This document shows positions 1 to 64,000 of a DNA stretch of 64,000 nt, piece after piece. Origin of the DNA: Methylotenera versatilis 7 (lineage in GTDB: Bacteria; Pseudomonadota; Gammaproteobacteria; Burkholderiales; Methylophilaceae); NCBI RefSeq assembly GCF_000799165.1, contig NZ_JUGF01000003.1, positions 62,001 to 126,000 on the forward strand, given 5' to 3'. Made by a program: the position numbers and the translations under genes. The number at the start of each line of letters is the position of its first letter. The stretch's first letter is position 1. The notes beneath the pieces are model-generated. The model saw only the letters and a list, made by a program, of their open reading frames with translations, did not search any database and was not told where the DNA came from.

Positions 1-1342
1 ACCAGATACAATCGCAGGTAAGGCACGTCGATTAGGTTTAAGCACTGACTCATCCTATCGTTTTGAGCGTGGCGTGGATTTTGGTCATACCAAATTGGCT
101 TTGGAACGTGCAACGGATTTAGTACTGCAAATTTGTGGCGGTAAAGCTGGTGAAATAAGTGAAGTGGTTAATCAGTTGCCAGAGCGTGTTTCTGTCACAT
201 TGCGCTATTCACGCTTATGTTCTGTGTTGGGGATTACCATACCCAAACAAACAGTCGGTATTCTACTCACACAATTAGGTTTTAAGTTCACAGAAAATGA
301 TGATATTTTTGTGATTAAAGCACCAAGTTATCGTTTTGATATTGCCCGTGAAGAAGATTTAATTGAAGAAATTGCGCGCTTACACGGCTACGATAAAATC
401 CCGGCCATCACGCCATCTGCTAATTTAAGCATGCTTAATGCACCAGAGTCTGCATTAAGCGCGGCATGGTTGCATGACGCTTTGCAAGCACAGGGCTACC
501 AAGAGATTATTACCTATAGCTTTGTAGATGAAAGCTGGGAACGTGATTTATTGGGAAATGCAAACCCTATCAAGCTTAAAAATCCAATCGCAAGCAATTT
601 AAGTGTGATGCGTAGCGGCTTATGGGGCGGTTTACTCGATACGTTGACTTATAATATCAATCGTAAGCAAGAGCGCGCGATGTTGTTTGAAGTTGGTTCA
701 AGCTATCATCAGACACCACAAGGTTTTGATGAACAGGCGCGGGTCGCGGGCTTATTTTACGGTGCGTTTCAGCCAGAGCAATGGGGTGCCACATCTAAAG
801 ATGTCGATTTTTATGATGTTAAAGCGACAATAGAACAATTAACACAAGGGAATGCTGAGTATCGCCTGGAAACGCATACTGCTTTGCATCCAGGCCAATC
901 TGCACGTATTTATCTTGATGGCAACCCAATTGGTTGGTTGGGCAAGTTGCATCCCAAATGGCAGCAACATTACGGCTTAGCTAAAAATTGTTTTTTATTC
1001 GAATTAGAAGTTTCGCCTTTATTGCAAAAGCCAGTTGCCAGCTATTTTGAGGTGCCAAAAACACTGGCCATACGTCGTGATTTAGCCGTTATTGTCGATG
1101 TAAATAAGCCTGTTCAAGAAATAATTAATGCTGTCACAAATGCCAAAATTCCACTTGTGACACAGGTGCAACTATTTGATATATATCAGGGAAAAGGTAT
1201 TCCTGAGAATAAAAAAAGCCTTGCATTATCGGTACTTATGCAAGATACTCATAAAACTTTGGTAGATATTGAAGCCGAAGCTGCAATGGCGCAGTTGCTA
1301 AAATTATTAGAAAATCAATTTGGTGCATCATTGCGTAATTAG
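1..1342 (+). CDS. pheT: Phenylalanyl-tRNA synthetase beta subunit (3' part)
   Basis: The beta chain of the alpha2beta2 phenylalanyl-tRNA synthetase, which charges tRNA-Phe in the cytoplasm. The reading frame is open from base 2, so the 5' part lies outside the window; about 447 of the usual 790 or so codons are here. Visible first is the conserved end of the B3/B4 editing domain (AGKARRLGL...SYRFERGVD), then B5 and the catalytic-like core (residues PSYRFDIAREEDLIEEIARLHGYD are typical), and finally the C-terminal anticodon-binding FDX-ACB domain (FDIYQGKGIPENKKSLA). ihfA follows 73 bp downstream, the usual pheT-ihfA order in proteobacteria. No frame damage is seen. A GTG at 74 is internal, not the start. 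Confidence 0.97.
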   Translation, partial: PDTIAGKARRLGLSTDSSYRFERGVDFGHTKLALERATDLVLQICGGKAGEISEVVNQLPERVSVTLRYSRLCSVLGITIPKQTVGILLTQLGFKFTENDDIFVIKAPSYRFDIAREEDLIEEIARLHGYDKIPAITPSANLSMLNAPESALSAAWLHDALQAQGYQEIITYSFVDESWERDLLGNANPIKLKNPIASNLSVMRSGLWGGLLDTLTYNINRKQERAMLFEVGSSYHQTPQGFDEQARVAGLFYGAFQPEQWGATSKDVDFYDVKATIEQLTQGNAEYRLETHTALHPGQSARIYLDGNPIGWLGKLHPKWQQHYGLAKNCFLFELEVSPLLQKPVASYFEVPKTLAIRRDLAVIVDVNKPVQEIINAVTNAKIPLVTQVQLFDIYQGKGIPENKKSLALSVLMQDTHKTLVDIEAEAAMAQLLKLLENQFGASLRN

Positions 1343-1415
1343 TCAGTCTTTGCAGTGAAACAAGCCAGTAAAATAGCGGGAAATTAATGAATAAGAAGAC
1401 GTTCAGGGGAAGTGT

Positions 1416-1715
1416 ATGACTTTAACAAAGGCTGATTTAGCCGATTTGTTATTTGAGCAAGTAGGCTTAAATAAGCGCGAGGCAAAAGATATGGTAGAGG
1501 CGTTTTTTGAGGAAGTACGCACCGCTTTAGAAACGGGTGATAGTGTTAAGTTATCTGGCTTTGGTAATTTTGAATTACGCAAAAAGTCTGAGCGCCCAGG
1601 TCGTAACCCAAAAACAGGTGAAGAAATACCGATTACAGCGCGCCGGGTTGTGACTTTTCACGCGAGTCAAAAACTAAAAAGCAGAGTTGAAGAGCATTAC
1701 GCTTCAACAGTTTAA
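1416..1715 (+). CDS. ihfA: Integration host factor alpha subunit
   Basis: Small DNA-bending nucleoid protein that pairs with IhfB and helps recombination, replication and transcription complexes. The 99-aa length matches the family. The HU/IHF fold is clear, with the DNA-minor-groove arm containing [14 protein letters not shown], which includes the intercalating proline. The motif [11 protein letters not shown] is diagnostic for IhfA rather than HU. A purine-rich Shine-Dalgarno (AGGGGAAG) lies just before the ATG. It sits between pheT and a MerR-type gene, the standard arrangement. IHF is a usual cofactor of tyrosine integrases, so it may also serve the island inserted 700 bp downstream; that link is inference. 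Confidence 0.97.
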
Positions 1716-1779
1716 TCTGGCCTTGTACTGACAGCTTTCCAAATTAAATTAGGTTATTAGTTTATATACAAAATTAACG

Positions 1780-2190
1780 ATGCTAGATTCAACACCCAAA
1801 ATGCAATTGCCACCAATCCCGGCCAAACGTTATTTTACGATTGGAGAGGTAAGTGAGCTGTGCGGGGTAAAACCACACGTATTGCGCTATTGGGAGCAGG
1901 AATTCACGCAACTTAAACCAGTAAAGCGTCGCGGTAATCGCCGCTATTATCAACATCATGAAGTGTTACTTATCCGTAAAATTCGTGAGTTGCTCTACGA
2001 GCAAGGTTTCACCATCAGTGGCGCGCGTAATCGTTTAGATGGTGCGGATGTTAAAGCTGAAATTGCATCGCCCATACTTCAAGTTGATGTGCAATCAATT
2101 GCAGATAAACAACCGGAAGCTAACGCCGGGATTGATTTGCTGTTATTTAAAAATGAAATTCGTGCAGTTATTCAACTGCTTCGCACTTAA
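1780..2190 (+). CDS. MerR-family transcriptional regulator
   Basis: A 136-aa DNA-binding regulator. The N-terminal winged helix-turn-helix is typical of MerR (ITIGEVSELCGVKPHVLRYWEQEF, roughly residues 20-43, then RRGNRRYY), followed by a short helical region. No cysteine cluster for metal binding is visible in the C-terminal part, so a metal-sensing role is unlikely. This gene regularly follows ihfA in betaproteobacteria, and its ligand and targets are not known to me. A hairpin terminator begins 38 bp after the stop. Confidence 0.9.
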   Translation: MLDSTPKMQLPPIPAKRYFTIGEVSELCGVKPHVLRYWEQEFTQLKPVKRRGNRRYYQHHEVLLIRKIRELLYEQGFTISGARNRLDGADVKAEIASPILQVDVQSIADKQPEANAGIDLLLFKNEIRAVIQLLRT

Positions 2191-2227
2191 AACACTTTAT
2201 TAAGTTACTTTAACGAATCAATCCTTT

Positions 2228-2254
2228 AATGCCGCTTTAAGCGGCATTAACTTT
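2228..2254 (+). terminator. Hairpin terminator after the MerR gene
   Basis: A perfect palindrome, TAATGCCGCTTTAAGCGGCATTA in outline (9-10 bp arms, 2228-2250), is followed by a short T-rich stretch (CTTTTGG). It likely ends the pheT-ihfA-merR transcript before the tRNA promoter. Confidence 0.6.
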
Positions 2255-2294
2255 TGGACACCCAATTTAAATCCGCTTGTGAGTTAAATCGCTT

Positions 2295-2322
2295 TTGATA
2301 GCATGCGTGTTTGATTTATAAT
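2295..2322 (+). promoter_or_regulatory. Sigma-70 promoter of tRNA-Pro
   Basis: A near-consensus promoter: -35 TTGATA (2295-2300), a 16-bp spacer and -10 TATAAT (2317-2322). It lies about 30 bp upstream of the mature tRNA 5' end. It stays with the intact tRNA copy, so tRNA expression survives the island insertion. Confidence 0.8.
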
Positions 2323-2353
2323 GCTGGCTCACTACGAAACTAGTAGTGCGGTT

Positions 2354-2430
2354 CGGGGCATAGCGCAGCCTGGTAGCGTACATGCCTGGGGGGCATGGGG
2401 TCGCAAGTTCGAATCTTGCTGTCCCGACCA
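2354..2430 (+). tRNA. tRNA-Pro (anticodon GGG), island attachment site
   Basis: A 77-nt gene with encoded CCA. The acceptor stem CGGGGCA pairs with TGTCCCG (one G-T). The anticodon arm is CATGC, loop CTGGGGG, then GCATG, giving anticodon GGG. The T-arm is GCAAG, TTCGAAT, CTTGC. Its 3' half (from 2386) is repeated at 16845, which shows that an integrative element entered here and rebuilt the tRNA. The single difference between the copies (C at 2402 versus A at 16861) falls in the variable loop just before the T-stem; the intact gene has C. Confidence 0.96.
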
Positions 2431-2435
2431 ATAAA
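2386..2435 (+). repeat. Left attachment site (attL), 50-bp direct repeat
   Basis: This stretch runs from the anticodon loop of tRNA-Pro through CCA and ATAAA. It matches 16845-16894 at 49 of 50 positions in the same orientation. Upstream of it the two sequences differ completely. Such a tRNA 3'-end duplication is the normal product of tyrosine-integrase insertion, and it defines the left edge of the island. Confidence 0.93.
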
Positions 2436-2440
2436 AACAA

Positions 2441-2478
2441 TGGCTTGCAGATTTTCAGTTGTAAGCCATTTTGTTTTT
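2441..2478 (+). terminator. Terminator of tRNA-Pro supplied by the island
   Basis: TGGCTT (2441-2446) pairs with AAGCCA (2463-2468), with an imperfect A-rich extension against TTTTGTTTTT. It lies directly after the tRNA and inside the island, so the element brought its own terminator. The presumed original one is now at 16899-16930. Confidence 0.6.
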
Positions 2479-2486
2479 CTGGCTTT

Positions 2487-2513
2487 CGTGCCCTATGTAT
2501 GCCCTAAATAATT
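2487..2513 (+). promoter_or_regulatory. Candidate integrase arm-type sites, left end
   Basis: Two TGCCCTA heptamers (2489-2495 and 2500-2506) lie 11 bp apart and are followed by AATAATT. The same arrangement is found at 16661-16687 near the right end: 23 of 27 bases are identical and only the 4-base spacer differs. Paired heptamers at both ends of a tRNA-integrated element suggest arm-type binding sites for the integrase, or AlpA/excisionase sites. Assignment is inference. Confidence 0.6.
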
Positions 2514-3258
2514 TTTGCTAGGCTTCGTACGTATACATATTTGAACAACAAAAACCCACAATTATGTGGTCTTATGTTTTGCTATTGCTACAAATCTTTA
2601 ATTTATCGCTTTAGCTCTCAACTCCTTGTTTGATGAAAAAATGACTCCTGCGTCGTCAAGCTTCGGGAAGCATTTCCATTTTATGTCTACAACTTGCATT
2701 CCGTCAAAAATAACTCACGTTAAAATACCAACTAGCAGTGCGCACACCCACTTTATTAACGTGGATACGGAATAGACTTTAAAAAGCCCTCTGGTGCTAA
2801 TTTCAATAATCGCAAAGCTGTATCATGATCGGCTTTAAGCCAGTTATGATAATCTGAATCTTGCAATGCAGAAGCCGTTGCCGCTGCAATAAAAGGTTTC
2901 GAAGAGAATGAATAAAGTTTGTTGGTAAAATTTTGATTACCACTAAATATTTTTTGATTTTTTTCCGTTACAAAGTAACTTTGGGTTGAGCAATACCAAT
3001 TTGATAAATGGCAACTTACGGCCCATAGCGGACCTTCTTATGCAAAAATTACTGACTAATAATAAAATATTTTTATCAATGGATTGCTTAATAAAATATC
3101 AACTTGAATCATTTCAATCACTACATGAAGAAGTATTTCCCAGATTTTGCCGTGACTTTTAGCGCAGGTAGGGTTGTTCATATTGAGCAAGATTGAATTT
3201 AATTAAAATGAATTAATATAGCTATCTGAGATTGATAAAAATATAAACAAAACAAAGG
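2514..3258. other. Gene-poor island end with possible degraded ORF
   Basis: No convincing gene lies between the arm sites and the exported protein at 3269. On the minus strand 2756-3037 reads open for about 93 codons. It ends ...HDTALRLLKLAPEGFLKSIPYPR but has no usable ATG, so it could be the 3' remnant of a lost gene. A copy of the GGCCCATAGC motif (3019-3033) cuts into its upstream end. The rest is AT-rich and I see nothing else in it. Confidence 0.3.
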
Positions 3259-3268
3259 GATGACGACC

Positions 3269-3664
3269 ATGCAAAAATACATACGACTAGTTTTAATGAT
3301 AGTTTCATTGTTATTTGCTGCCATCTTACTATCCTTCCCGGTCAAAGCTGAAAGGGGGTTAAATGTGGCTGTTATTGCGCATAGCCTATCCACCCGCGCA
3401 GAAGCGAGAGCTGTTTTACGAAAACAAGGTTGGTTTGCAACGGAAAACCTACGTCAAGCGGATGGGATACTTGTCGTTTGCCGGAGCAGCCTAAGAAACC
3501 CACTTAGCAACAACTACAGAAGCATAAAAGAATTAGACGAGGATGCCGATTCTCAATTGAATATCAGCGGAGCCAATTTTCATATATATGTATTCCGCAT
3601 CAACGACAACCTCAGTGTTGATGAGGTTAACCACGTTCGATATGAAGCGGGTGAAGTCCAATGA
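3269..3664 (+). CDS. Small exported protein of unknown function
   Basis: About 131 aa. It has a clear signal peptide (MQKYIRLVLMIVSLLFAAILL then SFPVKA/E) followed by a soluble alpha/beta-looking region rich in charged residues, with a single cysteine. I do not recognise the family. An upstream in-frame ATG at 3260 sits directly against the AAAGGG Shine-Dalgarno, too close for use, so the ATG at 3269 (9 nt from it) is chosen. It is the first cargo gene at the left end of the island and the only plus-strand one. Confidence 0.6.
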   Translation: MQKYIRLVLMIVSLLFAAILLSFPVKAERGLNVAVIAHSLSTRAEARAVLRKQGWFATENLRQADGILVVCRSSLRNPLSNNYRSIKELDEDADSQLNISGANFHIYVFRINDNLSVDEVNHVRYEAGEVQ

Positions 3665-3746
3665 CAATCATTCACTATGATTGTTTAAAGATATAAAAAT
3701 ATCTTTGAGAGGCTTTTGTGTACACTTTATGTATAGCTTAAAAGCT

Positions 3747-6047
3747 CTAAAAATGTCTATCAGGTGCCTCTAAAAGTTTTAAAAGCTGTTCTACAGGCCC
3801 TGGTCTTGCAAATAAATATCCTTGTCCATAATCACATCTAAACTCGTTCAAAAAATCTTTCTGGTTAACAGTTTCTATCCCTTCAGCAATAATTTTAATG
3901 TTTAGTTTTTGGGCCATATGGATGATAGCTTCACAAAGGACAGCGTCATGATTGTCAGAAGTGAGATTTTGAATAAAAGATTTATCTATTTTTATATAGT
4001 TGATATCAAATTTTTTCAAGTAAGCAAGTGCTGAATACCCAGTGCCAAAGTCATCGATGGCAAGTTCAATTCCTGCATCTCTCACAGCAGACAAAGTATC
4101 TAACACAGTATTGGAGGCTTCTAAAAGAAGTCCTTCTGTAATCTCTAGAGAAATGCAGCCTCCTGGAATGCCTTGTGTTTCGATGTTTCTCATCCAACTT
4201 AAAAGGTTCTCTGGATGATGAAACTGATAAGGGGAAACGTTTATGCTTAACTGAAAGTCAGTACCAAGGTGATTGCGAATTATAGATAAATCTTTTAATG
4301 CTTGTTGCAACACCCATTGCCCTAATGAGTCTATTAACCCTGTTTCTTCTGCGATTGAAATAAAATCTAGTGGGCTAATGAAGCCTTTTGTAGGATGATC
4401 CCACCTAATCAGCGCTTCTGCTTTAGTGATACTTAAGTCTTTTAGGTTGATAATTGGCTGGTAATAAACAACGAATTCGCCATTATGAATTGCACTTCTT
4501 AAGTCATTAGCAATTGATAATCTTTTTGATGAATCAGCTTGCATCGATTGTGTAAAAAATTGATATCGATTGCGGCCAAGTTTTTTAGCTTCATACATGG
4601 CCTGATCGGCATAGAGGAGCAAGGCTTCAGAGCTTTGGCTATCATCTGGATATAAAGTAACTCCTATACTCGCTGAAATAAAAAATATGTGGTTATCGAT
4701 AGAAAAGGGTTTTTCGAGTTCTGTTAATATTTTTTGACAGGAGTTTTCCAAGCTGTAAATGTCTTTTAATTCGGTTAGTATCACCATGAACTCATCCCCG
4801 CCAATGCGTGCGGTGGTATCAGATGATCTAACGCACCCACTAATACGATCAGCAGCATCTACCAATAATTTATCGCCGATGGAATGACCTGATTGATCAT
4901 TAACGCGCTTGAAGTTATCCAAATCAATGTACAGTAGACCTACAAGTAAATTAGTTCTACTTGCCTTACCTAGTGCTTGCTCTAAGCGGTTGTGTAGCAA
5001 GTGTCTATTGGCTAATTTGGTAAGATAGTCGAAATTTGCCTGATACCAAATTAGTTGTTGAGATTCGGCCTCTTTTTTCTTAATAGTTACCTTAAATCGA
5101 TAAAATCTGACTATGCCTAATATAAGTATTATGGATATTAGGCCAAGTGCTGCGTTGAGAAAATAGTAATTTTTTGTATCAGTAACTTTCCATTTTTCGA
5201 GCAATTCCTCACTGTCAGGTTCAATTACTGCCAATCCCTTTTCGAGGATTGAGGCAAGCTCTGGCTGATCACTCCTAACAGCCATTGAAACCTCAGATGA
5301 AAAGGGTGTTAGTCCTGATTTTTCTGTAAACTTTAAGCGATTAAAAGCTATATGATAATCGACGACCATTTCGTTACCTATGTAAGCTTCAACTGTCCCC
5401 GCTCTTAATTTCTCAAATGCTTCATCTGCTAAATCAACATAGACTAATTTTATTTTCGGGTAATTTTCACTTACTTTCTGCCCAATCAAACCATGTTTAA
5501 AAATTGCAACACGCGCATTGTTTAGTTGTTCTAAAGACTTAATTTTTGATTGCTTCTCTATATTTTTATTGGTATAGATTGCTAAAGGAAAAACTAGAAA
5601 TGGTTGATTGACTAGGCGGAAATTAGGGTTTTTCAGATTTTTATTACTAACCCCTGAAATGATGTCTGCATCCTCTGGGGAGATATCATCTACATAATTA
5701 GTGATGGTAAAATTGATGTGTAATATATCCGCTAAACGAGTTAAGTAGTCAATCGATAAGCCACGATGATCTTCACTTTCCAGCTTGAACTCAATTGGCA
5801 TCCATCCACTTTTAACGGCTACTTTTAAATTCTGGTTTTTTTTAAGCCATTCTTTCTCATTGGGCGTGAGTCTGGCTTCTAACTCTTGAGTACGATTAGT
5901 TTTTTGAGAGCTGCTAATTTTATCTGATGTTATAGTTTCGGCAGCAATGAGAGATAACTGAGGCCAGGATAATAAGAAACAAAGAGTCGATAGCTGAATT
6001 ATTAATTTCAGAAAATTTTGATTATAAAATGGATTGAAGCTTTGCAT
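3747..6047 (-). CDS. Membrane sensor protein with SBP_bac_3, GGDEF and EAL domains
   Basis: A 766-aa c-di-GMP signalling protein. Order of parts: signal sequence (about 10-36); periplasmic solute-binding domain of the amino-acid type (SBP_bac_3, about 70-290); one membrane helix (about 294-316); GGDEF domain (LYIDLDNFKRVND, intact GGDEF at about 415-419); EAL domain with intact signature (EAL near 544, then DDFGTGYSAL, IKIDKSFI, AEGIET). Both catalytic motifs look whole, so synthesis and breakdown of c-di-GMP are both possible, and which one dominates cannot be told. The periplasmic domain should bind a small ligand such as an amino acid. It lies in island cargo, and c-di-GMP control fits with the autotransporter 2.3 kb upstream (inference). 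Confidence 0.92.
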   Translation of the reverse strand: MQSFNPFYNQNFLKLIIQLSTLCFLLSWPQLSLIAAETITSDKISSSQKTNRTQELEARLTPNEKEWLKKNQNLKVAVKSGWMPIEFKLESEDHRGLSIDYLTRLADILHINFTITNYVDDISPEDADIISGVSNKNLKNPNFRLVNQPFLVFPLAIYTNKNIEKQSKIKSLEQLNNARVAIFKHGLIGQKVSENYPKIKLVYVDLADEAFEKLRAGTVEAYIGNEMVVDYHIAFNRLKFTEKSGLTPFSSEVSMAVRSDQPELASILEKGLAVIEPDSEELLEKWKVTDTKNYYFLNAALGLISIILILGIVRFYRFKVTIKKKEAESQQLIWYQANFDYLTKLANRHLLHNRLEQALGKASRTNLLVGLLYIDLDNFKRVNDQSGHSIGDKLLVDAADRISGCVRSSDTTARIGGDEFMVILTELKDIYSLENSCQKILTELEKPFSIDNHIFFISASIGVTLYPDDSQSSEALLLYADQAMYEAKKLGRNRYQFFTQSMQADSSKRLSIANDLRSAIHNGEFVVYYQPIINLKDLSITKAEALIRWDHPTKGFISPLDFISIAEETGLIDSLGQWVLQQALKDLSIIRNHLGTDFQLSINVSPYQFHHPENLLSWMRNIETQGIPGGCISLEITEGLLLEASNTVLDTLSAVRDAGIELAIDDFGTGYSALAYLKKFDINYIKIDKSFIQNLTSDNHDAVLCEAIIHMAQKLNIKIIAEGIETVNQKDFLNEFRCDYGQGYLFARPGPVEQLLKLLEAPDRHF

Positions 6048-6305
6048 CTAATGTTCGCTTACCTAGTATCAAGGTTCGTTTAAAGGACACATCGGTATTT
6101 AGTTATATTAAACGATAATATTATTACTCATATGACAATTTGTTATTGATTAAAATATTTTTTGAAAAATCACCGTAAATTTATGGTGCTAAAACAACTA
6201 CAATGATATTAGGGTGTTGGATTTAACACAGACTCATCCATAGTGTAACGTTTGGTGACTTACCGCTTTGTCATCATAGTTGCCAGATAAAGCAAGTTGG
6301 CCGCA

Positions 6306-6352
6306 GACTGCTTAGGGCCGTTAAATACCGACGGTTTCGGCCCAAAGCAGTC
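6306..6352. repeat. GGCCCAAAGCAGTC hairpin repeat, copy 1
   Basis: Two 15-bp arms, 6306-6320 and 6338-6352 (CGGCCCAAAGCAGTC), pair with one mismatch around a 17-base loop. The element sits in the 431-bp gene-free stretch 6048-6478 between the GGDEF/EAL gene and the next cargo gene. Related copies lie at 3019, 8238/8281 and 11667, all between cargo genes. The remainder of 6048-6478 is AT-rich and shows nothing else. Confidence 0.65.
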
Positions 6353-6478
6353 ATTCGTTCGAGCCATCACAGGCTTACCAATTCTGACAAATCTAGTAAC
6401 TGGATTCTTAAGTTTCAAATCTCCTAGACCAGACTTAAGTTACTAAATGTGTGCGATATGATACAAAAAGAAAATTTC

Positions 6479-7189
6479 TTAGTTAAGATTTCTTCTACCA
6501 TTTAGACAGTTAAGTAGATGCTCTTTTTCAAATGAGGTCTTGTAATAAGGAAGCCTTGAGATTATGTGATCGTAAACACTAATTTCAGAGTGTGGTTTTA
6601 ATTTGATCTGGTCAATTTCTTTGATTCCAATTGCTTCTGAGTCCCCAATTTCAATTATCTCGCCTGCAACAAACAATTCAATATCCATTCCAGTATCTAG
6701 TAGTTCTTGTGGATTTCGGTTAGTAATTGCTATTTGATCAAACAATAATTTGAACGCTTCATAACCTTCTTTACTTAGTTGTATCGTCATATTGATATAT
6801 GGGCTTTTTTCAAACTTTTTGTTTGCAGCTACAATGAATCCAGCCCAATTTTCACTTGGTGCAGTAGGGCTATCACTGCATGTTATGATAAACGTAATAT
6901 CACAGAATTTGGTATAGTCTTCATAGTCGTTGTTAGGAAAATCCATAACGCCCTTTGCTTTTAGAGACTTATAGGTGCCGGTCGCATGAATAGACATATC
7001 CTCCTCAATAATCTCTTGAAGCCATACATAATTCGAGCTTGAAATCTTAGGATTTTCTTTGCGATTTATTTTTATGCTATTAAATGCATTTGGTTTTACT
7101 AAGCGCGTAAGAATCTTCAAGTGTCTGTATGTAAAAAATAATAATAGCGATATTGTTAATAAAAGTGCAATTAATGCGAAATCATACAT
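6479..7189 (-). CDS. Membrane-anchored protein of unknown function
   Basis: A 236-aa protein with one N-terminal membrane helix (MYDFALIALLLTISLLLFF) and a soluble mixed alpha/beta domain from about residue 50. The soluble part contains two cysteines (FCDITFIITCSD) and several acidic stretches. I do not recognise a family. It is the last gene of a three-gene minus-strand group (8083 to 6479) with gaps of 24 and 15 bp, which suggests cotranscription. The group lies in island cargo between two copies of the GGCCCAAAGC hairpin. No start problem: the ATG is preceded by an AGGAAT stretch. Confidence 0.6.
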   Translation of the reverse strand: MYDFALIALLLTISLLLFFTYRHLKILTRLVKPNAFNSIKINRKENPKISSSNYVWLQEIIEEDMSIHATGTYKSLKAKGVMDFPNNDYEDYTKFCDITFIITCSDSPTAPSENWAGFIVAANKKFEKSPYINMTIQLSKEGYEAFKLLFDQIAITNRNPQELLDTGMDIELFVAGEIIEIGDSEAIGIKEIDQIKLKPHSEISVYDHIISRLPYYKTSFEKEHLLNCLNGRRNLN

Positions 7190-7213
7190 ATTGCATTCCT
7201 TTTTGATTGAGTA

Positions 7214-7651
7214 TCAATTTTGATTAAAGATAAGTTTTGTGTAAAAACGAACCTCATTGAACAGATCTTTTAAGCTTCCTTGATAAAGCCATAATAACCC
7301 ACAAATTCCATACAAACTTAAAGATGCAGGAAAGTTCACATCTCGCATCACCAAAGCTTCTGGATTCTGATAGCTCCAGTAAATCCAATAAGAACCATCC
7401 ACAGCAAACCAAGTAATTAATAACATTGCGGGAAAAAACTTCCAAAATCGTTTTAGAATTATTCGGAGTGACCACGGCGCAAAAAAATATGTAATGGTTG
7501 CCATGATAACGCTTATTGGAAAATCCCAATCTGGCGCATTATAGAAAATTGAGCCAATAATTAATAAACTTAAACCTAAGCTAAATGTGATCAGCTTCCA
7601 AGGGCGAGTATATTCATAAATGTTTAGCTTAAAGAATTCTGTTGCCCTCAT
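7214..7651 (-). CDS. Small integral membrane protein of unknown function
   Basis: A 145-aa protein with about four hydrophobic segments (around 19-37, 46-64, 72-90 and 110-125) rich in Trp and Tyr. No known family recognised. It is the middle gene of the unknown trio, 24 bp upstream of the anchored protein. A membrane partner for its neighbours is plausible but unproven. Confidence 0.55.
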   Translation of the reverse strand: MRATEFFKLNIYEYTRPWKLITFSLGLSLLIIGSIFYNAPDWDFPISVIMATITYFFAPWSLRIILKRFWKFFPAMLLITWFAVDGSYWIYWSYQNPEALVMRDVNFPASLSLYGICGLLWLYQGSLKDLFNEVRFYTKLIFNQN

Positions 7652-7666
7652 TACTTTCCTAGATAT

Positions 7667-8083
7667 CTATTGGGTTGGTAGCGTTAAGGCGCCTAGCTTC
7701 TGGACATCAGCTACAAGCTGTTCAAGGGTAAGAGAATCACATTCCTCGCTAAAACGAACGTTTTCTGAACGCATTTCAGGTGGGGAAAATGCCTTCTCTA
7801 CATAGCTTAGAGAAGTCCTGAGCCAAAAGGTAGAAGATGGGTGTGACGAAAAGTTATAAGATAAAAAAACAATAGCTTTTGCCATGTGTTCTTTCTCCCA
7901 GCAACCGAAAGTTCCGCGCAAATCGTTTAGGCACTTTGAGATTAAATTTAATATATCTAATCGAACTCGATCGATATTCTGATTTTGATCAAGTCTTTCA
8001 ATGAGCTCATCTACCTCTACCATGACTAATGCCCCTTTGCGCCTCTTTTGGAATTCAGCCATAGCTCCCCGTCCATGTAACAC
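7667..8083 (-). CDS. Small soluble protein of unknown function
   Basis: Up to 138 aa, mostly helical, with no signal peptide or membrane segment. Motifs such as VDELIERLDQNQNIDRVRLD look like a helical domain, but I do not recognise the family. Three starts are possible: ATG at 8083, at 8062 (a GGGGAG sits only 2 nt away), or at 8023, which has AAAGGGG about 8 nt upstream and gives 118 aa. The start therefore remains open. First gene of the unknown trio. Confidence 0.5.
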   Translation of the reverse strand: MLHGRGAMAEFQKRRKGALVMVEVDELIERLDQNQNIDRVRLDILNLISKCLNDLRGTFGCWEKEHMAKAIVFLSYNFSSHPSSTFWLRTSLSYVEKAFSPPEMRSENVRFSEECDSLTLEQLVADVQKLGALTLPTQ

Positions 8084-8237
8084 GGGGGGCTATAGATACG
8101 TATATTTCGTAGCCTAACAGGCTAGCTTAGATAATTCAAATTGTGAATCTTAGAGGTATTGAACTTGAGTAGCAAAAGCTCTAATCTACGTGCTAGATTG
8201 CCTTCTCGATATGGGCTCGAACTCATTTAATTGAGAG

Positions 8238-8295
8238 GCTGCTATGGGCCGCAAAATGCAACCTTGAATGAGAGAGGTTCGGCCCAAAGTAGCCA
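8238..8295. repeat. GGCCCAAAGC hairpin repeat, copy 2
   Basis: Arms 8238-8252 and 8281-8295 (CGGCCCAAAGTAGCC) pair with two imperfect positions around a 28-base loop. It occupies the 302-bp gap between the unknown trio and the autotransporter, and is the same family as the copy at 6306-6352. Confidence 0.6.
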
Positions 8296-8332
8296 CTCAT
8301 CACAGTTTAAAAATCATAGTTGCTCCATTAGA

Positions 8333-8355
8333 AAAGCCCCAATTAAGGGGCTTTT
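8333..8355 (-). terminator. Terminator of the autotransporter gene
   Basis: AAAAGCCC (8333-8340) and GGGCTTTT (8348-8355) form an 8-bp stem with a 7-base loop. The A-run on the plus strand gives a U-tail to minus-strand transcripts. It lies 31 bp past the autotransporter stop. Confidence 0.75.
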
Positions 8356-8385
8356 AACTAGCATCTAATCAGCGGAACCAATTAA

Positions 8386-11300
8386 TTAAAAATCAACTCG
8401 CACCCCTACATTGCCTCCCCAAACATCCGCAGAAGCGCTAGTCAAACCTTTCTCGTAACTCAGACTGGCAAATACAGATGAGTTAAGGCCAAGTCGTGCA
8501 TTTAGACCGCCGCCAAATTGCAGGCTGGTACCCATTGATTCCGAATCAAACCGGACATTGCTCGCAGTGATGCTGCCATCGCTGAGGAATTCATGTAACA
8601 GGTTGGCTTCAACGTATGGTGTCCACTGTCTGTCGATGTTAGTGGTGATGGTTTTCAGCACACGTCCGCCGAATCGCCCACGCAGACTTTCTCCACCATT
8701 TAAATCGACATCAATGCTGTCAATATCTGTAAATTTGTCAAAACGGATACGTTGGTAACTCAGTTGTGCTTGTGGCTCTACAATCAAACCATTACCCATA
8801 TCAAATGGATAACCGCCTTCAAGTGAAAGACCCCAGCCCCAGCCTTTTGGGTCACCGGTTTCACCGCGTTGGCTGGTGGTTATTTCTGACGTGTAGCGCG
8901 TACCCTGTGCTACCGCATCCAGATACCAACCAGCAGCAGCTTGATAGGTGGAGGTGAGTGCCAGTGTTGTACCGCGTAGGTCAACCTTGGCACTAGATTC
9001 ATCAGCATTGAGTTTGGATCCACCGATGCTTAATGCACCGCCGATGCGTAGTTCAGCGCCATCGGCCATGTCACGTCCAAACAGATTGCCCCCCGCTTGC
9101 ACGTACCAGATGTCTTGATCGTAGCCTGAAGCACTGTTGCCAGAAACATCACTGCTGGAGCCTTGCGTTCTTAAGAAGACTTCTTTACTGCGTTGTTCAG
9201 TACTGCCGATTTTATTCTGCAGTGTTGCTGTTTCACGAAGCTCACCCAGTCGTTTGTGTACTGAATCAAGCAGCGATGCGCCATAACGCACTGCGCCAGT
9301 TGGCATGGCCTGATAGCCGGCAACTTGCGGTACTGCAACAGGATTGCCGCTGCTGTCGATTAGAGACTGTAGACGGTAATCCCAGAATGGGGTTGCACCC
9401 AGTAAAGGGTCAACCTCACCTGCTGCAGAAGTAGCTGGGTCAAATGCTTTTAATATGTATTGGTATGGTCCAGCTACAGCATAGCCACCTGCCAATTGAA
9501 AGGTACTTGCTGTGCTGGTGCCACCTACTTGGATAATGGAAATACCATCGGTGTTGCTTGCGCCAGTTAATGCACCTGCGCCGCCAGTATTAATGACATT
9601 CACCACTGTGTTACCAGTGGCGTTGCCACTGATAAGCAAGCGGTCGGCAGGTGAACCAGTGCCAGCTAATACGGCTTCCATCTCTAGTACACCGCCGCTG
9701 CCAATATAGTTACCGGCAATCAGTAGTGTGCCGATAGAGTTGCCTGGAGCGATAGTACCACCAGCAAAGTTGGTGGTGTCACCCACTTGTCCTATGCCTT
9801 GCAGACGTCCGCCATTTACTTGCATGGTGCCGCCCAAGATACCGTTCACGGAAAGTGTGCCAGCATTGACGTTTGTTATGCCGGTGAAGGCGCTGCTGTT
9901 AGCCGTAAGCGTAGTTAAGCCTGAACCATTTTGGTTAATGGTACCTAAACCGGAAATGATGGAATTAAAGTTGAAAGCCGCGCCCGTATGGTTGAAATTG
10001 ATTCGACCCGTCCCTGGCCCGAAGTTCACATTGGATGCCACCCATGTACCTGCAGCTTGTGCGATACCACCTTCCGCACCACCGATATTTAGCACACCTG
10101 TGCTGCCAGCCACTTGTCCCAGTACCACATTGCCATCTACTTCAATTTTACCGTCATTGGATAACCTGATATCGCCGCGGGTTGTGTTGGTCGTGCCAAC
10201 ATTCATGTCGCCAATACTTGTGAAGCTCGATCCGCCACCAGTTACATTTAAAAGGGCTGTATGAGCTGCAGTCCATAAGTTATAGCCGCCGATACGTGCG
10301 GTATTCGTTTGATAAGTAGCGCCGTCTAATACATCTAGCGACCCAGAATAAAGTGACAGTGCTCCGGTGTTGGTCCAATTGGTCCCCGTGCCAGATAGAG
10401 TCGTACTCGCAAGGACACCTGCTCGCGCTGCAGTTCCGGAGCTATGAGTGTCAGAAAGTACTGTGGCACCGCCACTAACATTAACCTCCGACCGACTGCC
10501 ACCAGAAGCAGCTCCCCCAACTTGAATTGAACCCGCATCCAGTAGTGTGCCTGCACCCGAGACATTGGTAACCCCATAAAAACCACTACTCACTGCGCGT
10601 CCTGAATTAAGTGAGTCTAAACTGACTTGAGCACCTGCCCCAATGTTGAGCACCCCGCTAGTATTGCCTGTAGTACCGACCCAAACTGTACCAGGCCCGT
10701 TCATGTTCAGCGTTGTTGTTGGGCCTATCACAGTCATCACTGCCGCCGCGCCGCCACTACCCGCGATAACTGCATTATCATTCACCGCTGTAGTAGTAAT
10801 TGTCATTTGCGCGCCATCGGTTAGGCGTAATTCGCCCGCATTAACCGTAAGGATATGAACATCGCTTGTACCAGTAAGTGTTTGAGTGCCACCATTTAGT
10901 GTCAAGTTACCGGTGCCGTTTATGTTACCCGCATAGGTATCGCTGGCATTAGTGATGGTGAGTGTTTTCGTCCCCAAGTTAACAATACCAGTATTGCTGC
11001 CAGATAGTGATTTAATTGATGTGCCGGTTGATGTAATACCAGAAATATCAAAAGTGCCGTTTGCCACGACTTTGCTCGATTGAGCAATGCTGCCCGCGCC
11101 CGTTAAGCTGAGTGTGCCGGCGTTGATAGTGGTCACGCCGGTATAGGTGTTGATTCCTGTCATCTCCAGCGTACCAGCACCTTGCTTGTCCAAAGCATCA
11201 GCGCCGCTCAAAATGCTGCCTTCAACCTGCGTTGTACCAGCACCTGTATTATAGTCAGCAGCATTTGCTGGTAATGCTGATGCCAGCGCGACTCCTACCA

Positions 11301-11424
11301 AGAGTGGTAAAGCGTTTGCAACTACCGTGGCGCTGCCGCGCTTACCACACGTCCGTGTGATTTCCGATACTGCCACCCATGCGCCCAGCGCTACATTCCA
11401 TACACTTCTGTACGAACGATTCAT
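8386..11424 (-). CDS. Type Va autotransporter with ESPR signal and beta-strand repeats
   Basis: About 1012 aa. It begins with an extended signal peptide region (ESPR: MNRSYRSVWNVALGAWVAVSE, then KRGS), a hydrophobic core and a cleavage site near PANA/ADY. The passenger is Gly/Ser/Thr/Asn-rich and built of beta-helix repeats, including autotransporter-associated strands such as GAGTLEMTGINTYTGVTTINAGTLSL and a second set near residue 500. A junction region precedes the C-terminal beta barrel (about 740 to the end), which finishes with the expected aromatic residue (VRVDF). The ATG at 11424 is chosen over 11436 because the ESPR begins there and GGGAG lies about 6 nt upstream. GC is higher than in neighbouring cargo, a sign of separate origin. 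A surface adhesin is likely; no protease triad was recognised. Confidence 0.93.
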   Translation of the reverse strand: MNRSYRSVWNVALGAWVAVSEITRTCGKRGSATVVANALPLLVGVALASALPANAADYNTGAGTTQVEGSILSGADALDKQGAGTLEMTGINTYTGVTTINAGTLSLTGAGSIAQSSKVVANGTFDISGITSTGTSIKSLSGSNTGIVNLGTKTLTITNASDTYAGNINGTGNLTLNGGTQTLTGTSDVHILTVNAGELRLTDGAQMTITTTAVNDNAVIAGSGGAAAVMTVIGPTTTLNMNGPGTVWVGTTGNTSGVLNIGAGAQVSLDSLNSGRAVSSGFYGVTNVSGAGTLLDAGSIQVGGAASGGSRSEVNVSGGATVLSDTHSSGTAARAGVLASTTLSGTGTNWTNTGALSLYSGSLDVLDGATYQTNTARIGGYNLWTAAHTALLNVTGGGSSFTSIGDMNVGTTNTTRGDIRLSNDGKIEVDGNVVLGQVAGSTGVLNIGGAEGGIAQAAGTWVASNVNFGPGTGRINFNHTGAAFNFNSIISGLGTINQNGSGLTTLTANSSAFTGITNVNAGTLSVNGILGGTMQVNGGRLQGIGQVGDTTNFAGGTIAPGNSIGTLLIAGNYIGSGGVLEMEAVLAGTGSPADRLLISGNATGNTVVNVINTGGAGALTGASNTDGISIIQVGGTSTASTFQLAGGYAVAGPYQYILKAFDPATSAAGEVDPLLGATPFWDYRLQSLIDSSGNPVAVPQVAGYQAMPTGAVRYGASLLDSVHKRLGELRETATLQNKIGSTEQRSKEVFLRTQGSSSDVSGNSASGYDQDIWYVQAGGNLFGRDMADGAELRIGGALSIGGSKLNADESSAKVDLRGTTLALTSTYQAAAGWYLDAVAQGTRYTSEITTSQRGETGDPKGWGWGLSLEGGYPFDMGNGLIVEPQAQLSYQRIRFDKFTDIDSIDVDLNGGESLRGRFGGRVLKTITTNIDRQWTPYVEANLLHEFLSDGSITASNVRFDSESMGTSLQFGGGLNARLGLNSSVFASLSYEKGLTSASADVWGGNVGVRVDF

Positions 11425-11436
11425 ACTTGCTCCCAT

Positions 11437-11924
11437 TATGGTTATTTAAAATATGTCCTTTAGTACTTTATCTTATAAGCTTGCATGCGAGAAGTATTTA
11501 ACATTAATTTACAATTGAATATATTGCGCGTTTAGTATTAACTATCTGTTAACTAAGATAAAACAATTGATTAGTTATAGAGCCATCTCCATTCACATCA
11601 TTTTTGATGTAAGTGTTTTGTCGACCACTTGAATGGAAATAGATTGTGTGGGGAGACTATCTGAGTGGCCACTTTGGGCCGGAAGCAGTCAATTAAATGA
11701 ATTTAGAAGTGTAAAGAATTTAGGCGGAAAATCACTAATATACGATTATTGTTTACATAATTTTTTACACAAATAAATTAACTATCTGTATTTATTGAGT
11801 TAATCTAATGTTTACAGACATATCAGGTATGTATAAGCATTTTGAGAGGAGAGATTCAGCTTGGCTTTTCAGTCTATGCAAAAATATCGCGCGGCAAGAC
11901 TTCTTCACGGTTACAAATACTTCC
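11437..11924. other. AT-rich intergenic region with GGCCCAAAGC motif, copy 3
   Basis: This gene-free stretch separates cargo from the mobile core. It holds the autotransporter leader and, at 11667-11681, a motif reading CGGCCCAAAGTGGCC on the minus strand, directly followed by a second half (GGGCCGGAAGCAGTC, 11676-11690). No ORF with a convincing start and no terminator are visible. Confidence 0.4.
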
Positions 11925-12137
11925 CTAAGTCATTTTTCTTAAAGCATCACGTTGACTACGTAGCAATTTATTTAACTCTTTAATTTGCTGATGTAAGCCA
12001 CCCTTAAACGCATTACGTGCAGACTTAGCCTTACCTTCAACTGTGTTTGCGCCTGTGCTATTTTTCCATGGTTGCCATTGCTTTATCAACTCTGCTTGTC
12101 GTTGTCGCTGCGCTAATGTCCATTGTCTGGCTGCCAT
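11925..12137 (-). CDS. Small basic island protein with STGxxTxxGKA motif
   Basis: 70 aa, strongly basic, with W.PW..STGANTVEGKAKSARNAFKGG. From memory this resembles the widespread STGP(K/R)TxxGKAxSxxNAxxHG motif of small proteins of unknown function in islands. The N-terminal 26 codons overlap the end of the upstream gene by 80 bp in another frame, so translation may be coupled. It is the last gene of the mobile-element core. Function unknown; nucleic-acid binding is plausible from charge alone. Confidence 0.6.
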   Translation of the reverse strand: MAARQWTLAQRQRQAELIKQWQPWKNSTGANTVEGKAKSARNAFKGGLHQQIKELNKLLRSQRDALRKMT

Positions 12138-12681
12138 TACACACCTCTAATAGTTCGTTTGGTTGATTTTGATTTTCCCCCGCGCACGAAGGATCAATTT
12201 CATGCGCACTTAATTGCGCACCGTTTCCATTATTTACCTGTTGATGCCCATGGGAGATGTTTGCCTGTTTCACAAATGCTACTTGTTTGGGATATTTCAA
12301 TTCAATTAGTGCCTGAATCGTTGAACGGCTTTGACTTTGAGCTTTCAGGGCCAAGTTCATAAATATCCCATAGTTCTTAACATACTCCTGACTTACTGAC
12401 CTTCGAGCCAAGCTTACAAATATAGTTTGTAATGCATGGGCTTGACCCACTAGCATTGCTTCCATATCTGACATATCACCAGACTGTACATTATTAATTT
12501 TACTATTTAAAACATTTATTAAGTCAGATAACTCTAAGTTTGGACACATTGACTTTGAAATAGCTTCGGAAGTTATCGCACTCATCATTGAAGCCGAATT
12601 TAGCAGTTTTGCTTCAGCTGATATTCGAGTAGATGTTGATGTTGATGTTGATGTTGAAGCTATTTTAGTTTTAATGGTCAT
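12058..12681 (-). CDS. Island core protein of unknown function (207 aa)
   Basis: The N-terminus contains a Ser-Thr repeat coded by a short tandem hexanucleotide, then helical segments (DMEAMLVGQAHALQTIFVSLARRS, LALKAQSQSRSTIQALIELK) and PKQVAFVKQANISHGHQQVNNG. I recall similar proteins beside integrases in beta- and gammaproteobacterial islands, but no function. It starts inside the last codons of the HTH gene (11-bp overlap, 12671-12681) and overlaps the 70-aa gene by 80 bp, so the three form a tight unit. The tandem repeat near the start could change length by slippage. Confidence 0.65.
   Translation of the reverse strand: MTIKTKIASTSTSTSTSTRISAEAKLLNSASMMSAITSEAISKSMCPNLELSDLINVLNSKINNVQSGDMSDMEAMLVGQAHALQTIFVSLARRSVSQEYVKNYGIFMNLALKAQSQSRSTIQALIELKYPKQVAFVKQANISHGHQQVNNGNGAQLSAHEIDPSCAGENQNQPNELLEVCNGSQTMDISAATTTSRVDKAMATMEK
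12628..12655. repeat. Hexanucleotide tandem repeat (GTTGAT)n
   Basis: About four units of GTTGAT in tandem in the 5' coding part of the 207-aa gene, encoding Ser-Thr pairs. Six-base units keep the frame, so slippage would vary length and not switch the gene off. Confidence 0.7.
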
Positions 12682-13291
12682 ATCGTATTACCTCACTTGA
12701 GTAGTGTTGTTGAATAATTGGGCAAGTAGATGGTAAATCTATAAAGTCACCGTTAATCGGTGTAGAAAGCTGGCTATTTATAGTCTCTATCGCACCGCTA
12801 ATCGGTGTTAGTGCCTTACTCTCTATTCCGATTATCGGTGCGATTTTGGCCTTAGCTACCCCGATAATCGGTGAAGTCTTATTGATTGGAGTAAGTCTGC
12901 ATCTTTGATATTTCCTTGGTTCAATATCTAGTCCGTCATAAACATCTAAACTAAACCAACCAATTGCAAACCATGCAGCTTGACTGCATGGTGGCATCAT
13001 TCCTTGCCTCGTTTGCTTTAACAAGCCACTTTTAATTAAAGCTTTAAGTGATCGACTAATCGTATCGTTTGATGTCCAACCTAAAGGCTTTAAATATTTC
13101 ATGCAACATACAAGTTTTCCATTATTTTTTCCGTTATATTGTGCAGCTATATCAAATAGTAATGAACGAGCTGCATGACAAAGCCCTCTATATTCGACAC
13201 TATGAATCACATTGTGGGGCAACGCAGTAAACCGACCGACATCTAACTTATCAGCGTTGGCTTTTTTTTGCTTCTCATAACTAGCGCCCAT
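12671..13291 (-). CDS. HTH replication-initiator-like protein with PIIG repeats
   Basis: About 206 aa. The N-terminal half looks like a winged-helix domain (ARSLLFDIAAQYNGKNNGKL...SNDTISRSLKALIKSGLL), as in plasmid-type initiators and island HTH proteins. The C-terminal part holds four (T/A/S)PI(I/N/S)G repeats, about residues 135-185. At the DNA level each repeat is a palindrome of the type CCGATAATCGG. The ATG at 13291 is chosen because GGAG lies 7 nt upstream; the longer frame would need a TTG. It lies between alpA and the 207-aa gene in the core. A replication or DNA-binding role is inference; the HTH is what I see. Confidence 0.6.
   Translation of the reverse strand: MGASYEKQKKANADKLDVGRFTALPHNVIHSVEYRGLCHAARSLLFDIAAQYNGKNNGKLVCCMKYLKPLGWTSNDTISRSLKALIKSGLLKQTRQGMMPPCSQAAWFAIGWFSLDVYDGLDIEPRKYQRCRLTPINKTSPIIGVAKAKIAPIIGIESKALTPISGAIETINSQLSTPINGDFIDLPSTCPIIQQHYSSEVIRYDH
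12748..12873. repeat. Four palindromic iteron-like sites inside the HTH gene
   Basis: Sites at 12748-12762 (CACCGTTAATCGGTG), 12793-12807 (CACCGCTAATCGGTG), 12826-12840 (TTCCGATTATCGGTG) and 12859-12873 (CCCCGATAATCGGTG). The palindromic core CCG-N5-CGG is constant. Start-to-start spacing is 45, 33 and 33 bp. They code for the PIxG repeats, but third positions are conserved too (always ...ATCGG), which suggests selection on the DNA. Confidence 0.7.
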
Positions 13292-13435
13292 GCTAGTTCT
13301 CCACCACAAGACTCAGTTGAAAACATACACCCCATATCTCAACTAAACCTACTGAGGCAATATCGGCATCTATGCCAAGATGACAAAATCGCACCATGAG
13401 CATTTTTAGACGTAATAGCCAATAATTGTTCATGG

Positions 13436-13684
13436 CTAGCACTCCAATTTACCAGTGCGTTGGAAATGCAAATTTACAACTAACGCTTTAATTTCTATAT
13501 CGGTTTTCCCCGCAATTCGGGCATTGATTATGGCTTCAATCTCGTGACTAGGCCAACCTACTGCCCTAATACCAATATGTATTGGCTTGGTAATAAAACC
13601 TTGTGAGATTTGCGCATAGAAAGTAGAGCGTGAAATACCTAAATTTTCTTTTGCTTTAGAAAGCCGCTGAATGATAATCGCCAT
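13436..13684 (-). CDS. AlpA-family regulator / excisionase
   Basis: About 82 aa (MAIIIQRLSKAKENLGISRSTFY...). It has the MerR-like helix-turn-helix of AlpA proteins with the usual GWPSHEIEAIINARIAG ending, in which the WxxxEI motif is characteristic. AlpA proteins activate integrase expression and promote excision of P4-type elements. The start at 13684 is preferred: AAAGGGG lies 7 nt upstream, whereas the longer 92-aa frame has no clear site. Its position between the integrase side and the rep-like gene fits an excision control role. Confidence 0.82.
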   Translation of the reverse strand: MAIIIQRLSKAKENLGISRSTFYAQISQGFITKPIHIGIRAVGWPSHEIEAIINARIAGKTDIEIKALVVNLHFQRTGKLEC

Positions 13685-13884
13685 GTTAGTACCCCTTTGG
13701 GTTTTGTTGAACATGGCGCTATTGGAGCATCTGAGATAAGGTCAGATAAGTGGGTAGGTTAAGAAAACCTATCATATAAACAATGTGTTTTAAATCAGGG
13801 TTTTGTTCTAAGGTGTGGGTGTGTTTACAAGTAACTTTTTACAAAAATCGTTATAAATCATACTGATAGACACTGGGTAGGTTA

Positions 13885-14502
13885 TTAAGCCGAGGACTTG
13901 GGAACACCTCCGCCAGGACTCCAGTTTGCAACTTTTCCGCACTCTTCTACTGCGTTTTGTACAGGATTACCATCATCATCAACTAGGCCAAATTCAGCAG
14001 CATGTTCTCTAATCCATTTTTCCAGCGCCTGTTTTGGACTGCGGTTACCAGCATTTGTGACTGCTTGCCATGCCCTAACAGTCATAGCTAACTTTGGTGC
14101 ATAACGAGGATTTTTGCGATCCAGATAGTCTGCTGAATCTACTGGTGTTGGAAAGAAAAAGCCTGTTTTAAACCCTCTTAATGTAAGCCATGTTTTTAAT
14201 GACTCGACTTCAACAGTAGAGTCTTTAACAATAATAGAGTCTTCCACTACATCATATGAATATCCATTTGTGTCATATAGTTTCACTTGTGAAATTTTCC
14301 CGTGTATATCACCTCGTTTTAATGCATGAGTTATTGCGGTTAGTGCAGCATGATAGCCAAATGGTTGCTCATGAATTTGCCAGTCAAAGCAATTTGCTCC
14401 TTCTTCACTAGATGGATTTATTCCAATAATCAGGCATGCGGCTTGATCTAAACTTAATTCGTCACTAAGCCGCCAATAGTCCAATTTATCTAAATTATTC
14501 AT
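13885..14502 (-). CDS. Conserved island protein of unknown function (205 aa)
   Basis: A 205-aa soluble protein. Visible blocks: YWRLSDELSLDQAACLIIGINPS at the N-terminus; NPRYAPKLAMTVRAWQAV in the middle; SPKQALEKWIREHAAEFGLVDDDGNP and CGKVANWSPGGGVPK at the end. I recall this combination in proteins coded next to integrase and AlpA in proteobacterial islands, always without assigned function. No catalytic motif is evident. It is separated from alpA by 200 bp and from the restriction remnant by 58 bp, all on the minus strand. Confidence 0.7.
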   Translation of the reverse strand: MNNLDKLDYWRLSDELSLDQAACLIIGINPSSEEGANCFDWQIHEQPFGYHAALTAITHALKRGDIHGKISQVKLYDTNGYSYDVVEDSIIVKDSTVEVESLKTWLTLRGFKTGFFFPTPVDSADYLDRKNPRYAPKLAMTVRAWQAVTNAGNRSPKQALEKWIREHAAEFGLVDDDGNPVQNAVEECGKVANWSPGGGVPKSSA

Positions 14503-14560
14503 AAAAATTTCCTTATACTAAATATCAAGTCTTGGTAGCGCTCTCACAATCTTCATGGTC

Positions 14561-15151
14561 TCAAGGCTTACTGTTATAACGCTCTGGAATAGCTTGAGAG
14601 GGTAAGCCCTCAGCTACTGCCTTGAGTGCGTTGCTTTGATGCTCTCTTAACTCTTTCTTAGCCTTGAGTTTCACACCCTTGCTAGGTGCGTAGACACTTC
14701 AATCAATCGGGCTATTCTCAAGCTCAGCTAAGCCTATACGTTGCGTACTTACACTTTGCCCTTGCAGTGCAGCTTCAGCGTGTTCGCTCCAATCTTTGCG
14801 GGTGCTATCAACAATCAATCTACGGGTGAATGCCTTTTTACCAGAGGCGGTAAAGAAAGAGTCAATGTCTGACTTTTGGATGCGGTAGTTTTCATCATAG
14901 AACTTACATTGAATTGCACAGAAGCCTCCACCCTCCGCAAGCTCTGCGACCAGGTCAATGCCTACATCGCGAGTATCAATACCTTGTAAGGTTGCCCATT
15001 CGGCATACGTGAACACATCTGAGAAATTAGGGGAGTAGGTCGGGTGATTCTTGAGAAAGTCTTTTATCAGCAGCTCGAAATAAGTACCTTTTTCACGCTC
15101 GGTTTTTGATGCTTTACGGTAGCTAGTGAGTAGCTCTTTTAATGCGGGCAT
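14561..15151 (-). pseudogene. Broken restriction endonuclease-helicase (N-terminal remnant)
   Basis: The first 150 codons encode an Mrr-like nuclease domain as at the N-terminus of large DEAD/DEAH restriction-helicases: a PD-(D/E)XK core with GIDLVAEL...FCAIQCKFY, then SDIDSFFTASGKK. The frame stops at TGA (14699-14701), but the same frame continues for 45 codons with SVYAPSKGVKLKAKKELREHQSNAL, which is the family's link to its helicase (LREHQ is the Q-motif-like region). The family, as I remember it, has Trp at the stop (ENSxIDW), so TGG changed to TGA. The frame then ends at 14561-14563 without any helicase motif. This is a decayed defence gene in the island's variable slot. Whether the 150-aa product is still made is unknown. 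Confidence 0.7.
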
Positions 15152-15233
15152 GGATTTACTCTACATGATTTTAGATTTTGTTGGACTATTGTATCGTATC
15201 TAAAAAAAACCTTATAGCTTGCTTATTGCATTA

Positions 15234-16655
15234 TCATGCAACCTTTAAACTCACTACATTATCAGCCTTGAGTATCGCCTCTATTCGATCACCAAGTTTT
15301 TGCCATGCCTCGCGTTTTTCGTCTGCATATTCATGGTGAAGATAATGCCGCCGTACTTTGCTGCCAGCTAAAACGTGGTTTTGGCATCTATCAATCACAT
15401 CAAGTGATATTTTTAAGTCACCTTGCATCATCGTAGCACCCGTTCTACGTAAGTCATGAGGTGTCCAGTCATCTTCACCTAAAACTAGCGTGTTGTTATT
15501 TACGCGTTTGCTCAAATCTTTTGTGCGTTGTTTAAACTGTGTTTGCCTATCACCAACCTGTTTGCTAACCGATTTAACACACACATGATTCTTATTATGT
15601 ATGCTGTTGTTCTTAGCTGGAAACGCCCACTTTTCCCCGCCTGTAAGGGCGTAAAGCTGCTTAAATTGGTCTAAAGCAAAATCAGATAAATAGACCAATT
15701 GTGACTGCTTATTTCTACGAGTGCCTTTTACATTTTCTTTAGGAATAAACCATGTGTATGCTTCAAAATCCACATGTTTCCACTCGGTCATTAGTAGTTC
15801 ACCAATTCGGCTAAGTGTGCTTAGGCATATCCATAGTGCAATCTGCGTTTCCTTAATCAACGGACGGTCTACTTCATATTTATTGGCAGCATCTTTATAG
15901 GCAATTGCAGAGGTGATAAAAATATCATTCAACTTGCGTATTTCATCAACACTTAAAATACGAGTGCGCTCCTCTTCGTAGTCGCTAGGGATCAGCTTTT
16001 CAATATCCACTAATTCGGCTGGGTTGCCATCAATCATTAACGCACGGTATGGCTTGCGCTTTTCTGCCCACCTAAGCATCTGTCCAATGTCTTTATAAAG
16101 CATGATTGCAGTGCGCGTTTTACTTTGATTAAACACTGCTCTCAATGCTTCTAGCAAATTGCTTTCTGATAACTCCCTTAATGGAATATTGCCCAATTTT
16201 GGCAAGGCGTGATTCTTAAATGTCCTGATAATCATTTCATTGTTATCAGTACGTCTTACACCATCTTTAATCCAAGCATCAAATAAATCTTGAAAGGTTA
16301 GGTTTTTAGCGCGTTCCACTTTTTCAGCTTCTACCTTAGCAATTACTTCATCTTTCTTTTGCTGTAGGTTTTCGGCTTGCTGGGCTTGATAGTCAATACC
16401 AGTTTTTGCTAATGCTTGGATAGTTGCATTTAAGGTTTTTGCATCAGCCAATGACATAAATCCACTACCGCTTATTCCGTATGGTTTAGGTAGGGCGTAA
16501 TCTATTTGACGGCCTTCAACTACATATCTAACTAACCAAGTTTTAATTCCGCTAGTGGACACTCGAATATACAACCCCCGATCAACTGCAAATTTATAAG
16601 GCTTCGCAATCGGCTTCTTAGATTCAATCTCTTTTACTGTAAATGATTTTGCCAT
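15234..16655 (-). CDS. P4-type tyrosine integrase
   Basis: 473 aa. An N-terminal arm-binding domain (DUF4102 type: KPYKFAVDRGLYIRVSTSGIKTW), a central core-binding domain (about 110-220) and a catalytic domain. Catalytic residues seen: Arg in LSTLSRIGELL (about 280), His-x-x-Arg in HDLRRTG (about 400) and Tyr in VRRHYLHHEYAD (about 438). It is coded inward from the right attachment site and would insert the element into tRNA-Pro. The paired TGCCCTA repeats lie 6-32 bp before its start codon and overlap its translation start region, so the integrase may repress itself when bound (inference). Confidence 0.95.
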   Translation of the reverse strand: MAKSFTVKEIESKKPIAKPYKFAVDRGLYIRVSTSGIKTWLVRYVVEGRQIDYALPKPYGISGSGFMSLADAKTLNATIQALAKTGIDYQAQQAENLQQKKDEVIAKVEAEKVERAKNLTFQDLFDAWIKDGVRRTDNNEMIIRTFKNHALPKLGNIPLRELSESNLLEALRAVFNQSKTRTAIMLYKDIGQMLRWAEKRKPYRALMIDGNPAELVDIEKLIPSDYEEERTRILSVDEIRKLNDIFITSAIAYKDAANKYEVDRPLIKETQIALWICLSTLSRIGELLMTEWKHVDFEAYTWFIPKENVKGTRRNKQSQLVYLSDFALDQFKQLYALTGGEKWAFPAKNNSIHNKNHVCVKSVSKQVGDRQTQFKQRTKDLSKRVNNNTLVLGEDDWTPHDLRRTGATMMQGDLKISLDVIDRCQNHVLAGSKVRRHYLHHEYADEKREAWQKLGDRIEAILKADNVVSLKVA

Positions 16656-16660
16656 AAGTC

Positions 16661-16687
16661 CGTGCCCTAACCGTGCCCTAAATAATT
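16661..16687 (+). promoter_or_regulatory. Candidate integrase arm-type sites, right end
   Basis: TGCCCTA at 16663-16669 and 16674-16680, 11 bp apart, followed by AATAATT. This matches the left-end pair at 2487-2513 in sequence, spacing and orientation. It lies immediately upstream of the integrase gene. Confidence 0.6.
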
Positions 16688-16844
16688 CCAGCTGTTATAG
16701 TAACTTAAAAAACATAATAGGACGCTAATTATGATTATAAACTTATATAACTTATTGAATATGTGGAGTATATATGTTTTATTGGTGTGCTAGAGTGTCC
16801 AGCAAAATGTTATGATATTTTAGTTGAAATGACGTTTTAAGTGG

Positions 16845-16894
16845 CTGGGGGGCATGGGGTAGCAAGTTCGAATCTTGCTGTCCCGACCAATAAA
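16845..16894 (+). repeat. Right attachment site (attR), partial tRNA-Pro copy
   Basis: A second copy of the tRNA-Pro 3' half plus ATAAA, with one mismatch (A at 16861). It lacks the 5' half and promoter, so it is not a functional tRNA. It marks the right edge of the island. Confidence 0.93.
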
Positions 16895-16898
16895 CAAT

Positions 16899-16930
16899 GA
16901 CTTACAGCTAAACGGCTGTAGGTCTTTTTT
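16899..16930 (+). terminator. Presumed original terminator of tRNA-Pro
   Basis: A 10-bp stem, GACTTACAGC (16899-16908) with GCTGTAGGTC (16915-16924), then six T. It begins 10 bp after the partial tRNA, where the host tRNA terminator would have stood before insertion. Confidence 0.8.
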
Positions 16931-17245
16931 ATTTTAACGTAGCAATGTTTGCGACTTGGTCAGTTTGCATAAGCCTTTCTAATTGCTATATTTGGATGTG
17001 AGTTTATTTTGCTTTTTGGCATGAGATTTTTACAAATATGGAGTTGTTGCAATCAAGTAAATTGTTTGTAAGTTATTGATATTGCAGGAGGCTAATTAAT
17101 ATAATTCATGGAAAAAATAGCTTAGTTATACACACTATCTAAAGTTTTACATTAAATAATCTAAAAAATCCTTTTAAATCAACGGTGAATTTTAAGTGAT
17201 TGATTTTTATGGAATAAATGTTTTGGTTACTATTTATACTGTTTT

Positions 17246-17321
17246 AAAAAAAGCCTTATAAAACGGTAGGTTACATTTTAGTTTCACAGATAATCACAGA
17301 GTTATCCACAGATTTTGTGGA
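17246..17321. repeat. DnaA-box repeat element, copy 1
   Basis: About 76 bp, roughly 80% identical to 29204-29280. It begins AAAAAAAGCCTTATAAA, continues GGTAGGTTACA and ends with a perfect DnaA box TTATCCACA (17302-17310) followed by GATTTTGTGGA. The surrounding 16931-17749 has no gene I can support and is very AT-rich. Confidence 0.75.
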
Positions 17322-17718
17322 GAGAATCAATGGCTTCAGCAATTAAAGAAATAGTCAATTTTTTAAATTATTTATTTTTGTTGCTTACTCTATGTTTTAG
17401 CTTTTTGGTCGTCTTTATGAATTAAGAGAAATGGACGTTTATTAAACTTGTTTTAATTATTAACAGATAATCCGATATGGATAAAACATTCGTTAAGAAG
17501 AAAAATGAGTACTTAAAGTTGGATCTAGTTTTGTTTTGCCTATAGACCGCGCACATTATGTATGGACGACTGGCGAGGAAGCAATTATTAAAGTTAATCG
17601 CTGACATTATTTATACCAATCTTAAGAATGCCACGTAAAAAAGTGATTAAGTTTAAGCACTATTTGGTGTTGAACAATAGATGTAATAGACCGCTAGTTA
17701 TAATATATTTTCAAGGTC

Positions 17719-17724
17719 TATAAT
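17719..17724 (+). promoter_or_regulatory. -10 element upstream of the catalase-like gene
   Basis: A perfect TATAAT 25 bp before the start codon, which implies a leader of about 19 nt. No good -35 is present at the usual distance, so an activator may be needed (inference). Confidence 0.45.
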
Positions 17725-17749
17725 ATCCAAAAAACAAGGGGAAATTAAG

Positions 17750-18775
17750 ATGCAGAAAAACGTTAAGAATCAGATGTTAACGGCATGTGTAGTTGCTGCA
17801 ATATCTTTAGTGGGTACACAGGTTCATGCTGAAACGCCTTCAACCGCAGAAACTGATAAGCCAGTCGTAGAGCAAATTGTGAATACGCTGACCAAGCTAT
17901 CTGGCGGCCCGCATGCAGGTTTTCGTGCTAATCACGCCAAAGGAATTGTGGTGTTAGGTGAGTTTACGCCTGCAAAATCGGCTGCCAGCATTACAAAAGC
18001 GGCACATTTACAAAAAACGCCTAGCCCAGTGATTGTGCGTTTTTCAAATGCGACAGGTGTGCCCAATATTCCAGATGCTGATGGTAATGCTTTTCCTAAA
18101 GGCATTGCGATACGTTTTAATTTAGGAGATGACACATATACGGATATTGTGAGCATTTCGACCAATGGGTTTCCTACAGCTAATCCTGAAGATTTTTTAG
18201 GTTTACTGAATGCGGTAGCGGCCAGTGGCCCCGAAGCTGCAAAACCAACGCCAGTAGAGCAGTTTTTAGGGTCACATCCGGCAGCGCTTAAGTTTGTGCA
18301 AATGCCGAAATTGCCGCCAGTGAGTTTTGCAACACAATCATTTTTTGGTGTTAACGCCTTTAAATTCATCAACGCAAAAGGTGAAATACAATATGGCCGC
18401 TATCGCATCACACCAATTAATGGTGCACAATTCTTGAGTAAAGAAGACGCGGCAAAAGCCACGCCTAATTATTTATTTGAAGAATTGCCAACCCGATTGG
18501 CTAAAGCGCCTGTAAGTTACAAGTTAACGGTGCAAATGGCCGAAAAAGGCGATGTGCTGAATGATGCGACCGTGGTATGGCCTGAGAGCCGGAAGCAAGT
18601 GGAATTAGGCACGCTGGTGATTAAAACGGTGGATGCAGATGGCGTAAAGTATGAGAAATCGACCATGTTTAGCCCGCTTGCATTAGTGGATGGTATTGAA
18701 GCATCAGAAGACCCCATTTTGTTGGCGCGGCCAGCTGCTTATGCGGTGAGTTTCGGTAGACGTTTAGGCAAGTGA
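17750..18775 (+). CDS. Periplasmic catalase-family peroxidase (SrpA type)
   Basis: 341 aa with a signal peptide (cleavage near VHA/ETP). The catalase fold is recognisable in short form: the distal His region (GGPHAGFRANHAKGIVVLGEF), PVIVRFSNATG, and the proximal heme Tyr region RPAAYAVSFGRR near the C-terminus. Proteins of this SrpA-like group are heme peroxidases without the full catalase C-terminal domain. It probably removes peroxide or organic peroxides in the periplasm. Shine-Dalgarno AAGGGGAA is 7 nt upstream. It stands alone, with its own promoter and terminator. Confidence 0.88.
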   Translation: MQKNVKNQMLTACVVAAISLVGTQVHAETPSTAETDKPVVEQIVNTLTKLSGGPHAGFRANHAKGIVVLGEFTPAKSAASITKAAHLQKTPSPVIVRFSNATGVPNIPDADGNAFPKGIAIRFNLGDDTYTDIVSISTNGFPTANPEDFLGLLNAVAASGPEAAKPTPVEQFLGSHPAALKFVQMPKLPPVSFATQSFFGVNAFKFINAKGEIQYGRYRITPINGAQFLSKEDAAKATPNYLFEELPTRLAKAPVSYKLTVQMAEKGDVLNDATVVWPESRKQVELGTLVIKTVDADGVKYEKSTMFSPLALVDGIEASEDPILLARPAAYAVSFGRRLGK

Positions 18776-18852
18776 TAGTAGTAGCAAACCGATAGAATAT
18801 TGCCGTATTTCATGCGTTAATTAATCCATTAGTTAACGCATCAATCAGTTAA

Positions 18853-18880
18853 GAAAGCGCATTTAATGCGCTTTTTTTTC
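18853..18880 (+). terminator. Terminator of the catalase-like gene
   Basis: AAAGCGCAT and ATGCGCTTT form a 9-bp stem with a tiny loop, followed by a run of T. It lies 77 bp after the stop. Confidence 0.85.
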
Positions 18881-18903
18881 AATTATAATGTCTGAATCAT
18901 TAA

Positions 18904-20562
<1,659 letters not shown>

Positions 20563-20600
20563 GCTAACAGGCTATCATTAATAAGTGATTCGTAGATAAA

Positions 20601-20630
20601 AATAAGCCAACTTAACGCTGGCTTATTTTT
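20601..20630. terminator. Bidirectional terminator between pgm and the GH17 gene
   Basis: AATAAGCCA and TGGCTTATT form a 9-bp stem with A-rich and T-rich flanks on both sides, so it can stop transcripts from both converging genes. The GH17 stop codon (20629-20631) lies at its edge. Confidence 0.85.
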
Positions 20631-22296
20631 ATGTGCCACTTGCTACTACTGTGGCGGCTGGCGATACTCTTGGCCAGCTAATTATGGCCAAGAGTATCGC
20701 TAGAGCTAACCAAGCGTATGCCTGCATATTTAGCGGTTCTGAGAGGATAAATACCAGCATGGTGAGTAATGCGATTACATTTAGATAGCGATAAATACGC
20801 GACTTTGTATTGGCCAGTGTTCGCAATTGCGCTAGCCATAATCCAATGCTGAGTTGTAATACAGGCAAAAGATAGATGGTTAATGGAAAGTCACGATAGC
20901 GCCCATCAAGATTATAGAAAAATCCTGAGAGGGTCGGCATGGCTTGGGAAAGTGGCTGTAATACCCAAGCTTTTGGCATCAGCAACAGACCAGTAATAGC
21001 AGCACAAAGCGTAAAGACAAACAGGCTGATGCGCATTATATTTTTACTATATGTATTTTCTAAACCGTTAACCTGTTTTTTTGCGATGATGAATGGTATC
21101 GCCAATAGTGTGAAAATGCCCAATATATTCAGACCGCCCAATGCAATCCATTCGACTGTATCACGACAGGCAATCACCAAATAGCCGAGTTGTAATAAAG
21201 CCATCAGCCCGGCGGAAGCACCTAAGGCTGCACTGCTAACCAGCGTGCTAGAGTGCCGCTCACCGAAATAGACTGCTGCTGCCAGCCATATTAATAAGCC
21301 TGCAGTTGCCCAATACCACGGTTTTAAGCCATCCTGACGTTCCGCCATCGTGCCTGAAAACGAAAATTTTGGATTGAGATTGGTGTCATATATTCCCCAG
21401 TAACCGCCGACGGCACCTTCCAGAAAGCGTTTCCATGGCTGGTCTACGGCTTCAATGACGTTGTAATTCCACTTAGCTTCTTCAGCGCGTTGTAAAAATT
21501 CACGTATATAGCGCGCTTGATTCACAGTGCTGGGTACGGAGGCATTGCGCTGACGTCCAGCAGAAGGCCAGCCAGTTTCCCCAATCAAGATTGGCTTGGT
21601 AAATGCATGCGTGACTTTGTCCATTACGACGTTGACATGATGCATGGCATTGCTAACGGGTTGTGGATCATCTTCCCAATAAGGCAAAACATGTACTGTC
21701 ACGAAATCGACGGAAGATTCCAAAGTAGGGTGCCTCAGCCAGTATTCCCAAACGTCTGCATAAGTCACCGGCACTTTGGTGGATTGCTTGGCAAGTTTTA
21801 TGTAATCAGCCATTGCCTGTTCAGTCTGCTCACCTCGTAGCAACACTTCATTACCAACAATAAGTCCTACAACTGTATCTGGATACTGATTGGCTAATCG
21901 GGTGGCAAGATTGATTTCCTGTACGTTATCGCTATCTACCCAGCCAATCCAAGCGCCTAGCAATACTTTCAGGCCAATCTTTGAAGCTGCGACTGGTACA
22001 TAATCTAAGCCCTGATTAACCGAATAGATGCGTACGCATTGAGAGTGCTTCGCCAAAAGCTTCAGGTCTTTTTCTATTTGCGCTTGGCTGATGTGCGTGC
22101 CTTTGATGAGCGGGGTCTGACCCTCGCCATAATAGGGCGCATAGGAAACACATTGCAGCTTACCGTCTACGGCTAATTTTGGCTCTGCGAGGGGTATGGG
22201 CTGATTTTGTTGCCAGATCCATGCACTGATTAAAGCCAGAACGACTAAATTAAATAGCGCGTATCGCCATACATTGCCAGAGTTTGTGTTGTTCAT
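20629..22296 (-). CDS. Membrane glycoside hydrolase family 17 protein
   Basis: 555 aa. An N-terminal membrane anchor (about 10-28), then a GH17 TIM-barrel (about 45-330) with the acid/base Glu in VGLIVGNEVLLRG and the nucleophile Glu in ILIGETGWPSAG. The C-terminal third has six or more membrane helices. Family members cleave or transglycosylate beta-1,3 (or branched beta) glucans. With a membrane domain, a role in periplasmic glucan or exopolysaccharide remodelling is likely. It is the last gene of a minus-strand run after a phosphohexomutase and an aspartyl protease. Exact substrate cannot be read from sequence. Confidence 0.88.
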   Translation of the reverse strand: MNNTNSGNVWRYALFNLVVLALISAWIWQQNQPIPLAEPKLAVDGKLQCVSYAPYYGEGQTPLIKGTHISQAQIEKDLKLLAKHSQCVRIYSVNQGLDYVPVAASKIGLKVLLGAWIGWVDSDNVQEINLATRLANQYPDTVVGLIVGNEVLLRGEQTEQAMADYIKLAKQSTKVPVTYADVWEYWLRHPTLESSVDFVTVHVLPYWEDDPQPVSNAMHHVNVVMDKVTHAFTKPILIGETGWPSAGRQRNASVPSTVNQARYIREFLQRAEEAKWNYNVIEAVDQPWKRFLEGAVGGYWGIYDTNLNPKFSFSGTMAERQDGLKPWYWATAGLLIWLAAAVYFGERHSSTLVSSAALGASAGLMALLQLGYLVIACRDTVEWIALGGLNILGIFTLLAIPFIIAKKQVNGLENTYSKNIMRISLFVFTLCAAITGLLLMPKAWVLQPLSQAMPTLSGFFYNLDGRYRDFPLTIYLLPVLQLSIGLWLAQLRTLANTKSRIYRYLNVIALLTMLVFILSEPLNMQAYAWLALAILLAIISWPRVSPAATVVASGT

Positions 22297-22333
22297 AAAT
22301 TCCTAGAATATTAAGCGTTAAGTTTGCTGCTCG

Positions 22334-22813
22334 TTAATCGCTCACTTGCTTGATCGTCATTTCACCTTTATAAAGGCGCACATCCATGCGACCCAAATAA
22401 CTCATGCCCAGCAGCACATCACCATCCAGTCCTGGCGCAATCATCGCTGACACATTGCGTGCCTGAACGCCACCAACCTGTACCGAATCGAGTCGCACCA
22501 TATAACCTATACTATCGCCGTTGGCAGTATTGGTGCGCACTGCCGTTAAGCTTTTGAGCTGTAATTTATCGGCAACCGCTTGGGATATTGCAACACCCGT
22601 TGCGCCAGTATCCACCAATACATTGACCTTTTGGTCATTAATCAAGGCTTCGGCACGATAATGCCCGTCCAGCCCGCGTTTTAACACGACTTCATGTGTG
22701 TTATCGCCCAATCGCCACATTTTGTTTGGATTTTGAATATTATCGACTAAATAGTAGATGCCAAAAACCAGACTTAACCAGACAATCGCATAAATAATTG
22801 AGTTGCGAGACAC
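22334..22813 (-). CDS. Membrane-anchored retropepsin-like aspartic protease
   Basis: 159 aa: one N-terminal membrane helix (about 5-23), then a single retropepsin-fold domain with the active-site motif VLVDTGATGVAIS and later GLDGDVLLGMSYLG. This is the proteobacterial clan AA single-domain protease family, which must dimerise to form an active site. It is predicted to face the periplasm. It lies 29 bp after the phosphomannomutase gene and 37 bp before GH17. Target unknown. Confidence 0.88.
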   Translation of the reverse strand: MSRNSIIYAIVWLSLVFGIYYLVDNIQNPNKMWRLGDNTHEVVLKRGLDGHYRAEALINDQKVNVLVDTGATGVAISQAVADKLQLKSLTAVRTNTANGDSIGYMVRLDSVQVGGVQARNVSAMIAPGLDGDVLLGMSYLGRMDVRLYKGEMTIKQVSD

Positions 22814-22842
22814 TTTTTGAGCTTTTATTCGTGTTAAGTCAA

Positions 22843-24255
22843 TTAAAAAGGCAAAGCAACGTGCGGTGCTGCATTCCAGATTACTTCTCTGAATTGCCCT
22901 TGAATACGCAACAGTGCGGCTTCAGAGTCTGCTTCAAATCGCAGCACAATGACAGGTGTCGTATTAGATGGGCGCATCAAACCAAAGCCATCTGCATATT
23001 CCACACGCAGCCCATCAATGGTAATCAATTCAACCGCACCTTCAAATTTCGCGGTTTTCTGCAATTGGGCAATCAAGGCATGCGGCTCGCCTTCTTGCAT
23101 CTGAATGTGTTGTTCTGGAGTGCTGACGCTATCTGGCAGGCTGTTTAATATGTCAGATGGGTTGTTAAACTGGCTTAAAATTTCCAACATGCGCGCACCA
23201 GCATATAGCCCATCATCAAAGCCATACCAACGTTTTTTGCCATTAATATCCGCATCGTTAAAAAACACATGCCCACTCATTTCGCCAGCTAGGGCTGCAT
23301 TGGTTTCTTTTATTTTAGCTTTAACCAATGAGTGACCTGTTTTCCACATAATCGGTTTGCCGCCATATTTGCGAATCCATGGGCTTAAATTGCGGGTCGA
23401 TTTCACATCGAAAATAATATTGGCGCCTTTGTTGCGACTTAAAACGTCTTCTGCAAATAGCAGTAACTGCCTGTCTGGATAAATGATTTTTCCATCTTTG
23501 GTGACAATACCTAATCTATCGCCGTCACCATCAAACGCTAAGCCGATTTCGGCTCGACTGCTTTGTAAGGCGTTAGCTAAGTCGACCAGATTTTCTGGCA
23601 CAGATGGGTCTGGATGATGATTGGGAAAATGACCATCCACTTCACAAAATAGCTCATCTACACGACAGCCAATCGCGTTATACAATGTTTTTGCAAATGC
23701 ACCTGCTACACCATTGCCACAATCAACGGCAATTTGCATGGGCCGTGTTAATTTAATATCCGTTTGAATCGTCGCAATATAATCAGCTGCAATATCATAA
23801 TTGCGTGTTAAACCTTCTCCGTAAGTAAAGTTCTTTTGCTCTATGCGTTCACGCAAGCTTTGGATAGATTCGTTGGATAATGTTTCATCTGCCAGCACCA
23901 TTTTCAAACCGTTGTAATCAGGTGGATTATGGCTGCCAGTCACCATCACGCCACAATGCGTTTTCAGGTAATAAGCCGCAAAATACACCATAGGCGTCGC
24001 AACCATACCTAAATTCACTACGTTCACGCCAGCTTTGCGAATGCCAACTGCCAACGCTTCAGCTAATTCTGGCCCAGATAAGCGACCATCAAAGCCGATG
24101 CAGATTTCAGATTGTCCACGTTGTTTAGCTTCGCTACCCAATGCATGACCAATTGATTCGACAATGCCGGGCGTGAGTGTTTTGCCCACAATACCGCGAA
24201 TATCGTAAGCTTTGAAAATTTCTTTAGGGATTACGGTAGAGTTAGGTGTTTGCAT
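22843..24255 (-). CDS. algC: Phosphomannomutase / phosphoglucomutase
   Basis: 470 aa, AlgC/ManB type. Catalytic phosphoserine loop VTGSHNPPDYNG (near residue 105), metal loop AFDGDGDRLG, sugar-specificity loop GEMSGHVFFND and phosphate-binding loop RPSNTTPVIVLRFE. It interconverts mannose-6-P/mannose-1-P and often glucose phosphates, feeding GDP-mannose, LPS or exopolysaccharide synthesis. A second phosphohexomutase, pgm, is 2.3 kb away. AlgC and ManB cannot be separated from sequence alone. Confidence 0.93.
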   Translation of the reverse strand: MQTPNSTVIPKEIFKAYDIRGIVGKTLTPGIVESIGHALGSEAKQRGQSEICIGFDGRLSGPELAEALAVGIRKAGVNVVNLGMVATPMVYFAAYYLKTHCGVMVTGSHNPPDYNGLKMVLADETLSNESIQSLRERIEQKNFTYGEGLTRNYDIAADYIATIQTDIKLTRPMQIAVDCGNGVAGAFAKTLYNAIGCRVDELFCEVDGHFPNHHPDPSVPENLVDLANALQSSRAEIGLAFDGDGDRLGIVTKDGKIIYPDRQLLLFAEDVLSRNKGANIIFDVKSTRNLSPWIRKYGGKPIMWKTGHSLVKAKIKETNAALAGEMSGHVFFNDADINGKKRWYGFDDGLYAGARMLEILSQFNNPSDILNSLPDSVSTPEQHIQMQEGEPHALIAQLQKTAKFEGAVELITIDGLRVEYADGFGLMRPSNTTPVIVLRFEADSEAALLRIQGQFREVIWNAAPHVALPF

Positions 24256-24317
24256 GATTTTTGTATAGTAAATAGATAATTTTTTTGACTACATTGTTTA
24301 AGGCGCGCCCCTTAAAT

Positions 24318-24512
24318 TTATTCGGCTTCGTCAATCCATGCCAATTGAATGGCTTCCAGTATTTTTTCGCCACAATGTTCTGGATCATCATTAAAACCCT
24401 CTAAATCCAGCACCCATTGCATTAAGTCGGTAAAGCGCACTGTTTTTGGATCAATATCGGGATGTTTATCAGCCAGTTCTTCCGCTATTCTTAAGCTATC
24501 TGTCCATTTCAT
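24318..24512 (-). CDS. iscX: Fe-S cluster assembly accessory protein IscX
   Basis: 64 aa, the usual IscX length. The fold starts [22 protein letters not shown] and has the conserved RFTDLMQWV and [17 protein letters not shown] acidic stretch, with a C-terminal W.DE. IscX binds IscS and iron and regulates cluster assembly. Here it is separated from the rest of the isc genes, which are not in the window, and stands 62 bp upstream of the phosphomannomutase. Confidence 0.95.
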
Positions 24513-24604
24513 GGGCGACTTTCAAATTATTAAAATGTTTATTATAGCGTGCCTTGTTTAGACGTCTATTAAATCATCATCTATTAAATTGTCGTGAAGT
24601 GTGC

Positions 24605-24641
24605 ATAAAAAAGCCCAGCACTTGATACATCAAGATGCTGG
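24605..24641 (-). terminator. Orphan minus-strand terminator
   Basis: GCCCAGCA with TGCTGGGC forms an 8-bp stem extended by TTGAT/ATCAA. A run of A on the plus strand gives a U-tail only for minus-strand RNA. No minus-strand gene lies upstream of it (24642-24921), which hints at an unannotated RNA. Apart from this hairpin, 24513-24921 shows nothing I can name. Confidence 0.65.
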
Positions 24642-24921
24642 GCGAAACGAGCGCTTTGGAGATAAGGCTGTTGTAAATATAAAAGCAATTGCCATGCCTA
24701 AAGTATTTTTCAATTAAAACAACTGGTTATAAATTTACTCATGTGTTTGGCTGTTTGATTTGCTGCATTGTGTGGTTGTATACAGCCAAGTGGCACAACC
24801 AATTTAATGACAGGCATATTTTCATTTAAGGCGCATGGTTTAAGATGCATCAACAGCGTGATAAAATAATCAATTGTTCAGTTATGTCTTACTCACTTAA
24901 TTAGTAGAAAGTTTTAAAGCC

Positions 24922-26169
24922 ATGTTTAGTTACTCCAACAAGCTTGCTATTGCTGATCCAGCACTTGCCACCATGATTGATGCAGAAGTTGTGCGCCAAC
25001 ATGACCATATCGAGTTAATTGCTTCTGAAAACTACACCAGCCCAGCTGTGATGGAAGCGCAAGGCTCGCAATTAACCAACAAATACGCTGAAGGCTATCC
25101 AGGCAAACGTTTTTACGGTGGCTGTGAGTTTGTTGACCAAGTGGAGCAATTAGCGATTGATCGTTTAAAGGCCTTGTATGGCGCGGAATATGCCAACGTG
25201 CAGCCACATTCAGGTTCGCAAGCCAATCAAGCGGTGTATTTCTCTATTCTAAAACCGGGCGATACCGTGATGGGTATGAACTTGGGTCACGGCGGACACT
25301 TAACACATGGTTCACCTGCAAATCTATCAGGCAAGTTATTTAATATCGTGCCGTACGGTTTGAATGATAAAGAAGAAATCGATTACGACGAGATGGAACG
25401 TATCGCGGTTGAATGTAAGCCAAAACTATTGATTGGTGGCGCTTCAGCTTATGCCTTACGTTTTGACTGGGCACGCATGGCTGAAATCGCCAAAAAGGTC
25501 GGCGCCTATTTCATGGTCGATATGGCGCATTATTCTGGTTTGATTGCAGCTGGTGTTTATCCAAATCCTGTGCCACATGCAGATTTTGTGACCTCAACCA
25601 CGCATAAAACCTTGCGTGGTCCACGCGGCGGTATTATTTTGGCCAGAGCCGAGTTTGAAAAATCATTGAATTCAAATGTGTTCCCAAGTTTGCAAGGCGG
25701 TCCATTGATGCATGTGATTGCTGGTAAAGCGACTGCGTTCCTGGAAGCTGCACAACCAGAATTTAAAGCCTACCAAACGCAAGTGATCAAAAATGCACAA
25801 GCGATGGCAGAAACCTTAACAGCACGTGGTTTGCGCATTATTTCTGGCCGTACAGAATCGCATATGTTCATGGTGGATCTGCGTCCGAAAGGCTTGACTG
25901 GTAAAGCGGCCGACGCAGCTTTAGGTTTGGCGCATATCACAGTGAATAAAAACGCGATTCCAAACGATCCGGAAAGTCCATTCGTGACTTCAGGTATACG
26001 TATCGGTGCGCCAGCAATCACCACGCGCGGTTTTAAAGAAGAAGAAGCGAGACAAGTGGCGAACTTGATTGCAGACGTGTTGGATAACCCAACGGATGAA
26101 GCTTTGATTGCGGCCACTAAAGCTAAAGTGCATGCGTTAACAGCGCGTTTTCCAGTATACGGAAAATAA
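24922..26169 (+). CDS. glyA: Serine hydroxymethyltransferase
   Basis: 415 aa, a PLP enzyme that moves a C1 unit between serine and glycine with tetrahydrofolate. Signatures: [32 protein letters not shown], and the PLP lysine in [14 protein letters not shown] (near 229). Length and motifs match bacterial GlyA. In a methylotroph it supplies C1 units for biosynthesis; it need not mean a serine cycle, and none of that cycle's specific genes are here. nrdR follows by 37 bp, the common glyA-nrdR order. Confidence 0.97.
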
Positions 26170-26206
26170 AATATGTGCTTTACGCTAAATCGGGAGCTTA
26201 AATAAA

Positions 26207-26650
26207 GTGAAGTGCCCATTCTGCGGCACGGATGATACTCAGGTTATTGATTCCAGGGTCAATGATGAGGGCGATTCTATTCGCCGTCGCCGCAAATGTG
26301 GTGCTTGCGATAAGCGCTTTACTACTTATGAAACGGCTGAGTTACATATGCCGCAAGTAGTGAAGCAGAATGGCACACGCGAAGAATTTAATCGTGAAAA
26401 ACTGCGCTTATCGTTTACACGCGCTTTGCACAAACGGCCGGTGCCAACCGAGTATGTAGACCGTGCACTTGATCATATCGTGCAAAAAATGTTGGGCTTG
26501 GGCGAGCGTGAAGTGCCGGCACGCGATTTGGGCGAAAGTGTGATGCAAGAGCTAAAGTTAATGGATAAAGTCGCTTATATCCGTTTTGCATCGGTGTATC
26601 GTAGTTTTTCAGACGTGGATGACTTTAATAATGTTATTCGCGACTTGTAA
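26207..26650 (+). CDS. nrdR: Transcriptional repressor NrdR
   Basis: 147 aa starting at GTG (MKCPFCG). A zinc ribbon with Cys pairs CPFC and RKCGAC, followed by an ATP-cone domain ([20 protein letters not shown]). NrdR senses ATP/dATP and represses ribonucleotide reductase genes. No NrdR target gene lies in this window. It sits between glyA and a small membrane protein. Confidence 0.96.
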
Positions 26651-26707
26651 GTTAGTAGTAGATTAATTAATCGTCAGTTAACTAATTGAAAGTGACCATC
26701 AAACGCC

Positions 26708-27100
26708 ATGAAATTCATTAATGTTTCTTCAATCGCTTTAGCGGTTTTTACCATTTTGTTAACGATTGTATTTTTTACCTGGTGGGCGTTTAAAGATAAA
26801 GTGGTTTTTGGCGCTGAAAAGTTTGATCAAACCAAATGGATGCAGCACGCAGCAACGATTGAGCAAGAATGCAAACGTGGCGATATGGCTTATGATTTAC
26901 AGCAAAATATTTTAATTAAAGGCGCGCGCAAAGAAGCTGTGATGGCTTTATTGGGCCGTCCTAGTATTGAAGAGAGTTTTACTGCAAACAACAGCGCCAT
27001 TGAATATGATTTGGGCAAATGCATGCATGTATATCATGGCCTGCTTATATTTTTTGATGCGAATAATCAGTTAACACAAAGCCGTATTTCATCGCATTAA
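26708..27100 (+). CDS. Single-pass membrane protein of unknown function
   Basis: 130 aa with one N-terminal membrane helix (about 7-28, rich in Phe and Trp) and a periplasmic domain. The latter includes IKGARKEAVMALLGRPSIEES...IEYDLGKC, which resembles the SmpA/OmlA-type fold (short repeats that start with a gap between helix and LG.P). I only recognise this in outline. It lies between nrdR and ribD. Confidence 0.6.
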   Translation: MKFINVSSIALAVFTILLTIVFFTWWAFKDKVVFGAEKFDQTKWMQHAATIEQECKRGDMAYDLQQNILIKGARKEAVMALLGRPSIEESFTANNSAIEYDLGKCMHVYHGLLIFFDANNQLTQSRISSH

Positions 27101-27139
27101 CCAGCGCATAAATCAGCTATGCCAGACTTTCAAGCCTAA

Positions 27140-28261
27140 ATGTTTACCGCCAGCGATCATATTTGGATGGCACGTGCGTTAAAGCTGGCAGAGCAGGGTT
27201 TATATACGACCATGCCCAATCCACGTGTTGGGTGCGTGATTGTTAAAGACGGCATAGTCATTGGTGAAGGCGCACATCTTAAAGCTGGCGAGCCACATGC
27301 AGAGGTGTTTGCCTTGCGTCAGGCGGGCGGACACGCTAGAGGTGCAACGGCTTATGTGACTTTAGAGCCATGCAGCCATACAGGCCGCACACCACCTTGC
27401 GCGGAGGCTTTGGTCAAAGCGGGTGTTGCCAAAGTGATTGCCGCGATGGTTGACCCTAATCCGCTGGTTGCAGGCAATGGCCTGGCCTATTTACAAGCAC
27501 AGCATATCGAAGTGGCGAGTGGCTTAATGCAGGCGCAAGCACAGGAATTAAATGCCGGTTTCATTGCTCGCATGTCTCGAAAAGCACCTTATGTGCGTTG
27601 CAAAATTGCCAGTAGTTTAGATGGCAGAATCGCACTTAATAACGGACACAGTCAATGGATTACCAGCGAAGCGGCAAGGCTGGATGTACAGCATTGGCGT
27701 GCGCAATCCTGTGCGATTTTAACGGGTATCGGCACGGTTTTAAGTGACGACCCTGCGATGACGGTGCGCAGTTTAAATGTTGAACGACAGCCCTTGCGTG
27801 TGATTGTGGATAGTCAGTTGCGCATATCGCCACAAGCGAAAATTCTGCAAGGTGGCAATACTTTAATTGCGTTTGCCCAGCCTGACGATAATAAAGCCAA
27901 TCTATTACTGGCTACCGGCGCAGAACTGCTTTGCATTCCGAACCAAGACAATAAAGTATGCCTGAAAACGCTATTAAGCCATCTGGCGCACATGCAAATT
28001 AATGAAGTGCTAGTGGAGGGTGGTGAAGCCTTAAACGGCGCCTTGCTTGCACAAAGCCTGATTGACGAGCTTTTGATTTATTACGCTCCCAAATTGATGG
28101 GAAGTGCAGCTAAAGGTTTGTTTGATATGCCGGCTTTTACGCACATGAATCAAGCCATTGGGTTAGATGTACTTGAGCTGCGTCAAATTGGCTGTGATAT
28201 TCGGCTACGTGCAAATCCCGTTTATTCTGTCAAAAAACCTGTTAATCAAACTCCCAGTTAG
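27140..28261 (+). CDS. ribD: Bifunctional riboflavin biosynthesis deaminase/reductase
   Basis: 373 aa with two domains. The N-terminal cytidine-deaminase-like domain has zinc ligands in AGEPHAEVFAL and EPCSHTGRTPPCAEAL (about 50-90). The C-terminal reductase has VRCKIASSLDGRIAL and LVEGGEALNGALL. It carries out the second and third steps of riboflavin synthesis. Riboflavin genes ribE/ribBA are not nearby in the window. Normal length, no anomalies. Confidence 0.96.
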   Translation: MFTASDHIWMARALKLAEQGLYTTMPNPRVGCVIVKDGIVIGEGAHLKAGEPHAEVFALRQAGGHARGATAYVTLEPCSHTGRTPPCAEALVKAGVAKVIAAMVDPNPLVAGNGLAYLQAQHIEVASGLMQAQAQELNAGFIARMSRKAPYVRCKIASSLDGRIALNNGHSQWITSEAARLDVQHWRAQSCAILTGIGTVLSDDPAMTVRSLNVERQPLRVIVDSQLRISPQAKILQGGNTLIAFAQPDDNKANLLLATGAELLCIPNQDNKVCLKTLLSHLAHMQINEVLVEGGEALNGALLAQSLIDELLIYYAPKLMGSAAKGLFDMPAFTHMNQAIGLDVLELRQIGCDIRLRANPVYSVKKPVNQTPS

Positions 28262-28296
28262 CTAGTCAATCAATATGAAACGGTGCGTAAAATTTA

Positions 28297-29115
28297 ATGT
28301 TATTAATTGATACACACTGCCACCTGGATGCCACTGAATTTAATTCAGACCGTGATTTAGTTGTCGCCAATGCCCATCAAGCAGGTGTTCATAAAATTGT
28401 GGTGCCATCCGTCGCACGCAATAATTTTCAAAGCGTGATTGATTTAGCGCATCAACACGCGCAATGCTTCATGGCTTTGGGCATTCATCCCATGTACGTT
28501 GACCATGCGCATCCAAGCGATTTAGCCGTATTAAAACAGTTAATTGCCGAACAATTGGCACATGCAAACCCTAAAATAGTCGGCGTGGGTGAAATTGGTT
28601 TGGATTTCTTTGTTACACAGCAAAATCGCGAAACGCAGGAATACTTCTTTATTGAGCAGCTTAAAATTGCGCAGACATTTCAATTGCCTGTCATTTTGCA
28701 TGTGCGTCGCGCAATCGACGAGATTTTGAAGTATCTGCGTCGGCACCCTGTTGCTGGCGGTATTGCGCATGCATTTAATGGCAGTCAGCAACAGGCGGAG
28801 GAGTTTATCAAATTAGGATTCAAGCTGGGGTTTGGTGGCGCGATGACTTACCCGCGTGCGCTTAAGATTCGTGAATTGGCTAAAAATTTACCATTAGAAT
28901 CGATCGTATTGGAAACTGACGCGCCGGATATTCCGCCGGAATGGATTGGTACAAAGGGCAGAAACAGGCCCGCAGAGCTAGCAAAAATAGCACAAATGTT
29001 TGCTGATTTAAGGGGTGTTGAAGAGTCGCAAATCATTGAAATTACAGGTAAAAATGCGTTGAAAATCTTACCTAAATTAGCTGGGTTATACACATCAGTT
29101 AAAGTGCTACATTAA
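28297..29115 (+). CDS. tatD: TatD-family metal-dependent deoxyribonuclease
   Basis: 272 aa. Metal-binding motifs of the family: IDTHCHLD at the N-terminus, GEIGLDFF (about 100), VILHVRRA, GIAHAFNG and ETDAPDIPP (about 205). Family members (TatD, YcfH, YjjV) are 3'-5' exonucleases active in DNA repair or turnover. The motif pattern (VPSVARNNFQSV, HVRRAIDEI) looks closest to the YjjV branch, but I cannot settle the subgroup. Confidence 0.9.
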   Translation: MLLIDTHCHLDATEFNSDRDLVVANAHQAGVHKIVVPSVARNNFQSVIDLAHQHAQCFMALGIHPMYVDHAHPSDLAVLKQLIAEQLAHANPKIVGVGEIGLDFFVTQQNRETQEYFFIEQLKIAQTFQLPVILHVRRAIDEILKYLRRHPVAGGIAHAFNGSQQQAEEFIKLGFKLGFGGAMTYPRALKIRELAKNLPLESIVLETDAPDIPPEWIGTKGRNRPAELAKIAQMFADLRGVEESQIIEITGKNALKILPKLAGLYTSVKVLH

Positions 29116-29203
29116 CAATTGTAAAAAACTGTATCAAACCAATGGCATACCGTAAGCCATTGATTTTATTGAGTAATGAAATAGATTAAAAAATGAACTT
29201 TTG

Positions 29204-29280
29204 AAAAAAAGCCTTATAAATTGGTAGGTTACACTTTTAAGACACAGCAATCCACAAAGTTATCCACAGATTTTGTGGAT
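29204..29280. repeat. DnaA-box repeat element, copy 2
   Basis: A second copy of the element at 17246-17321, same orientation: A7-GCCTTATAAA, GGTAGGTTACA, then TTATCCACA (29260-29268) and GATTTTGTGGA. It fills the middle of the 309-bp gap 29116-29424 before mtnA. The rest of that gap is AT-rich without visible signals. Confidence 0.75.
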
Positions 29281-29424
29281 GGAAAATCGTAAAAAATAAA
29301 ACAAAAAAAATTGCAAGAAATTTATTCGTAATTATTTATACTATTTAGCGATTTAATATCAATAAAAAGTTATATAAAACTTGCAATTTAATCATAAGCC
29401 AGATTTGTAATAAGGTTGTACTAA

Positions 29425-30507
29425 ATGAAAGTTGCTCAAAAACCGTTTCGAACGATTTGGCCGAGTCCACGCTGCAAATTTGTGCAGATTATTAATCAAA
29501 CGCAATTGCCGTTTGCATTTGAAGTCTTAAAAATCCACACTTTAGAGCAAATGGTCAATGCCATTAAAACCATGCAAGTACGTGGCGCACCATTAATCGG
29601 TGTTGCAGCTGCGTATGGCATAGCGTTGGCAATGTTAGAGGATGAGTCGGATGCTTATTTAATCACTGCTGCGGAAATGCTCAAAAATAGCCGCCCGACA
29701 GCCGTTAACTTGGCTTGGGCGGTTGATCGCATGGTGACGAGTTTGCAGGCAGCACCTATTAATCGGCGCAATATGACGGCTTGGCGCGAAGCAGCAAACA
29801 TTGCGGAAGAAGATGTCGTGCAGAATCAATTAATCGGTCAGCATGGACTGGGGTTAATTAAGCAACATTATCAAAACCAAATAGATCCAAATAAACCATT
29901 CAATATTCTGACCCACTGCAATGCGGGCTGGCTGGCGACTGTCGATTACGGTACGGCTTTGTCGCCCATTTATGCGGCGCACGATGCCGGTTTGAATGTG
30001 CATGTTTGGGTAGATGAAACGCGCCCACGCAATCAGGGCGCGGCGCTTACCGCTTGGGAACTGAGACAGCATGGTGTGCCGCACACGGTCATTACTGATA
30101 ACGCGGGCGGTCATTTAATGCAGCAAGGTCTGGTGGATATGGTGATTGTGGGCGCAGACCGCGTAACTGCAAATGGCGATGTATGCAACAAAATTGGCAC
30201 TTATTTAAAAGCATTGGCAGCGTTTGATAATCACACTCCATTTTACGCAGCAGTGCCTAGTCCAACGATTGATTGGACAATGACCGATTACAAGCAAATT
30301 GAAATTGAAGAGCGTGATAGTGACGAAGTGCAATTTATACAGGGTTTAGCGGCAGATGGCAGTATGCAAAATGTTCGGTTATTTCCAGTCGAATCAAACG
30401 CCGCGAACCCTGCGTTTGATGTGACACCTGCCAGATTGGTAAAAGGCATTGTTACTGAAAAGGGCGTATTTTCGCCTTCTGATTTGGTTAAGTTAAGAGA
30501 AGGCTAA
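29425..30507 (+). CDS. mtnA: Methylthioribose-1-phosphate isomerase
   Basis: 360 aa, of the eIF2B-related isomerase family. Key stretches: MQVRGAPLIGVAAAYGIALA; LTHCNAGWLATVDYGTAL with the catalytic Cys; and IVGADRVTANGDVCNKIGTYL with the catalytic Asp. It converts 5-methylthioribose-1-phosphate to the ribulose form in recycling of methylthioadenosine. The aldolase-like gene follows after only 2 bp, so both act in one pathway. No mtnP or mtnK is present here. Confidence 0.94.
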   Translation: MKVAQKPFRTIWPSPRCKFVQIINQTQLPFAFEVLKIHTLEQMVNAIKTMQVRGAPLIGVAAAYGIALAMLEDESDAYLITAAEMLKNSRPTAVNLAWAVDRMVTSLQAAPINRRNMTAWREAANIAEEDVVQNQLIGQHGLGLIKQHYQNQIDPNKPFNILTHCNAGWLATVDYGTALSPIYAAHDAGLNVHVWVDETRPRNQGAALTAWELRQHGVPHTVITDNAGGHLMQQGLVDMVIVGADRVTANGDVCNKIGTYLKALAAFDNHTPFYAAVPSPTIDWTMTDYKQIEIEERDSDEVQFIQGLAADGSMQNVRLFPVESNAANPAFDVTPARLVKGIVTEKGVFSPSDLVKLREG

Positions 30508-30509
30508 TC

Positions 30510-31148
30510 ATGCAGGATAAGTGCGAACAGTTACTCGCCATCAGCCAGAAATTAGCACAACTAGGCCTAAATAAGGGCACATCTGGCAATGCAAGTGTCA
30601 GATGTGGCGGTGGATTCCTAATCACACCAAGCGGCATGATTGTCGATGAAATGACACCGGATAGCCTGGTGCAAATGCAGTTTGATGGCACTTTTGAACA
30701 AAACAAAAAGCCGTCATCAGAATGGCGCTTTCACCGCGATATTTTAGCCAGCCGCCCAGATATCAGCGCAGTTATTCACACCCACAGTATGTTTGCCACC
30801 ACGCTAGCCTGTTTGCATAAAGATATTCCAGCATTTCATTACATGATAGCCGTTGCGGATGGCGATACTATTCGTTGTGCGCCGTATGCATTATTTGGTT
30901 CGCAGCAATTATCTGATAACGCATTAACTGCTTTAATTGACCGTAAAGCTTGTCTGTTAGCGAATCACGGCATGATCGCTTTGGGTTATGATTTGGATGA
31001 TGCTTTAGCGGTGGCAATAGAGGTTGAAAATCTGTGTGAGCAATATTGGCGGATTTTGCAGGTTAACTCCAATCCGCCATTGTTAAGTGAAGCTGAAATG
31101 CGTGAAGTGTTTCAGCAGTTTAAGGGCTATGGAAAGTGGGGGATTTAA
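30510..31148 (+). CDS. Class II aldolase (Ald2-like)
   Basis: 212 aa, class II aldolase/adducin family. Features: GLNKGTSGNASVR, GFLITPSGM, the catalytic acid in PSSEWRFHRDIL, zinc ligands in AVIHTHSMFATTLAC and a third His in LLANHGMIALG. The fuculose-phosphate-aldolase-like pattern (SSEWRFH) fits Ald2 of the DHAP shunt, which cleaves methylthioribulose-1-P (or deoxyribulose-1-P) to dihydroxyacetone phosphate and an aldehyde. MtnB dehydratase is the alternative. Coupling to mtnA and absence of mtnC/mtnD nearby favour Ald2, but this is inference. Confidence 0.8.
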   Translation: MQDKCEQLLAISQKLAQLGLNKGTSGNASVRCGGGFLITPSGMIVDEMTPDSLVQMQFDGTFEQNKKPSSEWRFHRDILASRPDISAVIHTHSMFATTLACLHKDIPAFHYMIAVADGDTIRCAPYALFGSQQLSDNALTALIDRKACLLANHGMIALGYDLDDALAVAIEVENLCEQYWRILQVNSNPPLLSEAEMREVFQQFKGYGKWGI

Positions 31149-31388
31149 TTGAGTTGCGCCTGCTAACAAGTTGTGGCAAAAAAATTTAGGTTAGCCAATT
31201 AACATTTACTTAAAACGACAGGTTACTTAACTTTTTTAATAAACAGTTTTTATCGTAGTGGAAAACCTGAAATTGTAGGTTTAACTCAATGGCTTGCCAA
31301 TGCGTGCTGGTCTGATGTGCGACAGGTTTTTGGCGTAATCTTTGCTGACTACACTGGCATTTTTAACCGTTTGTTTGCAAACCCAACA

Positions 31389-31417
31389 TTGTTATTCTAC
31401 TGCCTTTGCGGTAAAAT
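31389..31417 (+). promoter_or_regulatory. Promoter of pyrG
   Basis: -35 TTGTTA (31389-31394), a 17-bp spacer and -10 TAAAAT (31412-31417), about 57 bp before the start codon. The leader contains a 6-bp hairpin (GTAAGC...GCTTAC, 31431-31451). Upstream, 31149-31388 holds nothing else I can support. Confidence 0.65.
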
Positions 31418-31474
31418 TTGTTCCCGTCTGTAAGCTAATTCTTGGCTTACCATTAAGTGTAAAGCGTCCTGTAA

Positions 31475-33969
<2,495 letters not shown>

Positions 33970-33994
33970 ATAGTTAACGTATTTTTATCATTAA

Positions 33995-35295
<1,301 letters not shown>

Positions 35296-35296
<1 letters not shown>

Positions 35297-35397
35297 TTTC
35301 AAATGCAATCGAGCCAATACGTTGTTGCATTAGCTTGCCGTACTTGTTGTACTGTCTGCGCTGATGCGCCTAGTCTTGGCTCGATTGCATTTGAAAT
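35296..35397. repeat. Long hairpin element with perfect 22-bp inverted repeats
   Basis: Arms 35296-35317 and 35376-35397 are perfect reverse complements of 22 bp (starting ATTTCAAATGCAATCG). The 58-base interior has smaller inverted parts (GTACTTGTTGTAC, GCGCTGATGCGC). There is no T-run typical of a terminator. The perfect arms and defined edges look like a mobile REP/MITE-type element lodged between eno and ftsB. Confidence 0.75.
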
Positions 35398-35442
35398 GGA
35401 ATGGGTGCGATCTTATAAAAAGGCTTCTTATAAAGGCTCATT

Positions 35443-35826
35443 TTGAAAGCTCTAACCTTAATTTTTGTAATCCTAATCGCTTTACTACAGTACCCGCTGT
35501 GGCTTGGTAAAGGTAGCTGGTTGCGTGTCTGGAATGTTAACCAGCAAATTAGCAGTCAGAAAGAAAAAAATAAAGCGCTTAAGCAGCGTAACGAAACTTT
35601 AAGTGCTGAGGTGCGTGATTTAAAACAAGGCAATGCAGCGATTGAAGAACGCGCACGTAGCGAGTTGGGCATGATTAAGGAAGATGAAGTGTTTTATCAG
35701 GTGATTGATCAACCTTTACCAACAATTCAGCCGAATCAACTGCCTGAAATTTCGGCAATTCAAAATACTCAGCCTGAATTATCCGCAGCACCAACAGTTT
35801 CACCACTAGGCAATCCAATGCCTTAA
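35443..35826 (+). CDS. ftsB: Cell division protein FtsB
   Basis: 127 aa from a TTG start. One N-terminal membrane helix (MKALTLIFVILIALLQYPLWLG), then a coiled coil (about 30-65: NQQISSQKEKNKALKQRNETLSAEV) and the conserved IEERARSELGMIKEDEVFYQV. FtsB joins FtsL and FtsQ in the divisome. The Pro/Gln-rich tail is longer than in E. coli (about 103 aa). Position after eno is conserved in proteobacteria. No ATG fits; AAAGG lies about 6 nt before the TTG. Confidence 0.93.
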   Translation: MKALTLIFVILIALLQYPLWLGKGSWLRVWNVNQQISSQKEKNKALKQRNETLSAEVRDLKQGNAAIEERARSELGMIKEDEVFYQVIDQPLPTIQPNQLPEISAIQNTQPELSAAPTVSPLGNPMP

Positions 35827-35856
35827 CTTAACCATATGATTAACGCAGATTAGGTG

Positions 35857-36900
35857 TTAATTTTGGTCGTTTAGAGCGTAGGGCAACGGCTTAATTTCAA
35901 TAGCAAAGCCTTGCCAAGTCAGATTTCCTGCCTGTCTCGCCTCAATACGCATGGCTACCAACGCGTCGAATCCCGCCTCACCATTCGGCGCAACTTTTAC
36001 TATGCGGCCAACTTCATTATTTAAGCCATCCAGTATCGTATCGCCTTCAACGGGCGCAGTGTTTGATACTATGCTGACCAAATAAGTACGACGTTTTACC
36101 GTGCCTAGATAATGCGCGCGCGCGACAATCTCTTGGCCGGTATAACAACCTTTTTTAAAATTAATGCCATTTAAAATATCTAAATTGAGCATTTGTGGCA
36201 CAAATTGCTCTTGAGTTTTTGGCAGTATTTCAGGTATCCCTGCCTGAATGTCTAGCCAATCCCAGCAGGGCTTGCCAACCAACTGGCACTGAGATTTAAG
36301 CGCATTAAATAAAACAGGTGCATTAATTGCATCTGTGAAAATTTGAAAGCGTGAATGACCGGCGATTGTAGGTAACTTTAAAATGGCACCATTTTCCAGG
36401 CTGACTAATTCATAATCCTGTGTGGGGATTTGGCTAAAAAACGGTGTTAACAAAGCGGCAGAATTCGGGCCATTTAAACCAAATTTAATGATGCTTTCAG
36501 ATGCGTCTCTAATCTCCACTTTGCTGCGCATCACATACATTTTAAGTCGCTTCATCATCGGCTCTAGCAATGCACGATTAAACTGTAAATGCAGGTGATC
36601 ACGCTGCGCAAATGCCAAAAATAAGGCAAGCAGTCGTCCTTTAGGTGTGCAATAGCCAGTGTAGTGCGCACTGTTGCTTGTGGTAAGCAGTTTTACATCG
36701 TTGGTTACCTGACCTTGCAGAAAAGTCACTGCATCGGCACCAGTGATTTCTAATAAACCAAGGTGATTTAAATCGTACAGTGTATTCACGCTTTTTGTAG
36801 CGGTTAATTCTTTATGCGGATTGTTAAAATGGCTGATTACGCCATCTGCAATGACCGCGCCATGTTCTACTAATCCTAATTGCCAATCTGATGCCGTCAT
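35857..36900 (-). CDS. ygfZ: Folate-binding protein YgfZ
   Basis: 347 aa, related to GcvT. It carries the family signature KKGCYTGQEIVARAHYLG (K-G-C-Y-x-G-Q-E) near residue 240 with the reactive Cys. YgfZ uses tetrahydrofolate in Fe-S cluster repair and affects MiaB-type tRNA modification. The N-terminal part (FLQGQVTNDVKLL...YCTPKGRLLALF) is also typical. It is divergent from a YgfX-like gene 45 bp away, a pairing related to the E. coli ygfZ-ygfX-ygfY locus. Confidence 0.95.
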   Translation of the reverse strand: MTASDWQLGLVEHGAVIADGVISHFNNPHKELTATKSVNTLYDLNHLGLLEITGADAVTFLQGQVTNDVKLLTTSNSAHYTGYCTPKGRLLALFLAFAQRDHLHLQFNRALLEPMMKRLKMYVMRSKVEIRDASESIIKFGLNGPNSAALLTPFFSQIPTQDYELVSLENGAILKLPTIAGHSRFQIFTDAINAPVLFNALKSQCQLVGKPCWDWLDIQAGIPEILPKTQEQFVPQMLNLDILNGINFKKGCYTGQEIVARAHYLGTVKRRTYLVSIVSNTAPVEGDTILDGLNNEVGRIVKVAPNGEAGFDALVAMRIEARQAGNLTWQGFAIEIKPLPYALNDQN

Positions 36901-36945
36901 GCGATTATTTGCCTTGTTTATTCACTATTTTAGAGTGAGTTTGTA

Positions 36946-37452
36946 ATGAAGCCTGTTTTACCAAAAGCCATTGTGATACAGCTTTTGCCCTCAGTTCTAT
37001 TATTGGGTTTGTTAGTCGCAGTTGCAACCATCAGCGTAATGATTATTTTAATACTGCCCATTATTTTACTCATTAAATGTGCAGTATTTCTTTTGATTAT
37101 TGCTTCAACACTATATTTCATATTGCGAGATGCGTTGCTGATATTGCCTTGGTCGTGGCAAACCATTGAAGTAGATGTGAAAGGTATTCTAAAGTTAACC
37201 AACAAAAGGCAGCAACAATTTAAACCGCAATTGGCAGCAAGCAGTTTTACGCATCAGTATTTAACTATTCTGAATTGTAAAAGAGATGGCTTGAAATGGG
37301 CATTGCCACCCGTATTGTTGCTGCCCACTTTTTCAGAAAATATTGCCAGTCAATTTGAAGCTAAAGATTCATTAAGACGCTTGCGTGTGTGGGTGCGGCT
37401 ATTTAAGCACGATAAAAATCATCAGGATAATTTTGCAATATCAGGCGAGTGA
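36946..37452 (+). CDS. YgfX/CptA-like membrane protein
   Basis: 168 aa with two close membrane helices (about 7-30 and 33-62) and a cytoplasmic tail. The ending, LLLPTFSENIASQFEAKDSLRRLRVWVRLF, fits the YgfX family (pattern with P/D before FRRLRVxLR). E. coli YgfX (CptA) inhibits cell division as a proposed toxin, with YgfY/SdhE as partner; no ygfY is seen here. Its last 31 bp overlap the convergent end of mxaL (37422-37452). Confidence 0.65.
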   Translation: MKPVLPKAIVIQLLPSVLLLGLLVAVATISVMIILILPIILLIKCAVFLLIIASTLYFILRDALLILPWSWQTIEVDVKGILKLTNKRQQQFKPQLAASSFTHQYLTILNCKRDGLKWALPPVLLLPTFSENIASQFEAKDSLRRLRVWVRLFKHDKNHQDNFAISGE

Positions 37453-38432
37453 CGTTTTTTGCGTGCAAGCCATGATTTCCATAAGCTTTTTGATTCTTTA
37501 ACTGGGTGTTTCGGTAAATAAGCGGCTAAAAACACTAAGCCAGCTAACCCAGAAAATACCCATTTTAATTGAAATTGCGCCTTATCACGGCGGGCGGGCG
37601 GCTGTTTTTTCATCGCAGATAATACCGCTTGCACGCTGCTACCGTTCACGTATTTGGCATTGATTTCCTTGGTCACAGACAGTAAATATTTTTCATCTAA
37701 TTTAGATAAAAATCGATCATTAGTGCCACTGGCAATGCTGTCATTACGAGTGCCGATATTGGATTCGGAGATTTGTGCAACCCCTGGTTGTAAGGCAAAA
37801 CTTTCGTTAGACCAATAACCAATCACTTGATTTTTTTCATCTAATTTAGGAATTGCCGTGCCTTTTTCGCTACCGATTCCGACGAAAAGCCAGTCTTTTG
37901 CACCTTGAAAATCAGTTAAGTCACGCGTATTAAATGCATGTAAAAAAGGCGTTTCTTCACCATCGGTAAAGTAAACCACTTGGGCTGTTTCAGGAAAACT
38001 GCGAATCAATCTCGCTAACGTTGCCAGGCTTTCACGAATACGGCTGTTGCCAGACCAGCCTGTGCGCCAATCTAAGTGGTCAATCGTGTCTTCGATAGCG
38101 GCAAAGTTTTCGCATACTTCAATTGGCGTATAAAGCGCAGCTACACTCACGCCAGCAAACAAGCCAATTCCAACCTGTGTACCGCACGGCATTTCACCAA
38201 TAATGCGGTGCATCAGATATTGCTGGTATTGCATGCGTGTAACGGCTTTGCCATTAATACTTTCATCCACCACATTCATGCTTTGCGAAATGTCAGCTAC
38301 CAGTAAGTAGCTATAGATATCGCGTTTAATCGGCACAGTCGGTTTAAATAGTGCAATCAATAGCAAAATCAACGCTAGCGTTAGCAGGCTAATGTCGCGA
38401 CGATGGCGGAAGTAATTGTATATATTTATCAT
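37422..38432 (-). CDS. mxaL: VWA-domain membrane protein, MxaL-like
   Basis: 336 aa. A membrane helix near residues 15-32, a von Willebrand A domain facing out with MIDAS-like VADISQSMNV, and a second helix near 295-312. Sixth and last gene of an mxaR-S-A-C-K-L order. MxaL is needed in methylotrophs for inserting calcium into methanol dehydrogenase or assembling it. The assignment rests on gene order, length and domain; sequence identity was not computed. Confidence 0.75.
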   Translation of the reverse strand: MINIYNYFRHRRDISLLTLALILLLIALFKPTVPIKRDIYSYLLVADISQSMNVVDESINGKAVTRMQYQQYLMHRIIGEMPCGTQVGIGLFAGVSVAALYTPIEVCENFAAIEDTIDHLDWRTGWSGNSRIRESLATLARLIRSFPETAQVVYFTDGEETPFLHAFNTRDLTDFQGAKDWLFVGIGSEKGTAIPKLDEKNQVIGYWSNESFALQPGVAQISESNIGTRNDSIASGTNDRFLSKLDEKYLLSVTKEINAKYVNGSSVQAVLSAMKKQPPARRDKAQFQLKWVFSGLAGLVFLAAYLPKHPVKESKSLWKSWLARKKRHSPDIAKLS

Positions 38433-38461
38433 GATGTTCTAGCCGTTAACTTAATGGCTTA

Positions 38462-39016
38462 TTAAGGCAATCCAACGGGAATGTTGCCCATAATCAGCCC
38501 TGGTGTATCCGATTCACCCACGCCTGGCGTTGGCGTTCCAGGTAACATGGTTAACAGGCGGTCTAGATTGTGGCGTGCATCCCAATGGCTATTATCATTT
38601 TTTAACGATGTTTGATAAGCCGTTTTGGCTTGGCGTATCAAATATTCGGATTCATCACGCACAGTATTATTCGTGCCATTAATGGCTAATCCACGCAAAA
38701 AGAAGATGTTGCCGATATTGTAATTAACCGCCGATTTTTGCGATGCATTGGCTTTTGGTAAGGTTTGTGTAAACAATAAAGTGGCTTCTTTATAACGTTC
38801 TTTTTTCGCCAAATAAAGCGCAGTCGCAAATTTAGCTTCAAAGCTTTGCTTATCTGTTTTAGGCGTTTTTCCTGAACTAATCGCCTGATTAAATTCATCA
38901 ATTTGGCGAATTCGATTAAAAGTATAAATGCTTGCTAATAAACAAGTAAGGCTTAAAAACACTAAAAACCAAGAGAGTTTTTTTACCGTGAATAAAGATT
39001 GAATATTAAATTTCAT
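38462..39016 (-). CDS. mxaK: MxaK-like membrane protein with TPR-like helices
   Basis: 184 aa. One N-terminal membrane helix (about 15-33), then paired helices resembling tetratricopeptide repeats (FEAKFATALYLAKKERYKEATLLF; VNYNIGNIFFLRG; WDARHNLDRLL). It ends in a Pro/Gly-rich tail. Length and place between two VWA genes match MxaK of methanol-oxidation clusters. Exact role of MxaK is not established. Confidence 0.72.
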   Translation of the reverse strand: MKFNIQSLFTVKKLSWFLVFLSLTCLLASIYTFNRIRQIDEFNQAISSGKTPKTDKQSFEAKFATALYLAKKERYKEATLLFTQTLPKANASQKSAVNYNIGNIFFLRGLAINGTNNTVRDESEYLIRQAKTAYQTSLKNDNSHWDARHNLDRLLTMLPGTPTPGVGESDTPGLIMGNIPVGLP

Positions 39017-39031
39017 CGTAGTCTCGCTATT

Positions 39032-40012
39032 TTAATTTCGCCAAGTTCTTACTTCTAAATATTTTACGCCCAGCAGTAATGCAATCATGGCTGCAGCAAA
39101 TATGAAGCAAAGGCTTGAAAAATCCTTACCTGGAATCTTATGTAAATATTTGATGGGTTTTTTCTCTTTACGATTGATATCATCAATCGCCAATTGCAGT
39201 GTTTTCGGGTCTTCTGCCTCATAGGCATTAAACGGCGTTTTAAGCGTCTTAAAAAACTCATGTAGCTCGATCTCTGGCGGTAAGGGCTGGTCTTCCTGTG
39301 GCTTGTAGTCCTTGTCGAAAATACTTAAGCCGCCTGGTTGGCGCAACACGATCCAATACAAGCTGAGATGCATGCGGTCAAACCAGTCCTTGATTTTCTG
39401 TTGTGTGTTGGCATCAATACGGCCAGCGCCATCTGATAATAAAATCACGACGCGCGAACCAGAGTCGGGCACTTTGTCAAACAAACCAGCGGCCGAAGTT
39501 AAGCCGCTGCCAATATTGGTTTGAAACAATGCATTGCCTGCGGTTGCACGCACAGCAGCGACAATGGCTTCCTTGTTTTCGGTAAGCGGCAACACATACA
39601 TAGCGGAGTTACTAAAGGTAATCATGCCCAGCATATCGTTTTGACGGGATTGCACAAATTGGGTGATCAGTCTGCTGGCCGCGGCTGATTTAGTTTCGCC
39701 CACGGTGGTCGGGGTTGAGCCGGAAAATGGATCGTCCATACTGGCGCTGCGGTCTAATACCAGCGTGATTTGTGCGCCAACGCCAATACGTTCGATATGT
39801 TGCTGATTGCTATGTGGTGCGCTTAAACCCAGAATAATAAACGTGAGAATCAGTACGGCTAATACTTTTAGAATCCATCCAATTAAATCTGAAAGCGGAT
39901 CTGCTGGCAGCATATCCAACCAAGAGTAACTTTTGCTATGGGCGCGCTGAAACACTAACGGCAATATCGCTAGTGGCAACAACCACAACATCCAGGGATG
40001 AGAAAAAGCCAT
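39032..40012 (-). CDS. mxaC: VWA-domain membrane protein, MxaC-like
   Basis: 326 aa. N-terminal helices (about 7-22 and 45-67), a VWA domain with a full MIDAS motif (LVLDRSASMDDPF and later LLSDGAGR), and a C-terminal helix (about 300-318). Matches MxaC in order and size; MxaC, MxaL and MxaA are linked to calcium insertion into the MxaFI enzyme. Gap to mxaA is 2 bp, so coupled. Confidence 0.78.
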   Translation of the reverse strand: MAFSHPWMLWLLPLAILPLVFQRAHSKSYSWLDMLPADPLSDLIGWILKVLAVLILTFIILGLSAPHSNQQHIERIGVGAQITLVLDRSASMDDPFSGSTPTTVGETKSAAASRLITQFVQSRQNDMLGMITFSNSAMYVLPLTENKEAIVAAVRATAGNALFQTNIGSGLTSAAGLFDKVPDSGSRVVILLSDGAGRIDANTQQKIKDWFDRMHLSLYWIVLRQPGGLSIFDKDYKPQEDQPLPPEIELHEFFKTLKTPFNAYEAEDPKTLQLAIDDINRKEKKPIKYLHKIPGKDFSSLCFIFAAAMIALLLGVKYLEVRTWRN

Positions 40013-40014
40013 CT

Positions 40015-41013
40015 TTAAACCTTTGAATCAAGCGCGTCTGGAATTAAGCCGCGTTCACAATCGCGGCAGCGACGGCAGAATCGTGCCAGCCATTTAATCG
40101 GCTCATGACCAATATCGTGTTTTGCGTTTGGTTCAAAAAAGACCTGGCGCGACAAGGCAAAGAACTGTTCAATTTCAGTCTTTATCGGTTTAAAGCTGGG
40201 TTTTTTCTCAAAAAATTCATTCAGATTTCCACCGAACACACTCATGCCAGCTGTCGTGTTAAGGGATTGATGCATGCTGGTTATCGCTTGCTGTAAGCCT
40301 TGAGGTGTATTGGGCGACCTGCGGATTAAACGATAGCTCTTTGCAAATGGACCACCCATGCGTGGTAACCAGGTATATTTGCCTAGTATGTACAGCAAGC
40401 CCAACAAACTTAACGCTAAAACCGTTAACAACACTTTTAAGTATTGTTTAAGGTTGCTGTTGTCCAATAATAATGGGCCTCTGAAGCCTGACATATCCGA
40501 TTCAATTTTCACCGCACCATAAATTGAAAGTGGCGAAATCGCAAAGTCCCAGCTTGGGATGCGGTATTTCACGACTTCTTTCGTCTGTGTGTTGATAATG
40601 CGTAAATACTCTTGTGGCAATGAACCATGTTTTGCTACCAGATTGTTGGTAAATACCTGATAACTCAAGCTGAGTGTATGCGTGACATCATCACTATGTT
40701 CTTTTTTGACGTGTTTAAGATCGCTTAAATCAATGCCGACTAATTGACCTTTATAACGTCTTTCGTAGCCGATAATAGGTAAAGATTCGTCAATCAGTTG
40801 ATAGGGCTTTTTAATGGTAATCGTCATATTACGCGTTAAGATATCGCCAACCGTGTAGCCTACATTGCGCACCGGCTCTTGTATCTGGATGCTGACAATG
40901 CCAGGTTTAATATCTGGCAGCTCTTCATATTCCAGCGCGTAGGTGCTAGCCACACTTAATATGAAAAGCGGACTTGTAATGATTGCCAGCCAATATTTTT
41001 TTAATGATTTCAT
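40015..41013 (-). CDS. mxaA: MxaA-like protein
   Basis: 332 aa. Signal peptide (cleavage near TYA/LEY), a periplasmic beta-rich domain with VRNVGYTVGDILTRNMTITI (close to the MxaA hallmark of a 'GYTVGD' stretch), a membrane helix (about 190-210) and a cytoplasmic tail with several cysteines (FCRRCRDCERG). MxaA is required for calcium incorporation into methanol dehydrogenase in Methylobacterium. Third gene of the set. Confidence 0.8.
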   Translation of the reverse strand: MKSLKKYWLAIITSPLFILSVASTYALEYEELPDIKPGIVSIQIQEPVRNVGYTVGDILTRNMTITIKKPYQLIDESLPIIGYERRYKGQLVGIDLSDLKHVKKEHSDDVTHTLSLSYQVFTNNLVAKHGSLPQEYLRIINTQTKEVVKYRIPSWDFAISPLSIYGAVKIESDMSGFRGPLLLDNSNLKQYLKVLLTVLALSLLGLLYILGKYTWLPRMGGPFAKSYRLIRRSPNTPQGLQQAITSMHQSLNTTAGMSVFGGNLNEFFEKKPSFKPIKTEIEQFFALSRQVFFEPNAKHDIGHEPIKWLARFCRRCRDCERGLIPDALDSKV

Positions 41014-41071
41014 AGTGTTAAGTATTCGGTTTATGTTTTGAATTAATCTCTTAAATCATTCACTATTCAGT

Positions 41072-41935
41072 TTAAGCCGCGACAAATTGGTGAAAGTATT
41101 CAGTTAGAGCGTCGGCATCAAAATCACCTTCCACGTAAAACGGCGGCATATCAAACTGCATAAATAGTTTATAAATCGCTTCACGACGCGCCTCAAATGA
41201 TGCAATGATTTTGTCACGATATTCCTTGCGCAAAAATAAAGTGCGTTTCTGGCCCGTTTCAGGGTCGGTGACGGCGGTAATGCCAAACTCAGGCAGATTC
41301 CTGTATTCATCCGCATCCCATAAAACCACGGGCACAATATGGTGGCGCAATAAGTTCGCCAGTGAGCCTTCTAACTCTGCTAATGGCATATGGAAATCTG
41401 AAATTAAAAATACCAGTGAGCGTTCGCGCGGCAAATAGCGCCACACATCGTTAATGCCGCTGCCGGAAACCGGTTCGGGATGATATTCTTTCAAGCGTTC
41501 TGCCAACTCAATCGCGCGTTGTGATTTAAACGATGCTGTGCTGATCCAATCTTCGCGTACCACTTCATCAAAACCCACAAAACCGAATGGGTCTGAATTT
41601 CTAGTCGCTGAACGTGCAATCGATTCTGCAATCTCTGCCGCTTTGCGAATTTTGCGTTCTTTTGCGCCAAAATTCATGCTGCCGGATAAATCGCAAATCA
41701 CAAAAACCGGCGTTGCACTTTTTTGATTGAACAGGCGTACATACACCTGTTCCATTGGATCGCGAATGGTTTGGCGCAAATCGATGCGGCGCGGATCAGG
41801 GTAGGCGATCAGTGTGGTATGACCAATAAACTCCATGCCCATGCCGCGCTGCGTGCTGGCATGGCGACCAGGATGGCGACCGCGATTACGCCAGCCGATG
41901 TGGTAGCTAAACTCTTTGATATTTTCAATGGACAT
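41072..41935 (-). CDS. mxaS: DUF58 protein, MxaS-like
   Basis: 287 aa soluble protein. It has FSYHIGWRNRGRHPGRHASTQRGMGMEF and DPRRIDLRQTIRDP, as in MxaS, and a VWA-like fold with CDLSGSMNFG. DUF58 proteins pair with MoxR ATPases in chaperone-like pairs. It lies 53 bp after the MoxR gene and 58 bp before mxaA. Confidence 0.85.
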   Translation of the reverse strand: MSIENIKEFSYHIGWRNRGRHPGRHASTQRGMGMEFIGHTTLIAYPDPRRIDLRQTIRDPMEQVYVRLFNQKSATPVFVICDLSGSMNFGAKERKIRKAAEIAESIARSATRNSDPFGFVGFDEVVREDWISTASFKSQRAIELAERLKEYHPEPVSGSGINDVWRYLPRERSLVFLISDFHMPLAELEGSLANLLRHHIVPVVLWDADEYRNLPEFGITAVTDPETGQKRTLFLRKEYRDKIIASFEARREAIYKLFMQFDMPPFYVEGDFDADALTEYFHQFVAA

Positions 41936-41988
41936 TGATGCTGACCGATATGAATATTAATGACTGAATGTTAATTGCTGAATATAGA

Positions 41989-43005
41989 CTAGGGCGCGGC
42001 AACAGCGTTGATGATATTGCTTAACATTTCGCGCGCAATTTCTGTACGACGCATTTCATAAACTGGGCTAAATACCAATCTGTGAGCAACAGTTTCATGA
42101 AAAACAGCATGAATATCTTCCGGTGTAATCGCAGTGCGTTCATTCAGCCAAGCGTTGACACGTGCTGCGCGTAGCATCATGCTCATACCGCGCGGGCTGG
42201 CACCAGCAAGCACTAGACGGTTCATATCCACATTTGTCACCTTAATGCCAAAATCAGTCGGTTTGCGCGTGGCTTTCCATAAATTAAGCGCATATTTTTC
42301 AAGTGTTTTCGAAGCCTCGACACTTTCTTGAATAACACCAGAAAATGCATTTAATTCATCGAATTTCAATACGTCAGGTTTAACCGTATCAATCAGTGTG
42401 TCTACGTTGTGAAAGCGCGTATCAAACATCAGGCCAGACATAATGTCATCGTCATTGGGAACCACAATTGGGATTTCCATCATAAAACGGTCGCGCGCCG
42501 CAGAAGGAATTTCAAACGTTTCTTCTTTTTCGACTTGATTGCGGTCTGCAAACACAATCATGTGCGGAAATACATGTTCTTTATTAAATGCAGAAAGCGT
42601 ACGTTCCGCCATCACGCGCAATAGCAAGGAATGTACTTGTGGGCGCGCGCGGTTGATTTCGTTAAAGAAAAATACCGATAAATCTTCGCCAGACATTAAC
42701 AGCGGGCCAGCACTTACGTGCGGTTTACCGTCTTCGCCTAGGTAAGTGTGATATACCAAATCGTTCGGCATTAAGTCAATCGTGCCCTCAATCCGCTGAT
42801 AGCCGCCACCGATTCCGCGTGTAAAAGCGCGTAGCAGTGTGGTTTTTCCCACGCCAACATCACCTTCAAGTAATACATGGCCACGTGCAAAAATCGCGAT
42901 GGTGATTAAACGAACAGGGTTTTGCTGGCCAACCACTACTTTGTTCACTTCGGTTTCTAAAGTCAGCGCATGTTGACGCCAATCGGCTAATAGACGGTCA
43001 CTCAT
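41989..43005 (-). CDS. mxaR: MoxR-type AAA ATPase, MxaR-like
   Basis: 338 aa. Walker A GDVGVGKTTLL (about 49-59), Walker B VFFFNEINRA (about 110), sensor 1 in VFADRNQVEKE and an arginine finger in PSAARDRF. MoxR ATPases act as chaperones with VWA proteins, here mxaS, mxaC and mxaL. In methylotrophs this gene starts the mxaRSACKL part of the methanol dehydrogenase operon; here it is the first gene, with 581 bp of AT-rich upstream sequence. Confidence 0.87.
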   Translation of the reverse strand: MSDRLLADWRQHALTLETEVNKVVVGQQNPVRLITIAIFARGHVLLEGDVGVGKTTLLRAFTRGIGGGYQRIEGTIDLMPNDLVYHTYLGEDGKPHVSAGPLLMSGEDLSVFFFNEINRARPQVHSLLLRVMAERTLSAFNKEHVFPHMIVFADRNQVEKEETFEIPSAARDRFMMEIPIVVPNDDDIMSGLMFDTRFHNVDTLIDTVKPDVLKFDELNAFSGVIQESVEASKTLEKYALNLWKATRKPTDFGIKVTNVDMNRLVLAGASPRGMSMMLRAARVNAWLNERTAITPEDIHAVFHETVAHRLVFSPVYEMRRTEIAREMLSNIINAVAAP

Positions 43006-43586
43006 TGAGTTTTTCCTAAAATTTAAATGATTAACTAATAGTAATAAATGATTAAGTAATAATAGATGGTTATTTATGCGTGCTTATGTAATTAGTATAA
43101 TGAATTTGAAATGATTGCTTACAATTTGTTAACAATATAAATGAAATTCTGCGAAGTGTATACCGGTTTGTATAGTTTAGGCGGTTAATATTTCTTGTAG
43201 CGATATCTTTGTTTCTTAATATCAAAAGTCATGTGTGGACATGGATTGTAATCACCTAATATAAAGCCAATTGCCGTTAGCCCGATTATGCGCTTTATCT
43301 ACGTTGCTCAAAGTGGGTTTAACTCCAAATCAGCAACTGATAATCAAAATCAATGGCCACTTTAAATAAAACGCTTTGGACCCACATTAATTAAATATTG
43401 CCTCTAAAAACGGATAAATATTTCCTAAAAGTTTTAGCATCGCCCAAAATAGTGGATAATTTAGCCTGCGATTACAGAGCAAATTACTTATTTTTTTATA
43501 ATTAAAATAAGGGCGCTGTAAAAATTGATAACTTTAATGCTTTAAATTCATGCATTAAAATAAAATACTTAAAAGATCAACAACTC
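43006..43586. other. AT-rich intergenic region between mxaR and fabA
   Basis: 581 bp without an ORF I can support. It must hold the promoters of the mxaR group (leftward) and fabA (rightward). I see scattered AT-rich -10-like sequences but no paired -35/-10, hairpin or RNA gene. Confidence 0.4.
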
Positions 43587-44105
43587 ATGACGACTAGACA
43601 AAACAGCTTTACCAAAGAAGAACTATTAAAATGCGGACGAGGAGAATTGTTTGGTCCAGGTAATGCGCAATTGCCTTTGCCACCCATGCTGATGTTTGAT
43701 CGTATTGTTAAGATTACAGAAGACGGTGGTAAATACGGACATGGCCAGATTATTGCTGAATTGGATATTCGGCCAGATCTATGGTTTTTTGATTGCCATT
43801 TTACTGGCGATCCAGTGATGCCTGGTTGTCTGGGTTTAGATGCAATGTGGCAGCTGGTTGGGTTTTATTTGGGCTGGATGGGCGGACCGGGTCGTGGCCG
43901 CGCATTGGGAGCGGGTGAAGTGAAATTTAGCGGGCAAGTGTTGCCAACGGCTAAAATTGCAACTTATACCATTGATTTGAAACGCGTTATTATGCGTAAG
44001 TTGGTGATGGGCATTGCTGATGCAACTATGTCACTAGATGGCCGCGAGATTTATGCAGCGAACGATTTGCGAGTTGGACTGTTTACGCGCACAGACAATT
44101 TTTAA
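43587..44105 (+). CDS. fabA: 3-hydroxydecanoyl-ACP dehydratase/isomerase
   Basis: 172 aa hotdog-fold enzyme. The active-site His is in [25 protein letters not shown] (about 70) and the Asp is also there (LGLDAMWQ). It makes the cis-3 unsaturated intermediate for membrane lipids. fabB follows 58 bp downstream with a GGAGG site, the classical unsaturated-fatty-acid pair. Confidence 0.98.
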
Positions 44106-44163
44106 ACGGATATTTGTTCATGTTTGGTATAAAGAATAAAGTAAACTTTGGAGGGAGCACGCA

Positions 44164-45408
44164 ATGCGTCGTGTCGTAATCACTGGGTTGGGCATCGTGT
44201 CTAGCCTTGGTAACAACAAATCAGAAGTAAAAGAAAGCTTATTTACAGGAAAATCTGGCATTAGTTTTCAACCGGAATATGCAGAGCGCGGTTTGCGTTC
44301 GCAGGTTGCTGGCAGCATCAAAAACCTGGATATTGAAGCATTAATTGATCGTAAATTACTGCGCTTTATGGCAAAAGGTCATGCTTATGCTTGGATTGCG
44401 TTGCAGGAAGCAATTGCTGATGCCAAGCTAGCTGAAGATCAGGTTTCGAATGTGCGTACTGGCATTATTGTTGGCGGCGGCGGGCCATCCACTGAAAGCA
44501 TTGAGCAAAGTAATGCAGTGTTAGCAGAGAAAGGTATTCGCCGGGTTGGCCCTTACATGGTGACTAAGGCTATGTGCAGCGGCATTGTGGCGACTTTAGC
44601 TACAGGCGCTAAGATCAAGGGTGTTAACTACGGCATCAGTTCAGCCTGTTCCACTAGTGCACACTGTATCGGTGCGGGCGTTGAGCAAATTCAATTAGGG
44701 AAACAAGACATTGTATTTGCTGGCGGCGGTGAAGAGGAACATTGGAGCTTGTCCTACCTGTTTGATGCTATGGGTGCGATGTCCAGCAAGTACAATGAAA
44801 GCCCTGAAAAAGCCAGCCGTACTTATGATGCGAATCGTGACGGTTTTGTGATTTCTGGTGGTGGCGGCATTGTGGTGCTTGAGGAGTATGAGCATGCCAA
44901 AGCACGTGGTGCAAAAATCTATGCTGAAGTGATTGGCTATGGTGCGACATCGGATGGCTATGACATGGTAGCGCCGAGCGGCGAGGGCGCGGAGCGCTGT
45001 ATGAAGTTGGCGTTAACCGACCATGATGGCAATAAAATTGACCATGTCGATTACATCAACACGCATGGTACGAGTACGCCTGTTGGTGATACTAAAGAGT
45101 TGGAAGCGATTCATACTGTGTTCAGTAGCGGCGAATATGGTGAATTGCCTGCGATTGCATCAACCAAATCACTTTCTGGTCACGCATTGGGTGCGGCTGG
45201 TGTGAATGAAGCGATTTATACCTTGATTATGATGGAAAATAACTTCATTGCAGCATCAGCCAATATCGAAACGCTTGACCCTGCGGCAGTTGGTTTGCCG
45301 ATTGCGACAAAGCGGATTGATGACATTAAAATCACCACGGCTTTATCGAATAGTTTTGGCTTTGGCGGTACCAACGCTACGCTTACTTTATCAACCAAGA
45401 ACTTGTAA
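44164..45408 (+). CDS. fabB: 3-oxoacyl-ACP synthase I
   Basis: 414 aa condensing enzyme. Catalytic triad: Cys in [12 protein letters not shown] (about 163), His in [12 protein letters not shown] (about 300) and His in [12 protein letters not shown] (about 335). Its pairing with fabA and the FabB-like pattern point to elongation of unsaturated chains. Shine-Dalgarno GGAGGGAG lies 6 nt upstream. Confidence 0.97.
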
Positions 45409-45438
45409 GTTAAGTGATTAATTAAGCCAATTTTAATA

Positions 45439-45984
45439 TTGATGATGAAATATTCGGTTGTCATTCTATTTTTATTGGCTTTTTTATCCGGTTGCGCAGC
45501 ACTCGGCGACCGCACAGTGAATGTGACTGAAGCGCAAATTCAGCAAAAACTTAACGAAAAATTGGCAGTGCCGATTCAGTTGCTCAAGATTTTTGATGTG
45601 AATTTAAGCAACTCTGTCGTGAAGTTTGACCAAAGCACAGGCCGAATGCAAACCACCTTGGACACAGTGTTTAACAGCCCCTTGCTGGATAAAAGTGTCG
45701 CTGGCAAGTTGGGTATCTCGGGTAAGCTACGTTTTGATGCGGCAAGCCAGTCAGTCGTATTGGATGAGCCGAAGATTGATCAATTTACCGTTGATGGTGC
45801 CGACAGTAAACATAATGAAATAATCAACGCGTTGACCAAAACACTTGGCGCAGAAATGTTGAGTGGCATCACACTGTATACGGTTAAGCCGGAAGATTTA
45901 CAATTTGGTGGAACGACTTACAGCCCCCAAGATATGCAGATTACCGATAAAGGCTTGCAGCTTACATTAACCCCGCAACGCTAA
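45439..45984 (+). CDS. DUF1439-type lipoprotein
   Basis: 181 aa with a lipobox (LLAFLSGC/A), so probably an outer-membrane lipoprotein. The rest is beta-rich with NVTEAQIQQKLNEKLAVPIQLL, as in YceB/DUF1439 proteins, which have a lipid-binding-like fold. Function unknown. The ATG is doubled (MMMK); either start gives the same mature protein. Follows fabB by 30 bp. Confidence 0.82.
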   Translation: MMMKYSVVILFLLAFLSGCAALGDRTVNVTEAQIQQKLNEKLAVPIQLLKIFDVNLSNSVVKFDQSTGRMQTTLDTVFNSPLLDKSVAGKLGISGKLRFDAASQSVVLDEPKIDQFTVDGADSKHNEIINALTKTLGAEMLSGITLYTVKPEDLQFGGTTYSPQDMQITDKGLQLTLTPQR

Positions 45985-46003
45985 TGGTTGATTTACAAAC
46001 ACT

Positions 46004-46540
46004 GTGCAACTGATTGTTTACTTACTTGCTATTTTTGTGGTCTTAACTCCGATTGGCACAGATGCTGCAACTAAAACCACTACAATTAAAAAAAACAGCA
46101 AATTCAAGTCTAAAAAAACGACGCAAGTAGTTCCATCATATGTGATTGAAATTGGCTACCCTAGCGTTACAGTAGCGATCAATGACATTAAAGAGCGCAA
46201 GGATGTTGTTATCAAGCCAAATGCTAAACCGTTTGGATGGCAACACAGAAGCGGCCCTTGGTACGTGGTGAATGAAGGACCCAATATTGAATGGGCATTT
46301 ACCGAAGGTGGGCATTATGCACACCCAAGCGTGATTAAACGGATAATAGATGTTGGTTCGTCAAATCATGTGGACGTGGATATGGCTTTTAGGTGTGGTG
46401 CAGCGAACAGTGCAGATTGCGATAAACTATTGACGGAATTCAAAGAGGTTAAAGCGCTAATCAGCAAGGTGTATCAAAAAAAATTCATTAAAACTGCAGA
46501 TGGCGTTCCCGTTTGGATCGGGGTCGATAACTTAGAGTAA
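46004..46540 (+). CDS. Secreted protein of unknown function
   Basis: 178 aa from a GTG start, with a signal peptide (cleavage near TDA/ATK), a Lys/Thr-rich linker (TTIKKNSKFKSKKTT) and a globular domain with two Cys (FRCGAANSADC) that may form a disulfide. Family not recognised. It begins 19 bp after the lipoprotein gene, so the two may be cotranscribed. Confidence 0.6.
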   Translation: MQLIVYLLAIFVVLTPIGTDAATKTTTIKKNSKFKSKKTTQVVPSYVIEIGYPSVTVAINDIKERKDVVIKPNAKPFGWQHRSGPWYVVNEGPNIEWAFTEGGHYAHPSVIKRIIDVGSSNHVDVDMAFRCGAANSADCDKLLTEFKEVKALISKVYQKKFIKTADGVPVWIGVDNLE

Positions 46541-46602
46541 ATAAGCACTTATCATTCATAGTGCACATCGTAGGTCAATGTTCTGTGCGCTCAATGTGTG
46601 GT

Positions 46603-46971
46603 TTAAATCAATAATGCAGCCGCCACGTTGCGGCCTTCGCTCATTAGAATATTATACGTCCTACACGCTGCCGCTGTGGTCATGCACTCGATTGGAATAT
46701 TATTCTCTGTCAAATTTTGCGTTATTTTAGGATGTAAAAATTGATGTTTCGACCCTGTGCCAAGTAACACAACTTCAGGGTTCAATTGAACTATATCAAC
46801 AAAATGTGCCGCTGTTAAATCCGAAAAACTGGTGGCATTCCAATTTAAAATCAACTCATTCGCCAGCACGATAAGATTTTGTGCATAGCGTTTTTTGTTG
46901 ATTTCAATAAAATCTTCACTGTATCCGGTGATTAAGTTGTTATTTTCAGCGCTGGTTAAATGTAATTTCAT
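46603..46971 (-). CDS. Mth938-like (DUF498) domain protein
   Basis: 122 aa single-domain protein. Signature parts: ENNNLITGYSEDFIEINKKRY at the N-terminus, PEVVLLGTGSKHQF and the typical ending CMTTAAACRTYNILMSEGRNVAAALL. This family includes mitochondrial NDUFAF3, a complex I assembly factor; bacterial roles are uncertain. Confidence 0.88.
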   Translation of the reverse strand: MKLHLTSAENNNLITGYSEDFIEINKKRYAQNLIVLANELILNWNATSFSDLTAAHFVDIVQLNPEVVLLGTGSKHQFLHPKITQNLTENNIPIECMTTAAACRTYNILMSEGRNVAAALLI

Positions 46972-47107
46972 GCTGCTATTTTAGCGCGGTCTTTGATTGA
47001 AGAAAAACCTTATTCTAAGGTAAACTTATGGTTGTAGCTTAATACCTTTTTAACTCCAATTTTTAACCAAAATCACCTTATTAAAATCACTTAAGAATCA
47101 TTCATTT

Positions 47108-48367
47108 ATGCAGCCTTTACTCAAATCCAACAAGCTCGCTAACGTTTGCTACGATATTCGTGGTCCGGTGTTGCAGCGAGCGCGTCAAATGGAAGAAGAA
47201 GGCCAGCGTATTATTAAGTTGAATATTGGTAATCCAGCCTCTTTTGGCTTTGAAGTGCCAGAAGAAATTCAGCTGGACGTGATTCGCAATATGGGGGATG
47301 CAGGCGGTTATACCGACTCAAAGGGTTTATTTGCACCGCGCAAAGCCATTATGCATTACACGCAAAGCAAACATATTGCCAATGTGACGGTAGACGATAT
47401 CATTATTGGCAATGGCGTTTCTGAGCTGATTGTGATGGCGATGCAAGCCTTGGTGAACAATGGCGACCAAGTATTAGTGCCTATGCCGGATTATCCGTTG
47501 TGGACTGCTGCAGTCACATTGGCTGGCGGTACGGCGCGGCATTATCTGTGTGATGAAGCAACAGGCTGGTTGCCAGACCTTAAGGATATTGAAGCGAAAA
47601 TTACCGCCAATACCCTCGGCATTGTGGTGATTAACCCGAATAATCCAACTGGCGCTTTGTATCCAAAAGAAACCTTGCTAGGCATTATCGAAATCGCGCG
47701 TCGTCATGGTTTAGTGGTATTTGCTGATGAAATTTACGATAAGGTTTTATACGATGAAGCCGAGCATATTTCGCTGGCCTCGCTGGCTGAAGATGTATTA
47801 TTCGTCACGTTTAATGGTCTATCAAAAAACTACCGTACTTGTGGTTATCGTGCTGGCTGGCTAGTGATTTCAGGCGAGAAAAAGCATGCGGCCGATTATA
47901 TAGAGGGCTTGAATATGCTGGCCTCTATGCGTTTATGTGCCAACGTGCCAGGGCAATTAGCCATACAAACTGCGTTGGGCGGGTATCAAAGCATTGACGA
48001 TTTAGTGGCGCCTGCAGGCAGGTTATGTAAACAACGCGATCTGGCTTATGAACTCATCACGGCGATTCCCGGTGTTAGCTGCGTAAAACCTAAAGCGGCG
48101 ATGTACCTATTCCCGAAGCTTGATCCAAAAATGTATCCGATTAAGGACGATCAGCAATTCATTTTAGATTTATTGCTAGAGGAAAAAGTCTTGCTGGTAC
48201 AGGGCACAGGATTTAATTGGAAAGCGGCAGATCATTTCAGAGTGGTGTTTTTACCTAATGTCGATGATTTAACTGAAGCAATTAAACGTATTGCCAGCTT
48301 CTTAGAGCGATATAGAAATAAACATAGCGAAAAATCAGATAAAAAATTAGATGGAGTAACAGTTTGA
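47108..48367 (+). CDS. alaA: Alanine-synthesising aminotransferase (AlaA type)
   Basis: 419 aa class I PLP aminotransferase. The PLP lysine is in FNGLSKNYRTCGYRAGW (about 240); other conserved parts are NPNNPTGALYP and FADEIYDKVLYD. The CYDIRGPVLQRA start matches AlaA/YfbQ glutamate-pyruvate aminotransferases. Its end overlaps the TTG start of hom by 4 bp, and the order alaA-hom-thrC is common in betaproteobacteria. Confidence 0.92.
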   Translation: MQPLLKSNKLANVCYDIRGPVLQRARQMEEEGQRIIKLNIGNPASFGFEVPEEIQLDVIRNMGDAGGYTDSKGLFAPRKAIMHYTQSKHIANVTVDDIIIGNGVSELIVMAMQALVNNGDQVLVPMPDYPLWTAAVTLAGGTARHYLCDEATGWLPDLKDIEAKITANTLGIVVINPNNPTGALYPKETLLGIIEIARRHGLVVFADEIYDKVLYDEAEHISLASLAEDVLFVTFNGLSKNYRTCGYRAGWLVISGEKKHAADYIEGLNMLASMRLCANVPGQLAIQTALGGYQSIDDLVAPAGRLCKQRDLAYELITAIPGVSCVKPKAAMYLFPKLDPKMYPIKDDQQFILDLLLEEKVLLVQGTGFNWKAADHFRVVFLPNVDDLTEAIKRIASFLERYRNKHSEKSDKKLDGVTV

Positions 48368-49707
48368 AGCAATCCGATTTAAAACAGCCAGATTTTAAAC
48401 ATCTGCGCGTAGGGCTTTTGGGCATTGGCACAGTTGGCGGCGGTACTTACAATGTATTAACGCGAAACGCAGCAGAAATTACACGGCGCACTGGTGTGGC
48501 GATTAATGTGCTGCAAGTGGCTGATAGAAATATCGACCATGCAAAACAGATTACAGGCGGCAATACACTGTTATCGACGGATGCATTTGCGATTGTTAAC
48601 AACCCTGAAATTGACGTGGTTGTAGAGCTAATTGGCGGTTATACCTTAAGCAAAGAGTTGGTATTGAAAGCCATTGCCAACGGCAAACACGTTGTGACAG
48701 CGAATAAGGCGTTAATCGCATTGCACGGTAATGAGATTTTCGCAGCGGCACAAAAAGCGGGTGTGATTGTTGCGTTTGAGGCGGCTGTAGCGGGCGGCAT
48801 TCCCATCATCAAGGCTTTGCGCGAAGGTTTAGGCGCAAACCGTATTGAATGGGTTGCGGGTATTATTAATGGCACGACTAACTTTATTCTCAGCGAAATG
48901 CGTGAAAAAGGTTTGGCGTTTGCCGATGTATTAGGCGAAGCGCAACGTTTAGGTTATGCCGAAGCCGACCCTACATTTGACGTGGAAGGCATTGATGCCG
49001 CGCACAAACTCACGATTATGGCGGCGATTGCCTTTGGCATGCCGATGAAGTTTGAGCAAGCTTATACCGAAGGCATCACTAAATTAGAACAAACCGATAT
49101 TAAATACGCTGAAGAACTCGGTTATCGCGTGAAATTATTAGGTATTACCAAACAAGCCGAAGGTGGCGTAGAACTTCGCGTGCATCCAACATTGATTCCG
49201 GAAAAACGTTTAGTCGCCAATGTAAACGGCGCGATGAACGCCGTGGTTGTGAAGGGCGATGCAGTTGGTCCGACTTTGTATTACGGTGCCGGTGCTGGCG
49301 CTGAACCTACAGCTAGTGCTGTAGTGGCCGATTTGATGGATGTGGCGCGTTTAAGTAGCGCCACTGCAGAACAACGCGTGCCTTATTTAGGTTTTCAGGC
49401 AGGTCAATTGAATGATTTGCCTATTTTGCCGATTTCAGAAATCAACAGTGCTTACTATTTGCGTCTGCGTGCTTCAGATGAACCTGGTGTGTTGGCCAAT
49501 GTAACCAAGGTTTTGGCAGAGCGTAATATCTCAATTGATGCTATGTTGCAAAAAGAGCCGGCCGATAATGAAACAGAAGCGGACATTGTCATTTTGACAC
49601 ATGTAACAAAAGAGAAAAATATGGATGCAGGCATTGCTGAAATCGAAGCGCTACCAGCGATAGTCGGAAAATTGGTTAAAATTCGCATGGAAGAGTTGGC
49701 GAAATAA
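48364..49707 (+). CDS. hom: Homoserine dehydrogenase
   Basis: 447 aa from a TTG start overlapping alaA. NAD(P)-binding Rossmann motif VGLLGIGTVGGGTYNVL, catalytic part VVTANKALIALHG and GIINGTTNFILSEM with the Lys further on, and a C-terminal ACT domain (YLRLRASDEPGVLANVTKVLAERNISI, about 355-430) for feedback by threonine. Makes homoserine for threonine and methionine. Confidence 0.97.
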   Translation: MKQSDLKQPDFKHLRVGLLGIGTVGGGTYNVLTRNAAEITRRTGVAINVLQVADRNIDHAKQITGGNTLLSTDAFAIVNNPEIDVVVELIGGYTLSKELVLKAIANGKHVVTANKALIALHGNEIFAAAQKAGVIVAFEAAVAGGIPIIKALREGLGANRIEWVAGIINGTTNFILSEMREKGLAFADVLGEAQRLGYAEADPTFDVEGIDAAHKLTIMAAIAFGMPMKFEQAYTEGITKLEQTDIKYAEELGYRVKLLGITKQAEGGVELRVHPTLIPEKRLVANVNGAMNAVVVKGDAVGPTLYYGAGAGAEPTASAVVADLMDVARLSSATAEQRVPYLGFQAGQLNDLPILPISEINSAYYLRLRASDEPGVLANVTKVLAERNISIDAMLQKEPADNETEADIVILTHVTKEKNMDAGIAEIEALPAIVGKLVKIRMEELAK

Positions 49708-49760
49708 GCCTGAAAGTTAGTTAACAGCAAAACCAGTTCAATCATTAAAGTTAATATTCA

Positions 49761-51182
49761 ATGAAATACATTTCTACTCGCGGGCAATCGCCTGCTTTAA
49801 GTTTTAGCGAAATCCTATTGGGTGGTTTGGCACCTGATGGCGGTTTGTATTTGCCAGAAACATATCCGCAATTTAGCGATGCGGATTTAACTGCAATGCG
49901 CGGCATGAATTACGCAGATTTGGCTTTTGCGATTTTAAGTCGCTTAATTGATGATATTCCGCCTGTAGACCTAAAAGCCATTATCGATAAAACCTATAGG
50001 GCGGACGTGTATGGTTTCACGCGTGCTGGCCAAAACGCAGCAGATATTACGCCAACCATTAAGCTCGAAGATAACTTGTATCTATTAAGTCTTTCTAACG
50101 GGCCAACATTGGCTTTTAAAGATATGGCAATGCAGTTGCTGGGTAATCTATTTGAATATGCATTGGCTAAAACGGGTGGGACGACCAATATTTTAGGTGC
50201 AACTTCTGGCGATACAGGTTCTGCGGCTGAATACGCCATGCGCGGCAAAAAAGGTGTGCGTGTGTTTATGCTATCGCCACATAAAAAAATGAGCCGTTTT
50301 CAAACAGCGCAAATGTTTAGTCTGCAAGATGAAAATATCTTTAATATCGCGGTGAATGGTGTATTTGATGATTGCCAAGACATCGTTAAAGCTGTTTCCA
50401 ATGATGCAGCATTTAAAGAACAATATAAAATTGGCGCAGTAAACTCCATTAACTGGGGTCGCATCGTGGCGCAAGTGGTGTATTACTTTAAAGGCTACTT
50501 TGCTGTGACACAAAACAATAGCCAAAAAGTCAGTTTTGCGGTGCCTAGCGGCAATTTTGGCAATGTGTGTGCAGGCCATATTGCGCGCATGATGGGCTTG
50601 CCGATTGATAAGCTAGTGGTTGCCACTAATGAAAATGATGTCTTGGATGAGTTCTTTAAAACGGGTATCTATCGTCCACGCGGTTCAGCCAATACGTATC
50701 AAACCAGTAGTCCGTCGATGGATATCAGTAAAGCGTCAAACTTTGAGCGCTTTGTATTTGATTTGGTTGGTAAAGATGCAAGCCAAGTGCGCGAGCTATG
50801 GGCAAGCGTAGACAAGGGCGGGGCGTTTGATATTAAGCACTTGCTGCCAAAATTAACCGATTATGGTTTTGTATCCGGTAGCAGTAACCACCAAAATAGA
50901 ATGGCGACCATACGCGAAACCAAAGCCAAATATGATGTGGTGATTGATACGCACACAGCTGATGGCCTTAAAGTAGCATTGGAGTATCGTGAACCGAACA
51001 CGCCAATGGTTGTGCTGGAAACCGCATTGCCTGCTAAGTTTGAAGATGCTTTAGTTGAAGCGCTAGGTGAAGTGCCGCCACGACCTGATAGTCTTAAGGG
51101 AATTGAGCAGTTAGCGCAAAAATTCACCGTGATGGATGCAGATGTTGCTGCAATCAAAGATTTTATTATCAAAAATACCTAG
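49761..51182 (+). CDS. thrC: Threonine synthase
   Basis: 473 aa PLP lyase. The PLP lysine is in SNGPTLAFKDMAMQLLG (about 113), with the phosphate-binding loop in ATSGDTGSAAEYAM. Long-form bacterial ThrC. Converts phosphohomoserine to threonine. 53 bp downstream of hom and likely cotranscribed; no thrB is in the window. Confidence 0.97.
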   Translation: MKYISTRGQSPALSFSEILLGGLAPDGGLYLPETYPQFSDADLTAMRGMNYADLAFAILSRLIDDIPPVDLKAIIDKTYRADVYGFTRAGQNAADITPTIKLEDNLYLLSLSNGPTLAFKDMAMQLLGNLFEYALAKTGGTTNILGATSGDTGSAAEYAMRGKKGVRVFMLSPHKKMSRFQTAQMFSLQDENIFNIAVNGVFDDCQDIVKAVSNDAAFKEQYKIGAVNSINWGRIVAQVVYYFKGYFAVTQNNSQKVSFAVPSGNFGNVCAGHIARMMGLPIDKLVVATNENDVLDEFFKTGIYRPRGSANTYQTSSPSMDISKASNFERFVFDLVGKDASQVRELWASVDKGGAFDIKHLLPKLTDYGFVSGSSNHQNRMATIRETKAKYDVVIDTHTADGLKVALEYREPNTPMVVLETALPAKFEDALVEALGEVPPRPDSLKGIEQLAQKFTVMDADVAAIKDFIIKNT

Positions 51183-51229
51183 GCCGCCATACCGATACTT
51201 GTTGAAATGACACAATTAGTTAGGGCATT

Positions 51230-52051
51230 ATGAAACAGTACACAGACCTTCTACAGCATGTATTAGCACACGGAACCTCGAAAACAGACCGTACAGGTAC
51301 AGGCACAAAATCGGTATTTGGGTATCAGATGCGTTTTGACTTAAACGCAGGTTTCCCCTTGCTGACCACTAAAAAGGTGCATTTAAAGTCCATTATCTAT
51401 GAGCTGCTTTGGTTTCTACAAGGCAGTACCAATATTGCGTATCTGAAAGAAAACGGCGTGCGTATCTGGGATGAGTGGGCGGATGAAAATGGTAATTTAG
51501 GCCCTGTGTATGGCTATCAATGGCGCAATTGGCCTAAGCCAGACGGCACGCATATTGATCAGATTACACAAGTGGTCAATGCGATTAAAACCAATCCTGA
51601 CTCACGTAGATTAATTGTTTCTGCTTGGAACGTGGCTGACGTTGCCCAGATGAAACTGCCGCCATGCCATGCGTTCTTTCAGTTTTATGTTGCACCTGCA
51701 TCGCCAGATGAAGCAGATCAGCGCTCAAAATTAAGTTGCCAACTTTATCAGCGCAGTGCGGATATTTTCCTAGGAGTGCCATTTAATATCGCTTCATATG
51801 CTTTATTAACCATGATGGTTGCACAAGTATGCAATTTAAGATTAGGGGACTTTGTGCATACCTTGGGCGATGCACATATTTACACTAATCATATGGAACA
51901 AGTTAACGAACAGCTTTCACGCGAAATCCGCGCATTACCGCAAATGCGCATCAACCCAAATGTTAACGACATTTTCTCTTTTAAATTTGAAGACTTCACT
52001 TTAGAAAATTACGATCCACATCCTGCGATTAAAGGCTTAGTGGCGGTTTAA
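51230..52051 (+). CDS. thyA: Thymidylate synthase
   Basis: 273 aa. Catalytic Cys in [12 protein letters not shown] (about 152), folate and dUMP contacts in RRLIVSAWN and [25 protein letters not shown] short acidic insertion ([10 protein letters not shown]) sits after the catalytic region and accounts for the slightly long size (E. coli 264 aa). Uses methylene-THF to make dTMP. folA, usually next door, is 5 kb away here. Confidence 0.97.
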
Positions 52052-52059
52052 AGCATTAG

Positions 52060-52100
52060 TTGGTTATATGTAGCCGCGAGGAGTGGCTGCATATAACCAA
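52060..52100 (+). terminator. Strong hairpin after thyA
   Basis: Two 16-nt arms (52060-52075 and 52085-52100) with a single G-T pair and a 9-base loop begin 8 bp past the stop. There is no T-run, so this may be a 3'-end stabiliser rather than a true intrinsic terminator. Confidence 0.5.
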
Positions 52101-52252
52101 ATATGTAAAAAATATGTAAAACATTCAATGGCTTATTGAATTTTCATGTCCATATTTCATATACTGTGCGAGTAAATTATGTACTTGGCACCGCGATTGT
52201 AAAATGATGCCGAGACAAATGGTTTCGTTAGTTAATTTTTTGGAGATATAAA

Positions 52253-52780
52253 ATGATACGTTCAATATTAGTTGTGGCAGCAGTAACAGCAATTTTTTCA
52301 AATACAGCATCTGCTGGTCATGAAACGATTAAGCCGCATAAAGCAGATAGTTTAGGTAAGTGCGTTAAAGCAGCATTATCTAAGCATGAAGGTAAAATTG
52401 TGAAGATGGAGTTTAAATCAGAGAATAAATCTCCAATTTATGAGTTCGATATTGAGTCTGCTGACGGTACCGCATGGGATGTAGAATGCAACGCACAAAC
52501 AGGCAAAATCACTGAAATCGAAGAGGAAGTGAAGGCGGATGATGCTAGATTTAAAGCACTTGCCAAAGTATCGGAAGCCGATGCAAAAGCGACAGCACTT
52601 GCAGCTTTCCCGGGAAAAGTTGTAGAAACAGAGTATGAGCTTGAGTCAGATGGCAAAGCTTCTTATGAGTTTGATATTTTAGAAGCAGATGGCGAAGAAA
52701 TTAAAGTTGAAGTGGATGCAACAACTGGCAAAATTGTTGAGCACGACTACGAAGTTTATCAAATTGGTCAAGAAGACTAA
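52253..52780 (+). CDS. Periplasmic protein with two PepSY domains
   Basis: 175 aa with a signal peptide (cleavage near ASA/GHE). Two copies of a PepSY-like motif: [40 protein letters not shown] and [41 protein letters not shown]. Strongly acidic. PepSY proteins are periplasmic and some inhibit proteases. Its ribosome site and leader (TTTTGGAGATAT) match those of xoxF almost exactly. Role in metal (for example lanthanide or calcium) binding is possible from the acidity but not shown. Confidence 0.85.
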
Positions 52781-52810
52781 TTTTTGTCAGGCTAGATTGT
52801 TGTCAGTATG

Positions 52811-52836
52811 AAAAAAGGCGCTAATGCGCCTTTTTT
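52811..52836. terminator. Bidirectional terminator between PepSY and MocR genes
   Basis: AAAAAAGGCGC and GCGCCTTTTTT form an 11-bp stem with a 4-base loop and A/T tails on both sides. The rest of 52781-53113 holds one 14-bp perfect palindrome (GGTTGTTAACAACC, 53073-53086) and nothing else I can name. Confidence 0.9.
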
Positions 52837-53113
52837 CATATCTCGTACAAGTGTGAGTCGCAACAAAAAATCAGTAGGGAGTCTACCCCTTTACCATATA
52901 CACAACTTTTAAGATTATGTAACGGTAAAGGTCCTAGTGATAGCTCTCCCATCTGAATATAGCTGCAAGTAATGTACCAAAAATGTGAAAATAATAACGT
53001 ATTGATTAGACGGTACTTTTTATCTTTTTATCAGTGGACTGGTTTATTGGTCGTGTTAAAGCAACCAATATCGGTTGTTAACAACCACCAGTTTTGAACC
53101 AATTGTGTTTTAT

Positions 53114-54622
53114 TTAAGCCTGTAAAGTAAGGCGTGATTGGTACAGCAGCGCGTTTTTTAAACGTTTTATACCAATGGTGATTTCTTCGCAATTTAGGTG
53201 CGCAAATCCCAATCGTAAGCCTGATACTTGGTGAAACTCTGAAAAACTATTGGGGTCCTGCAGTTTAAGATTTTGTTTTTTAGCATCTTCCAGTAATAAA
53301 TCCGTGTCAATATAATCAGCCAAATCTAGCCATAAACCTAGACCAGAGTTCGTGGGTGATATCGTGCAAAACTCGGCTAATTCAAGATTAATTAAATTGC
53401 AGATATGAATCTTGCGTTCTTGATAGATTTTTAATGATTTGGTCAGATGCCTTTTAATTTCACCGGTATGTAAAAGCTCCGCCACTGCAATTTCTATAGG
53501 AGAATTTCCTTGCCTATCAATCATGGTGATATCGCTTGCACAATGCTGAATAACTGCTTCAGATGCAACCATATAGCCTATTCTAAAACCAGGTGCCAAG
53601 ACCCTTGAAAGTGATCCTATATAAATCACACGACCGTTTCTATCTAAACTGGCCAACGGTAATAACGGTTTATCATCATAATTAAACTCATGCCCACTAT
53701 CATCTTCAATAATCACAAAGTTATAGCGTTCAGCAAGCATGAGCAGTGCCGCTCTATTTTCCATGGGCATCACAATGCCGGTCGGCATTTGATGGTGTGG
53801 CGTGATGTAAATGGCACGCACAGGATGGTTAATACACAGTTTTTCCAGCGCACCTAAATCAATGCCGTTTTGGTTGTGGTTAACAGTTAATAGATTTGCA
53901 CCGCAGTGTTTAAAAGTTTCACGCACAAAGGGATTGCTTAATTGCTCTATCACAATGCAGTCATCATCTTCAGTCAGTAATCTGGCTGCTAAGAACAGTC
54001 CCATTTGGCCGCCGCGTACGATGCAGATATTATCTAAATCCGTATTTAGACCTCTTTCCATATTCAGCATCTGATGAATAGCCTCACGCAAGATTATGCT
54101 GCCTCTTGGGTCTGCATAATGCAGTTTGTTATTACGTGTTAATGAGGTGAGGGCGTGTCGCATTGCGCGCGCAAATGGTTGATAAGGCAGCAATCTGGCG
54201 TCTGGTAAATCGTCGCTAAAATGAATAAGGTCAGCAGTTTGCTTCTTGTTAACTTGTTCGGATGCTGTCGTGGTCGACATGAGCGCATCTGGAACACGAT
54301 GTTTTTTTGGAGAAATTCGTATGGATGAAGTTTTGCTGGTTTTAGTAGTTTGATTTACTGTTAAAACCTGTGAAGAAACAAAAGTGCCGCGTTTATTTTC
54401 TGTGGTTAACCAGCTTTTAGATATTAATTCATCATAAGCTTGCACTGCAGTTTTGCGATTAATATTTAATTTATTGGATAACTCACGTGTGCCAGGCAAA
54501 GCGCTACCTGGTAAAAGGCGTCCGCGTTGGATTTCATCAATAATTTTTTCAGCAATTTGGACATGAATGGGAGTTTGTGAATCGCGCACAATTTCCATAT
54601 TAAAATTCCATGGCCTTAACAT
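53114..54622 (-). CDS. MocR-type (GntR/aminotransferase) regulator
   Basis: About 502 aa. An N-terminal GntR winged helix (PIHVQIAEKIIDEIQRGRLLPGSALPGTRELSNKLNINRKTAVQAYDEL) joined to a full aminotransferase-like domain with IIEDDSGHEFNYDD and the PLP lysine replaced or shifted: the expected site reads YIGSLSRVLAPGFRIGYM, with no Lys after SLS where GxxSK is usual. So PLP may not be bound covalently. ATG at 54622 is preferred (AAGGAA 4 nt upstream) over 54637. It is divergent from xoxF, so it may control it; target and effector unknown. Confidence 0.85.
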   Translation of the reverse strand: MLRPWNFNMEIVRDSQTPIHVQIAEKIIDEIQRGRLLPGSALPGTRELSNKLNINRKTAVQAYDELISKSWLTTENKRGTFVSSQVLTVNQTTKTSKTSSIRISPKKHRVPDALMSTTTASEQVNKKQTADLIHFSDDLPDARLLPYQPFARAMRHALTSLTRNNKLHYADPRGSIILREAIHQMLNMERGLNTDLDNICIVRGGQMGLFLAARLLTEDDDCIVIEQLSNPFVRETFKHCGANLLTVNHNQNGIDLGALEKLCINHPVRAIYITPHHQMPTGIVMPMENRAALLMLAERYNFVIIEDDSGHEFNYDDKPLLPLASLDRNGRVIYIGSLSRVLAPGFRIGYMVASEAVIQHCASDITMIDRQGNSPIEIAVAELLHTGEIKRHLTKSLKIYQERKIHICNLINLELAEFCTISPTNSGLGLWLDLADYIDTDLLLEDAKKQNLKLQDPNSFSEFHQVSGLRLGFAHLNCEEITIGIKRLKNALLYQSRLTLQA

Positions 54623-54635
54623 TACATTCCTTATC

Positions 54636-54714
54636 ATTTAGTTTACTTAGGTTAAATAAATAGCTTAAGTAAAAATCAATTAATTTTTTTAACTAAATGG
54701 AAACCTAGGCTAAG
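54636..54714. promoter_or_regulatory. Nested inverted repeats upstream of the MocR gene
   Basis: ATTTAGTT (54636-54643) is matched by AACTAAAT (54691-54698), and ACTTAGGTT just inside the first is matched by AACCTAGGCTAAG after the second. A further TTAAGT lies between. Such spaced repeats in a MocR-regulator promoter suggest an autoregulatory operator. The rest of the gap to xoxF (to 55025) has no other clear element. Confidence 0.4.
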
Positions 54715-55025
54715 TCCACCAATAGAATGGTAGCAAAAAACTATTTTTAAGGTGAGTGATTTATAGCTGGACCATTGAAAAATAATCAATCAGGCGGATT
54801 AAAACAAGTGTTTTTTTCGATACAGTTACATTCGCTTAACAAATTGAAACAACTTTATTTGAAGCTTGCCGGCATTTAATAATGTCGAGTCCTTTAAATA
54901 AGGTTTTTAAGACATTGGTCACCTTATACAAGATACCAGTTTTACATGAGCTAAAGCGCAGTTTGTCATCATAGTTCTATTGTGGTGAGTAAACTCAATT
55001 GAATTTAATTTTTGGAGATATTACG

Positions 55026-56897
55026 ATGTTTAATAAAAAACGTGTAATGGGTGTTGCAGCAAGCGTAGCATTGGCGATGCCAATGGTAGCCCTTGCAGCA
55101 GCAGATCAAGAAGCGGCAATGAAGGACGCGAACAACTGGGTACACCCACGTGGCCAACACAACAACCAAGGCTACAGCACATTATCTCAAATCAACAAAG
55201 GTAACGTAAAAAACCTTAAAGCTGCCTGGACATTCGCAACCGGTGTAAACCGTGGTCACGAAGGCTCACCAGTGGTTGTTGGTAACATGATGTATCTACA
55301 TACAGCATTCCCAAACAACGTATACGCATTAGATTTAAACGATAACCAAAAAATCGTTTGGTCATATTTCCCAAAACAAGACCCATCAGTACAAGCTGTA
55401 CTATGTTGCGATAACGTTTCACGTGGCTTAGGCTACGGTGACGGCAAAATCTATCTACAACAAAACGATGGTAACTTGGTTGCTTTAGACGCTAAAACAG
55501 GCGCTAAAGTATGGTCAGTATTAGTGAACGATCCAAAAGTTGGCGCGACAAACACTAACGCACCACACGTGATTAAAGACAAAGTATTAACCGGTTGTTC
55601 AGGTGCTGAATTCGGCGTACGTTGCTTCTTAGCTGCTTACAACCTAAAAGACGGTTCATTGGCATGGAAAGCCTACTCAACAGGCCCAGATGCTGAAATG
55701 TTGATCGGTGCAGACTTCAATAAAGAAAACCCACAATACAGCGCATTGTCAGTTTACCAAGACGTAAACGGCGGCAACAAACAAGGCGGTTCTTTCAAAG
55801 CAGTGCCTAACGACCAATTGAAAATTGGCGAAAAAGAACTAGGTACACGCACATGGTTGAAACCACAAGCCGTTAAAGATGGCTGGCAACATGGTGGTGG
55901 TTCTACATGGGGCTGGTGGCCGTATGATGCACGTACTAATCTAGTATATTACGGAACAGGTAACCCATCCGTATGGAACCCAGATGTCCGTCCAGGCGAC
56001 AACAAATGGTCTATGACTGTATTCGCACGTGACTTAGACACAGGCGTTGCAAAATGGGGCATGCAAATGACACCACATGACGAGTGGGATTACGACGGTA
56101 TTAACGAAGTGATCTTGTTCGACAAAGGTGGTAAAACATACGCATGGCACCATGACCGTAACGGTTTTGCGTACACATGGTTAGCCAGCAACGGTACATT
56201 GGTTGCAGCTGAAAAAGTGCACCCATTCGTTAACTGGGCATCAAGTGTTGATTTGAAAACAGGCGTACCACATAAAGACGCTAAATACTCAACTCACCAA
56301 GACTACAATGCTAAAGGCATCTGCCCGGCTGCATTAGGTACGAAGGACCAACAACCAGCGGCTTACTCACCAAAAACTGGCTTAGTCTATTCTCCATTGA
56401 ACCACGTATGTATGACATACGAGCCAGTAGAGTCTAAATACGTTGCTGGTCAACCATGGGTTGGTGCGACATTAACCATGTTTGCTGGTCCTGACGGCGT
56501 GATGGGTGGCTTTGCTGCTTACAACCCAATGACCAACAAAAAAGTTTGGTACAACAAAGAGAAATTCTCTGCTTGGGGCGGTGCTTTAACGACTGCAACA
56601 GACCTAGTGTTCTACGGCACACTAGACCGTTGGTTAAAAGCGGTTGACGCACAATCAGGTAAAGAACTCTGGAAATTCCAAGTGGGTTCTGGCGTGATTG
56701 GTAACTCATTCACATACGGTCAAAAAGGCAAACAATACGTGGGTGTATTCTCAGGTATCGGTGGCTGGGCTGGTGTGGCGATGAACCTTGGTATGACTAG
56801 CGACACCGACGCACTGGGTGCTGCTGGTGGTTATAAAGAGTTAACTAAATACAACGCTGCTCCTGGCGGCGGCGGATTAACAGTATTCTCACTATAA
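55026..56897 (+). CDS. xoxF: Lanthanide-dependent methanol dehydrogenase XoxF
   Basis: 623 aa. Signal peptide (MFNKKRVMGVAASVALAMPM, cleavage near ALA/AAD), then an eight-bladed PQQ propeller with W-motifs. Adjacent cysteines (VLCCDN, 127-128) form the typical disulfide ring. The active-site stretch PHDEWDYDG (about 350-358) has the catalytic Asp plus the second Asp two residues later that marks lanthanide XoxF; MxaF has Ala there. It oxidises methanol in the periplasm to formaldehyde or formate. Start at 55026 fits GGAG 9 nt upstream and the signal peptide; a TTG 27 bp earlier is rejected. Codons are strongly biased (AAC, CCA, TAC), implying high expression. No xoxG or xoxJ is nearby. Confidence 0.97.
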   Translation: MFNKKRVMGVAASVALAMPMVALAAADQEAAMKDANNWVHPRGQHNNQGYSTLSQINKGNVKNLKAAWTFATGVNRGHEGSPVVVGNMMYLHTAFPNNVYALDLNDNQKIVWSYFPKQDPSVQAVLCCDNVSRGLGYGDGKIYLQQNDGNLVALDAKTGAKVWSVLVNDPKVGATNTNAPHVIKDKVLTGCSGAEFGVRCFLAAYNLKDGSLAWKAYSTGPDAEMLIGADFNKENPQYSALSVYQDVNGGNKQGGSFKAVPNDQLKIGEKELGTRTWLKPQAVKDGWQHGGGSTWGWWPYDARTNLVYYGTGNPSVWNPDVRPGDNKWSMTVFARDLDTGVAKWGMQMTPHDEWDYDGINEVILFDKGGKTYAWHHDRNGFAYTWLASNGTLVAAEKVHPFVNWASSVDLKTGVPHKDAKYSTHQDYNAKGICPAALGTKDQQPAAYSPKTGLVYSPLNHVCMTYEPVESKYVAGQPWVGATLTMFAGPDGVMGGFAAYNPMTNKKVWYNKEKFSAWGGALTTATDLVFYGTLDRWLKAVDAQSGKELWKFQVGSGVIGNSFTYGQKGKQYVGVFSGIGGWAGVAMNLGMTSDTDALGAAGGYKELTKYNAAPGGGGLTVFSL

Positions 56898-56956
56898 TTA
56901 ATCGGAAGATTAGTTGTAACTGAATACACGTTAACAAGTTAGTTAATGTCTTAAAG

Positions 56957-56983
56957 AAACACCCTGCTTAGGCAGGGTGTTTT
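56957..56983 (+). terminator. Terminator of xoxF
   Basis: AAACACCCTGC pairs with GCAGGGTGTTT (11 bp, 4-base loop) followed by TGCTTT. It lies 60 bp past the stop. Confidence 0.88.
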
Positions 56984-57014
56984 GCTTTGGTCGCATCACT
57001 CCTGTTTGATTCAG

Positions 57015-57020
57015 TATAAT
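57015..57020 (+). promoter_or_regulatory. -10 element before folA
   Basis: Perfect TATAAT 7 bp upstream of the folA start codon. No good -35 at the right distance. If used, the mRNA would be almost leaderless, so it may be chance. Confidence 0.25.
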
Positions 57021-57026
57021 AAGCGC

Positions 57027-57509
57027 ATGAAAAATTTATCCATTATCGTGGCGGTGGCAGAAAATAACGTCATCGGTATCAACAATACTTTGCCTTGGCA
57101 TTTGCCAGAAGATTTGAAGCGTTTTAGAGCCTTAACTACAGGGCACCATATCATCATGGGTCGTAAAACCTATGAGTCGCTGGGACGTTTATTGCCAGGC
57201 CGCACAACGGTCATTGTTACGCGCAATAAAAATTATCATGTAGAAGGTGCATTAATCGCTGATTCGCTAGAATCTGCCCTTGCTTTATGCAAAGAAGATG
57301 GCGAACCATTTTTAATTGGTGGGGCAGAGCTATACCAAGCAGGAATAGCGCTTGCCAATAAACTATATCTCACCAAAGTAAATGTAAGCGTAGACGGTGA
57401 TGCATTCTTTGCAGATATTAATGCAAGCGATTGGCATTTAAATGAAAAAAAAGACCACATCGCAGCGAGTGGTCTTGAATACAGTGATTTGATTTACACT
57501 AGAATTTAA
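57027..57509 (+). CDS. folA: Dihydrofolate reductase
   Basis: 160 aa from ATG at 57027, the standard size. Motifs: IVAVAENNVIGINNTLPWHLPEDLKRF with the catalytic acid, HHIIMGRKTYESLGRLLPGRTTVIVTR for NADPH, and FLIGGAELYQ. A longer reading from 56982 would begin inside the xoxF terminator and is rejected. Regenerates tetrahydrofolate for GlyA and ThyA. Confidence 0.97.
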   Translation: MKNLSIIVAVAENNVIGINNTLPWHLPEDLKRFRALTTGHHIIMGRKTYESLGRLLPGRTTVIVTRNKNYHVEGALIADSLESALALCKEDGEPFLIGGAELYQAGIALANKLYLTKVNVSVDGDAFFADINASDWHLNEKKDHIAASGLEYSDLIYTRI

Positions 57510-57548
57510 TACACAAAAAATAGTGAGATTAAATTAGGTGAAAATCGT

Positions 57549-59789
57549 TTATTTTTCTACACAATCCACAAAATAAACTGCTTTTCCGTCTACTATTTCT
57601 TTAACCAATCCATGATTGTCAGCCTCAAAACCTGGGAATTTCTCATTAAATTCACGGGCAAATTTTAAGTAATTGACAATGACTTTATTAAATTGCTCAC
57701 CAGGAATCAATAGCGGAATGCCTGGCGGGTAGGGCGTTAATAACACCGCTGTTACGCGACCTTCCAAGTCGTCTATCGCTACACGCTCAATTTTACGGTG
57801 TGCCATTTTAGCGAATGCATCGGTTGGTTTCATTGCTGGCACCATGTCGGATAAATACATTTCAGTGGTTAATTTCGCCACATCATTGGCTCTATAAACA
57901 GCATGAATTTTTTCACATAAATCACGCAAGCCCACTTTTTCATAGCGCGGTTGTTTTTGCACGAATTCCGGCAGTACTTTCCATAGCGGCTGATTCTTGT
58001 CGTAGTCATCTTTAAATTGCTGTAAAGCCGTCACCATCGTGTTCCAGCGGCCTTTAGTGATGCCGATGGTAAACATGATAAAGAATGAATACAAGCCAGT
58101 TTTCTCAACAATCACGCCATGTTCAGCTAAGTATTTAGTGACAATTGCCGCAGGAATACCAAATTTATCGGAAAAGTTACCCTTAATATCCAAACCAGGG
58201 GTGATGATGGTCGCTTTGATTGGATCAAGCATGTTAAAACCTTCGGCCAGATTGCCGAAATCGTGCCAAGCGTCGTTGGCTTTTAGCATCCAGGCATCGC
58301 GTTCTTCCAAGCCTTCTTCGCTTAAATCGTCTGGACCCCAGACTTTGAACCACCAGTCCGCACCCCATTCTTCGTCTACCTTGCGCATCGCACGGCGGAA
58401 ATCAAGCGCTTCCATCAGGCTTTCCTCAACTAATGCAGTGCCGCCAGGCGCTTCCATCATGGCGGCGGCTACATCGATACTCGCCACAATAGAATATTGC
58501 GGGCTGGTAGAGGTGTGCATCAAGTATGCTTCATTAAAAATGTCGCGATCTAGCTTATTATTTTCGGCATCCTGTACCAAAATTTGGCTGGCCTGGCTTA
58601 AGCCTGCCAACAGTTTATGCGTAGATTGCGTTGAAAAGACCATGCTTTCCTTGCAACGTGGGCGACCTTCGCCAATGGCATGATAATCACCGTAAAAATC
58701 ATGGAATGTTGCATGTGGCAACCAAGCTTCATCGAAATGCAGCGTATCAATCTTGCCATCCAACATGTCTTTGATTTCTTCTACGTTGTACAGCACGCCA
58801 TCATAAGTCGATTGGGTAATGGTTAACACGCGCGGTTTCGCGTTTTTATCCAATATAAATGGGTTGCGATCGATTTTCTTTTGAATGTTTTCCCATTCAA
58901 ACTCACTTTTTGGAATTGGCCCAATAATGCCAAAGTGATTACGCGTAGGCATTAAAAAGACGGGAACTGCGCCGGTCATGATAATCGCATGCAGAATCGA
59001 TTTATGGCAGTTGCGGTCAACCACTACCACATCGCCTGGCGCAACGGTACTGTTCCAAACCATTTTATTACTGGTCGATGTACCATTGGTGACAAAATAC
59101 AAATGGTCACAGTTATAAATGCGCGCAGCATTGCGCTCAGAAGCCGCAACAGGTCCAGTGTGGTCTAATAATTGGCCTAGCTCGTCCACCGCGTTACACA
59201 CGTCAGCCCGTAGCATGTTTTCACCAAAGAACTGGTGAAACATTTGTCCAACGGGTGATTTTAAAAATGCGACGCCGCCAGAGTGACCAGGGCAGTGCCA
59301 TGAATAAGAGCCGTCGGCCGCATATTCTGTTAAAGCTTTAAAAAATGGTGGCGCCAGACTATCTAAATAAGTGCGTGCTTCGCGCAGGATATAGCGCGCC
59401 ACAAACTCCGGCGTATCCTCATACATATGAATAAAACCGTTAAGTTCGCGCAAGATTTCGTTTGGAATATGGCGCGAGGTGCGTGTTTCACCATGCAGGA
59501 AAATGGGGATTTCTTCGTTACGGTAGCGGATTTCATCCACAAACTTACGTAAGTTGTCCAGAGCATCGTGGTTTCCTTCAACAAATTCATTGTCATCAAT
59601 TGACAAAATAAAGGCAGAAGCACGACTTTGTTGCTGTGCAAATGAGGTTAAATCACCATAACTAGTGACTCCCAGCACTTCAAAACCTTCGGCTTCAATA
59701 GCTTTGGCGAGTACGCGAATGCCCAAGCCTGAGGAGTTTTCAGAACGGAAATCTTCATCAATGATGACAACCGGGAAACGAAATTTCAT
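57549..59789 (-). CDS. Orn/Lys/Arg decarboxylase (inducible type)
   Basis: 746 aa, PLP fold type I. An N-terminal response-receiver-like wing domain (about 1-130), a major PLP domain with the lysine in FSTQSTHKLLAGLSQAS (about 390), upstream Asp/His contacts in LHFDEAWLPHATFH, and a C-terminal domain (PYPPGIPLLIPGE). Similar to AdiA, LdcI and SpeF. Arginine decarboxylase is the commonest assignment for this size in betaproteobacteria, but substrate cannot be fixed. It could start polyamine synthesis, whose by-product methylthioadenosine feeds mtnA. Confidence 0.92.
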   Translation of the reverse strand: MKFRFPVVIIDEDFRSENSSGLGIRVLAKAIEAEGFEVLGVTSYGDLTSFAQQQSRASAFILSIDDNEFVEGNHDALDNLRKFVDEIRYRNEEIPIFLHGETRTSRHIPNEILRELNGFIHMYEDTPEFVARYILREARTYLDSLAPPFFKALTEYAADGSYSWHCPGHSGGVAFLKSPVGQMFHQFFGENMLRADVCNAVDELGQLLDHTGPVAASERNAARIYNCDHLYFVTNGTSTSNKMVWNSTVAPGDVVVVDRNCHKSILHAIIMTGAVPVFLMPTRNHFGIIGPIPKSEFEWENIQKKIDRNPFILDKNAKPRVLTITQSTYDGVLYNVEEIKDMLDGKIDTLHFDEAWLPHATFHDFYGDYHAIGEGRPRCKESMVFSTQSTHKLLAGLSQASQILVQDAENNKLDRDIFNEAYLMHTSTSPQYSIVASIDVAAAMMEAPGGTALVEESLMEALDFRRAMRKVDEEWGADWWFKVWGPDDLSEEGLEERDAWMLKANDAWHDFGNLAEGFNMLDPIKATIITPGLDIKGNFSDKFGIPAAIVTKYLAEHGVIVEKTGLYSFFIMFTIGITKGRWNTMVTALQQFKDDYDKNQPLWKVLPEFVQKQPRYEKVGLRDLCEKIHAVYRANDVAKLTTEMYLSDMVPAMKPTDAFAKMAHRKIERVAIDDLEGRVTAVLLTPYPPGIPLLIPGEQFNKVIVNYLKFAREFNEKFPGFEADNHGLVKEIVDGKAVYFVDCVEK

Positions 59790-59878
59790 TCAAATTCCTT
59801 TAATAAATCTTTGGCTGGAATGGCCTTTAGGCACAGCAATTGGGTGGTAATGCTAAATTACCGTTTTAAATTGTCTAT

Positions 59879-60454
59879 TTAAATTTTGGGCAAAGTCACA
59901 CCAACTTGCCCTTGGTATTTTCCACCACGGTCTTTGTAGCTGGTTTCGCATATATCATCTGCATCAGCTTCAAAAAACAATACTTGCGCGCAGCCTTCGT
60001 TGGCGTAGATTTTTGCTGGTAACGGTGTTGTATTGCTGAACTCTAGTGTCACGTAGCCTTCCCATTCCGGTTCAAACGGCGTGACGTTCACAATAATGCC
60101 GCAACGTGCATAGGTCGATTTACCCAAGCAGATGGTTAATACATTACGTGGAATACGGAAATATTCAACTGTGCGGGCAAGCGCGAATGAATTGGGTGGA
60201 ATGATGCAGTAATCGGCATTCACTTCAACGAACGAATTCGGGTCGAAATTTTTCGGGTCTACAATTGTGCTATTCAAGTTAGTGAACAGTTTAAATTCTT
60301 TACTGCAACGAATATCATAACCGTAACTAGATGTGCCATATGACACCATGCGCTGACCTTCAGCATTCATTTTGACTTGATTCGGCTCAAATGGCTCAAT
60401 CATGCCGTGCTGTTCAGCCATTTTGCGTATCCATTTATCAGATTTTATACTCAT
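59879..60454 (-). CDS. dcd: dCTP deaminase
   Basis: 191 aa trimeric enzyme of the dUTPase fold. Motifs: [24 protein letters not shown] and the catalytic Glu in [24 protein letters not shown]. Converts dCTP to dUTP, feeding dTMP synthesis by ThyA. Usual length, ATG start. Confidence 0.97.
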
Positions 60455-60590
60455 ATTTGTACTTTAAGCTTTCTGGTCTTGATGCAAAAAATAATGCACT
60501 TTTCTAATGCTAATCTAACTAAGATTGCGCATTATAAAGTGCATTACAAGATTGTGTGATAAAAGTTTTTGCTAAAAATCAGTGTGCATT

Positions 60591-62090
60591 TTAGTTGGGT
60601 TTGTCGCCGCCCAATTCAATGCTATAACGCCAAAATTGGTCTTCGGCTTCAAAAATAACTTTTGAGGCTTCTGGGTCACTAGAGCCAGCAGGGTATTGGT
60701 GCACAGGCGTTTTATCCGCTGCCCAAGCCTTAACCACTGGATCAACCAGACGCCATTGCGCTTCGGCTTCACTAATATGCAGGTAATTTGAGTTATCGCC
60801 TTGCATTAAGTTAAGCAACAAAGCTTCGTAAGCATCAACGGTATCATCTTCTGCTAAACGGTTTGCCGCATCTAATTGAATGGTTCGCGTGTTGATATCC
60901 AAACCTGGTACTTTGGCTTGAATTTCCATTTTGATACATTCACGCGGCTGAATACCGATAATTAGCCAGTTTTGATCTTGCTCGTTCACTTGCAACGGCG
61001 CTTTTTTAAAGCGGATAGAAATGCGTGTATCGGCTTCATGCAAGCGTTTTGCGGTGCGGATATAAAATGGCACACCTTTCCAGCGTGGGTTATCAATAAA
61101 CAATTTAAGCGCAGCATAGGTTTCTACCACGCTATCTTTGTTACCCAATTCCTCTAAGTAGCCCGGTACTTTTTCGCCATTGACTTTGCCCGCTGCATAT
61201 TGCGCACGGAAAGCGTGTTTGTTTAATTCGTCTACTGGAATTGGACGAATTTGTTCTAACACTTTAATCTTGGCATCGCGCACGCCGTCTGGCGTTAAAT
61301 CTTTTGGCAACTCCATGGCGGTTAAGGCCAAGGTTTGCAGAATATGACTTTGAATCATATCGCGCAATGCACCGGTACTATCATAAAACTGTGTGCGGTC
61401 GCCCACGCCCAACATTTCAGTATTGGTGATTTGCACATGATCAATATATTGATTGTTCCAAATTGGTTCCAATATCGTGTTAGTAAAGCGTTGTAACAGA
61501 ATATTTTGTAGCGCAGATTTACCCAAATAATGGTCAATACGGTAAATTTGGCTTTCTTTTAGGTTTTTAGTCAGGCCAGATTGCAGCTCTTTCGCTGATG
61601 CTAAATCGGTACCAAATGGCTTTTCAACCACCACACGGCGCCAGAATTTGTCTTCCTGCGTCAGTCCAACTTTTGCCAATGATTCCACAACCGGTGCGAA
61701 ATCTACAGGGCGTACGGATAAAAAGTAAGCTAAGTTTTGCGGGAAAATTGCATCATTGCTTAAAGTGTTTTTAAGCTTGATAAATGCATCTGGGTCAGTT
61801 GGTGGATTAGCATGATAATAGTTACGCGCAATGAAACGTTCAAATGCTGCTGCGTCATAGCCCTTTTTGAATTTAGCATCCAACATGCTTTTAATATCAG
61901 CACGCCATGCTTCCAAAGTCACTTCTTGACGACCAACGGCCAGGATTTTTAAGTCCGCAGGTAAGCGGCCAATAGAATCCAGTCTAAACAATCCAGGGTA
62001 AAGTTTTACACGTGCTAAATTGCCGCTTGCGCCAAACAGCACAAGCGTACATGGGTCAATATCGTTACTAGCTGCAAGGGTTTGCGTCAT
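60591..62090 (-). CDS. zwf: Glucose-6-phosphate dehydrogenase
   Basis: 499 aa. Nucleotide-binding VLFGASGNLARVKLYPGLF, substrate site YRIDHYLGKSALQNIL with the catalytic His nearby, and VVVEKPFG. The GASGNLA form (rather than GASGDLA) is a small variation. In methylotrophs with the RuMP pathway, Zwf starts complete oxidation of formaldehyde via 6-phosphogluconate. Forms a run with gnd on the minus strand and pgl divergent. Confidence 0.97.
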   Translation of the reverse strand: MTQTLAASNDIDPCTLVLFGASGNLARVKLYPGLFRLDSIGRLPADLKILAVGRQEVTLEAWRADIKSMLDAKFKKGYDAAAFERFIARNYYHANPPTDPDAFIKLKNTLSNDAIFPQNLAYFLSVRPVDFAPVVESLAKVGLTQEDKFWRRVVVEKPFGTDLASAKELQSGLTKNLKESQIYRIDHYLGKSALQNILLQRFTNTILEPIWNNQYIDHVQITNTEMLGVGDRTQFYDSTGALRDMIQSHILQTLALTAMELPKDLTPDGVRDAKIKVLEQIRPIPVDELNKHAFRAQYAAGKVNGEKVPGYLEELGNKDSVVETYAALKLFIDNPRWKGVPFYIRTAKRLHEADTRISIRFKKAPLQVNEQDQNWLIIGIQPRECIKMEIQAKVPGLDINTRTIQLDAANRLAEDDTVDAYEALLLNLMQGDNSNYLHISEAEAQWRLVDPVVKAWAADKTPVHQYPAGSSDPEASKVIFEAEDQFWRYSIELGGDKPN

Positions 62091-62255
62091 TTCCTAAGCC
62101 TTATCTAAAACCTGAATATTTTAATTTAAGTAAAAATTTCGCCATTGCGTCATTCCCGAAAAATGGAAATGACGATGGGTTTATTAAAAAACGTCCAAAA
62201 ATCATCCTGAAAATAATCTCAAGATACTTAGATAAGGACGTTTATTTAAGTTGAT

Positions 62256-63161
62256 TTAGTTCTTTTTAACTGCGTGGCCGCCAAAAGCATTACGCATTAA
62301 AGATAATAATTTGTAGCTGTAACCATCTTTATCTTGGCTTCTGAAACGCGCCTGTAATGCGACTGTCAATACTGGCGCCGCAACGCCTTGCTCAACAGCC
62401 TCAACTACTGTCCAGCGACCTTCACCGGAATCAGCAACATATGGAGCGATGCCTTCTAATGACTGATCACCTTTTAACGCTTCAGCAGTCAGATCTAGCA
62501 ACCAGCTACGTACAACAGAACCATGGCGCCACAGTTCAGTGATTTGAGCCAAATCAAGGTTGAACGCTTCTTTACCTTTGATTAAGTCCAGTCCTTCAGC
62601 AAATGCTTGCATCATGCCGTATTCGATACCGTTGTGAATCATTTTGGTAAAATGGCCAGAGCCCACTGGGCCAACGTGCGCCCAACCGCGGTCTGCGTGA
62701 GTTAGTGCTTGTGCATAAGGAGCCAATACATCTGCATATTGTTTCTCGCCGCCGTACATCAGGCAGTAGCCATTATCCAAGCCCCATACACCGCCAGAAG
62801 TACCACAATCAATAAAGCCAATGCCGTGCTCTGCAAGCATTGCACCGCGACGTTGGCTGTGTTTATAGTTAGAGTTACCGCCATCGACGATAATGTCACC
62901 TTTGTTTAATAACGGGATTAAGTCATTGATTTGATTTTCGGTAATTTCGCCAGCTGGCAACATTAGCCAAACGATTTTTTGTCCTTCTAATTTGTTCACG
63001 ACATCTACAACTGAGTCAGCTGCAATCATGCCTTCTTTTTCTACTAGATTAGAGACGAATTCTTTGTTGAAATCGAAGCCAACGACTTCAATTTTATGAC
63101 GTAATAAACGTGCAGCCATGTTGCCGCCCATTTTGCCTAAGCCTATCATTGCTAATTTCAT
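62256..63161 (-). CDS. gnd: 6-phosphogluconate dehydrogenase (decarboxylating)
   Basis: 301 aa, the short, monodomain-tail form of the family. Rossmann motif MIGLGKMGGNMAARLLRH, substrate motif FIDCGTSGGVWGL and catalytic Lys in HFTKMIHNGIEYGMM. It makes ribulose-5-phosphate, CO2 and NAD(P)H, closing the dissimilatory RuMP cycle. Short forms are often NAD-preferring, but cofactor cannot be proved from sequence here. Confidence 0.95.
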   Translation of the reverse strand: MKLAMIGLGKMGGNMAARLLRHKIEVVGFDFNKEFVSNLVEKEGMIAADSVVDVVNKLEGQKIVWLMLPAGEITENQINDLIPLLNKGDIIVDGGNSNYKHSQRRGAMLAEHGIGFIDCGTSGGVWGLDNGYCLMYGGEKQYADVLAPYAQALTHADRGWAHVGPVGSGHFTKMIHNGIEYGMMQAFAEGLDLIKGKEAFNLDLAQITELWRHGSVVRSWLLDLTAEALKGDQSLEGIAPYVADSGEGRWTVVEAVEQGVAAPVLTVALQARFRSQDKDGYSYKLLSLMRNAFGGHAVKKN

Positions 63162-63331
63162 GCGATTTTCCTATGGTATGAGGATGATAAAAGCACTCAT
63201 CTTATGGATGTAGTGCGATCAAATATAGAAAATTTTTTTAAGAATTATCTAATTGAGTTGCGTATAATTATAACAAATTTAGGGGTGCTTCTCAAATGCA
63301 GAAGGACTGAATAAATATAATCAAACTTTTA

Positions 63332-63364
63332 AAAAAAGCAGAGCGATTTTAGGCTGCTTTTTTC
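63332..63364 (+). terminator. Terminator-like hairpin in the pgl leader
   Basis: AAAAAAGCAG pairs with CTGCTTTTTT (10 bp, 12-base loop) and is followed by more T. No plus-strand gene precedes it (gnd points away), and a TATAAT lies at 63263-63268. It may be an attenuator before pgl or the end of a short RNA. Confidence 0.55.
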
Positions 63365-63417
63365 TTTTTTAGGTTTAATTCAATTTCAATTTTAAAGTTT
63401 CAATTAGGTTGGTTACA

Positions 63418-64000
63418 ATGCAAAATAATTCACTCACAGGCTTAAGTTCTGACACGCGCTGGCATACATTTAACTCACAAGATGCAATTAACCAAGCTGC
63501 TGTAAAGCGCATTTTGGCAGCAGCGGAAGAGGCTATTAATAAGCGCGGCAGCTTTTTAGTGGTGTTGGCTGGCGGGAGTACACCTAAAAGTGTGTATCAA
63601 TTATTAAGCCAGCAATCAGCCGATTGGGCGAACTGGCATATTTATCACAATGATGATCGCTGTTTGCCAGTAGATCATGTAGAGCGCAATAGCAAAATGG
63701 CGCGTGATGCCTGGTTAAATCTGGTAGCGATTCCACAAAACCAGATTCATGATATTCCAACTGAATTAGGTAATGTAGAGGGCGCAAAAGCCTATGCAAA
63801 AACTTTAAATGGCGTGCGTGCGTTTGATTTGGTCATTTTAGGTTTGGGTGAAGATGGCCACACCGCCAGTTTATTTCCAAATCAGGTTGTCGATAACAGT
63901 GCAGATGCTGTACCTGTTTTTGATGCACCAAAACCGCCTGCTGACCGCGTGACCATGAGTCAAAACCGTTTAAATAACACGCATGAAGTGTTGTTTTTAG
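63418..64000 (+). CDS. pgl: 6-phosphogluconolactonase (5' part)
   Basis: 194 codons are present, and the frame is open at the window end. Motifs: FLVVLAGGSTPKSVYQLL, the catalytic-site part NDDRCLPVDHVERNS, and FDLVILGLGEDGHTASLFP, all typical of the DevB/NagB-like lactonase family. Hydrolyses the product of Zwf. Divergent from gnd, completing the zwf-pgl-gnd set. Confidence 0.94.
   Translation, partial: MQNNSLTGLSSDTRWHTFNSQDAINQAAVKRILAAAEEAINKRGSFLVVLAGGSTPKSVYQLLSQQSADWANWHIYHNDDRCLPVDHVERNSKMARDAWLNLVAIPQNQIHDIPTELGNVEGAKAYAKTLNGVRAFDLVILGLGEDGHTASLFPNQVVDNSADAVPVFDAPKPPADRVTMSQNRLNNTHEVLFL

Follow-up and report, generated by a model that had tools for sequence, protein, structure and literature searches.

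Why should the 3′ end of a small helix-turn-helix (HTH) gene in an integrated genomic island carry four phased palindromes that also encode a repeated peptide? This question is raised by a 64,000-nucleotide stretch of the Methylotenera versatilis 7 genome (hereafter the window), in which four palindromes of the form CACCG-N5-CGGTG, two of them imperfect, occupy positions 12748-12873 within the 3′ end of a gene that we term REP. In gene order, iterons 1 through 4 are located at 12859-12873, 12826-12840, 12793-12807 and 12748-12762. Each of the first two has one imperfect arm, and iteron 2 is the weakest with 9 of 12 arm matches. The spacing is 45/33/33 bp on the forward strand, or 33/33/45 bp in the direction of REP, exactly as located and measured by a first-pass annotation of this DNA. 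The CCG-N5-CGG core alone is not rare (9 occurrences in 64 kb versus 5.5 expected), and the rarity resides in the clustering. Specifically, ACCG-N5-CGGT is found at 20 places in the 2.5-Mb genome, two of them inside this array, and no second cluster of it is present in that genome. All island sites with at least 10 of 12 matches fall within the array, whose score was reached by none of 60 dinucleotide shuffles.

We judge it highly probable from sequence comparison that this array is a lambda-ori-like iteron origin of the integrated island, which REP would open after excision. An iteron origin tied to the HTH protein had been proposed in the first-pass annotation. That link is strengthened by comparison with relatives (the array, its spacing, its half-sites, an AT-rich element and weak similarity to initiators), and the binding and initiation steps stay predictions.

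REP (12671-13291, reverse strand) is a winged-helix-like initiator candidate of 206 amino acids. Its start is likely the ATG at 13291, upstream of which a GGAG can be read in the sequence; a TTG at 13309 is also open. The protein has no Pfam or PHROG match, and none of nine family members matches NCBIfam. Among 74 family members scanned, 16 match PHROG 186 ('DnaD-like helicase loader') and fewer match 'replication initiation' PHROG families. The best match of REP to profiles from the PDB is 4pta, a replication initiator of the RepA_N type, and this match is weak (E 0.016); RepA_N is not among the Pfam families matched by the 74 members at E ≤ 0.01. Phage_rep_O (PF04492) is likewise missing from those families, and it weakly matches two of nine members (best E 0.027). 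A direct relation to lambda O was considered, and profile comparison did not detect one (hhalign of the REP profile against lambda O alone, probability 1.2%). Judged by these searches, REP is small and winged-helix-like, and neither a helicase nor a primase domain is detectable in it.

The island itself measures 14.5 kb and targets a tRNA-Pro gene (2354-2430, forward strand; ARAGORN). Its ends form a 50-bp direct repeat with one mismatch, such that one copy coincides with the 3′ end of the tRNA gene (2386-2435) and the other (16845-16894) lies just outside the gene for a tyrosine integrase (15234-16655, reverse strand; PF00589, PF13356 and PF22022). Also on the reverse strand are a cargo gene for an Mrr-like restriction endonuclease (14699-15151; PF13156, E 3.5e-40), a gene without Pfam or PHROG match (13885-14502), and an AlpA regulator (13436-13714; PF05930, E 2.6e-7), giving the gene order integrase, AlpA and REP. 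A reverse-strand gene that we call 'QAN' (12058-12681) overlaps the stop codon of REP. By eye, it displays a QANIxxGxQQVNNG-like motif; the window copy has no PHROG match and nothing above the Pfam cut-off, and a member from another locus (L088) likewise has no Pfam match. Additional reverse-strand cargo consists of autotransporter and GGDEF/EAL genes (8386-11436 and 3747-6047). No capsid, primase or relaxase domain was found by Pfam in the 12 larger island ORFs. The window contains 14 DnaA boxes versus 10.9 expected, none of them in the array or the AT-rich element, and those closest to the array are at 11763 and 17126.

At E ≤ 1e-3, 19 of 187 genomes of the bacterial family carry a relative of REP. 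At E ≤ 1e-6, relatives occur in 35 of 399 genomes of the order, 20 of 369 genomes from the class and, with a larger profile, 28 of 398 from the phylum. The samples are not disjoint, and they contain the genome of the window. From the family, order and class searches, 40 neighbourhoods (15, 23 and 2, respectively) were picked by hand, mostly the best-scoring. Later loci came from IMG/VR (34 loci) and from named genomes, where the best 80 of 109 loci were retained; their titles point mostly to beta- and gammaproteobacteria. Of these 114, 113 have a REP ORF, and the 98 non-redundant ones were tested. Because the later query came from a beta/gamma subgroup, the resulting 141 loci lean to these two groups. 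With this sampling, REP relatives are frequent in integrase islands of beta- and gammaproteobacteria. By tblastn, plasmid and phage collections yield one record each: an island with capsid genes in a Cupriavidus megaplasmid, and a 16-kb Pseudomonas element annotated with a 'replication protein O'. The family is thus nearly absent from such collections, which leaves autonomous replication a prediction.

When genes of 43 neighbourhoods were clustered by BLAST, the integrase recurred in 41 loci and AlpA in 26. QAN follows REP immediately in 12 loci, 11 have an HTH_39 protein, and the next cluster, a GGDEF/EAL protein, is present in 8. A scan of ten neighbour clusters, which leaves aside five clusters of three loci each, turned up no replicative helicase, loader or primase. 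Single loci differ: an annotated primase adjoins REP in Pseudomonas phage vB_Pae_U1, and toprim and helicase genes are near REP in the Cupriavidus island.

The array recurs across this family. Our array test seeks sites with two 6-bp arms and a 5-bp spacer, requires that 9 or more of the 12 arm positions match a common half-site, and compares each locus with dinucleotide shuffles. It was written on the first locus set (60 shuffles for loci, 40 for controls) and left unchanged thereafter. The array beats every shuffle in 27 of 43 loci of the first set, versus 1 of 42 upstream and 3 of 41 downstream control regions, and 16 loci fail. Similar results are obtained for the loci fetched later, with 53 of 98 passing and 45 failing (controls 3 of 91 and 5 of 93). 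Pooled, 80 of 141 distinct loci pass, versus 12 of 267 control regions. In the phylum-wide sample the test is passed by 16 of 28 loci, or 13 of 24 without the four seen before. Site spacings peak at 22-23, 32-33, 42-45 and 52-54 bp with a best period of 10.75-10.8 bp; the associated p-values are descriptive only because related loci are not independent.

Several loci depart from this pattern. At one (L110), the 'downstream control' some 726-800 bp 3′ of REP passes the test with 32/43-bp spacing and is perhaps a displaced origin. An IMG/VR subgroup (L220, L221, L223 and L232) carries another array with 23/74/34-bp spacing. Three distant loci of the phylum sample (L250, L254 and L258) have five-site arrays with spacings of 22/32/32/44, 22/32/22/45 and 22/33/22/45 bp, respectively, and are without the AT-rich pattern described below.

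The half-sites change from locus to locus, whereas those of one locus resemble each other (85-97% agreement at positions -7 to -3). This agreement is partly forced by the 9-of-12 threshold, which does not apply to the C found at position -4 in 69 of 74 loci. The distance between half-sites grows with the distance between the proteins (Mantel r 0.32, equalled in 0 of 2000 permutations), as might be expected of cognate pairs and, in part, of shared descent. On incompatibility as a possible driver of half-site change, the evidence is mixed: two co-resident pairs of loci (L179/L180 and L135/L147) have half-sites common to both members, and the two loci of another genome (G072; L008, refetched as L080, and L026) differ in their half-sites by eye.

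Alignment of loci on the last site exposes a second element directly 3′ of it, with a consensus of approximately CCTTTATAgATnTACCA. In the window, this AT-rich sequence, which the first-pass annotation had not mentioned, reads CTTTATAGATTTACCA (12731-12746, reverse strand), abuts iteron 4, and encodes FIDLPS; we presume it to be the melting element. It belongs to a longer stretch 3′ of iteron 4 (12648-12747) that is 69% A+T, versus 59.5% for the island. A regular expression for the element matches 96 of 141 loci, leaving 45 without it, and matches 1.2% of shuffles and 3 of 266 control regions. Among the 52 array-verified loci that carry it, 45 have the element begin 17-18 bp beyond the first base of the last 17-bp site. 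The strict form is lacking in 22 of 74 array-verified loci, sometimes by a single base (L080). A relaxed form is present in 109 of 141 loci, in 10 of them inside the ORF; some of these are probably chance matches, and the window reads DFIDLPST. Averaged across loci, the 20 bp that start at the centre of the last site are 13 points richer in A+T, and the 80 bp after that are richer by 4-8 points. The intervals between sites also contain peaks of 7-8 points, and outside the array there is little change.

The same element performs poorly as a stand-alone finder of such loci, and this use was rejected. Its exact form, CCTTTATADATNTACCA, is present in only 12 of 141 loci. The 398 genomes of the phylum sample contain it once, versus twice for the reversed pattern used as control, and the 28 REP-bearing genomes among them not at all. 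Among the matches listed for IMG/VR, 77 were examined, one of which is the match in the phylum-sample genome, and four more were too short. Only 4 of the 77 adjoin REP, and just one of the four is on a contig not known before, such that exact matches in IMG/VR are mostly due to chance; a stricter pattern gave no matches. In the phylum sample, the regular expression matches 3 of 28 loci (2 of 24 new ones) and 1 of 27 upstream controls. Because it is nearly missing from that sample, we regard the element as a beta/gamma feature rather than a family-wide one, and as a predicted marker of the origin only together with REP.

The location of the array relative to the REP reading frame varies. Three or more phased sites are present in 74 non-redundant arrays. 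Nine of these are wholly within the ORF, 52 extend across the stop codon and 13 are downstream, and thus 65 touch or pass the stop. On a tree of the conserved domain in which many forks are unresolved, the 'inside' state requires at least five changes; strongly supported branches force two.

Could the array instead be an operator through which REP controls its own gene or the next one? Winged-helix proteins are often regulators, a few REP relatives have MarR-type Pfam matches, and the window array is located approximately 70-190 bp upstream of the next gene (12681). Nevertheless, no good site is present within 400 bp upstream of the REP start in any of 73 loci, and in the window there is not even a site of at least 9 matches in that interval, leading us to reject autoregulation. 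Elsewhere in the elements, sites are no more numerous than expected (42 in 73 loci versus 43.3, the latter figure including the window), and the array persists in two loci (L101 and L114) whose next two and three called ORFs, respectively, point the opposite way. Moreover, four phased sites with a fixed, abutting AT-rich element are not readily explained by an operator, which we therefore consider unlikely.

Plasmid partition systems present another precedent, since they include arrays of sites bound by small HTH proteins, and REP might bind its array as a centromere-like site for segregation. No partition ATPase was encountered in the ten neighbour clusters scanned, however, and the PHROG matches of the REP family are to replication proteins. 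A partition site is accordingly a very improbable identity for the array.

A codon comparison in which the window and three close homologues (L080, L082 and L081) were paired in all six combinations reveals whether DNA or peptide is the more constrained. Identity at third codon positions is 0.75-0.95 in the sites, versus 0.42-0.71 in codons between and after the sites and 0.36-0.58 in the HTH part, which bears out the conservation of third positions noticed in the first-pass annotation. In the comparisons that involve L081, amino acid identity in the sites is only 0.45-0.50 whereas third-position identity is 0.75-0.90. The array DNA is thus constrained more than the peptide that it encodes. 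The three homologues provide no case of the PIxG peptide being coded by unrelated codons. Regardless, the suggestion that peptide and DNA repeat evolved together is not supported, given that 65 of 74 arrays lie at, across or beyond the stop codon and that site amino acids change in L081 while third positions stay. Because the array is found in the gene, across the stop or downstream, we interpret the sites as DNA elements and the PIxG peptide as a by-product. The opposite notion, that a PxxG-repeat tail is the selected feature and the DNA repeats merely follow from repeated codons, can draw on the window, where all spacings are multiples of 3 and every site reads P-x-x-G, and on wholly intragenic arrays, where 19 of 26 spacings are divisible by 3 versus 43 of 185 elsewhere, but it is rejected as having almost no chance of being correct, since it is contradicted already by noncoding arrays (one locus, L100, has 33/33/45-bp spacing wholly downstream of the stop) and by the L081 pairs.

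If the array is an origin, as we favor, then the following sequence of events can be envisioned. Excision of the island would be driven by the integrase and AlpA. REP would bind each palindrome as a dimer and load all four sites, which are separated by near-whole helical turns, and this loading would strain open the AT-rich element abutting the fourth site. Replication proteins supplied by the host or a helper phage would be recruited next. This scheme takes as its starting points the array geometry, helical spacing, half-site behaviour, AT-rich element, frame independence and integrase-AlpA-REP gene order, and extends them to binding, melting, replication and host or helper dependence as predicted steps. 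In the lineage of the window, the stop codon lies beyond the origin, and therefore the origin is also translated, giving the PIxG repeats and FIDLPS.

More tentatively, and with more doubt than conviction, we propose that these loci represent an undescribed class of replicon of integrase-AlpA islands and satellites. Its origin would comprise a variable four-site iteron 'lock', read by REP and, in beta- and gammaproteobacteria, joined to one strongly conserved opening sequence, the near-CCTTTATAgATnTACCA element. A conserved partner, either REP itself or a replication factor of the host, would read this sequence, perhaps in single-stranded form. Islands like that of the window would begin replication without a primase, helicase or loader of their own. 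As part of the same joint proposal, the stop codon may have moved across the origin more than once, such that selection on the origin would dictate C-terminal amino acids of the initiator in some lineages.

The best-known point of comparison is phage lambda, whose ori is placed inside gene O by the open-access passages of PMC6022878. When subjected to the array test, lambda gene O yields four arm6-N5-arm6 sites with A+T-rich DNA just 3′. The two systems are therefore alike in having four palindromic iterons of this form in an initiator gene and AT-rich DNA on the 3′ side. They differ in spacing (20/24/23 bp in lambda, 33/33/45 bp in the window) and in that lambda has a dedicated loader, P, beside O, whereas no common loader gene was found in the REP-family clusters scanned. 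Furthermore, most arrays of the REP family extend across the stop codon or come after it, and a specific AT-rich sequence is common to beta/gamma members.

RepA_N systems offer a second parallel. In the passages available, the ori of the RepA_N plasmid pSK41 lies inside rep (PMC5703833), and the origin of PLE, a phage satellite of Vibrio, covaries with the RepA_N domain (PMC7145576; PMC8263062). These systems, too, have winged-helix initiators with iterons, and the top match of REP among PDB profiles is a protein of this kind. PLE, however, uses a serine recombinase and an intergenic ori, whereas the REP family has a tyrosine integrase, often AlpA, and a one-sided AT-rich element.

Among phage satellites, Gram-negative PICIs are described in accessible portions of PMC6092414 as carrying int, alpA and a replication gene followed by an iteron origin. 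The window island resembles them in its integrase and AlpA. In PICIs, two iteron sets bracket an AT-rich region of the ori and there is a pri-rep module, whereas the REP island has a single set on one side and a short HTH-type protein. PICMIs, which are minimal satellites, have a core of integrase, AlpA and replication gene, according to the text seen of PMC10803314, and REP islands are similar in having few core genes of these same kinds. PICMIs carry a DUF3987/DUF5906 primase and adjoin fis, in contrast to the window island, which is in tRNA-Pro and has neither such a primase nor a capsid gene among its 12 ORFs scanned. Neither the REP family nor the AT-rich element is described in the open-access passages of the sources consulted (PMC10803314, PMC4936722, PMC6092414, PMC12595487, PMC7145576, PMC5703833, PMC6022878 and PMC8263062).

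Many genomic islands with an integrase and AlpA display no visible means of replication (compare the accessible text of PMC12595487). A recognizable origin and initiator would tell which islands can replicate once excised, and would constitute a replicon that can be cloned and tested. The changing half-sites at near-fixed spacing form a natural series in which the evolution of initiator and origin specificity can be followed. Since the AT-rich element is retained in beta/gamma loci while the iterons diverge, the question of what reads it can be put to a direct test.

One metagenomic IMG/VR contig (L203, positions 1-11200) closes on itself through a 125-bp overlap with one mismatch, giving a circle of 11,075 bp; of 18 whole IMG/VR contigs, it is the only one to close. 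It carries genes for AlpA, REP with its array, a phage capsid, a prohead protease, a portal and an integrase. This closure suggests a circular or concatemeric form for at least one such element, and by its gene content L203 looks like a small capsid-forming satellite. Capsid genes are carried by cf-PICIs, and L203 and a further locus, L029, are like them in this respect.

Two minor observations concern repeats. In Pseudomonas phage vB_Pae_U1 (L028), four near-perfect copies of GGTACAGAAACTGTACC followed by TTCTTAGATATACCA are present at 4163-4310, where they span the end of the 'replication protein O' gene and the start of the next gene. In the window, two exact repeats of 17 and 22 bp, one of which contains TTATCCACA, occur in the same order and at the same distance at 17246-17321 and 29204-29279, which suggests a duplicated intergenic segment.
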